Notes under the pieces: model-generated
Told to the model about the DNA's origin: nothing
The model's input: only the letters and a program-made list of their open reading frames with translations
The model's database searches: none
Program-made: the position numbers and the translations under genes
Virus record (IMG/VR): IMGVR_UViG_3300021961_000386
Span: 1-31,147 of that record
Reading direction: 5' to 3' (one strand)
Source of the DNA: a virus
Length of the DNA: 31,147 nucleotides
Shown: piece by piece, positions 1 through 31,147 of the stretch
How the letters are laid out: each line of letters starts with the position of its first letter
Position numbering within the stretch: position 1 is the first letter of the stretch

Positions 1-1
1 T

Positions 2-373
2 TCCGCACCACAGCTTGGTATTATGACTCGTGTTTTTGTTATTGGCAATCCATCTAGACCAGATGAAATCATTGGCGTGTTCAATCCAATAATTACAAAC
101 TATGACGAAGAAGATGTGGTTTATGAAGAAGGCTGCTTGACATATCCCGGATTATTTGTTAAGATAAAGCGTCCACGTGGGATTCGTGTTCGTTATCGAG
201 GTTGGGATGGTGATGGTGATGCAGTTCGCTATGAAGGATTTACTGCCAGAATATTTCAACACGAATACGATCATCTGAATGGTATTACGTTTCAACAAAG
301 AGCCAATCGATTCCATTTAGAAAAAGCACGTAACTTCAAAGCTAAGGCTGAAAAGAGATTGAAATCGGCATGA
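2..373 (+). CDS. def: Peptide deformylase, 5' end outside window
   Basis: Removes the N-terminal formyl group from new proteins in the cytoplasm. The frame is open from base 2, so the gene starts upstream of the window. Residues read before the first ATG (base 23) give APQLGI, the end of family motif I (GxGLAAPQ). EGCLTYPG matches motif II (EGCLS), whose Cys binds the metal, and HEYDHLNG matches motif III (HExxH) with two His ligands and the catalytic Glu. All three metal-binding motifs are therefore present and the enzyme looks active. Phage deformylases are known, chiefly from marine phages, and usually lack the long C-terminal helix of host enzymes; this one ends in a short basic tail. It overlaps the next gene by ATGA at 370. 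The start cannot be chosen from this window. Confidence 0.93.
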   Translation, partial: SAPQLGIMTRVFVIGNPSRPDEIIGVFNPIITNYDEEDVVYEEGCLTYPGLFVKIKRPRGIRVRYRGWDGDGDAVRYEGFTARIFQHEYDHLNGITFQQRANRFHLEKARNFKAKAEKRLKSA

Positions 374-1656
374 GTGCATATGTACCATATACAGTAGATG
401 ATGTAAAAAAGTCTTCGGCTCGACAGCTCTTTACTGTTGTATCGACATTCGCTGGTGGAGGCGGTAGCTCGACAGGCTATCGTCTTGCCGGCGGTAAAGT
501 CATTGCCATGAACGAGTTTGTCGAGGAAGCAATCAAAACCTATTCGACCAACTTTCCTGATACTAAGATTATTCCAGGCGATATCAAAAAGCTAACTGGC
601 GCAGACTTTCTTCGTGAAGCAAATCTAAAGCCAGGCGAGCTTGATATTCTCGACGGCTCTCCTCCTTGTTCTGCTTTCTCTCTTGCAGGCAAGCGAGAGA
701 AGGGTTGGAAAGGCTTTACTAAAAAGACTGATAGTGTTTTTGATTTCGATGCAGATGAGATTGAACTTATTGAAGGCGAGACAATTGTCAACGATGGTGT
801 AAAGACCTATAGCGATGGTAAGATTGTTGAAGCTATCGAAGATTTGTTCCTAGAATATATTCGTATTGCTAAAGAGATTCAGCCCAAGGTTATTATTGCT
901 GAGAATGTCAAAGGCATTACAATGGGCGAAGCGAAGAAGAAACTCGCTGAGTTCCAAAATCTTTTTGAGAATGTACCGCCTGGATATGTTGTAACATATC
1001 ATGTTCTCAACGCAGCAAACTACGGAGTCCCGCAAGCGCGCGAGCGTCTTTTCTTTGTTTGTATTCGAAACGATGTTGCCGAAGCTGTTGGTATCAATTG
1101 GCTCAATATCGAATCGGTTACATATCCACCAGAGACAACACCCATTCTCTTTACCAGAGATGGTCGTCTTGATCCTGCAACAAAGCATGTATCCATTCGT
1201 GAAGCTATCGACGACATCGAGAACGATCCAGAAGAAGTCCAGATGCTGCTCGACTATGTAATGAATGGCTATCAGAAGAAGTTTATTCCGATTCTTCCGT
1301 TCAATCCACCACGTCATGTCAAGCCAAGTGATCCTGAGTTCAAGGATATCAATCCAAAGGGATCGTGCTTCTCTATGATTCGTCCTTGCCCAGAGTTACC
1401 CAGTCCGACAATTACAGCGAATGGTAACAAGTTATCAGTATCTGGTGTTGTTCATTACAATGCAAATCGAAAGTTGACAATCAAAGAATTGAAACGTGTT
1501 ATGGGTCTACCTGAGGACTATACTGCTACAGGTAACTTTGAAAAGCAATCTGAAAGAATTGGACGTATGGTTGCACCGAAAGCTCTTGCGGCACTTGCGT
1601 CTCGTATCTATGAAACAGTTTTGAAGCCATATAAGGAATTACAGAATGACAGGTAA
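370..1656 (+). CDS. DNA (cytosine-5) methyltransferase
   Basis: A 428-residue C5-cytosine methyltransferase with the family motifs in order: motif I FAGGGGSSTGYRLAGG (about 27-42, SAM binding), motif IV GSPPCSAFS with catalytic Cys100, motif VI ENV (178-180), motif VIII QARER (222-226), then a variable target-recognition part and C-terminal motifs IX-X ending in SERIGRMVAPKALA. Between motifs IV and VI lies an acidic segment of about 45 residues (110-155) that is longer than usual. No partner nuclease is adjacent, so it may be an orphan enzyme that protects phage DNA from host restriction; that role is inferred and the target site cannot be read. The start overlaps the deformylase stop (ATGA) and the end overlaps the next gene by 11 nt, so the first three genes look like one translationally coupled unit. 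Confidence 0.93.
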   Translation: MSAYVPYTVDDVKKSSARQLFTVVSTFAGGGGSSTGYRLAGGKVIAMNEFVEEAIKTYSTNFPDTKIIPGDIKKLTGADFLREANLKPGELDILDGSPPCSAFSLAGKREKGWKGFTKKTDSVFDFDADEIELIEGETIVNDGVKTYSDGKIVEAIEDLFLEYIRIAKEIQPKVIIAENVKGITMGEAKKKLAEFQNLFENVPPGYVVTYHVLNAANYGVPQARERLFFVCIRNDVAEAVGINWLNIESVTYPPETTPILFTRDGRLDPATKHVSIREAIDDIENDPEEVQMLLDYVMNGYQKKFIPILPFNPPRHVKPSDPEFKDINPKGSCFSMIRPCPELPSPTITANGNKLSVSGVVHYNANRKLTIKELKRVMGLPEDYTATGNFEKQSERIGRMVAPKALAALASRIYETVLKPYKELQNDR

Positions 1657-2329
1657 GTTTACATTTGCCACACGCGAAGAAGGTTTCGACAATCATATTG
1701 ATGGATCGATCCGTGGGTATAACAATCTCTGGAAAGATATTGTGGACATCTCTCAGTATTTCGTCGAGAACGGAACAACTGTTGTCGATATTGGTTGCTC
1801 AACAGGCAAGATGCTCAAAAGCATGATTGAACAGAATACATTTGCTCCTCTTGCATACTACGATGGCGTTGAGATTGAGGAAGAGTTTTTTGCTGCTTAC
1901 GAAGCAGACGAGAAGCAATATCATAATCTAACATACTTTCGCGGTGATGTTGAGCAGTACATCTTCAACAACTGTTCGTATGTTACCAGCATCTTTACTC
2001 TTCAGTTCATGCCATACAAAGATCGTATGAATGTCTTCCGCAATGTTTATCGCGGTTTGAATCCAGGCGGCGCTTTTGTCTTTGCCGAGAAAACAATGTC
2101 GCAGCATGTACGTATCCACGAGATTCGTACCTTTACCTACTATGACTTCAAGCGCAATACATTCACAACTGAAGATATTATGGACAAAGAAAAGCAGCTA
2201 CGTCATATGACCAAGCCCAGTACCCGTGAAGAGCTGGTCGAGATGTGTAGTGAAGCAGGTTTTGATGCGGTCGATACGTTCTGGCAAAACCACGGGTTCA
2301 CTGGGTTCATTGCCCTAAAGAGACCCTAA
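1646..2329 (+). CDS. CmoA-like SAM-dependent methyltransferase
   Basis: A class I methyltransferase of 227 residues; VVDIGCSTG (47-55) is the SAM-binding motif I. The N-terminal stretch FDNHIDGSIRGYNNL resembles the start of bacterial CmoA (FDxxVxxxxxxSVPGY), and the C-terminal pattern of a Lys/Arg-rich helix followed by AGFDAVDTFWQNHGFTGFIALK resembles the CmoA end. CmoA makes carboxy-SAM, which CmoB uses to build cmo5U34 in the tRNA wobble position. If the phage enzyme does the same, it would adjust wobble decoding, in keeping with the tRNA, bS21 and deformylase genes nearby. This is an inference from similarity recalled from memory; a generic methyltransferase acting on another substrate is possible. 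It is the last gene before a strong hairpin at 2438. Confidence 0.75.
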   Translation: MTGKFTFATREEGFDNHIDGSIRGYNNLWKDIVDISQYFVENGTTVVDIGCSTGKMLKSMIEQNTFAPLAYYDGVEIEEEFFAAYEADEKQYHNLTYFRGDVEQYIFNNCSYVTSIFTLQFMPYKDRMNVFRNVYRGLNPGGAFVFAEKTMSQHVRIHEIRTFTYYDFKRNTFTTEDIMDKEKQLRHMTKPSTREELVEMCSEAGFDAVDTFWQNHGFTGFIALKRP

Positions 2330-2374
2330 AAAGTGCGACTAAAGTATCACACCACCGGTTTGTAACATAGATCG

Positions 2375-2424
2375 ATACAAAAAACCAGACAAAAACCAAA
2401 AAAACAACCAAAAACAACCAAATA
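2375..2424 (+). other. A/C-rich low-complexity tract
   Basis: About 50 nt in the intergenic region after the methyltransferase consist almost only of A and C, with repeated CAAAAAC and ACAACC units. There is no ORF with a start. On RNA it would be unstructured, lying just upstream of the terminator-like hairpin; it could be a protein-binding or Rho-loading (rut-like) site, but no function can be shown. Confidence 0.5.
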
Positions 2425-2437
2425 ATTGCCGTTTGAT

Positions 2438-2480
2438 ATCAAGGGGTTAGCCATCCGGTCGCTAACCCCTTGATTTCGTT
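2438..2480 (+). terminator. 14-bp hairpin, probable terminator
   Basis: A perfect 14-bp inverted repeat (ATCAAGGGGTTAGC with its complement, 2438-2451 and 2461-2474) encloses a 9-nt loop and is followed by TTCGTTT, a weak U tract. It separates the methyltransferase unit from a new promoter at 2494, so termination is likely, though the poor U tract leaves mRNA 3'-end protection as an alternative. Confidence 0.75.
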
Positions 2481-2493
2481 TGGGAAACCGTCC

Positions 2494-2522
2494 TTGACAA
2501 TAAGGGGTATATTGGATATGAT
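2494..2522 (+). promoter_or_regulatory. Sigma70-type promoter for the 2553 gene group
   Basis: TTGACA at 2494-2499 and TATGAT at 2517-2522, spacing 17 nt. It lies just after the hairpin and 31 nt before the next start codon, so it should begin transcription of the small-gene group 2553-3615. Confidence 0.85.
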
Positions 2523-2552
2523 GTTAATATAGAGATTGAGAAAGGAACTAAC

Positions 2553-2759
2553 ATGTCGCTCGCTACTAATTCGAACCGTCGTCAGTCGCTCCGCGCTCTT
2601 GCTGATCGCGCTCTCGCTGACTATATCGCAAACGGTTCTTCAGTTCAGACAGTTACTCCGTCGAAGAAAAAGGTCGAGACTTTTCGTTCCGCAGCTTCAG
2701 TTGCTTCTCAAGGTCGCAAGTTGAACACGCTGCGCAACGCTGGTTTTGCTTCTCGCTAA
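2553..2759 (+). CDS. Small basic protein of unknown function (68 aa)
   Basis: I do not recognise this 68-residue protein. It is rich in Ser, Ala and Arg and strongly basic, with no predicted membrane segment and no Cys. The Shine-Dalgarno sequence AAAGGA (2541-2546) is well placed before ATG 2553, which favours this frame over the overlapping frame at 2536. It is the first gene after a consensus promoter and heads a run of four small genes, the usual setting of early phage proteins that act on the host. A role such as inhibitor or nucleic-acid binder would be a guess. Confidence 0.8.
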   Translation: MSLATNSNRRQSLRALADRALADYIANGSSVQTVTPSKKKVETFRSAASVASQGRKLNTLRNAGFASR

Positions 2760-2775
2760 TCTAAAGGAATCTTAT

Positions 2776-2994
2776 ATGAATATCCACGAAGCCCAGATGT
2801 ATGTCAATCTTGCCTCCGCCTGCAAACGTCACGGCGACGGCTTGAACAACGAAACCGTCGAAGCCTTGCACAAGATGTCGCTCAAAAACCATTGCGGCAA
2901 TGGCTACTGGTCAATCGATGGTCTCCTCGACGATCTAACAGAACTGACTGGTAACGAAGACCTTGCTTCCACAATCCTCAACGAAGTTGCCTAA
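2776..2994 (+). CDS. Small protein of unknown function (72 aa)
   Basis: A soluble, mildly acidic protein of 72 residues that I do not recognise. ATG 2776 is chosen rather than the in-frame ATG at 2746 because AAAGGAA (2763-2769) sits at the right distance and 2746 would overlap the previous gene without a ribosome site. The sequence suggests helices (MNIHEAQMYVNLASACK at the start) and has two Cys and two His without a clear metal-binding pattern. Part of the 2553-3615 group. Confidence 0.78.
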   Translation: MNIHEAQMYVNLASACKRHGDGLNNETVEALHKMSLKNHCGNGYWSIDGLLDDLTELTGNEDLASTILNEVA

Positions 2995-3004
2995 GGAGAA
3001 AGAC

Positions 3005-3352
3005 ATGAAAATCGCATCTGACCTCGAAGCCGCCGTGCTGAAATATATCGCCCACATCAAGGCTGACTATGCTGGTTGGGGTGAGCGTTCCGCTATCCGC
3101 GAAGTAATGATTCAAGAATTCAACGCTGGTGTTGTTTTTGAGATCCACCGCAAGTTCATCAAGATAATGACTGGTCGTTGTGGCTCAGGCTCAAGTGTCC
3201 ACTCGTTTATCATGCTGGAAGACGACGGCAAGTTCAAGCGCGGCGATATCCTCAAGGCTGCTTCATGGCGCGCACCTGCCAAAAACTTTGCTCGCGGCAA
3301 CGTGCTGACTGGCAAGTTTGAACGCCGCGTCTCGTGGACAGGCGCACACTAA
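3005..3352 (+). CDS. Protein of unknown function (115 aa)
   Basis: A 115-residue soluble protein. ATG 3005 follows AAGGAGAAAG (2993-3002), so it is preferred over the in-frame ATG at 2963, which lies inside the previous gene. The N-terminal third looks helical; the rest is basic and Gly/Ser-rich (GRCGSGSSVHSF, then FARGNVLTGKFERR). The SGSSVHSF and RGDILKAASWRAPAKNFARGNV pattern suggests a compact beta-rich domain that I have seen as a small hypothetical protein in phages, but I cannot name a family. Cotranscribed with its neighbours. Confidence 0.78.
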   Translation: MKIASDLEAAVLKYIAHIKADYAGWGERSAIREVMIQEFNAGVVFEIHRKFIKIMTGRCGSGSSVHSFIMLEDDGKFKRGDILKAASWRAPAKNFARGNVLTGKFERRVSWTGAH

Positions 3353-3363
3353 GGAGAATGAAT

Positions 3364-3615
3364 ATGACAGTCGATCAGATCCGCACAGCACTCGACCATA
3401 TGGAAGCCAACTACAGTCTGGCTATGGACAATAGCGAATATGGTTTGGCTAATGCTTTCCTTGCCAAGATTGATTGGCTTCGTGAGGAGCTGGTTCGTGC
3501 AATCAAAGCCATTGATCCTTATACCACGGAAGCGGACATTCATTACTTTGAATGGCAGAACGATGGGCAGCCAAGTGAGATGCAGGAATGGCAAGATTAT
3601 GACCGCGACTGCTGA
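3364..3615 (+). CDS. Small acidic helical protein of unknown function (83 aa)
   Basis: A small acidic protein of 83 residues, largely helical by sequence, with an acidic aromatic C-terminus (EWQDYDRDC). The Shine-Dalgarno AAGGAG (3351-3356) gives a 7-nt spacing to ATG 3364; the in-frame ATG at 3358 is too close to it. It ends the small-gene group: its stop codon TGA (3613-3615) begins the sequence TGACACTTGACA that contains the -35 box of the next promoter. Function unknown. Confidence 0.78.
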   Translation: MTVDQIRTALDHMEANYSLAMDNSEYGLANAFLAKIDWLREELVRAIKAIDPYTTEADIHYFEWQNDGQPSEMQEWQDYDRDC

Positions 3616-3618
3616 CAC

Positions 3619-3647
3619 TTGACATTTGTTTGCCGATGATATATGAT
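3619..3647 (+). promoter_or_regulatory. Sigma70-type promoter for the VWA gene
   Basis: TTGACA (3619-3624), 17 nt, TATGAT (3642-3647). The ATG of the VWA gene is 25 nt downstream with GAGGAGAG between. The 12-mer TGACACTTGACA at this site recurs at the promoter at 6193. Confidence 0.87.
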
Positions 3648-3671
3648 TAGCAGACAATCGAGGAGAGACCT

Positions 3672-5984
3672 ATGGCTGACACGAAGATGGTTACACCTGG
3701 CGCGCTTGACAAGCTGGCTAAGCTGCTTGCTGCCGAAGATATCATGGTCGAACATCGCCCGATCAAAACGGCATACTTCGACGTGAAAAATCGTGTCTTG
3801 GCTTTGCCTATGTGGAAAGAGATGACTGAAACTCTGTACCACATGCTCGTGCTTCACGAGGTTGGTCATGCCCTCGAAACTCCAGCCGATGGTTGGAAAG
3901 GTTCTATTGAGAAGGTCAAAGAACGCGATGGTGTGCGCACTGGCGATACATTTCAAGGCTATCTCAATGTCGTTGAGGACGCGCGTATCGAACGCAAGGT
4001 CAAGCTAAAATTTCCTGGCTCTCGTCGTGACTTCATCGAAGGCTATAATTGGCTGCACGAACAGGACTTCTTTTCTGTCAAGAACAGAGACATTCAGCAG
4101 CTGCCATTGATTGACCGCATCAATCTTTATTTCAAGATTGGCACTCGTGCGCGCATTCTCTTTGCTCCAGATGAGCAAGTGTTCGTGAGCCGAGCCGAAC
4201 AGACAATCACGTTTGCCGAGGTTGTTCAGCTTGCTGAAGATATCTTTGCCTATGCCAAAAAGAAAAAAGAAGATGAGCAGGAAGAGCAGACATTCCAGAT
4301 TTTTGCCGAAGATGGCGAAGGCGACGAAGGTGACGATTATAACGAGTCAGACGTCGACAATGACGGCGAAGAAGGCAATGACGATGCTGAAGATGCTGAA
4401 GCTTCAGCCGAGAAAGACGTCAACGCAACCGGCGACCAGTCAGATCGTAGCGAAGGCGGTAACAATTCCGATCCAATGGACCATGGTGGTCTCGAATCCC
4501 TTACAGATCGTTCTATGAATGATCGTATGGAAGAGCTGCTTGACGAGTCAGTTTCTGGTCGTGAGTTTCAATATCTCATGTTCCCGAAAGATTTGGCTTT
4601 TGAGCCTTTTACCTATAACTTCAAGGATGTGCTTGGCTGGATCGAATACGACTTCACAAGAGGCAAGAAATCTTCTGTTGCCACTGGCTATCGCACTTAT
4701 CTGCTCAATAACTTCCGTCGTGAGAATAACAACGCCATCAACTATATGGTGAAGGAATTCGAAATGAAGAAGGCTGCGGTTGCATATAGCCGTAGCAAGC
4801 AAGCCAAGACTGGTGTTATTGATACAAACAAGCTGCACAGCTATAAGTTCAACGACGACATCTTCAAACGTCTGATGATTGAGCCGACTGGTAAAAATCA
4901 CGGTGTGGTTGCTATTCTTGATATGTCAGGCTCTATGTCTGGTAACTTCCGCGGCGCGATGGATCAGCTAATCTGCTTGGCTATGTTCTGCCGTCGTGTT
5001 GGTATTCCGCATCGTTTTTACGGTTTCACTTCTGTTATCAATGCTGGATTGTTCGATGTGTCTTTCCGAGAAAAGATGCTTCATAAAGAACGTGCACGTA
5101 CAGCCAACAAGGCGAACATACTGGCTCGTCTCAAGAAGCCGTTTGTGTATCCTGATTCAGACTTCGATATGATCGAACTGTTTCATGAGGATATGAACTT
5201 GAAGGAGTTCAACACGATGGTTGGCTCACTTCTTTTGCAGGCTACTCGTTTTAGTCCGGGATATGGCTATAGCGACTATTGCGACGAGTATGTCAAAAAG
5301 TCTGGCTACAATACTGCATACGAATTGATCCTCAATACTATGACTAATGGTGCGATGCATTACTTTTCGCTCGGCGGTACACCGTTGAACGAAGCCATTT
5401 TGGTGTCGCGTGATCTATTGCGTAAGTTCCGCAAGGAAAAGAACATTCAGATCATGAACTACATTTGTATCACCGATGGCGAAAGCAATATGGCATCCTA
5501 TGTTGATGCTTATGGTAAACGTCAAGCTTTGAATTGTGGTTATAGCAAAAACACAACTCGTATCTTTATCGACGAGGAATCTCGTATGCAGACTACGATC
5601 AACTTTCAGTCGAGTGCTGATTTGACTGGCATGTTTGCGCGTATTGTTCGTGATAGCCAAGATGCTAAGTTTGTTGGCTTCTATATTGTAAGCAGCCCTT
5701 ACGATATTCGTAATGCCATCTATCGCTATGTTCCGTATGCCAAGCAAGAAGGCTGTCGTAACCAAATGAGCAAAGAAGGTTCTGTGGTTATTCCTGACAT
5801 GATTAACTTCCACGAGTTCTATTTGATCCGTGGCGGCAAGAATCTTCAAAGCCAACAGGCTAAGTTTGAAGAAGCCAAAGAAATGACAAAAGGTCAACTA
5901 GCGCGGGCATTTATTGGTGCTCAGAACAAGCGTGGCGCAAGCCGCGTGATCCTCGGTCGGTTTATTGACAAGATTGCCTCTTGA
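3672..5984 (+). CDS. HExxH and von Willebrand factor A domain protein (CobT-like)
   Basis: A 770-residue protein. Near the N-terminus, LHEVGHALE (61-69) is an HExxH zinc-binding motif, and NVVEDARIE about 35 residues later may supply a third Glu ligand, as in putative metallopeptidases of this group. A very acidic linker (roughly 195-290) follows. The C-terminal half is a von Willebrand factor A domain whose metal site is DMSGSMS at 417-423. VWA proteins of this kind work with MoxR/CobS-type AAA ATPases, and such an ATPase lies two genes downstream. In cobalt chelatase the CobS-CobT pair inserts cobalt, but in T4-like phages the pair has no proven job; remodelling or proteolysis of a host or virion complex is plausible. 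A promoter immediately upstream and another overlapping its stop codon suggest early or middle expression. Confidence 0.88.
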   Translation: MADTKMVTPGALDKLAKLLAAEDIMVEHRPIKTAYFDVKNRVLALPMWKEMTETLYHMLVLHEVGHALETPADGWKGSIEKVKERDGVRTGDTFQGYLNVVEDARIERKVKLKFPGSRRDFIEGYNWLHEQDFFSVKNRDIQQLPLIDRINLYFKIGTRARILFAPDEQVFVSRAEQTITFAEVVQLAEDIFAYAKKKKEDEQEEQTFQIFAEDGEGDEGDDYNESDVDNDGEEGNDDAEDAEASAEKDVNATGDQSDRSEGGNNSDPMDHGGLESLTDRSMNDRMEELLDESVSGREFQYLMFPKDLAFEPFTYNFKDVLGWIEYDFTRGKKSSVATGYRTYLLNNFRRENNNAINYMVKEFEMKKAAVAYSRSKQAKTGVIDTNKLHSYKFNDDIFKRLMIEPTGKNHGVVAILDMSGSMSGNFRGAMDQLICLAMFCRRVGIPHRFYGFTSVINAGLFDVSFREKMLHKERARTANKANILARLKKPFVYPDSDFDMIELFHEDMNLKEFNTMVGSLLLQATRFSPGYGYSDYCDEYVKKSGYNTAYELILNTMTNGAMHYFSLGGTPLNEAILVSRDLLRKFRKEKNIQIMNYICITDGESNMASYVDAYGKRQALNCGYSKNTTRIFIDEESRMQTTINFQSSADLTGMFARIVRDSQDAKFVGFYIVSSPYDIRNAIYRYVPYAKQEGCRNQMSKEGSVVIPDMINFHEFYLIRGGKNLQSQQAKFEEAKEMTKGQLARAFIGAQNKRGASRVILGRFIDKIAS

Positions 5985-6009
5985 CACTAACTTGCCAACC
6001 ATATATACT
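5981..6009 (+). promoter_or_regulatory. Promoter whose -35 box contains the VWA stop codon
   Basis: TTGACA (5981-5986), 17 nt, TATACT (6004-6009). The TGA stop of the VWA gene is bases 5982-5984, inside the -35 hexamer. It serves the small gene at 6034. Confidence 0.85.
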
Positions 6010-6033
6010 GGTACAGTAATGAGGAGAAAGCCA

Positions 6034-6189
6034 ATGTTCAAGGTAAGCTATACACTCAAAGACGATAACAAGCTGCTTCACGAGGAATCGGCTACGTTTC
6101 GTTACCTCAAGGACGCGTTCGTGTTTATGCGCGAACTGCTGCTCCTTGGCGCAAAGCTTGTCGGCAAACCTACCATCGAGAGAATGTGA
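6034..6189 (+). CDS. Small protein of unknown function (51 aa)
   Basis: A 51-residue protein. ATG 6034 is preferred to upstream in-frame starts (from 5965) because GAGGAGAAAG (6021-6030) precedes it directly and the upstream starts lie before or inside the promoter at 5981-6009. The sequence has an N-terminal beta-like half and a helix-forming half (AFVFMRELLLLGAKLVG) that is moderately hydrophobic but probably too short and charged to cross a membrane. It sits between the VWA protein and its likely ATPase partner with its own promoter, so a regulatory or adaptor role is conceivable. I do not recognise it. Confidence 0.72.
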   Translation: MFKVSYTLKDDNKLLHEESATFRYLKDAFVFMRELLLLGAKLVGKPTIERM

Positions 6190-6192
6190 CAC

Positions 6193-6221
6193 TTGACAAT
6201 AGTGCGCTCATATGGTATTAT
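6193..6221 (+). promoter_or_regulatory. Sigma70-type promoter for the CobS-like ATPase gene
   Basis: TTGACA (6193-6198), 17 nt, TATTAT (6216-6221), 30 nt before ATG 6251. The upstream stop TGA (6187-6189) begins the shared 12-mer TGACACTTGACA. Confidence 0.85.
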
Positions 6222-6250
6222 AAGATATAAGATGATGAAAGGTGATGGTA

Positions 6251-7456
6251 ATGTTGAAGGCTAATCAAACCAAGTTCCTCGAAGCCATGACTTCGATTTA
6301 TGGTAAGAATGCTATTGTTACTATGGCAGGCATCAAAGATGTTGCCGATGGTCACAAGTTCAAGCGTAACGATTACCGTTGGTTGACCCGCGAAGAACAC
6401 CGCGCAGATCGTGGCAAATATCGTTTGCCCGATCTCACGTCAACATCCAATACCGAAAATCTTGCGGCGATGGCTGCTGACATTGTTCCGATCCGCCGCG
6501 AGACTCCTGTGGTTACCAAAAAGTTTGACCCGAACGCTATCTCCGAACACGACTATGCTCAGGTTCCTGAAAAGGACAAGCACTATGTTCCGTTTGGTGA
6601 ATTCAAGATGATTGAAAAGATCGTATCATCTGGTATGTTCTTTCCTGTGTTTATCTCTGGTCACTCGGGCAACGGCAAGACCTTTATGGTCGAGCAGGTT
6701 TGCGCCAAGGTCAAGCGCCCGATGATCCGCGTTCAGATGTCGCGTGAAACTGACGAAGACGATTTGATTGGCGGCTTCCGTCTTATCGACGGCGAGACCA
6801 AGTTCATGAAGGGTCCAGTCCTTCGTGCAATGGAACTTGGTGCGCTGCTTCTCATCGACGAAGCAGACCGCGCAGATCCAGGCAAGGCTATGTGCTTGCA
6901 GGGTATCCTCGAAGGCAAGCCTTACTACATGAAGAAGACTGGCGAGATTGTTCACGCAACTCACGGCTTCAATGTTATCGTGACTGCTAATACCAAGGGT
7001 CGTGGCTCTGACGATGGTCGTTATGTTGCGGCTACCATGCTCGACGATGCTTGGCTTGAGCGTTTCCCGATTACCATCGAGCAGGAGTATCCTACTGCTG
7101 CAATTGAAAAACGCATCTTGACAAATTATCTGTCAGATGATACTATTACAGAAGATGACAAGGCGTTCATTGAACATCTTGTGGTCTGGTCAGAAATCAT
7201 TCGCAAGACCTTTACCGAAGGCGCGATTGATGAACTGATCTCAACTCGTCGTCTTGTTCATATTGCACATACGTTCCGTATGATTGGCGACCGCATGAAG
7301 GCAATCCGCCTGTGCATCAACCGTTTCGACGAAGAGACGAAGACAGCGTTCCTCGATCTCTATGCAAAGGTTGATCTCACGAACACCCCCGTCACCGAGA
7401 CTCCTGCTGCAGAAACCACCCAAGCAGCGGAGAACACTCAGGAAGTTTCTTTCTGA
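6251..7456 (+). CDS. cobS: CobS/MoxR-type AAA+ ATPase
   Basis: A 401-residue AAA+ ATPase. The Walker A motif GHSGNGKT is at about 137-144 and Walker B LLLIDEADR at about 199-207, with the sensor-1 segment VIVTANT downstream. The stretch RETDEDDLIGGFRL between them is typical of phage proteins annotated as CobS, the chelatase subunit, though they belong to the wider MoxR group. The first 100 residues form a separate N-terminal part. It probably acts with the VWA protein at 3672 as an ATP-driven remodelling pair. AAAGG at 6238-6242 gives the best spacing to ATG 6251; GTG 6242 and ATG 6245 are too close. The C-terminal tail is low-complexity (Thr, Pro, Ala, Glu). A promoter-like sequence lies inside the gene at 7118. 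Confidence 0.9.
   Translation: MLKANQTKFLEAMTSIYGKNAIVTMAGIKDVADGHKFKRNDYRWLTREEHRADRGKYRLPDLTSTSNTENLAAMAADIVPIRRETPVVTKKFDPNAISEHDYAQVPEKDKHYVPFGEFKMIEKIVSSGMFFPVFISGHSGNGKTFMVEQVCAKVKRPMIRVQMSRETDEDDLIGGFRLIDGETKFMKGPVLRAMELGALLLIDEADRADPGKAMCLQGILEGKPYYMKKTGEIVHATHGFNVIVTANTKGRGSDDGRYVAATMLDDAWLERFPITIEQEYPTAAIEKRILTNYLSDDTITEDDKAFIEHLVVWSEIIRKTFTEGAIDELISTRRLVHIAHTFRMIGDRMKAIRLCINRFDEETKTAFLDLYAKVDLTNTPVTETPAAETTQAAENTQEVSF
7118..7146 (+). promoter_or_regulatory. Possible internal promoter in the CobS-like gene
   Basis: TTGACA (7118-7123), exactly 17 nt, TACTAT (7141-7146), the same -10 variant as the UvsX promoter. It is inside the coding sequence about 340 nt before the HTH gene, which has no closer promoter. 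It could be chance, since the hexamer also encodes Leu-Thr. Confidence 0.4.
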
Positions 7457-7488
7457 GTGTAATTCAACCACCAATGGAGTATATTGTT

Positions 7489-7752
7489 ATGTCTAAGACT
7501 GAAGCTATCCTGAATGCCCTGCAGAACGGTGAAGAACTTACCGCTTCTCAGATTGCCGCTCGCTATGGCGTTGCCAAGCCGCACAATGTTATCTGCACGC
7601 TCCGCGAGCAGGGCTATGCTGTTTATCTGAACCAGCATACGAATTCGAAGGGTGAAGTCACTTCGAAGTATCGTCTTGGTACGCCTTCACGCAAGATGGT
7701 TGCTGCTGCTTATGCCGCTATGGGCAGCGAAGCTTTCTCGCGCGCAGCCTAA
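7489..7752 (+). CDS. Small helix-turn-helix protein
   Basis: An 87-residue protein with a likely winged helix-turn-helix: the segment ELTASQIAARYGVAKPHNVI (about 18-37) has the spacing of a HTH, and the following strand pair (GYAVYLNQ, KYRLG) fits the wing. Probably a DNA-binding regulator, target unknown. The GGAG at 7476-7479 is 9 nt before ATG 7489; the in-frame ATG at 7474 overlaps it and is rejected. A hairpin follows the gene directly. It is placed between the CobS-like ATPase and bS21, with no consensus promoter in the 32-nt gap upstream. Confidence 0.8.
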   Translation: MSKTEAILNALQNGEELTASQIAARYGVAKPHNVICTLREQGYAVYLNQHTNSKGEVTSKYRLGTPSRKMVAAAYAAMGSEAFSRAA

Positions 7753-7764
7753 CAGCTGCTATAT

Positions 7765-7792
7765 AAGAGAGGGGCTACGGTCCCTCTCTTTA
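7765..7792 (+). terminator. cUACGg tetraloop hairpin
   Basis: Stem of 11 pairs, AAGAGAGGGGC against GTCCCTCTCTT with one G-U pair, closed by a C(TACG)G loop of the very stable UNCG class, then only TTA. It lies between the HTH and bS21 genes. With such a short U tract it may attenuate or protect RNA rather than fully terminate. A sister hairpin is at 9895. Confidence 0.65.
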
Positions 7793-7811
7793 CCATTCAA
7801 TGGAGCAATAA

Positions 7812-8051
7812 TTGACTACTGATAATCGTGAGCCTTGGGAACACCTCAAGGGTATTTCTGTAACCGTTCGCAACAATGATGTGAACGGTGCTTTGCGCAT
7901 TCTAAAGAAGAAAGTCCAGCGTGAAAATCTTTTGCGTGATCTTTCCGAACGTGAACATTTCACAAAGCCTTCTATCAAGCGCCGCCTGAAAAAGCAGCAG
8001 GCTGTTATTCGTTGGAAGAAAAAACAAGCTGAGATTGCTGAGACACTCTAA
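7812..8051 (+). CDS. rpsU: Ribosomal protein bS21
   Basis: A 79-residue homologue of small-subunit protein bS21. The core GISVTVRNNDVNGALRILKK and the basic segment FTKPSIKRRLKKQQAVIR match the cellular protein (VKVxExxxxxxALRRFKR, then FYEKPTxxRKRxxAxAxKR). bS21 sits next to the 3' end of 16S rRNA and aids start-site selection through the Shine-Dalgarno helix. Phage-encoded bS21 is known and can enter host ribosomes. The start must be TTG 7812, because a stop codon (TAA 7809-7811) directly precedes it in frame and GGAG (7802-7805) is 6 nt away; no in-frame ATG exists near the N-terminus. A weak start codon could limit its level. It follows the cUACGg hairpin. Confidence 0.92.
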   Translation: MTTDNREPWEHLKGISVTVRNNDVNGALRILKKKVQRENLLRDLSEREHFTKPSIKRRLKKQQAVIRWKKKQAEIAETL

Positions 8052-8092
8052 GCGCAGCATACATAATAATATCATAATTTTTTGGAGTTGTC

Positions 8093-8959
8093 ATGGCAGC
8101 AATGGAAATTTCAGTATCTATTGAAGAACTACGCAAAAAGAAAATCTTCGTCGCTACCCCAATGTATGGTGGTGCCTGCGGAGGTCAGTATACCAAGTCA
8201 TCTGTCGATCTTGCACAGCTTGCGACCCAGTATGGCATGGACGTTCGCTTCTTCTATCTCTTCAACGAATCGCTAATCACTCGCGCTCGCAACTATCTGG
8301 TCGACGAGTTTCTTCGCAGTGATTGCACTCATCTCATGTTCATCGACTCCGATATTGGTTTCGATCCGAACGACGTTATCGCTCTCGCAGTTATTGCTGA
8401 AGAGGGCACTGACAAGCATATTGTCTGCGGTCCTTATCCTAAGAAGTGTATTGCTTGGGAAAAGATCAAGCGCGCAGTCGATAAAGGTTTCGCTGACAAG
8501 AATCCAGAGAATCTGGAAAAGTATGTTGGTGACTACGTGTTCAATCCAAAGGAAGGTACTGGTTCTATCCCACTCGACGAACCAGTTGAAGTGCTCGAAG
8601 GCGGCACTGGTTTCATGATGATCCAGCGAGCAGCTCTTGAGAGGTTTCAAGCGTCTTATCCTCAATACATGTATAAGCCCGATCACGTTCGTACAGAACA
8701 CTTCGATGGTTCGCGTGAAATCCTGATGGCTTTCCAAGCGGAAGTCGATCCTGTCTCAAAGCGTTATCTCTCTGAAGACTACTGGTTCTGCCAGAAGGCT
8801 TGGGAGATCGGCGTCAAGACTTGGCTGTGTCCGTGGATGAAGCTCCAGCACATGGGTTCCTATGTGTTCGGTGGTTCGCTCGTTGACTTGGCTCAGATTG
8901 GCGCTGGTGCTACTGCTGATGTCGATCTTGTCAAGCCTAGAAACTTCAAAGGTAAGTAA
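8093..8959 (+). CDS. GT-A-type glycosyltransferase-like protein
   Basis: A 288-residue protein with the outline of a GT-A glycosyltransferase: KKIFVATPMYGG (16-27) starts the nucleotide-sugar domain, MFIDSDIGFDP (82-92) carries the DxD motif (D85, D87) that binds metal and sugar nucleotide, and SEDYWFCQKAWEIG near the C-terminus matches the late acidic motif of such enzymes. T4-like phages often carry one. It could glycosylate modified phage DNA bases, a virion protein or a host surface sugar; nothing here decides. GGAG (8083-8086) precedes ATG 8093; the second ATG at 8102 is less well placed. It ends with TAATG overlap to the next gene. Confidence 0.82.
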   Translation: MAAMEISVSIEELRKKKIFVATPMYGGACGGQYTKSSVDLAQLATQYGMDVRFFYLFNESLITRARNYLVDEFLRSDCTHLMFIDSDIGFDPNDVIALAVIAEEGTDKHIVCGPYPKKCIAWEKIKRAVDKGFADKNPENLEKYVGDYVFNPKEGTGSIPLDEPVEVLEGGTGFMMIQRAALERFQASYPQYMYKPDHVRTEHFDGSREILMAFQAEVDPVSKRYLSEDYWFCQKAWEIGVKTWLCPWMKLQHMGSYVFGGSLVDLAQIGAGATADVDLVKPRNFKGK

Positions 8960-9180
8960 TGCTTATTCAACTAACACATCCAGAAGAAAACTACGAGTTG
9001 TGGATCGATCCCAGCGAAATCATCGTTATGGAAAGATACAACAAGAAGCGTTCATCAGCCATTCTTACTTTGGCTGATGATCGTCCTGATGTAACAGCCA
9101 TCGTTCTCAAAAGCGGTAAGACCATGGCTTGCAAAGAGACTCCATCAGAAATCTTTGCTATCATGCGTAAAAACTCTTGA
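8959..9180 (+). CDS. Small FlbD-like protein (73 aa)
   Basis: A 73-residue protein that starts by a 1-nt TAATG overlap with the glycosyltransferase gene. The pattern LIQLTHP, a middle strand ending in IIVMER, then AIVLKSGKTMACKETPSEIF resembles the small beta-rich FlbD family linked to flagellar genes, but the likeness is weak and its job in a phage is unknown. Its TGA stop (9178-9180) lies within the -35 box of the clamp promoter. Confidence 0.72.
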   Translation: MLIQLTHPEENYELWIDPSEIIVMERYNKKRSSAILTLADDRPDVTAIVLKSGKTMACKETPSEIFAIMRKNS

Positions 9181-9205
9181 CCTTGAACCCATACAGTGAT
9201 ACACT
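9177..9205 (+). promoter_or_regulatory. Promoter for the sliding clamp, -35 overlaps a stop codon
   Basis: TTGACC (9177-9182), 17 nt, TACACT (9200-9205); the TGA of the upstream gene is bases 9178-9180. A second reading, TTGAAC (9183-9188) with TATATT (9206-9211), also has a 17-nt spacer, so the start point is uncertain. Confidence 0.65.
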
Positions 9206-9226
9206 TATATTATTGGAGGCTACATG

Positions 9227-9892
9227 ATGAAACTGTCTAAAGAAACCACTGAAATCCTGAAGAACTTTGCGACAATCAATCCGTCGCTAATCTTTCAGGC
9301 TGGTACGGTACAAAAGACCGTATCTCCTACCAAGACTGTCTTGGTAAAGGCAAACATTAGCGAATCGTTCGCTAAGGAATTTGCTATCTATGATTTGACT
9401 CAGTTCATCTCGACTATTACAATGTTCGAAGATGCTGATTTGAATCTTGGTAATGATACTGTTACCATTACCAATGGCAAAGCAAAAGCAAACATTCGCT
9501 ATGCCAAGAGCGATCTTATTCAAGCTCCTCCTGCTAAGGAAATCAATCTTCCATCAACGGAAATTAGCTTTACCTTGGAAGAAGCTGCTATGAAGGGCGC
9601 TCTCCGTGCTGCTGGTGTTCTGGGTCTACCAGAAATTGCTCTTGTTGGTAAGAACGGTAAGGCTTATCTTACTGCTCTCGACTCACGCAACGATGGCTGT
9701 CATACCTTTGAGTATGAAGTTGGCGATGCCAATGCTAACTACCGCATGATCTACAAGATCGACAATCTAAAGTTGCTGGACCGTGAATACGAAGTTCGTG
9801 TTTCAGCTAAGGGTATCTCGCACTTCAAGTCCAAGACTGGCGATATCGAATACTGGATTGCGACCGAACAAGGTAGTAAATACGGTGAATAA
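9227..9892 (+). CDS. 45: DNA polymerase sliding clamp gp45
   Basis: A 221-residue homologue of T4 gp45, the trimeric ring that tethers polymerase gp43 to DNA and, in T4, also activates late transcription. The start MKLSKETTEILKNFATINPS is nearly the T4 N-terminus (MKLSKDTTALLKNFATINSG), which is why ATG 9227 is preferred to the adjacent ATG 9224; the GGAGG at 9215-9219 spaces better to 9227. The length matches T4 (228). The conserved YDLTQFISTI region and the closing strands are present. It opens the replication group and is followed by a hairpin that separates it from gene 44, perhaps because more clamp than loader is needed. The T4-type late boxes in this window suggest that its late-transcription role is kept. 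Confidence 0.97.
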   Translation: MKLSKETTEILKNFATINPSLIFQAGTVQKTVSPTKTVLVKANISESFAKEFAIYDLTQFISTITMFEDADLNLGNDTVTITNGKAKANIRYAKSDLIQAPPAKEINLPSTEISFTLEEAAMKGALRAAGVLGLPEIALVGKNGKAYLTALDSRNDGCHTFEYEVGDANANYRMIYKIDNLKLLDREYEVRVSAKGISHFKSKTGDIEYWIATEQGSKYGE

Positions 9893-9894
9893 AA

Positions 9895-9923
9895 AAGAGG
9901 GGCTTCGGTCCCTCTTCTCTTTT
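9895..9923 (+). terminator. cUUCGg tetraloop hairpin
   Basis: Nine-pair stem (AAGAGGGGC with GTCCCTCTT, one G-U pair) closed by C(TTCG)G and followed by CTCTTTT. It stands three bases after the gene 45 stop. T4 also uses cUUCGg hairpins between replication genes. Probably a partial terminator lowering gene 44 expression relative to 45. Confidence 0.8.
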
Positions 9924-9939
9924 ATAATATGGAGCCAAG

Positions 9940-10878
9940 ATGCGTGAAGAATTTCTCTGGGTTGAAAAGTATCGTCCTCGCAAGATTGCAGACTGTGTTC
10001 TGCCTGAGGATTTGAAGTTCACATTTCAGGAGTTTGTGAACAATGATAATATTCCAAATCTTCTTCTCTCTGGTAGTGCTGGTGTTGGTAAGACAACAGT
10101 GGCTCGTGCCATGCTGGAAGAAATCAACGCCGACTATATTGTTATCAACGGATCGATGAATGGTAACATCGACACTCTCCGAACCGACATTCGAAACTTT
10201 GCAGCGACTGTGTCATTCACAGGCGGAAGAAAGTATGTTATTCTCGACGAAGCTGACTATCTTAATGCCAATTCGACGCAACCAGCGTTGCGTAACTTTA
10301 TGGAAGAATTTTCCAGCAACTGCGGGTTCATTCTCACCTGTAACTTTATCAACAGGATTATCGATCCACTTCATTCTCGCTGTTCCGTCATAGAGTTCAA
10401 GATCGGTGCTAAGGAGAAAGCTGAACTTGCGAAGCAGTTTCTCGCGCGCGCGTGCGGGATTCTGGATCAAGAAAATGTTGGTTACGAAAAGAAAGTCTTG
10501 GCTGAAGTGATTATGAAGCACTTCCCAGACTGGCGTCGAGTTCTCAACGAGCTTCAGCGTTATTCTGTTCGTGGTACAATCGATTCTGGTATTCTCGCGA
10601 GTGTTGACAATGTAGAGATCAAGGAACTTGTCAAATATCTAAAAGGTCGCGAATTCGAATCCATGCGCAAGTGGGTTGCTACGAACGCTTCGATGGATGT
10701 CAATACACTATTCCGCAAGCTATATGATGCAGCAAGTGATATCATGAAGCCAGATTCGATTCCAGCACTTGTTCTTGCTTTGGCTGACTATCAATACAAA
10801 GCTGCGTTTGTCGTCGATCAAGAAATCAATATGGCTGCTTGCATGACGCAGATCATGATGGATTGTGAGTTCAAGTAA
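9940..10878 (+). CDS. 44: Clamp loader large subunit gp44
   Basis: A 312-residue AAA+ ATPase (T4 gp44 has 319) that with gp62 opens and loads the gp45 ring. WVEKYRP (7-13) is the RFC-box start, GSAGVGKT (45-52) is Walker A, LDEADYLN (102-109) is Walker B, and SRC (146-148) carries the arginine finger that senses ATP in the neighbouring subunit. The C-terminal domain is alpha-helical as in the family. GGAG at 9931-9934 precedes ATG 9940. Its stop overlaps the next gene (TAATG), so the nuclease gene that follows is translationally coupled to it rather than gene 62 as in T4. Confidence 0.97.
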   Translation: MREEFLWVEKYRPRKIADCVLPEDLKFTFQEFVNNDNIPNLLLSGSAGVGKTTVARAMLEEINADYIVINGSMNGNIDTLRTDIRNFAATVSFTGGRKYVILDEADYLNANSTQPALRNFMEEFSSNCGFILTCNFINRIIDPLHSRCSVIEFKIGAKEKAELAKQFLARACGILDQENVGYEKKVLAEVIMKHFPDWRRVLNELQRYSVRGTIDSGILASVDNVEIKELVKYLKGREFESMRKWVATNASMDVNTLFRKLYDAASDIMKPDSIPALVLALADYQYKAAFVVDQEINMAACMTQIMMDCEFK

Positions 10879-11381
10879 TGAGCAATATTGTTTCTCTGAT
10901 CGAAGAACGTTTTCTGCAACCAGAAGAATCTGATCATAGATATGACAAATCACCATTCAAACATCTAAAGAGCATGTTGCCTAAACAAAAGGGCAAACGG
11001 TTCGAACAGATTACCGAATGTGTAATTCGCAAGCTCGGTTATGATGTAAGAGATCGTGTATCGCCTGATCACGATCTTATCATCGACAATATAAAGTGCG
11101 AGATCAAAGGTGCAACTTTGGTCAAAGGCAAAGACATCTTTTCGTTTCTACAGATACGAGCAGATCAAGACTATCAAGAACTAGTCTTTACTTTATTCTA
11201 TCCGCATGATATGATTATTCTTAGAATGGACAAAGAACTGGTAAAGACATTAATAAATAATGGTACGTTCAAGAAGCAGCACGGTGGCAACAAGGCTGAG
11301 TCTGGAACGTATTGCTACTACGGAAACGAAAAGACACTTGAAGCACTTGGGGCAACCAGAGTAAATGGAAAGTCTGCCTAA
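10878..11381 (+). CDS. PD-(D/E)xK nuclease-like protein
   Basis: A 167-residue protein with the signature of a PD-(D/E)xK nuclease: E43 in a helix (GKRFEQITECVI), PDHDLI with D64/D66, CEIKG with E75 and K77, then FLQIR with Q92, the usual order of a type II restriction enzyme core. It overlaps gene 44 by one base and the following DNA methyltransferase gene by 17 nt. The nuclease-methyltransferase pairing suggests a restriction-modification module or a DNA-modification-dependent nuclease; a replication or recombination nuclease is the alternative given its place in the replication operon. Start ATG 10878 has no strong Shine-Dalgarno sequence, which fits translational coupling. Confidence 0.78.
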   Translation: MSNIVSLIEERFLQPEESDHRYDKSPFKHLKSMLPKQKGKRFEQITECVIRKLGYDVRDRVSPDHDLIIDNIKCEIKGATLVKGKDIFSFLQIRADQDYQELVFTLFYPHDMIILRMDKELVKTLINNGTFKKQHGGNKAESGTYCYYGNEKTLEALGATRVNGKSA

Positions 11382-12291
11382 GACAATTACCACTCAGGAA
11401 TTGATGAGCTTGGACTATCGCTACAACTATAGCGATGACGAGCTTATGCAAGACTGGGAAAAGCTACGAGCCACAATCAAGTTCAAGTCTGGTGCGCAGT
11501 TCAAGCCTGGTATGAAGTTGTGTCAACACTTCTTTGACAACTTCTGGTCCATCGAAAACGAGAAGGGTCAATCCTTCGCGAAAGCGTGGGCTGACTATCA
11601 GATTATGGATCAGGTTCGTGAATGGGGATTGCAAGGCATGAGCCAGCTTTGGTTGAGCTGGATTCGTCGCGCGGTCTATATGCGTGCAAGTCTTCCCAAT
11701 TCAAGTTTCTATCGCCCGCACTTCTCAAAGCAGATTTGCATGATGACCCGTAAGTATGAAGGGCGAGTATTTGATCCTTGTATGGGTTGGGGTGGTCGCT
11801 TGCTCGGTACAGTCGCTCAAGGTTGGCATTATACTGGTTGCGATCCAAACAAACAGACCTATGCTAATCTACAGCGAATGATTAGCTTTCTTGGTATTGA
11901 CAATAGTGTATCAATTCACAATATTGGTGCCGAAGAATTTGACTTTGCCTCGATTGATCCTGTCGATGTCGTTGTAACATCTCCGCCATACTTCAATCTG
12001 GAGATTTACACAGACGATAAGAATCAGTCATACAATAAGCATGATACATATAGTAGCTGGAGAGACAACTGGTATATCCCGCTTATCGAAAAGTCTCTTG
12101 CTGTTTTGAAAGATGATGGAATCTCTGCCTGGAACGTGATGAACTTCAAAGGTAACGATCTAGTCGGTGATCTTATTTCAACTCATGAGAAGCATGGTTG
12201 GAATATTGTAGGGACAGTTGGCTTCAATAGCCCTCTGTCAAATATGAGAAAACTGAAGAACAAAGATGTGACATACCTATTCAGAAGGTAA
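11365..12291 (+). CDS. DNA (N4-cytosine or N6-adenine) methyltransferase
   Basis: A 308-residue amino-methyltransferase. FDPCMGWGGRLLG (about 135-147) is the SAM-binding motif I, and VTSPPYFN (about 203-210) is catalytic motif IV. The SPPY form is most common in N4-cytosine enzymes, while N6-adenine enzymes more often have DPPY or NPPY, so N4 is a mild preference. The first 120 residues form an extra N-terminal domain, mostly helical, that may read the target sequence. It starts inside the nuclease gene (17-nt overlap), so the two proteins are made together, as expected for a paired restriction and modification system. Protection of phage DNA from the partner nuclease or from host enzymes is inferred. 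Confidence 0.87.
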   Translation: MESLPKTITTQELMSLDYRYNYSDDELMQDWEKLRATIKFKSGAQFKPGMKLCQHFFDNFWSIENEKGQSFAKAWADYQIMDQVREWGLQGMSQLWLSWIRRAVYMRASLPNSSFYRPHFSKQICMMTRKYEGRVFDPCMGWGGRLLGTVAQGWHYTGCDPNKQTYANLQRMISFLGIDNSVSIHNIGAEEFDFASIDPVDVVVTSPPYFNLEIYTDDKNQSYNKHDTYSSWRDNWYIPLIEKSLAVLKDDGISAWNVMNFKGNDLVGDLISTHEKHGWNIVGTVGFNSPLSNMRKLKNKDVTYLFRR

Positions 12292-12297
12292 TTCGTT

Positions 12298-12870
12298 ATG
12301 AAACTGAAAACTAAATTTGAAAAGCCTAATGCTACAATGAATACACTCTTTTCCGTTCTTGGAATGGAGAAGCCTATTCTCTGTGCCGAAGATATTATGC
12401 CACAGGTATATAAGTCGCTCGGCGAATCTGGTTCATCATCAATCTACTTTGATTGGTGTACACCAGATACGGGAAAACGACGTTCGCTCGGACTTCGAAC
12501 AAGCTGCGAACGCAATCTTGATATCTCAGCTTGGTATAGACTTCGTGTAAAGTTGCCTGTAAGCAATACAAACTTTTCTTATGTTGGCGTTACTGATTCC
12601 GAAACTGGAACTCTCTATCATAGACTTTATATTGCTTGTAGTGCTATGGAAGGTACTCTTCACAAAACAGAAAGTCACGCCTTTACAAAAATCCATCATA
12701 TACTGGAAAATAATGATCTAACTTTGCACGATCTAAGTATATCGTTTGATCATTGCCCAATTCCGGAAGACTTGTTTGGTATTTCTTCTTATGAGATCGA
12801 AACACTTTTGATTGCTAATGAACGAAATCAGGGTTATGTTGTTTTGAATAAGGGGTGTTATGGCTTCTAA
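12298..12870 (+). CDS. Protein of unknown function (190 aa)
   Basis: I do not recognise this 190-residue soluble protein. It has seven or so Cys residues scattered without a clear zinc pattern and looks alpha/beta. It begins 7 nt after the DNA methyltransferase and overlaps gene 62 by 11 nt. With the two genes before it, it forms the insertion between genes 44 and 62, so it might belong to that nuclease-methyltransferase module, for example as a specificity or control subunit. AAGG (12286-12289) precedes ATG 12298 at a somewhat long spacing. Confidence 0.8.
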   Translation: MKLKTKFEKPNATMNTLFSVLGMEKPILCAEDIMPQVYKSLGESGSSSIYFDWCTPDTGKRRSLGLRTSCERNLDISAWYRLRVKLPVSNTNFSYVGVTDSETGTLYHRLYIACSAMEGTLHKTESHAFTKIHHILENNDLTLHDLSISFDHCPIPEDLFGISSYEIETLLIANERNQGYVVLNKGCYGF

Positions 12871-13255
12871 ACCTTTTATCTATGTCGAAAGTGTCAGTAA
12901 CACTAAAAAGAACTTGATGAAAGGGACAGCAAATGATGAATTGGCTGAAAAAGGATACGATCCCTATAAAACCAACAAATCGATGTCATACTTTTCTGAC
13001 GGTATTCTTTTTGCCAACGAGATGAATATGAGGCCTCATCTCGACAACAAGCCACAATACGAGTATTTGCTAAATAGTCTGCGGAAGCGTAAAAGGTTTG
13101 CCCGATGGGTCAAGAAAGAACCTAATGCTTCCGTTGAGATGATCATGGAATACTATGGCTATGGTCGTTCGAAGGCTGAGGAAGCTCTCAGAGTTTTGAC
13201 CGATGAACAGCTTGCCATGATCGAGGTAGCACTCGACAAAGGTGGAAAGGTATGA
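12860..13255 (+). CDS. 62: Clamp loader small subunit gp62
   Basis: A 131-residue gp62, the non-ATPase subunit that completes the gp44/62 clamp loader. The segment MSYFSDGILFANEMN followed by HLDNKPQYEYLLNSLRKRKR and FARWVKK matches the short gp62 of T4-like cyanophages as I recall it; the T4 protein is longer (187). Its position before RegA agrees with the T4 order 45-44-62-regA-43. The start at 12860 overlaps the previous gene, with AAGGGG at 12850-12855 as the ribosome site. The C-terminal part (KEPNASVEMIMEYYGYGRSK to the end) looks like a small helical domain. Confidence 0.9.
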   Translation: MASKPFIYVESVSNTKKNLMKGTANDELAEKGYDPYKTNKSMSYFSDGILFANEMNMRPHLDNKPQYEYLLNSLRKRKRFARWVKKEPNASVEMIMEYYGYGRSKAEEALRVLTDEQLAMIEVALDKGGKV

Positions 13256-13659
13256 ACACATCGGTTGAAAGTATGGTCGAAGTAAAGCTTCGATCATCAG
13301 AAGATTTCCTAAAGATTCGTGAAACACTTACCCGTATTGGTGTCGCTTCTCGACGCGACAAGGTATTGTTTCAGTCATGTCATATCCTGCACAAGCAGGG
13401 TCGTTACTATATTGTTCACTTCAAAGAATTGTTTGCTCTAGATGGTAAGCCAACCAACTTCTCAGACGAAGACAAGGCTCGCCGTAATACAATTGCCAAT
13501 CTTCTTGCCGAATGGGATTTGATTGACATTGTAAGTCTGGAGAGAACTAAGGAACCAGTCGCTCCCCTAAACCAGATCAAGATTCTGGCACATAAGGAAA
13601 AGAACGATTGGAAGCTCGAAGCAAAATACAATATCGGAAAAAAACGTTCTGATACTTGA
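13252..13659 (+). CDS. regA: RegA translational repressor
   Basis: RegA binds the start regions of early phage mRNAs and blocks their translation. The 135-residue protein matches T4 RegA (122) through the middle: EDFLKIRETLTRIGVASRRD, then DKVLFQSCHILHKQGRYYIV and HFKELFALDG, each nearly identical to T4. ATG 13252 overlaps the gp62 stop (ATGA); a second start at ATG 13273 would give MVEVKLRSSEDFL, closer to the T4 N-terminus (MIEITLKKPEDFL), but has a weaker ribosome site. Many starts in this window could be targets. Its TGA stop is part of the -35 box of the Hsp20 promoter. Confidence 0.96.
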   Translation: MNTSVESMVEVKLRSSEDFLKIRETLTRIGVASRRDKVLFQSCHILHKQGRYYIVHFKELFALDGKPTNFSDEDKARRNTIANLLAEWDLIDIVSLERTKEPVAPLNQIKILAHKEKNDWKLEAKYNIGKKRSDT

Positions 13660-13684
13660 CATTTTTTGTTGCGGTGCTTATATA
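13656..13684 (+). promoter_or_regulatory. Promoter for hsp20, -35 contains the RegA stop codon
   Basis: TTGACA (13656-13661; TGA stop at 13657-13659), 17 nt, TATATA (13679-13684). AT-rich bases to 13688 allow a shifted -10. The mRNA would carry a leader of about 50 nt, unusually long for this window. Confidence 0.75.
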
Positions 13685-13712
13685 TACAGTTGACGGTGCC
13701 TGATGGACTGTC

Positions 13713-13743
13713 TAATTCAACCTTGCCTAACAGGAGGTAATTA
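13713..13743 (+). promoter_or_regulatory. Candidate RNA thermometer hiding the hsp20 ribosome site
   Basis: The leader just before the hsp20 start can fold into 12 pairs: TAATT (13713-13717) with AATTA (13739-13743), ACCT (13720-13723) with AGGT (13735-13738), and CCT (13726-13728) with AGG (13732-13734), with 2-nt bulges CA and TG on the 5' side and an AAC loop. All of the Shine-Dalgarno AGGAGG (13732-13737) is paired. The TTGCC opposite the ribosome site recalls ROSE elements, which control small heat-shock genes in rhizobia by melting on warming. Function inferred from structure only. Confidence 0.6.
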
Positions 13744-13745
13744 CT

Positions 13746-14201
13746 ATGGCAAACTCATACACACAACTCCCTTCCGCTTTCGCTTCTTTCGATCCATTTT
13801 CTGTTGGTTTCGACAAGAGCTTCAAGCTGCTTGCTGATCAGCTAGAAACAATCGGTAAGAACGTTCCTGGCTATCCGCCTTACAACATCAAGAAGGTTGA
13901 TGATAACAAGTATGTCATCGAACTGGCTGTTGCTGGTTTCGCAAAGACTGATCTTGAAATCACTCTTGACGGCGGCAAGCTAACAGTCGCTGGTAAGACT
14001 AAGGATGCCAGCGATCTAGACAACGCAAATGTCTACTACTTCTATAAGGGTATCGCAGAGCGCGCGTTCACACGTACGTTTACTCTTGCTGACTCCGTAG
14101 AAATCAAGGATGCTGAAATGATTAACGGCATTCTGAAAGTTTGGCTCGAAAATATCATTCCTGATAGTAAGAAGCCTAAAAAGATCGATATCAAGGACTA
14201 A
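13746..14201 (+). CDS. Small heat-shock protein Hsp20 (IbpA-like)
   Basis: A 151-residue alpha-crystallin-type chaperone that holds unfolding proteins. Around 25 residues in, FDKSFKLLADQLE precedes YPPYNIKKVDDNKYVIELAVAGFAKTDLEI, the start of the alpha-crystallin domain; RAFTRTFTLADSVEIKDAEM and NGILKVWLEN are its later strands, with the G-x-L motif typical of the family. The C-terminal I-x-I anchor appears as KKIDIKD. The length equals bacterial IbpA-type proteins. T4-like cyanophages commonly carry hsp20 near the replication genes. The gene has its own promoter, a structured leader that can hide the AGGAGG ribosome site, and a strong terminator, so it is a single-gene unit. Confidence 0.95.
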   Translation: MANSYTQLPSAFASFDPFSVGFDKSFKLLADQLETIGKNVPGYPPYNIKKVDDNKYVIELAVAGFAKTDLEITLDGGKLTVAGKTKDASDLDNANVYYFYKGIAERAFTRTFTLADSVEIKDAEMINGILKVWLENIIPDSKKPKKIDIKD

Positions 14202-14224
14202 TCGTATATTGATTTATTGATTAT

Positions 14225-14257
14225 AGCTGGGTAGCAATCCTGCTGCCCAGCTTTTCT
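14225..14257 (+). terminator. Rho-independent terminator after hsp20
   Basis: Twelve-pair stem, AGCTGGG-T-AGCA with TGCT-G-CCCAGCT (14225-14236 and 14241-14252, one T-G pair), loop ATCC, followed by TTTTCT when the last stem T is counted. A classic intrinsic terminator. Confidence 0.9.
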
Positions 14258-14273
14258 ACGCAGGGAGATACGT

Positions 14274-14444
14274 ATGTTAGAAGCTATCCGCAATACACTT
14301 CGATACTATATAACCATTGTTGAGCTTGTCAAGTTGACAGACGAAGAACTCGGTCATCTCAATCTCAAGCGCGGCGATGTCGTTCACGTTGCACTCAAGC
14401 AGTATTGGAAAGACAATGGCCTCAATTCTCGCGCTTTTCACTGA
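14274..14444 (+). CDS. Small protein of unknown function (56 aa)
   Basis: A 56-residue ORF starting MLEAIRNTLRYYITIVELVK, with a ribosome site GGGAG (14263-14267) at good distance from ATG 14274. It is soluble and looks helical at the start, followed by LTDEELGHLNLKRGDVVHVALKQ, which could be a compact alpha/beta unit. It is the first gene after the hsp20 terminator and no clear promoter precedes it, so its transcription may come from read-through. I do not recognise it. Confidence 0.62.
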   Translation: MLEAIRNTLRYYITIVELVKLTDEELGHLNLKRGDVVHVALKQYWKDNGLNSRAFH

Positions 14445-14493
14445 GTTCAAGCAACTCTTTCGTCAGATGATGGGCAATAGACCTTATGGTTGA
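14416..14493 (+). CDS. Possible tiny ORF (25 aa), overlapping
   Basis: MASILALFTEFKQLFRQMMG and five more residues, starting inside the previous ORF and overlapping the next by 8 nt. No good Shine-Dalgarno sequence other than GGAAAG (14407-14412). It could be an amphipathic helix peptide. Coding is uncertain. Confidence 0.3.
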   Translation: MASILALFTEFKQLFRQMMGNRPYG

Positions 14494-14563
14494 ATCCCTT
14501 CGTAAACTGTTATCTAATATGCTAGATCACTTCTCTAATATGGGAAGCTATCCTAACGGCTAA
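14486..14563 (+). CDS. Possible tiny ORF (25 aa), overlapping
   Basis: MVESLRKLLSNMLDHFSNMG and five more residues. It starts within the previous tiny ORF (ATGGTTGA overlap) and its TAA stop is inside the late-type box CTAAATA. No ribosome site of its own, so it would need coupled translation. Coding is uncertain. Confidence 0.28.
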   Translation: MVESLRKLLSNMLDHFSNMGSYPNG

Positions 14564-14566
14564 ATA
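14560..14566 (+). promoter_or_regulatory. Late promoter box CTAAATA before the endolysin
   Basis: CTAAATA within GGCTAAATAGC (14558-14568), an 11-mer repeated exactly at 24715. T4-type late promoters have TATAAATA at the -10 position and cyanophage versions allow CTAAATA. A start near 14572 would give a short leader with GGAGG before the endolysin ATG, a fitting place for a late gene. Confidence 0.6.
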
Positions 14567-14584
14567 GCGCGGAAGGAGGCTCCC

Positions 14585-15205
14585 ATGTTAGTGACACACG
14601 AACAACTATGTCAATTCTTTGAAGATACAACAGAAGAATGGCTGTTAGAATGTTTAGAACCGCTAAACGACGCTCTAGCATTCTATGAAATCAATACCCC
14701 ACAGCGCATTGCCATGTTCTTGGCTCAAGTCGGACACGAGTCCGCAGGTATGTCTGTGATGGAAGAAAACCTAAACTATTCCGCTCAAGGTCTCAACAAG
14801 ATTTTTCCTAAGTATTTTATTCGTGCTGGTCGCGATGCAAATGCTTATGCAAAGAAGCCAGAAAAGATTGCGAACGTAGTTTATTCAAGTCGCATGGGTA
14901 ACGGCGACGAAGCATCCGGTGACGGCTATCGCTATCGTGGTCGCGGCTTTATTCAGCTTACAGGCAAGAGCAACTATAAAGCTTTTGCTGAAGATATGGA
15001 GATGCCACTTGAAGAAGCAACCGCTTGGTTGGAAACAGCTGAAGGTGCTGTCTGGTCTGCATGTTGGTTCTGGGATTCTCGTGAACTAAACAAGTGGGCT
15101 GATAAGGGTGATATTCTAACTGTAACCAAGAAGATCAACGGTGGAACAATCGGTCTTGAAGATCGTAAGCATCATTATGAAGAAGCACTACATATATTTG
15201 CATAA
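14585..15205 (+). CDS. GH19 chitinase-fold endolysin
   Basis: A 206-residue glycoside hydrolase family 19 protein of the phage lysozyme type, which cuts peptidoglycan for lysis. QVGHESAGM (48-56) holds the proposed catalytic acid E52, EENLNYS (60-66) the second acidic position, and YRGRGFIQLTGKSNY (about 117-131) is the substrate-cleft signature. No signal peptide or membrane anchor is seen, so it should need a holin; a holin-like protein is encoded two genes downstream. GGAGG (14575-14579) precedes ATG 14585. A late box CTAAATA lies 19 nt upstream. Length is typical of single-domain phage GH19 enzymes. Confidence 0.95.
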   Translation: MLVTHEQLCQFFEDTTEEWLLECLEPLNDALAFYEINTPQRIAMFLAQVGHESAGMSVMEENLNYSAQGLNKIFPKYFIRAGRDANAYAKKPEKIANVVYSSRMGNGDEASGDGYRYRGRGFIQLTGKSNYKAFAEDMEMPLEEATAWLETAEGAVWSACWFWDSRELNKWADKGDILTVTKKINGGTIGLEDRKHHYEEALHIFA

Positions 15206-15222
15206 TTGGACTGAGGTCGTTT

Positions 15223-16113
15223 ATGAATAACAAGTTTATTACAATTGATGGTTTGAAGATTCGCTATATTGACGAAGGTGCTGGTCGACCGATCCTTCTG
15301 TTGCATGGTGGTTCTATCGGTTCTTCCGTTGAATCGTTCAAGTATGTTATTCCAGGCTTGCTCAAGGCGGGATATCGTGTCCTCGGTTTTGATCAGCCTG
15401 GATGTGGTCTTTCAGACATTCCCGCAGAAGATGAGAAGGCAACTCGCGAGTATCGTGAGTTTGTTGTAACCGAGTTTGTCCAAGCACTTGATCTCAAGGA
15501 TGTAGTGCTTGTTGGTCATTCTCAGTCTGGTGGTATCGTAGGAAAGTTGCTGCTAAAGAAACCCGAGTTCTGCACTGCTGCTGTTTTCCTTTGCGCTGGA
15601 ATCTGTCTTCCACACTCAGAACGTTTCAAGCCTGGCAATCATAAGAAAGACAAGCACGAAAACTTTTCGACCGAACCAACGGTCGAAGATATACGCACAT
15701 TCTTCGAATACAATCTCTACAACCATGATCTTATCACAGAAGAAGTTCTGAATGATAGACTCAAATATAGTGTAGGTGATTTATACAATTTCTTCGTAAA
15801 GCATAGAAGTATGCCTAAGAACACAGACTACTATCTGTGGGCTAAGTTCATTGAAGTGGATATCCCCATGATGTTTGTTTATGGTGGGTCTGACGACAAA
15901 CGGGACGATGCAACAGTTAGGGTTGAAAAGATGCGAGCGGTTTATCCGTATCCACACTTCTCAATTCATCTATTCGATAACTGCAAGCATTATCCTCATT
16001 GGGATCATCCAGAACTTACTGTCGATAAGGTCATTGAATTCCTAGAAAATTATAAAGAAAAGGAAACACAATGCCTAGATTTGGAAACCCAGACCCAAAC
16101 GAAGAACCAGTAA
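15223..16113 (+). CDS. Alpha/beta-hydrolase fold protein
   Basis: A 296-residue alpha/beta hydrolase. LLHGGS (26-31) forms the oxyanion hole, VGHSQSGG (97-104) is the nucleophile elbow with Ser100, YGGSDDKRDD near residue 224 is a likely place for the acid, and HYPHWDHPE near 260 carries the catalytic His. The full triad appears present, so an esterase, lipase or amidase activity is likely, substrate unknown. Its place between endolysin and holin-like genes makes a role in breaking the envelope (for example cutting lipid or mycoloyl/acyl bonds) attractive, but a host-metabolism enzyme picked up by the phage fits as well. The 3' end overlaps the next gene by 43 nt. Confidence 0.88.
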   Translation: MNNKFITIDGLKIRYIDEGAGRPILLLHGGSIGSSVESFKYVIPGLLKAGYRVLGFDQPGCGLSDIPAEDEKATREYREFVVTEFVQALDLKDVVLVGHSQSGGIVGKLLLKKPEFCTAAVFLCAGICLPHSERFKPGNHKKDKHENFSTEPTVEDIRTFFEYNLYNHDLITEEVLNDRLKYSVGDLYNFFVKHRSMPKNTDYYLWAKFIEVDIPMMFVYGGSDDKRDDATVRVEKMRAVYPYPHFSIHLFDNCKHYPHWDHPELTVDKVIEFLENYKEKETQCLDLETQTQTKNQ

Positions 16114-16553
16114 AGATTCCAGTTGCTATGGATCAGCTAGATCCAGCAACAAAAGGTGCAGCGTCAAGAATTGACATGGGCTATAGCAGACCATCATTCG
16201 GTTCTGCTTCAATGGCACCAGCTGCACCACAGCTTTCCGAAGCAGCACAGCTCGCAAAGATTGAATTAGAAAAGAAACAATGGGAAGCTGAGAACGCAAA
16301 GCAGAACGAAGACTGGATGGTCAAGAAGTGGCGTCCAGCAATGGGTTGGTGTTATATGGTTATCTGCGTGCTTGATATGGCAATTTTTCCAGTGCTATGG
16401 TCAATCGCTCAGGTTATGACAAAGACACCGATGGTTCAATGGAATCCACTCACGCTGCAAGGCGCTGGTCTATTCCATCTCGCAATGGGAGCTGTCCTTG
16501 GTATTGCCGCATGGTCCCGCGGTCAAGAAAAGATTCAAGGCGTAACGAAGTAA
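16071..16553 (+). CDS. Holin-like membrane protein
   Basis: A 160-residue protein with a long soluble N-terminal part (about 1-85, Pro/Ala/Glu-rich, helical from 55 to 80) and two hydrophobic segments, about 92-115 and 130-148, ending in a short charged tail (SRGQEKIQGVTK). KKWRPAMGW just before the first segment and the final GAVLGIAAWSRG resemble phage holins of the 3TM type (RPxMGW ... GIRSxEK pattern). Holins make the membrane lesion that lets the endolysin reach peptidoglycan. Start ATG 16071 with GGAAA at 16062-16066. The gene begins inside the hydrolase gene. Holin is the favoured reading; a generic inner-membrane protein is possible. Confidence 0.78.
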   Translation: MPRFGNPDPNEEPVKIPVAMDQLDPATKGAASRIDMGYSRPSFGSASMAPAAPQLSEAAQLAKIELEKKQWEAENAKQNEDWMVKKWRPAMGWCYMVICVLDMAIFPVLWSIAQVMTKTPMVQWNPLTLQGAGLFHLAMGAVLGIAAWSRGQEKIQGVTK

Positions 16554-16562
16554 GGACATATT

Positions 16563-16886
16563 ATGGATAATGCACAAAATGTAACTGCGATTATGATGCT
16601 GCGTCTCATCAACGGTGATGAGATTGTTGGTAAGGTAAGTGTGGTAAGTAATGTGATCAAGGTGTCTAAGCCTGCTGCTGTTATGATTCAGCCTGGCGCA
16701 GCAGGTAAAGCACAAATGGCTCTTGTCGATTACATTCCTATGGCTAAGAGCAAAGATATCATGCTTGACTCGCGCAATGTGCTTTTCACATACGAGCCAG
16801 ATGATCAGATCGAAGCAGCATATCAGCAAAACTTTGGATCAATGCTTGTGCTTCCAAAGAAAGGCATCTTGACAGCGGTATCATAA
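16563..16886 (+). CDS. Small beta-rich (Sm-like) conserved phage protein
   Basis: A 107-residue protein. The pattern MLRLINGDEIVGKVSVVSNV, then IKVSKPAAVMIQP and a final ALVDYIPMAKSKDIMLDSRNVLF recalls the strand order of Sm/LSm folds and resembles a hypothetical protein that I remember from T4-like cyanophages next to polymerase. RNA binding is possible but unproven. Its stop codon TAA (16884-16886) is in the 5' arm of the hairpin that holds the polymerase start, and a promoter overlaps its last codons, so expression of this gene and gene 43 are linked. Confidence 0.78.
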   Translation: MDNAQNVTAIMMLRLINGDEIVGKVSVVSNVIKVSKPAAVMIQPGAAGKAQMALVDYIPMAKSKDIMLDSRNVLFTYEPDDQIEAAYQQNFGSMLVLPKKGILTAVS

Positions 16887-16897
16887 TGTAGTAGTAT
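16869..16897 (+). promoter_or_regulatory. Possible promoter giving a leaderless gene 43 mRNA
   Basis: TTGACA (16869-16874), 17 nt, TAGTAT (16892-16897). Transcription would begin about 7 nt after the -10 box, at or next to the A of the gene 43 ATG (16904). The -35 is inside the previous gene. The -10 is the weakest of the set. Confidence 0.5.
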
Positions 16898-16906
16898 TAC
16901 ATTATG
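16882..16906 (+). promoter_or_regulatory. Hairpin over the gene 43 start codon, possible translational operator
   Basis: CATAATGTA (16882-16890) pairs perfectly with TACATTATG (16898-16906) around a 7-nt loop. The stop codon of the upstream gene is in one arm and the polymerase ATG (16904-16906) in the other, and no Shine-Dalgarno sequence is present. T4 gp43 represses its own translation by binding a hairpin at this place, so an equivalent operator is inferred; RegA could also act here. Confidence 0.6.
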
Positions 16907-19414
16907 AAATTTTACACAAATGTCCTTGAATACGGCAACAACATTCTCGTTCGCGGTTACGACCGCGGACGTCCCTTCAATGAAAAGATTCCATATCAAC
17001 CAACTCTCTATCTTCCGTCAAAGCGCCCAAACGCCGAATGGAAAACTATCCGTGGGCTTCCGCTTGATCCGATGCCTTTCGATTCCATTCGTGATGCGAA
17101 AGACTTTCTTCAGCGATACGAAGATGTCAGCAACTTTGATGTCTATGGTCTTCCGCGCTTTCTCTATGCCTATCTCAACGACGAGTATCAGAACGAGATC
17201 GTTTATGATCGCGATCTAATCAAGGTTGCATATATCGATATCGAGGTTAGCTCTGAGTTTGGCTTTCCAACTGTCGACCGTGCATCCGATACTGTTACCG
17301 CTATCACTCTAAAGAAAGATGGTATCTTTCATGTTTGGGGTTATGGTGAGTTTGAAGTAAAGCGCGATGATGTTCGTTACTATCAATGCAACAACGAGAA
17401 GGAACTCTTTATCAAGTTTCTGAGCGAGTGGAGCAACGAGTATCCAGATATCGTGACTGGCTGGAACGTTACGTTCTTCGATATTCCGTATCTTGTTCGT
17501 CGCATGAGCGCAGTTCTCGGCGAAAGCGAAGCGAAGCGTTTCTCTCCTTGGAAGATTATCAAAGCACGACAGGTTCGCACAAAGTTCAAAGAAGAAACCG
17601 TCTATAACATTGGCGGTGTCGCTACACTCGACTATCTTGAAATGTATCAGAAGTTCACTTATACTCAGCAAGAGAGTTATAAGCTGGACCATATTGCGTT
17701 TGTGGAACTTGGTGAGCGCAAGCTATCGTATGACGAATACGAAACGCTGCATGAGTTTTACATGAACGACTTCCAGAAGTTCATTGAGTATAACATTCGA
17801 GATACAGAACTTGTCGAAAAGCTAGACGACAAGATGAAGCTAATCGATATGGCTCTCGCGCTCGCGTACGACGCGAAGGTTAGTTTGATGGATGTATTCA
17901 CGCAGGTTCGCATGTGGGATACAATCATTCACAATCATCTATTCAAACAAAAGATCGCTGTTCCTCAATCTTACGATAACAAGAAAGACGAACAGTATGT
18001 TGGCGCACATGTCAAAGAACCAAAGCCCGGTGGCTATGATTGGGTTATGTCGTTCGATTTGAACTCTCTATATCCGCATCTTATCATGCAGTATAATATC
18101 TCACCCGAGACAATGCTTCGAGATAATCGTGGGCAAACTATCAAGGTCGAGACTACTGTTGATGAACTGCTCGACGGTATCTTTCCAGAAGTTCCAGATG
18201 GATATGGTCTAGCTGCAAACGGCTGCTTCTTCAGCAAAGCTCGTCAGGGCTTCTTGCCTGAGATCATGGAGCGAATGTATAATGATCGTGTCGTCTATAA
18301 AGACAAGATGATTGCAGCACAGAAGGAATACGAAGCCACAAAATCAAAACAAGCAGCGAAAGATATCTCACGATATAAGAATATGCAGCTTGCTAAAAAG
18401 GTTCAGTTGAACTCAGCTTACGGCGCGATTGGTAATCCACACTTTCGTTTCTTCGATATCAATCAAGCGACGGCTATCACTCTCGGTGGTCAGCTTTCTA
18501 TTCGTTGGGCTGAAAACGAAATGAATAAGTATTTGAATAAGCTACTCAAGACCGAGGACTATGATTATGTCATTGCTGCCGATACGGACTCGCTGTACAT
18601 CTGCTTTGATAAGCTTGTACGTCAAGTGTTTGAGGTACGAGGAGATCAGCATTCTTATTCTGAAGAAGATAAGCAAAAGATCGTCAACTTTTTGGACAAG
18701 GTCGCTTCTCAGAAAATTGAACCAGTTATTGATCGTATCTATTCGGATCTTGCTATTCGGATGGGCGCATTCGCGCAAAAGATGAACATGAAGCGAGAGG
18801 TCATCGCTGATCGTGGTATCTGGACTGCGAAGAAGCGATACATTCTCAACGTTCATGATTCTGAAGGTGTGCGCTATGCCAAGCCGAAGCTAAAGATCAT
18901 GGGCATCGAAGCGGTCAAGTCATCAACTCCTGCCGTTTGTCGTAAAGCAATTATCGATGCTCTCAGTATCATTATGACTCAACCAGAAGAAGAACTGCAC
19001 AAATTTATCGCCGAGTTCAAAACAAAGTTCTGTTCTCTTAGCTTCGAGGAAGTTGCTTTTCCGCGATCAGTCCAAGACCTAACTAAATACAAAAACGAAA
19101 CAAAGAGCATTCCGATTCATGTTCGTGGTGCATTGCTCTATAACAATTTGGTAAAGAAGAACAATCTTACCAAGAAGTATGAGCTAATCAAAGACGGAGA
19201 GAAGATTAGGTTCTCTTATCTCAAGATGCCTAATCCAGTTCGTGATAACGTAATTTGCGCTTTCTCTGCTCTTCCTTCCGAGTTTAGACTGGAAGAGTAT
19301 ATCGACTACGATATTCAATTTGAAAAAGCGTTCATGTCTCCGCTCAATTCTATTCTGCAAAACATTGGTTGGCATGCAGAAAAGCAGAGTACACTAGAGG
19401 ATTTCTTTTCGTGA
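16904..19414 (+). CDS. 43: Family B DNA polymerase gp43
   Basis: The replicative polymerase, 836 residues (T4: 898). The 3'-5' exonuclease is complete: Exo I IDIEVSS with D112 and E114 (the same numbers as T4), Exo II GWNVTFFDIPY, Exo III YNIRDTE. Polymerase motif A is DLNSLYP starting at D385, motif B KVQLNSAYGAIGN, motif C DTDSLY with D560 and D562. The C-terminus EKQSTLEDFFS matches the clamp-binding tail of T4-like polymerases. ATG 16904 agrees with the T4 start; it lacks a Shine-Dalgarno sequence and lies in a hairpin. The gene follows RegA at a distance because the hsp20 and lysis genes are inserted, unlike T4, where regA and 43 are neighbours. The end overlaps the PP-loop gene by GTGA. 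Confidence 0.98.
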   Translation: MKFYTNVLEYGNNILVRGYDRGRPFNEKIPYQPTLYLPSKRPNAEWKTIRGLPLDPMPFDSIRDAKDFLQRYEDVSNFDVYGLPRFLYAYLNDEYQNEIVYDRDLIKVAYIDIEVSSEFGFPTVDRASDTVTAITLKKDGIFHVWGYGEFEVKRDDVRYYQCNNEKELFIKFLSEWSNEYPDIVTGWNVTFFDIPYLVRRMSAVLGESEAKRFSPWKIIKARQVRTKFKEETVYNIGGVATLDYLEMYQKFTYTQQESYKLDHIAFVELGERKLSYDEYETLHEFYMNDFQKFIEYNIRDTELVEKLDDKMKLIDMALALAYDAKVSLMDVFTQVRMWDTIIHNHLFKQKIAVPQSYDNKKDEQYVGAHVKEPKPGGYDWVMSFDLNSLYPHLIMQYNISPETMLRDNRGQTIKVETTVDELLDGIFPEVPDGYGLAANGCFFSKARQGFLPEIMERMYNDRVVYKDKMIAAQKEYEATKSKQAAKDISRYKNMQLAKKVQLNSAYGAIGNPHFRFFDINQATAITLGGQLSIRWAENEMNKYLNKLLKTEDYDYVIAADTDSLYICFDKLVRQVFEVRGDQHSYSEEDKQKIVNFLDKVASQKIEPVIDRIYSDLAIRMGAFAQKMNMKREVIADRGIWTAKKRYILNVHDSEGVRYAKPKLKIMGIEAVKSSTPAVCRKAIIDALSIIMTQPEEELHKFIAEFKTKFCSLSFEEVAFPRSVQDLTKYKNETKSIPIHVRGALLYNNLVKKNNLTKKYELIKDGEKIRFSYLKMPNPVRDNVICAFSALPSEFRLEEYIDYDIQFEKAFMSPLNSILQNIGWHAEKQSTLEDFFS

Positions 19415-20238
19415 TTGATAAACTGTTGATTGATGCTCTTGACCGAGCATCTACTAATAAAGAAGTTGCTGTTCTTTTGTCTGGCGGTGTAGATAGCGTT
19501 TCTGTTGCTTTTGCTGCTCATCGATTAGGCAAGAAGATTACAGCTTATACTTTTCACTTGAAGGATCAACCGACTTACGATTCCCAGAAGGCAGTACACA
19601 TTGCGGATACAATGGGCTGGGATTGCAAGGTTGTCGAAGTCCCTACAGATAGTAAGACGGTCGAAGATTCGTTTGTAGAGTTGGCTAGAAAGTATCATTG
19701 TATAAAGAAGACACACTTTGAATGTTGCTATCCGTTTCTGTTTGTATATCCGCAAATCGAGTTTGACGAAGTATTGAGTGGATGGGCTGCAGATGGATAC
19801 TATGGTGTTTCGAAACGCGCGCACTTGCATTTCAAAAGTCCGAAGAGTAAGTTTGACGAGTTTCGTGATGCATACTTCAAAGATTATAGTCGTGCTGGAT
19901 ACAACTGGCACAAGAGAATTGCAGACGAACACAATAAGAAGTTTATAACACCGTATTTGACGCAAGAGGTTTCGGATTACTTTTATACAATGGATTGGTA
20001 TCAACTCAATCAACCATTTCAAAAGCATCATGTAGTCGAAGCGTTTCCAGAATTCAAACAAGTTGGTGGCGTCAAGAAGCATATCAATCTACAGCTTGGT
20101 TCTGGTATCGACAAGCTGTTTGAAGAAAAAGTTCTTACTAATAAAACGCTAAACTTCAAAAATAGAATTCGTATTATGGATGTATGTCGCGATTGGACAA
20201 ATACATCAGCATCAAATCTAGAGGGCTTCTTTGCATGA
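19411..20238 (+). CDS. PP-loop ATPase, asparagine-synthetase-like
   Basis: A 275-residue ATP-pyrophosphatase. LLSGGVDSVSVAF (22-34) is the PP-loop that binds ATP pyrophosphate, and EVLSGWAADGYYG corresponds to the second conserved segment (SGEGxDExFxGY) of the asparagine synthetase C-terminal domain. The glutamine-hydrolysing domain is absent, so ammonia or another nucleophile would be used, or the substrate is adenylated for something else such as a tRNA base, DNA base or peptide. The start is GTG 19411, overlapping the polymerase stop (GTGA); the in-frame start at 19369 lies within gene 43. Several Cys (HFECCYPF) could matter for a thiolation role. Substrate unknown. Confidence 0.82.
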   Translation: MIDKLLIDALDRASTNKEVAVLLSGGVDSVSVAFAAHRLGKKITAYTFHLKDQPTYDSQKAVHIADTMGWDCKVVEVPTDSKTVEDSFVELARKYHCIKKTHFECCYPFLFVYPQIEFDEVLSGWAADGYYGVSKRAHLHFKSPKSKFDEFRDAYFKDYSRAGYNWHKRIADEHNKKFITPYLTQEVSDYFYTMDWYQLNQPFQKHHVVEAFPEFKQVGGVKKHINLQLGSGIDKLFEEKVLTNKTLNFKNRIRIMDVCRDWTNTSASNLEGFFA

Positions 20239-20525
20239 GTGTCAAAATTCCACAAGAGTATCTTGGCTATGACTTTGGTTTCACTGGAGTCGATGAGCAT
20301 GAGATCAAGCATGACGTTCTACAAGAGCTAAATGCAAAAGACCAAGCTCTCACTGAAAAAGAGGAAGAGCTACAAGAAAAGATCAAAGTATTGGAAAGTA
20401 TGATTGTTCCTTTGCTAAACAATCTAATCAAGACTTCTGACAAAGCTTACATCTATTGGCCTAATCGTAAAGACAAGTGTCAAGAGATGTTGGAAAAAGT
20501 ATTGAAGACAACAAGAGGTTTGTGA
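20235..20525 (+). CDS. Conserved small coiled-coil phage protein (96 aa)
   Basis: A 96-residue protein starting by ATGA overlap with the PP-loop gene (in-frame ATG at 20184 is inside that gene). Residues about 32-60 (LNAKDQALTEKEEELQEKIK and on) form a heptad-rich coiled coil, and the C-terminus KAYIYWPNRKDKCQEMLEKV resembles a small conserved protein of T4-like phages seen near polymerase. Possibly an oligomeric scaffold or a partner of the replication proteins; no function can be assigned from sequence. Confidence 0.78.
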   Translation: MSVKIPQEYLGYDFGFTGVDEHEIKHDVLQELNAKDQALTEKEEELQEKIKVLESMIVPLLNNLIKTSDKAYIYWPNRKDKCQEMLEKVLKTTRGL

Positions 20526-20746
20526 TGACTAGTACATTGACTCAGCTAAATCCGCCGATTCCGCTGATGACTCCAAAGGGAAGAGCAGTTGCTCACTTCA
20601 TTATCGACTATGGTGTTGAAAATGATCTTATGTGGGTTTGCTTTCAGGATGATACTGGCGAATGTTGGACTTGGGAAAATGCTCACATTCGTGCGCGCGT
20701 AAACGCAACGATCGGTAGAAACAAGATGAGCAAAATCAATGTTTGA
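20525..20746 (+). CDS. Conserved small phage protein (73 aa)
   Basis: A 73-residue protein starting by TGATG overlap. The sequence LNPPIPLMTPKGRAVAHFII, DYGVENDLMWVCFQDDTGEC and WTWENAHIRARVN matches, from memory, a widely conserved hypothetical protein of T4-like cyanophages. Five aromatic and three His/Cys residues suggest a compact beta-barrel (SH3-like) domain. Function unknown; its conservation beside polymerase hints at replication or DNA metabolism. Confidence 0.8.
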   Translation: MTSTLTQLNPPIPLMTPKGRAVAHFIIDYGVENDLMWVCFQDDTGECWTWENAHIRARVNATIGRNKMSKINV

Positions 20747-20915
20747 AGTTACAGAAGAAAACTATCATATTTTCCTAACGTGGCACGGACACGATCTGGA
20801 AGCGGCACAGTGGGTAGTTGATACTCAAGATGCAAACTCCCCACTGCTATCTGTCCGTCTATGGGTTGAAGCATCGAAAATGCTTCTAAAGAAACATGGT
20901 TCTAAATCTAGATAG
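20739..20915 (+). CDS. Small protein of unknown function (58 aa)
   Basis: A 58-residue ORF beginning MFEVTEENYHIFLTWHGHDL. It overlaps the upstream gene by 8 nt and the downstream membrane-protein gene by 20 nt, which fills an otherwise unexplained gap and supports coding. The codon pattern reads cleanly to TAG 20913-20915. It looks helical with several Trp and His. No family recognised. Confidence 0.7.
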   Translation: MFEVTEENYHIFLTWHGHDLEAAQWVVDTQDANSPLLSVRLWVEASKMLLKKHGSKSR

Positions 20916-21714
20916 AATTCTAATTATGATAACGGGGATCGCACTCTCCGTTGTCGCTGCTTGGTATTCAGTTACAGGTCTCACAGCTATCTTCGCTGGA
21001 GCCTACTGGGCTGTTGTGATTCTCGGCGGAACACTAGAGTTTGGTAAAATTGTTCTAGCTTCTTGGTTATACAGAAATTGGAAATACGTTCCATTTCTAC
21101 TCAAGACATACTTCACAATCGCATTGTTAGTTCTTATGCTTATTACAAGCATGGGCATCTTTGGTTTCTTATCTAAAGCACACCTTGAACAAACTTCTCC
21201 TGCTGGTGATGTAGCTGCTAAGATAGAACGCATCGACGGCTCTCTCGCGCGCGAGCGCGGGCGTATCACGCGCGGAGAGCAACAACTAGCACAAATGGAT
21301 AAGGCTATCGATGCGATTATTGATCGTAACAATCGTGCCCAAACAGCTATGCAAGTTCGCACTCAGCAAAAGAAAGAGCGCGATATGATTGCAGCTGAGA
21401 TAAAAGATGCCCAAGTCAATATTGACAAGCTGCTAGACGAGAAAGCGCCACTTATGGCAGCAACACGTGCGATCAAATTAGAAGTAGGTCCTATTCGCTA
21501 TGTTGCTGAAATGATTTACGGCGAAGGCAACGAGCGCGATCTCGAAGCAGCTATTCGCGCAATGATTCTGTTGCTTGTTCTCGTCGTCGATCCATTGGCT
21601 GTATTGATGATTATCGCAGCCAGTAGAAATCTAAAAATGGATGTCGATAGAATTGATGCAATCGCGACAGACGGCGATCTATGGGAACCTGTTGTCCTAG
21701 AAAAGAAGTCTTGA
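20896..21714 (+). CDS. Membrane protein with coiled-coil domain
   Basis: A 272-residue protein. Hydrophobic segments at about 8-30, 32-48 and 70-92 form an N-terminal membrane unit; a long charged helical region (about 105-195, from KIERIDGSLARERG on) looks like a coiled coil; a further hydrophobic segment (about 218-240) closes the protein with an 'LLVLVVDPLAVLMIIA' core. The pattern FAGAYWAVVILGGTLEFGKI is, from memory, shared with conserved membrane proteins of T4-like phages of marine bacteria. It may anchor replication or lysis-timing proteins at the membrane, but this is a guess. ATG 20896 has AAAGAA upstream; the in-frame ATG 20926 would shorten the first segment. Its stop codon is within the UvsX promoter. 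Confidence 0.82.
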   Translation: MVLNLDRILIMITGIALSVVAAWYSVTGLTAIFAGAYWAVVILGGTLEFGKIVLASWLYRNWKYVPFLLKTYFTIALLVLMLITSMGIFGFLSKAHLEQTSPAGDVAAKIERIDGSLARERGRITRGEQQLAQMDKAIDAIIDRNNRAQTAMQVRTQQKKERDMIAAEIKDAQVNIDKLLDEKAPLMAATRAIKLEVGPIRYVAEMIYGEGNERDLEAAIRAMILLLVLVVDPLAVLMIIAASRNLKMDVDRIDAIATDGDLWEPVVLEKKS

Positions 21715-21739
21715 CAATTTGTGGCTATTCTGTTACTAT
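21711..21739 (+). promoter_or_regulatory. Promoter for uvsX, -35 contains a stop codon
   Basis: TTGACA (21711-21716; TGA stop 21712-21714), 17 nt, TACTAT (21734-21739), 18 nt before ATG 21758 with GGAGGTGAG between. Confidence 0.85.
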
Positions 21740-21757
21740 TATGATTGGAGGTGAGAA

Positions 21758-22807
21758 ATGTCTCTCAAGGAAAAACTTATCAAGAATTCAACAATCGCAT
21801 TTACGGCTACACTAGAAGATTCCAAAATCTTTACCAAGAAAGATGTTATTCCAACATCTGTACCAATGATCAACGTTGCGTTGTCTGGTTCAATAGATGG
21901 TGGTCTAGTTCCTGGCATTACAATGCTTGCTGGTCCATCGAAGCACTTCAAGACTGGCTTTGCGCTTCTTATGGCTTCGGCTTTCCTCAAGAAGTATTCT
22001 GATGGTGTAATTCTTTTCTACGATTCAGAGTTTGGTACACCGCAGGCATACTTCAATACATTTGGTATTCCGTTTGATTCGGTTGTTCATACACCAGTGA
22101 TGGATGTAGAGCAGCTAAAGTTTGATATCATGAAACAGCTGACTGGTCTTGAGCGCGGTGATCGCGTCATGATTGTCATCGATTCTATTGGCAATCTTGC
22201 TTCTAAGAAAGAAGTTGAAGATGCGCTGAATGAGAAGTCTGTTGCGGATATGTCTCGTGCGAAGCAGCTCAAGTCTTTGTTTCGTATGATTACTCCGTAT
22301 CTTACTCTCAAAGATATTCCTATGGTTGTGGTCAATCATACCTATAAAGAAATTGGTCTCTATCCAAAAGATATCGTTGGTGGTGGCACTGGTTCTTATT
22401 ATGGCTCAGACAATATCTGGATTCTTGGTCGTCAGCAAGATAAAGACTCTGACGGTATTCAAGGCTATCACTTTGTTATCAACGTGGAGAAGTCACGCTA
22501 TGTCAAAGAAAAGTCCAAGATCCCTATTACTATCAACTATGAAGGAGGTATCAATAGGTGGAGCGGTCTACTGGATATCGCTATTGATGGTAATTATATT
22601 GCTAAACCTAAGGTAGGTTGGTACGCTCGTGTCAATAGAGAAACCGGCGAAGTTATTGCTCCAAACATGAGAGCAGCTGATATCGTCGACAACGGTGAGT
22701 TGTGGAAAGATATTTTCAAGACTACAGACTTTGCAGACTACATCAAGAATCGCTATTCTATCGCACACGGCGCTATTATGGGGGAAGAAGATGAAACTAA
22801 TCAGTGA
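21758..22807 (+). CDS. uvsX: UvsX recombinase (RecA-like)
   Basis: A 349-residue strand-exchange protein of the RecA family that drives recombination-dependent replication and repair in T4-like phages. GPSKHFKTGFALLMA (about 68-82) is the Walker A region and matches T4 UvsX (GPSKSFKS), FYDSEFGTP carries the catalytic Glu, and VMIVIDSIGNL is Walker B. The stretch VVVNHTYKEIG and IVGGGTGSYYGSDNIWIL correspond to DNA-binding loop regions. The length (T4: 391) and ISMSLKEKL-type start are normal. GGAGG at 21747-21751 gives a strong ribosome site. It has its own promoter and overlaps the next gene by 17 nt, starting the uvsX-41 unit. Confidence 0.96.
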   Translation: MSLKEKLIKNSTIAFTATLEDSKIFTKKDVIPTSVPMINVALSGSIDGGLVPGITMLAGPSKHFKTGFALLMASAFLKKYSDGVILFYDSEFGTPQAYFNTFGIPFDSVVHTPVMDVEQLKFDIMKQLTGLERGDRVMIVIDSIGNLASKKEVEDALNEKSVADMSRAKQLKSLFRMITPYLTLKDIPMVVVNHTYKEIGLYPKDIVGGGTGSYYGSDNIWILGRQQDKDSDGIQGYHFVINVEKSRYVKEKSKIPITINYEGGINRWSGLLDIAIDGNYIAKPKVGWYARVNRETGEVIAPNMRAADIVDNGELWKDIFKTTDFADYIKNRYSIAHGAIMGEEDETNQ

Positions 22808-23003
22808 ACATTATGATGATAAGAGTATCAAGTCAGCTAAAGTCTATCTTGATAAAGATACATATTGCGTAGAGTATATTCAAAACGAACAAGTTGTTTC
22901 ACTTAGATACTTTCCTGGGCATTCTATCTACATGGCAGAAGATGCAGCTGAAAATTGGGTTAGTGGTATTTTGAGGTATGAGCATGTCACAGCGGACTAT
23001 TGA
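22791..23003 (+). CDS. Small protein between uvsX and gene 41 (70 aa)
   Basis: A 70-residue acidic protein starting inside the UvsX gene; GGGGAAG (22781-22787) lies before ATG 22791, and earlier in-frame starts from 22695 fall deep in UvsX. It has a beta-rich start (SAKVYLDKDTYCVEYI) and a helical end. T4-like phages often have small conserved proteins here, but I cannot name it. Its TGA stop (23001-23003) lies in the -35 box of a promoter at 23000. Confidence 0.78.
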   Translation: MKLISEHYDDKSIKSAKVYLDKDTYCVEYIQNEQVVSLRYFPGHSIYMAEDAAENWVSGILRYEHVTADY

Positions 23004-23334
23004 CAATCCAGTTGCAGTAGCTTACAATCATATTCAACATCCTGAGGTAAAAGACTTTATCTGTATTCGCATTGAAGAAGGCGAGTTTGAAGGTATGGTC
23101 TATCATTATGAAAACCTAAAGGTTGGTGATGAAACTGATGATGGTGGCGCACTACTCAATTTCAATTATCATGTGATAGAATCATTCTTAGCCGAAGAGA
23201 TGCTGACTGAATCTATCAAGACTCGTTTTGAAGATACTATCGCTGGTATCCTTTATGACATTTTGCTCAAACAAGTAGGAAAGATCGGGAATGAAGATCG
23301 AACTGACGATCCTAAAGAATCTGGTTCACAATGA
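22984..23334 (+). CDS. Conserved phage protein upstream of gene 41 (116 aa)
   Basis: A 116-residue acidic protein. GAGG at 22973-22976 spaces better to ATG 22984 (7 nt) than to ATG 22978. The pattern DNPVAVAYNHIQHPEV, then ICIRIEEGEFEGMVYHYENL matches, from memory, a conserved hypothetical protein upstream of gp41 in T4-like cyanophages. It overlaps the previous gene by 20 nt and gene 41 by 44 nt. Neighbourhood suggests a helicase or recombination accessory; no domain is recognised. A promoter-like sequence lies at its 5' end. Confidence 0.78.
   Translation: MSQRTIDNPVAVAYNHIQHPEVKDFICIRIEEGEFEGMVYHYENLKVGDETDDGGALLNFNYHVIESFLAEEMLTESIKTRFEDTIAGILYDILLKQVGKIGNEDRTDDPKESGSQ
23000..23028 (+). 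promoter_or_regulatory. Probable internal promoter for gene 41
   Basis: TTGACA (23000-23005; TGA stop of the upstream gene at 23001-23003), 17 nt, TACAAT (23023-23028). It is inside the 22984 gene, so a transcript from here would miss that start codon and serve gene 41 at 23291. Confidence 0.65.
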
Positions 23335-24712
23335 AGATTTTGCCCGCAAAACATTACCATTTCTAAAAGAAGAGTATTTTAGTGATTCGTCTGAGCGTAT
23401 TGTATTCAGACGAATCACTGAGTTTATGACTAAGTATAATGCTCGTCCTACACGCGAAGCAATTGGCATCGATATTGAGTCGAGCACAAATCTAACAGAA
23501 CAAGATCACAAGATGTCTATGGAACTGGTTCGTCAGCTTGTCGAGCCAGAACCTAGTGACCCAACTTGGTTGCTTGAGTCAACCGAGTCTTTCTGCCAAG
23601 AACGAGCTGTGTTCAATGCAGTCATGGATAGTATCGCTATCCTCGACGGTAAGGATAACAATCGCACAAAGAACTCTATTCCTGAGATTCTATCAGAAGC
23701 TCTTGGCGTATCGTTCGATAGTCATATCGGTCACGACTTCATCGACGACTATGAAGATCGCTATGACTACTATCATCGCGTGGAAGAAAAGCTGCCGTTT
23801 GATCTTGAGTATATGAACAAGGTTACTCGTGGTGGTCTATCTCGCAAGTCACTCAATATCATCCTCGCTGGCACGGGTGTTGGTAAGACTCTTGCGATGT
23901 GTCACTTCGCAGCAGCTAATCTTGCGATGGGTAAGAACGTTCTGTATATTACCATGGAGATGGCTGAAGAAAAGATTGCAGAACGTATCGACGCGAATCT
24001 GTTGAACATTGCTACCGAAGATATCAAGCAGCTTCCGCGTGATTTGTTCGAGAGCAAGATCGCTCGACTGAAAGCAAAGACTACAGGCAAGCTGATCATC
24101 AAGGAGTACCCAACTGCTTCTGCTCACGTCGGTCACATTCGCCATGTGTTGAATGAGTTGAATCTAAAGCGTAACTTCGTTCCTGATATTATCTACATCG
24201 ACTATCTCAACATCTGCTGCTCGTCGCGTATCAAAGCTGGTGGAAACGTCAACAGCTATACCTACATCAAAGCTATCGCAGAAGAACTGCGTGGGCTTGC
24301 AGTTGAGCGCAACTTGCCTATCGTATCTGCTACTCAGACAACTCGCTCTGGTTATTCTAACAGCGATCCTGGTCTTGAAGATACGTCCGAGTCGTTCGGT
24401 TTGCCTGCAACTGCTGACTTCATGATTGCACTGGTTCGCACGGAAGATGCAGACGCGCGCGGTCAAATCCTAGTCAAGCAGCTCAAAAACCGCTACAGCG
24501 ATCCGTCCGAAAACAAGCGTTTCTTTGTCGGGGTCGATCGGGTAAAGATGCGACTATTTGACCTCGAGGAATCTGCCCAAGACGATCTAATTGATGATAG
24601 CCGTGGTGGCAAGACAAAGCGCGCCGACGCGGTAATGGATAACACCAAGTTTGGAATGGAAGAACGTGAAAGATCAAAGCCAAAATCCAAGTTTAGCAAC
24701 TTCAAATACTGA
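23291..24712 (+). CDS. 41: Replicative DNA helicase gp41 (DnaB-like)
   Basis: A 473-residue hexameric helicase (T4: 475) that unwinds the lagging strand and partners the primase. The N-terminal helical domain spans about 1-160; the RecA-like core follows with Walker A AGTGVGKT (about 194-201), YITMEMAEEK (switch region), Walker B IIYIDYLN (about 298-305) and the SATQTTRSGY segment typical of DnaB proteins. The C-terminal tail is basic. AGGAAAG (23277-23283) is the ribosome site before ATG 23291. The gene overlaps the previous one by 44 nt and ends the replication group; a late-type box follows its stop. Confidence 0.96.
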   Translation: MKIELTILKNLVHNEDFARKTLPFLKEEYFSDSSERIVFRRITEFMTKYNARPTREAIGIDIESSTNLTEQDHKMSMELVRQLVEPEPSDPTWLLESTESFCQERAVFNAVMDSIAILDGKDNNRTKNSIPEILSEALGVSFDSHIGHDFIDDYEDRYDYYHRVEEKLPFDLEYMNKVTRGGLSRKSLNIILAGTGVGKTLAMCHFAAANLAMGKNVLYITMEMAEEKIAERIDANLLNIATEDIKQLPRDLFESKIARLKAKTTGKLIIKEYPTASAHVGHIRHVLNELNLKRNFVPDIIYIDYLNICCSSRIKAGGNVNSYTYIKAIAEELRGLAVERNLPIVSATQTTRSGYSNSDPGLEDTSESFGLPATADFMIALVRTEDADARGQILVKQLKNRYSDPSENKRFFVGVDRVKMRLFDLEESAQDDLIDDSRGGKTKRADAVMDNTKFGMEERERSKPKSKFSNFKY

Positions 24713-24716
24713 ATGG

Positions 24717-24723
24717 CTAAATA
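24717..24723 (+). promoter_or_regulatory. Late promoter box CTAAATA
   Basis: CTAAATA in the same 11-mer GGCTAAATAGC (24715-24725) as before the endolysin. It overlaps the region of the sigma70-type promoter at 24733, so the HExxH gene could be expressed both early and late. Confidence 0.5.
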
Positions 24724-24732
24724 GCAAGTCTA

Positions 24733-24761
24733 TTGACAATCTACAGCATTTGGAGTATGAT
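24733..24761 (+). promoter_or_regulatory. Sigma70-type promoter for the HExxH gene
   Basis: TTGACA (24733-24738), 17 nt, TATGAT (24756-24761), 28 nt before ATG 24789; identical boxes to those at 2494 and 3619. Confidence 0.85.
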
Positions 24762-24788
24762 AGTCCACTAAGCATAAAGGGAGGTGCC

Positions 24789-25316
24789 ATGATCCCAGAG
24801 GCTTTGGAATACGCAAAAAACTCCGCCCATATTACCCTTGAGGGCGGAAGCTATAGAAAAAAGAAGCTAGTAAAAAGCGCTGCCAGATGGATGCTTGGAT
24901 ACGTTCTAGGTACCCGTTTAGCCAACAATATCGACCTAAACATTAGGTTCGAAGAAGACCTCAAGAATACCCCTATCTACGCCACGGTAACGTGGGAAGA
25001 CAACAATCACAAACCTCGTGTCTTCGATATGGAATTGTGTAACTACATTACAGACAGAACAATGATGCGTGTTCTCTCGCATGAGATTGTTCATATTCGT
25101 CAATATGCTACAGGCGATCTAAAAGACTTAGCACTTCAGGCTGATTACTGTAAATGGAAGAACAAGCTCGTCAAAGTCGATGGGCAAGGTCGTGTTAGAT
25201 ATTGGGATCTTCCTTGGGAAATTGAAGCGCGCCGTGATGAAAAAGAAATCTTCCGTGAGTGGCGCATTGCGCATGGTTATCATTTCAAACAAAAGACTGG
25301 AGAGATTTATAAGTGA
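24789..25316 (+). CDS. HExxH metallopeptidase-like protein (175 aa)
   Basis: A 175-residue protein with VLSHEIVHIRQ (95-105), an HExxH zinc motif with H98, E99 and H102, followed some 40 residues later by PWEIEARRDE (about 143-152), where a Glu could be the third ligand; this arrangement resembles SprT-like and ImmA-like putative proteases. A single-domain phage metallopeptidase is therefore likely, target unknown. GGGAGG (24780-24784 region) precedes ATG 24789; the in-frame ATG at 24651 lies within gene 41. It has both a consensus early promoter and a late-type box upstream. The stop overlaps glutaredoxin by GTGA. Confidence 0.8.
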   Translation: MIPEALEYAKNSAHITLEGGSYRKKKLVKSAARWMLGYVLGTRLANNIDLNIRFEEDLKNTPIYATVTWEDNNHKPRVFDMELCNYITDRTMMRVLSHEIVHIRQYATGDLKDLALQADYCKWKNKLVKVDGQGRVRYWDLPWEIEARRDEKEIFREWRIAHGYHFKQKTGEIYK

Positions 25317-25540
25317 TCACGATCTATAGTAAAGATAATTGTCCTTGGTGCGATAGAGCAAAAGAGCTTTTGACAAATAAGAATGAATCATATAATGAGA
25401 TAAAGATCGGTCGTGATATCACCCGCGACGAGTTTATGGAACAATTTCCAAACGTCAGAACCGTCCCATATATTTTGGTCAACGAAGAAGTGCGCGGCGG
25501 TTACGATGTTCTCGTGTCTCACTACAATTCGCTCTCATAG
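25313..25540 (+). CDS. Glutaredoxin
   Basis: A 75-residue glutaredoxin with the redox site C10-P-W-C13 and the cis-proline motif TVPYI, followed by VRGGYDVL for glutathione binding. It would reduce ribonucleotide reductase or other thiols, as T4 and cyanophage glutaredoxins do; no reductase gene is in the window. The start is GTG 25313, overlapping the previous stop (GTGA). Its last 10 nt, including the TAG stop (25538-25540), are also the first bases of the tRNA gene, so the two genes share sequence. Confidence 0.93.
   Translation: MITIYSKDNCPWCDRAKELLTNKNESYNEIKIGRDITRDEFMEQFPNVRTVPYILVNEEVRGGYDVLVSHYNSLS
25370..25396 (+). promoter_or_regulatory. Possible promoter upstream of the tRNA
   Basis: TTGACA (25370-25375) and a perfect TATAAT (25391-25396), but the spacer is only 15 nt, shorter than the 17 nt of every other promoter here. 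It is inside the glutaredoxin gene. It could serve the tRNA; it may be chance. Confidence 0.3.
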
Positions 25541-25607
25541 CTTAGTGGTCTAAAGCCAACCGCTCATAACGGTTTGATCCTAGGTTCGAATCCTAGTGGG
25601 AGCCCCA
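25531..25607 (+). tRNA. tRNA with CAT anticodon (Met or Ile2)
   Basis: A complete 77-nt cloverleaf: acceptor GCTCTCA with TGGGAGC (one T-G pair), D stem GCTT/AAGC with A14, G18, G19, anticodon stem AACCG/CGGTT with loop CTCATAA, T stem CTAGG/CCTAG with loop TTCGAAT, and an encoded CCA (25605-25607). The anticodon is CAT. G1-C72 pairing and no GGG/CCC anticodon stem rule out an initiator. It is either elongator Met or Ile2, whose C34 is changed to lysidine to read AUA. Base 73 is C, unusual for both, where A is normal. It overlaps the glutaredoxin gene by 10 nt. Confidence 0.93.
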
Positions 25608-25610
25608 GTT

Positions 25611-25618
25611 TATAAATA
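25611..25618 (+). promoter_or_regulatory. Late promoter box TATAAATA before rlpA
   Basis: Exact T4 late consensus TATAAATA, 4 nt after the tRNA end and 4 nt before the rlpA ATG (25623). The expected start point would be at or within the ATG, so the mRNA would be leaderless if this box is used for rlpA. Confidence 0.5.
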
Positions 25619-25622
25619 AATA

Positions 25623-25994
25623 ATGCGCAAAATCGCAGCTACAGTGATCATGTCGATCACTCTGTGCGGCTGTACGATTTCTAATGTAGAACAGCCGCGC
25701 ATCGTCAGTTCATACCAAGTAAAAGCCTCATGGTATGAATGTTGTAAGAAAACCGCAAACGGAGAAAAATTCGATCCAGAAGGAATGACTGCGGCTCATC
25801 GCAGCTTGAAGTTTGGGACGAGGCTTAGAGTAACAAATCCCAGCAATGGTAAATCAGTCATCGTTAGGATCAACGACCGTGGTCCCTTTATAAAGGGTGT
25901 TGATCTAGACGTTTCGAGAGGTGTTGCAAGATATTTGGATATGATAAAGAAAGGTCATGCCAAACTTCTTGTCGAACAGTTGGCTCATGACTAA
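25623..25994 (+). CDS. rlpA: RlpA-like lipoprotein
   Basis: A 123-residue protein of the RlpA family (double-psi beta-barrel), which in hosts cuts denuded peptidoglycan strands. MRKIAATVIMSITLCGC is a lipoprotein signal with lipobox LCGC, lipidated Cys at 17. ASWYECCKKTANGEKF and AHRSLKFGTRLRVTNPSNGK, then INDRGPF with Asp85, are the barrel signatures. The SPOR domain of cellular RlpA is absent. It could assist lysis or alter the envelope of the infected cell. The start has no Shine-Dalgarno sequence; a late-type TATAAATA box ends 4 nt upstream. A strong terminator follows. A host-derived gene taken up by the phage is plausible. Confidence 0.9.
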   Translation: MRKIAATVIMSITLCGCTISNVEQPRIVSSYQVKASWYECCKKTANGEKFDPEGMTAAHRSLKFGTRLRVTNPSNGKSVIVRINDRGPFIKGVDLDVSRGVARYLDMIKKGHAKLLVEQLAHD

Positions 25995-26019
25995 GGAGGT
26001 GCTTGTTTTGTCATGAGTC

Positions 26020-26054
26020 GGGGAGGCGTGTGGTGCGCCTCCCCTTTTGTTTTT
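26020..26054 (+). terminator. Strong intrinsic terminator after rlpA
   Basis: GGGGAGGCG (26020-26028) pairs with CGCCTCCCC (26036-26044) and is followed by TTTTGTTTTT. The last T is also the first base of the late box TATAAATA, so terminator and promoter share sequence. Confidence 0.95.
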
Positions 26055-26061
26055 ATAAATA
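26054..26061 (+). promoter_or_regulatory. Late promoter box TATAAATA before the HAD gene
   Basis: TATAAATA, 7 nt before ATG 26069; expected start near 26067, giving a leader of about 2 nt. No Shine-Dalgarno sequence lies between box and ATG. It starts the late block 26069-28976. Confidence 0.65.
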
Positions 26062-26068
26062 GGGCTAG

Positions 26069-26680
26069 ATGTTAGGATTCAAAGAATATATCGCCGAGAA
26101 TGTCGGAGCAGGAAGTTTGTCGGTATTTGATATCGACGATACGCTTTTTCATACGACAACGAAGGTCTATGTTACTAAAGGGGGAAAGAAGGTCGGCGAA
26201 CTTTCCCCCGCCGAATTCAATGTATACAAACTAAAGCCAGGCGAAGAATTTGACTTCGCACAGTTTCGTTCAGCAGAAGTATTTGCTAAGACTGCAAAGC
26301 CAATTGAAACTGTATTCAAGACAGCTAAGAAAATGATCAATCGTTTTCGTGCGCATCCTAACAAGCGTATTATTATCTGCACGGCACGCGCTGATCTTGA
26401 TGACAAGCATCTGTTTCTCGATACGTTCAAGAAGTATGGATTTGATATTAGCAAGGTTCATGTTTACCGTGCTGGTAATATCAAAGCTCCAGGTGCAGAA
26501 GCTAAGAAGCAGATCGTACGCGATCAGATGAAAGCTGGTCAGTATTCTTTTGCTCGTATGTTTGATGATGCAAAAGCAAATCTTGATAAGTTTTTAGAAC
26601 TCAAGCAAGAGTTTCCAGAAGTAAACTTCGAAGCGTTTCTCATTCATGAGGACGGTCGCATCACAAGGTATAACCGCTAA
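26069..26680 (+). CDS. HAD-superfamily phosphatase with capsid-targeting-like leader
   Basis: A 203-residue HAD enzyme. VFDIDDTLF (19-27) is motif I with D21 and D23, IIICTARAD is motif II, and MFDDAKANLD near 167-176 supplies the acidic motif IV; the Lys of motif III is probably in the KKQIV segment. It should remove phosphate from nucleotides or nucleic-acid ends; the polynucleotide 3'-phosphatase domain of T4 Pnk has the same fold. The first ten residues MLGFKEYIAE, followed by NVGAGS, resemble the N-terminus of T4 internal protein IPIII (MKTYQEFIAE, then ARVGAG, from memory), which directs proteins into the prohead and is cut after I-x-E. Packaging is inferred. It ends with a TAATG overlap. 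Confidence 0.85.
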   Translation: MLGFKEYIAENVGAGSLSVFDIDDTLFHTTTKVYVTKGGKKVGELSPAEFNVYKLKPGEEFDFAQFRSAEVFAKTAKPIETVFKTAKKMINRFRAHPNKRIIICTARADLDDKHLFLDTFKKYGFDISKVHVYRAGNIKAPGAEAKKQIVRDQMKAGQYSFARMFDDAKANLDKFLELKQEFPEVNFEAFLIHEDGRITRYNR

Positions 26681-27747
26681 TGGCAAAGCTCAATCAAGGT
26701 GACGTAATTGAAGGCATCTTTTCGATTGCGCTTGGTTTATATGCTGCTTACGGTAAGATCGATAAAGCGAAGCTAAATGCGTTTCGAGCAAAGATTGAAC
26801 CTGCCATGTTTAGTTCTGGTAGAGTAAAACTTGTCGTTGCTAAAGACATGAAAAAGCAATTTGAAAAGAAGCCGCCGGACTTCTTCGATGTTCTATTAGA
26901 AGTTCGTCTAAAGCCAGCTTCTGTTACAGGCGCATTTGGTAAAGATATGACTAAGCCTGTTTATGCAAAGTCAAAAGAGATTGCTGATATTGACAAGAAG
27001 ATCGATCAGCTTATAAAGAGTGTAGATAATGCTTCGTGGAGAAAAAAGATCGACGAGGCAATCAACAAGTTTCTAAAAAACAATGTTGGCGAAAAAGTAA
27101 AGTTTGAAGTTGTTGCAGATGGCATCGCTGGCGAATCCAGCGGCGGAGATATCAAAGGTGATATCGAAGTAAAGATATACGCAGTAACTGGCAAAACGGG
27201 AACTAAATTGATTATGAAAGAAAACATTTCGTTTTCTCTCAAGTCAGAAAGCGTTACTGTTGCCAATCTCAGTCCATACAATGGTATGAAAGATTTGGCA
27301 TCTGCTTTGGGTCTAAAGTGGAAAAATGTTGAGAAGTATAAAGTTCTTGCGGAAACTGCAAGAACACCAGAGCAAAAGAAACATAAGTTCAAGATGATTG
27401 AAACTATGTTTGACGAACTAAAGTCAATGATCAAAGCAAACAAATCCACAATATCAGCAAAAGCTTTTGACTTCTTGGAAAAAAGTATCTTTGGTTCTGA
27501 CTATGCAGATGTTGTGGATGTTACAAAAGGCGGAGTCAAAGAGATTACCAAAGAATACTTTGATGTTCTCAAAAAGAATGTAAAGCTTGATGTTCAAGAA
27601 AAAGGCGGAACAATCGTATTCATCGACAGCAAATCTAAAGCGCCAATCTTTCAACTAAGAACAAAGCTAAGACCGCCTCCAGCAGCGAATGGTGCTGGCG
27701 AAGCTAAATTCTATTTGGAAGTTGGTAAGGGAGTTTATGCGAAGTGA
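26680..27747 (+). CDS. Conserved late phage protein, possible PD-(D/E)xK fold (355 aa)
   Basis: A 355-residue protein. The start MAKLNQGDVIEGIFSIALGL and the central FEVVADGIAGESSGGDIKGD, ISFSLKSESVTVANLSPYNG match, from memory, a conserved hypothetical protein of T4-like phages in the same gene context. The order of E11, DIEVKI (near 160), and SLKSES (near 188) is compatible with a PD-(D/E)xK nuclease core, but this is weak; a structural protein is as likely. It has no I-x-E leader. Overlaps: TAATG with the HAD gene, GTGA with the ligase-like gene, so the three are made together. Confidence 0.82.
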   Translation: MAKLNQGDVIEGIFSIALGLYAAYGKIDKAKLNAFRAKIEPAMFSSGRVKLVVAKDMKKQFEKKPPDFFDVLLEVRLKPASVTGAFGKDMTKPVYAKSKEIADIDKKIDQLIKSVDNASWRKKIDEAINKFLKNNVGEKVKFEVVADGIAGESSGGDIKGDIEVKIYAVTGKTGTKLIMKENISFSLKSESVTVANLSPYNGMKDLASALGLKWKNVEKYKVLAETARTPEQKKHKFKMIETMFDELKSMIKANKSTISAKAFDFLEKSIFGSDYADVVDVTKGGVKEITKEYFDVLKKNVKLDVQEKGGTIVFIDSKSKAPIFQLRTKLRPPPAANGAGEAKFYLEVGKGVYAK

Positions 27748-28976
27748 AAAAGCTGTCGACATTTATTACTGAAGAAAAAAACCTTCACATGGAACATCTT
27801 GAGGACTTGATCCTCAATGATGGTGTTGAAGGCGCACAGCAAATCTTTAGATTCCTGAACGCAACGCGCGACATGCTCGCTGGTCATACGAAGACGCGAG
27901 TATCCGCCACAGTCAAGTGGGATGGTGCACCATCTATCTTCGTTGGTATTGATCCTCGCGATGGTAAGTTCTTCGTTGCGAAGAAAGGTATATTCAATAA
28001 GAATCCTAAAGTCTATAAGACACAGGCTGACATTGACGCAGACCTAAGTGGTGAACTTGCAGATAAGTTTACAATTGCGCTACGCGAGTTCAAGAAGCTC
28101 GGTATCAAGTCTGGTGTTTATCAAGGCGACCTAATGTTTACCAAGGGTGATGTCAAGGTAGAAACACTTGATGATGTCAAGTTCTATACGTTTCAACCAA
28201 ATACAATTGTATATGCAGTTCCTGTAAATTCTTCGCTTGGTAAAACTATCAAAGCTGCAAGCATTGGAGTTGTGTGGCATACAACTTACGAAGGTAATAG
28301 CTTCGAGTCAATGAAAGCTACGTTCGCCAAAGGTATCGTAAGCAAGCTAAAGAAAGTTGCTACAATTTGGATGGATGATGCAACATACAAAGACGTTAGC
28401 GGAACTGCTACGTTTACTGCAGCCGAAACTAAAGCATTCAACGCTATCCTTGCTCAGGCTGATGAAATTATCAAGCACATTCCACACGAAGCTCTAAACC
28501 TAATTAGCTCAGACGACGAGTTACTAATCCGTGTCAAAGCTTACAATAACAGCAAGATTCGTGCAGGTGAAAAGATCGGCAACACCACATCGCATGTTGC
28601 GGGACTTATTCATTACCTAAATGATTATTATATGAAAGAAGCTGCGAAGAAGAAAACTGACGCTGGTAAGAAAGCTCAGAAGGATAAATTCCAAAAGGTC
28701 TTTGCGCCAATCGCAAGAACTCCGCTTGTTCAACTCAAGCAGATTTTTGATTTCATGAATGTGGTTGTTGAGGCTAAGAAGATGATCATCGCTAAGATGA
28801 ATACGTCAGCAACTGTTAGTACCTTTATTCGTACACAAACCGGACTAAAGGTTACAGCCCCAGAAGGATATGTTGCTGTCGATCATCTATCTGGCGGTGC
28901 GGTCAAGCTGGTTGACAGACTTGGCTTTAGTCAGGCTAACTTTAGTACAGAAGTAATCAAGGGATGGGAGAGGTAA
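27744..28976 (+). CDS. Ligase-like nucleotidyltransferase with capsid-targeting-like leader
   Basis: A 410-residue protein conserved in T4-like phages but without a settled function. TVKWDGAPSIFVG (56-68) fits motif I of DNA/RNA ligases and capping enzymes (KxDG), making K58 the likely AMP-binding Lys; GVYQGDLMF (124-132) fits motif III; APEGYVAVDHL and AVKLVDR near the C-terminus (about 372-395) fit motifs IV and V. The distance between I and V is longer than in classic ligases. The leader MKKLSTFITEE ends in I-T-E and resembles T4 internal-protein leaders cut by the prohead protease. Start GTG 27744, GTGA overlap. An alternative is a non-catalytic head protein with this fold. Confidence 0.78.
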   Translation: MKKLSTFITEEKNLHMEHLEDLILNDGVEGAQQIFRFLNATRDMLAGHTKTRVSATVKWDGAPSIFVGIDPRDGKFFVAKKGIFNKNPKVYKTQADIDADLSGELADKFTIALREFKKLGIKSGVYQGDLMFTKGDVKVETLDDVKFYTFQPNTIVYAVPVNSSLGKTIKAASIGVVWHTTYEGNSFESMKATFAKGIVSKLKKVATIWMDDATYKDVSGTATFTAAETKAFNAILAQADEIIKHIPHEALNLISSDDELLIRVKAYNNSKIRAGEKIGNTTSHVAGLIHYLNDYYMKEAAKKKTDAGKKAQKDKFQKVFAPIARTPLVQLKQIFDFMNVVVEAKKMIIAKMNTSATVSTFIRTQTGLKVTAPEGYVAVDHLSGGAVKLVDRLGFSQANFSTEVIKGWER

Positions 28977-28977
28977 C

Positions 28978-29082
28978 ATGGATATCATTATCGGTTTTGC
29001 ACTCGGTCTTATTGTTGGTTGGAACTTCCTACCACAGCCATCTATTGTAAAAGGATGGATTGACAAGCTACGCGGTAAGTAA
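28978..29082 (+). CDS. Tiny membrane protein (34 aa)
   Basis: MDIIIGFALGLIVGWNFLPQ followed by a basic tail, 34 residues, one membrane segment at about 2-18. It starts 1 nt after the ligase-like gene stop, with GGGAGAGG (28963-28972 region) as ribosome site. A similar tiny protein occurs in this place in T4-like cyanophages as I recall. It may be an inner-membrane peptide linked to the late block. Below the usual length cut for gene calling. Confidence 0.75.
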   Translation: MDIIIGFALGLIVGWNFLPQPSIVKGWIDKLRGK

Positions 29083-29141
29083 TCTGACCGGTTGATAACA
29101 ATCAAATTATACCATGCGTAAGTCAATTTGTCAATACTTTT

Positions 29142-29149
29142 TATAAATA
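29142..29149 (+). promoter_or_regulatory. Late promoter box TATAAATA before the fusion gene
   Basis: Exact TATAAATA, 64 nt before ATG 29214. It lies in a 131-nt gap between the tiny membrane gene and the fusion gene, with a perfect hairpin right after it. Confidence 0.7.
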
Positions 29150-29150
29150 A

Positions 29151-29172
29151 GAGAGCAGACAAATCTGCTCTC
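29151..29172 (+). promoter_or_regulatory. Perfect 9-bp hairpin at the 5' end of the late transcript
   Basis: GAGAGCAGA (29151-29159) and TCTGCTCTC (29164-29172) around a CAAA loop, directly after the late box. No U tract follows, so it is not a typical terminator; it could protect the mRNA 5' end or act as a protein-binding site. If transcription starts near 29155, the base of the stem is lost. Confidence 0.6.
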
Positions 29173-29213
29173 TACTCATATGCGGTCAGGCTAAGGCAAT
29201 CCCGCGAGGAACA

Positions 29214-31147
29214 ATGAAAAGCGTCGTATTTACATTCGGGCGAATGAATCCCCCAACGACTGGACACCAGCTGCTTGTCAACAAGCTGGTTGCTTATGCT
29301 CATAAAATTAGCGCTGCTCCTCGCGTTTATCTTTCCCATTCGACTGGGAAGAAAGATCCCCTACAATACGATAAGAAGATTAGCTTCGCACGACAGGCGT
29401 TTGGCGCTATCGTGAAGAAGTCGAGCGCACGCAACGTAATCCAGATTCTTCAATCACTGGAGAAAGAAGGATACACACACGTTGTTATGTTTGCCGGCTC
29501 TGATCGTGTTCCTGAATTCAATAAGTTGCTCAATGCTTACAACGGCAAAGAGTATAAGTTTGACAAGATCGAAGTCAAGTCAGCTGGCGAACGCGATCCA
29601 GACGCAGATGATGTGTCTGGTATGTCAGCTTCTAAAATGCGCGCTCTAGCAACAGATAACAAAGCCGCAGAGTTTATGCGCGGCGCGCCCTCTACTCTCA
29701 AAGCACAAACAAGAAAACAAATGTTCCTTGCTGTTCGTAAGGTACTACTAGGAGAAGATGTTATGGATTATAGCCATGATGATCGTTTCATCGAGTTCGT
29801 AATTGAGAACAGCGAAGAAGATGCTATTCAGTTGCCTTCTGACGATGAAATCAAAAAGATGATCGATAAGATTGATGTTACGGATCTTGATCTTGATGAT
29901 GCAGACGCAATGATGCTTGATCTTCTTATTGGCAAAGAAGATAAAGAAGACGACGACAAAGAAGATGTAAAGGAAGCTCGTATTCTTTCTGGCGCTGCGA
30001 GACAGAAGCTTGCACAGCGTATGAAATCTATGTCTAAGCGTCTTGCTCGTCTGCGTCAGATCAAAGCAAAGCAAATGCCAGCGCAACAGCGCCTGCGCCT
30101 TCGTGCGCGCAAGGCAGCTCTTATGATTCTTCGCAAGCGCGCAACAGGCAAGAAGAATCTGGACTACAATTCACTATCTCGTTCACAACGTATTGCTGTT
30201 GATACTGCACTTGTTCAGCGTTTTGGTAATAGATTGAATAGAGCTATTGATGTTCTTTCAAAACGCATTCTTCCAAAGATTCGCAGCAAAGCACAGCAAA
30301 ATGTAGCAAAGGCCCGCGACATGAAGAAAGAAAATATAAACGAACTCTTTACCAGCAACCCACATTTGCTAGGCAAAGAAAAAGAAGGTTCAGCCAAAGA
30401 TAGAGCACAGGATAAGCTGCAAGCTGCAAAGCGCGGTATCTCTGTTGCTGATTGGGAAAAGACAAAGGCTGATGCTGCACACGACTCTCCGTTGAACATT
30501 GATGCCACAAAGCTCAATACACTTGATACAGATCCTTCTCTCAATGATCGTACAGCACCAAATCCTAAGCAAGCACATCTACACTTGAATAGAAAGCTTA
30601 TGCATTATGCTCGCGGTGTAGACGAAGCTCGTCGTGGTGCTTCAGCAGAGACTGGAGATCCTGGCGATACAAATATTATCTACCAAATGCGTAAGGCAGT
30701 TCTTGCTCGTGGCAATCACGATGTTGCATTTGCTGATGGAAGCAAGCACAAGATTTCTGTCAACGATGCTAACAAACTAATCGACAAGTTCAATTCGATT
30801 CGTATGCCAAAAGAAAAGCAGCTATTTACAATCGCTGCTGGTAAGTCATTGAAGGCATTCCGAGAAGTTCTCCTTCATGGTGCACCAAAAGAAGTTGGTA
30901 AGAAAGTATCACTTGGTGGTCGTTCGTTCAAAGAATTCTATATGGGCGTTGGTCGCACTCGCACAATCGCGCCATATCCTCAAGATTCAGATGAGCCGCC
31001 TGGAACTCGTCGTATTGCTGAAGCATCTGTTGGCGGCGTAGATAAAGACGCTAACGACGATCCTAATAAGCCGCGCAAAACTAATGCGAAGCTAGACCTA
31101 CTACTTCGTCTTGGCTTGGCTGACGGTGAAGAACTACAGAAGTATCG
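29214..31147 (+). CDS. Cytidylyltransferase-like domain fused to a long head-protein-like region, 3' end outside window
   Basis: Open for 644 codons to the end of the window with no stop, so it is partial. Residues 1-180 form a nucleotidyltransferase of the cytidylyltransferase/NMN adenylyltransferase type: TFGRMNPPTTGH (7-18) is the GxxxPxxxGH motif and GMSASKMR (136-143) is the ISSTxxR-like motif. Then come a very acidic stretch (about 196-255), a very basic helical stretch (about 258-315) and a long mixed region with internal I-x-E sites (NINELF near 378, IAEAS near 602) like those cut by the T4 prohead protease. The acidic-basic halves resemble core or DNA-condensing proteins. GAGG (29204-29208 region) precedes ATG 29214, under a TATAAATA box. 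NAD salvage, nucleic-acid end activation or a purely structural role are all possible. Confidence 0.85.
   Translation, partial: MKSVVFTFGRMNPPTTGHQLLVNKLVAYAHKISAAPRVYLSHSTGKKDPLQYDKKISFARQAFGAIVKKSSARNVIQILQSLEKEGYTHVVMFAGSDRVPEFNKLLNAYNGKEYKFDKIEVKSAGERDPDADDVSGMSASKMRALATDNKAAEFMRGAPSTLKAQTRKQMFLAVRKVLLGEDVMDYSHDDRFIEFVIENSEEDAIQLPSDDEIKKMIDKIDVTDLDLDDADAMMLDLLIGKEDKEDDDKEDVKEARILSGAARQKLAQRMKSMSKRLARLRQIKAKQMPAQQRLRLRARKAALMILRKRATGKKNLDYNSLSRSQRIAVDTALVQRFGNRLNRAIDVLSKRILPKIRSKAQQNVAKARDMKKENINELFTSNPHLLGKEKEGSAKDRAQDKLQAAKRGISVADWEKTKADAAHDSPLNIDATKLNTLDTDPSLNDRTAPNPKQAHLHLNRKLMHYARGVDEARRGASAETGDPGDTNIIYQMRKAVLARGNHDVAFADGSKHKISVNDANKLIDKFNSIRMPKEKQLFTIAAGKSLKAFREVLLHGAPKEVGKKVSLGGRSFKEFYMGVGRTRTIAPYPQDSDEPPGTRRIAEASVGGVDKDANDDPNKPRKTNAKLDLLLRLGLADGEELQKY

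Follow-up and report, generated by a model that had tools for sequence, protein, structure and literature searches.

A VWA protein with a zincin-type peptidase domain and its MoxR/CobS-type ATPase partner in a T4-like phage: a candidate ATP-driven remodelling protease

A gene pair found in hundreds of ocean phages probably encodes an ATP-driven machine that captures and remodels its targets, with a tethered zinc protease and with expression that is probably early; this reading is drawn from sequence, from structure models and from analogy with known systems. Genes of this type usually carry the names of vitamin B12 enzymes. The pair was studied in a window of 31,147 nucleotides (the whole stretch analysed here), a contig of a T4-like phage, that is, a virus of bacteria. 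The first gene encodes a VWA protein of 770 aa (ATG start), which by sequence and model has three parts: first a zincin-type domain, then a linker that is acidic and flexible, and last a VWA domain whose MIDAS is complete. The second encodes an ATPase of 404 aa; its start codon is GTG, with in-frame ATG codons directly after. A preliminary description of this DNA had reported both ORFs, an HEVGH motif, a DMSGSMS site and an acidic stretch. The ORFs have the coordinates it gave, HEVGH occupies residues 62-66 and DMSGSMS residues 417-423, and the acidic stretch is present (Table 1).

Table 1. Positions of the genes, promoters, domains and residues discussed, numbered from the first letter of the window
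Feature	Position	Strand	Basis
Sigma-70-like promoter, VWA gene	3619..3647	+	TTGACA-17-TATGAT, 11/12
VWA protein with N-terminal zincin-type metallopeptidase domain (PHROG_459 'peptidase')	3672..5984	+	ORF, PHROG, AF2 model
Zincin-type peptidase domain, residues 12-198	3705..4265	+	AF2 model, structural matches to zincins (modest scores)
HEVGH motif, residues 62-66	3855..3869	+	H62, E63, H66 invariant, 50/50 non-redundant sequences
E102 in NxxEDxRI, proposed third zinc ligand	3975..3977	+	Invariant, 50/50; ligand role inferred
Acidic disordered linker, residues 215-272	4314..4487	+	pLDDT <50; acidic in relatives and CobT
MIDAS DMSGS, residues 417-421	4920..4934	+	D417, S419, S421 invariant, 50/50
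MIDAS T570	5379..5381	+	Invariant, 50/50
MIDAS D602	5475..5477	+	Invariant, 50/50
Candidate pore 'finger' insertion, residues 604-645	5481..5606	+	Strand-rich in model; role inferred from NorD
Sigma-70-like promoter, 51-aa gene	5981..6009	+	TTGACA-17-TATACT, 11/12; -35 overlaps VWA stop codon
51-residue protein gene, lineage-specific	6034..6189	+	14/14 close loci, pN/pS
Sigma-70-like promoter, ATPase gene	6193..6221	+	TTGACA-17-TATTAT, 11/12; TG before -10
MoxR/CobS-type AAA+ ATPase (PHROG_249)	6242..7456	+	AAA_5 E=2.8e-21; phrog_249 E=5.4e-103

The VWA protein matches the phrog_459 profile over residues 12-769 of 770 (E=1.3e-182); a Pfam search with the window protein returned no zincin or VWA family at cut-off. 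The AF2 model of the full-length protein (pLDDT 79.7) found no Foldseek match at E 0.001, the best being a pilus adhesin (0.0025) and then NorD (0.004), and a profile of the protein run against PDB sequences met only ryanodine-receptor matches over the acidic stretch (E 0.5-0.9). Modelled separately, residues 1-198 reach a pLDDT of 90.3 and a pTM of 0.85. Foldseek again gives this domain no match at E 0.001 (best 0.08); its top nine rows are jannalysin, selecase, abylysin and ArdC. With a second structural aligner, 19 of the 22 top rows are zinc metalloproteases, ArdC or IrrE/PprI; the Z scores of ZMPSTE24 (8.0, with 143 residues aligned at 3.4 A), ArdC (7.7), abylysin (6.2), jannalysin (6.0) and IrrE (5.5) lie in the range, 8 or below, that the aligner itself calls common. 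Single structural scores being modest, it is the agreement among the rows, together with the motif, that carries the zincin call.

The motif is constant. Among the environmental loci (the best 80 of 595 confirmed matches), HExxH is present in all 79 whose open frame spans the region, and it recurs in all 15 bacterial-bin contigs that include it. Ochrobactrum phage OC (227,654 bp), a member of the VWA-protein family by hhalign (probability 100), has it as HESAH. The 50 non-redundant sequences of Table 1 are clusters at 80% identity of 78 environmental loci and the window; the VWA alignment leaves out L001 (the window itself), L012 (at a contig end) and L015 (frame interrupted). In L015 the HExxH stretch is present upstream of the frame break. 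The glutamate corresponding to E63 is the general base in zincins, so that its invariance points to catalysis, not to a structural zinc; E102 lies on a long helix (88-113) of the AF2 model. Sequence and model thus support a conserved zincin-type peptidase domain with E102 as the likely third ligand, and the built-in zinc protease looks intact.

Residues 200-272 include 30 aspartates and glutamates. The DxSxS of the MIDAS is found in 80/80 of the same best-matching environmental loci, and in 17/17 bacterial-bin contigs that include the region. In structural comparison the modelled VWA domain is best matched by midasin and NorD, both partners of AAA+ rings: the top row is MDN1-MIDAS (Z 15.8, 215 residues aligned, 3.0 A), the NorD VWA domain scores 14.4-15.3 (rmsd 5.8-7.3 A) and Rea1-MIDAS 14.4, and the remaining rows fall to 11.1-12.2. 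The candidate finger shows strands at 609-611, 617-619, 628-634 and 640-643 in the AF2 model of the VWA protein alone.

By its sequence the ATPase is an intact AAA+ motor of the MoxR/CobS type. The phrog_249 match covers residues 95-382 of 404, and G143-T147, D206/E207, N250, R274 and R336/R337, which we take to be Walker A, Walker B, sensor 1, Arg finger and sensor 2, are invariant in 42 of 42 sequences. Midasin at first sight appears to be the nearest relative, with a whole-chain E of 8.7e-37 against 7.8e-17 for CobS; this score is misleading, because several AAA domains are summed in it. A profile of the ATPase (A2) favours CobS, giving the best single midasin domain 61 bits against 118 bits for solved CobS. 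An anti-phage defence identity was also set aside, PADLOC offering only weak matches (best IetA, E 2.3e-4).

The VWA protein has relatives in 463 phage records, mainly of cyanophages; judging from equal name counts, the pair would be present in 450 records named Synechococcus, Cyanophage or Prochlorococcus. The ATPase gene follows on the same strand in all 67 environmental loci that have 1.5 kb or more of downstream sequence (again from the best 80 of 595). ATPase-like genes also exist without this partner: the ATPase matches 837 phage records, 236 of them Staphylococcus and 70 Listeria, names missing from the VWA-protein matches. VWA and ATPase distances stay correlated when gp44 and gp45 are controlled (mirror-tree over 46 loci, partial r 0.49); this is mild support only, because three control pairs range from 0.08 to 0.39. 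In the T4-like cyanophage S-PM2 the same families stand in the same order, VWA/peptidase (PHROG_459) and then CobS (PHROG_249, 'porphyrin biosynthesis'), between gp46 and gp45. Relative to that order, the window adds the 51-residue gene inside the pair, and HTH, bS21 and glycosyltransferase-like genes before gp45; the listed cyanophage VWA proteins are about 28-35% identical to the one studied here.

How might such a machine work? NorQ/NorD, as far as the available extracts describe it, resembles the phage pair: an AAA+ ring works with a partner built of an N-domain, then a linker, then a VWA domain at the C-terminus. The phage N-domain differs in being a zincin with the full HExxH+E set; we know of no such set in NorD. 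Midasin/Rea1 resembles the pair in its AAA similarity and in its MIDAS, the top structural row being tied with NorD, and it has an acidic region before the MIDAS. Unlike midasin, the phage pair divides ring and MIDAS between two proteins; each ATPase chain has a single AAA domain, and the pair has a protease domain in addition. With the NorQD and midasin mechanisms as template (extracts of PMC13036017 and PMC9976466), the motor would form a hexameric ring; the VWA domain would be seated on this ring, extending a hairpin finger into the pore and resting its C-terminus on the ring itself; a target protein would be gripped through one of its acidic residues by the MIDAS metal; and ATP hydrolysis would twist the VWA domain relative to the N-terminal part. 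The zincin domain could then cut the gripped target, which would make the pair a selective protease, or a maturation factor, powered by ATP.

The promoter strings and the position of the pair, beside the sliding-clamp genes, suggest early action on a host or replication-stage protein, and not in virion assembly only; the available extracts of two cyanophage expression papers make no mention of these genes. Promoters were scored by matches to the 12 sigma-70 consensus positions. The window holds eight sites of 11/12 quality on its two strands, against a mean of 0.7 and a maximum of 2 in 40 Markov sequences. The window and 14 close loci make 15 sequences, and in 13 of them a site of at least 10/12 precedes the VWA gene; the exceptions are L012, truncated by the end of its contig, and L015, with its interrupted frame. 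Such a site precedes the 51-residue gene in 12/15 and cobS in 15/15. The three consensus promoters first described are present and recur, but as a mark of the pair they find no support: such promoters number 7 to 13 in each of six loci of about 18 kb apiece. They are common throughout this phage lineage, and are therefore not special to the VWA/ATPase pair.

A bolder proposal, which we offer tentatively and regard as somewhat doubtful, is an ATP-dependent protease in which the VWA arm that grips the substrate, and not the ATPase, carries the zinc protease. The ring would twist the arm, the MIDAS would grip one chosen protein, and the zincin would cut that protein. Hundreds of T4-like phages would keep this machine in the replication cluster, and would deploy it early against one key protein, of the host or of replication, which would be disabled or matured.

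A second perspective dispenses with cutting. NorQD is a well-studied MoxR/VWA pair described as serving metal insertion, and the extracts on it do not mention a protease; the phage pair might likewise be a chaperone for metal insertion or maturation, its zincin site binding or sensing metal. The invariance of the general base E63 and of the likely third ligand E102 (50/50) makes this unlikely.

A third perspective places the pair in virion assembly, as a chaperone-protease that assembles and processes structural proteins. That role has been published for jumbo phages, on the model of a tail factor from an archaeal virus, and the architecture described in the available part of that paper is the one found here (PMC7824862). 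Here the neighbours are genes of replication and recombination and not of virion structure, and the promoters of the pair are sigma-70-like; none of the five TATAAAT strings in the window (three on the + strand, two on the - strand) precedes it. Evidence of this kind is weak, because early proteins can serve late steps; we nevertheless consider an assembly role improbable.

Finally, phage CobS and CobT might join a host CobN and so yield more vitamin B12, a reading to which we give very little credence. It draws on real homology with aerobic cobaltochelatase: the ATPase profile match to solved CobS, and the relationship of the VWA domain and the region preceding it to CobT (hhalign probability 91, E 1e-6). 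The acidic linker belongs here as well; it had been taken as a sign against CobT, but the linker of CobT is equally acidic. The curated cut-offs are missed, however, and features of CobT are absent. CobT_C (PF11775) scores 12.9 bits in the VWA protein against a cut-off of 21, and the CobS equivalog TIGR01650 gives the ATPase 65 bits against 558.55. The CobT N-terminal family PF06213 has no match in the window, and only 2 of 50 family members match it (best E 0.007). CobN was not found in any of six phage records of 77-175 kb, which may be fragments, and a host CobN could serve. HExxH, invariant in the phage family, is missing from the CobT part in 32 of 32 bacterial CobT frames (30 supplied loci and two others, from a survey that met 56 CobT places in 55 of 76 genomes). 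A single frame, L119, has an HExxH at all, at residue 179, upstream of its CobT similarity. This frame, L132 and L133 ran upstream of their likely starts, and the CobT alignment was made without them, leaving 29 sequences. Descent of the zincin domain from the same source as the CobT N-terminal domain is not claimed, the hhalign probability being about 7% or less; the two align collinearly (NVVEDARIE with ATARCEAVG), at E 0.005 with two CobT sequences and 0.02-0.07 with 29. Solved CobT structures exist; none is among the structural matches listed, an absence that carries no weight as evidence. The earlier preference for a remodelling or protease machine over a cobalt chelatase is thus upheld: MoxR/VWA systems fit better, and from sequence and model the 'peptidase' label looks right.

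The favoured reading is not new. A MoxR-vWA pair with an N-terminal metallopeptidase was proposed in 2021 for group 2.2 jumbo phages (PMC7824862, in part), and by that description, the sole basis of comparison, its architecture is the same; a literature search returned no paper joining phage, cobS and MoxR. The literature, so far as the available extracts go, is split between this chaperone-protease for a very similar pair and a reading as B12 enzymes that calls the peptidase label mistaken (PMC8651126). The invariance of the zincin and MIDAS residues, when compared with bacterial CobT proteins without HExxH, favours the chaperone-protease side, and exact residues for mutation are now given (E63, E102, D417 and T570). 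Phage cobS and cobT have been called auxiliary metabolic genes (PMC11288001, in part); if the protease works, such calls need re-examination.

The 51-residue gene between the pair was suggested to encode a regulator, for which we found no support. The window protein has no match in Pfam, PHROGs, PADLOC or NCBIfam, nor any at E 10 among 50,697 phage records; its 15 orthologues give only single weak Pfam matches. The gene went undetected in 66 less close loci and is therefore not a core part of the pair. It is nonetheless a real gene, conserved in the close clade: all 14 close loci carry it between the VWA and ATPase genes, identity is 62-86%, and the median pN/pS over 105 pairs is 0.23.

The reading of the pair with most support is a MoxR/VWA machine to which a zincin is tethered. 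Its parts and their conservation can be read directly from the genes; its working would run as follows: the ATPase would form a ring, the VWA domain would dock on it, and the VWA arm would twist so that a target might be gripped and then cut. The accessible part of one account (PMC7824862) already proposes such a machine, with a role in virion assembly, for group 2.2 jumbo phages; the likeness to the present pair is drawn from that published description. Published readings of such pairs conflict, one seeing B12 enzymes with a mistaken peptidase label (PMC8651126) and another a chaperone-protease (PMC7824862); the present evidence is relevant to that dispute and singles out residues to test.

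The 31,147-base IMG/VR virus record carries T4-like replication genes, and both genes of the pair stand where the preliminary description had placed them.

Features of the window, with coordinates and best matches
Feature	Coordinates	Match or character
DNA-methyltransferase-like gene	370-1656	phrog_116, E=1.8e-74
tRNA-methyltransferase-like gene	1646-2329	phrog_4752
VWA protein, 770 residues	3672-5984	PHROG_459 'peptidase', residues 12-769, E=1.3e-182
51-residue protein	6034-6189	
AAA+ ATPase, 404 residues	6242-7456	PHROG_249 'porphyrin biosynthesis', E=5.4e-103
Small winged-helix protein	7474-7752	HTH_39, E=8.4e-8
bS21 ribosomal protein, phage-encoded	7812-8051	PF01165, E=1.2e-15
Glycosyltransferase-like protein	8093-8959	phrog_1574 (unknown function); Anp1 match weak, below cut-off
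Sliding clamp	9224-9892	Replication gene, T4-like
Clamp loader	9940-10878 and 12860-13255	T4-like
Second methyltransferase-like gene	11365-12291	phrog_498, weak (E=8.1e-7); top match of unknown function
RegA	13252-13659	T4-like
Endolysin and esterase/lipase-like genes	14585-15205 and 15223-16113	
DNA polymerase	16904-19414	T4-like
UvsX-like recombinase	21758-22807	T4-like
DnaB-like helicase	23291-24712	T4-like

No Pfam model reached cut-off in the VWA protein, and Foldseek with the peptidase-domain model returned no row passing E 0.001. Conservation and fold nevertheless point to a gluzincin-like N-terminal domain. HE[VIT][GSA]H is kept in all 79 environmental loci with the region in open frame (among the best 80 of 595 confirmed matching loci) and HExxH in 15 of 15 bacterial genome-bin contigs that include it, one reading HECSH; Ochrobactrum phage OC has HESAH. 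One locus, L015, has an interrupted VWA frame, with an HExxH stretch at 7389 of that contig, upstream of the VWA-domain open frame. H62, E63, H66, N99, E102, D103 and R105 are invariant in 50 sequences, the window's included (80% identity selection). The AlphaFold2 model of the domain alone (pLDDT 90.3, pTM 0.85) has three strands, the HEVGH helix (53-69) and a helix (88-113) bearing E102, which conservation and helix position make the candidate third ligand. Foldseek's top nine rows were jannalysin, selecase, abylysin and ArdC (E 0.08-0.5); a second structural aligner put ZMPSTE24 first (Z 8.0, 143 aligned, 3.4 A), then ArdC and BlaR1, and 19 of its first 22 rows were zinc metalloproteases, ArdC or IrrE/PprI, the other three being M. 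tuberculosis transcriptional regulator entries.

The MIDAS residues D417, S419, S421, T570 and D602 do not vary across the 50 sequences, and 80 of 80 environmental loci (the best 80 of 595) retain DxSxS, as do all 17 bacterial-bin contigs covering it. With the full model (pLDDT 79.7), Foldseek placed a pilus adhesin first (E 0.0025), then four NorD rows (0.004-0.01). On realignment human MDN1-MIDAS led (Z 15.8, 215 aligned, 3.0 A), with NorD (Z 14.4-15.3, rmsd 5.8-7.3 A) and Rea1-MIDAS (Z 14.4), scores partly tied; other listed VWA domains gave Z 11.1-12.2. All three leaders among the listed rows are VWA domains that work with AAA+ rings. For NorD, the accessible text of PMC13036017 and PMC9976466 describes a finger in the AAA+ pore and a C-terminal contact; by analogy, the modelled insertion 604-645, which has short strands, is a candidate counterpart of the finger, and the conserved C-terminus (R758, L761, F764 and A769, at 90% or more) would fit the contact. 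Across all 42 ATPase sequences compared, the positions that we take to be Walker A, Walker B, sensor 1, arginine finger and sensor 2 show no variation.

The cobalt chelatase reading has real homology behind it: against a 29-CobT alignment, hhalign found the phage VWA part homologous to CobT (prob 91, E 1e-6) and the N-terminal part collinear, not significant, and the nearest solved single domain to the ATPase is CobS (118 bits, versus 61 for the best single midasin domain). Yet HExxH is missing from the CobT part of all 32 bacterial CobT frames, its sole occurrence lying upstream of that part. At odds with the mistaken-label reading (PMC8651126), the window's protein combines a peptidase-type domain with a CobT-like VWA part. 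PF06213 is absent from the window, matches to the CobT_C and CobS equivalog models fall short of cut-offs, and CobN was found in none of six phage records (77-175 kb, possibly incomplete). The acidic linker, previously counted against a chelatase, is uninformative, because CobT carries an equally acidic one.

Relatives of the VWA protein occur in 463 phage records, and in 359 of these the match spans 80% or more of its length. The record names include 365 Synechococcus, 61 Cyanophage and 24 Prochlorococcus; the ATPase search gave the same three counts, an agreement of name totals, not record by record. Its 837 records include weaker matches in 236 Staphylococcus and 70 Listeria phages that, judged by name, have no VWA counterpart; ATPase-like genes therefore also occur without the partner. 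Among the best 80 of 595, the ATPase gene lies downstream on the same strand in 67 of 67 loci with at least 1.5 kb of room (over 78 loci the gap runs from 15 to 701 bp with a median of 102), and the clamp gene, gp45, is present in 27 of 27 with 6.5 kb. The order in S-PM2 is gp46, peptidase, CobS, gp45, gp44; in phage OC it is endonuclease subunits 1 and 2, peptide deformylase, CobT-named, CobS-named, glycosyltransferase, one hypothetical, clamp.

The preliminary description gave each gene its own promoter: a near-perfect sigma-70 promoter does precede the VWA, 51-residue and ATPase genes and is retained across the close clade, but the habit is general to the lineage (the window has 8, where Markov sequences average 0.7, and the loci of six relatives have 7 to 13). 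TATAAAT, the T4 late-promoter string in the accessible text of PMC3037559, occurs in the window at 25611, 26054 and 29142 (+ strand) and 25311 and 15785 (- strand), never before the pair. Promoters and gene place suggest that the machine may act early. The + strand TATAAATA strings at 25611 and 26054 fall just ahead of ORFs at 25623 and 26069, a spacing that looks short for a promoter.

Nothing bears out the 51-residue protein as regulator of the pair. It is a genuine lineage gene outside the machine's core: purifying selection acts on it (median pN/pS 0.23), and it is present in 14 of 14 close loci; tblastn at E 1e-4 found it in none of the 66 others of the best 80 of 595, a weak test at such length, and groups with the two genes about 35 bp apart leave no space for it.

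The glycosyltransferase-like product is a possible third partner: such a gene follows the ATPase in 38 of 53 loci with 2.5 kb of room (best 80 of 595), and phage OC has a glycosyltransferase-named gene at the same place. In the same 53 of the best 80 of 595, the winged-helix gene, immediately 3' of the ATPase gene in the window, is downstream in 28, and an S21 match, here the second gene past the ATPase, lies within 2.5 kb in 18. Upstream, a tRNA-methyltransferase-like gene is within 2.5 kb in 19 of 58 loci with room (best 80 of 595). The second methyltransferase-like gene sits between the two clamp-loader genes, and the endolysin and esterase/lipase-like genes occupy the interval from regA to the DNA polymerase gene, an unusual site for lysis genes.
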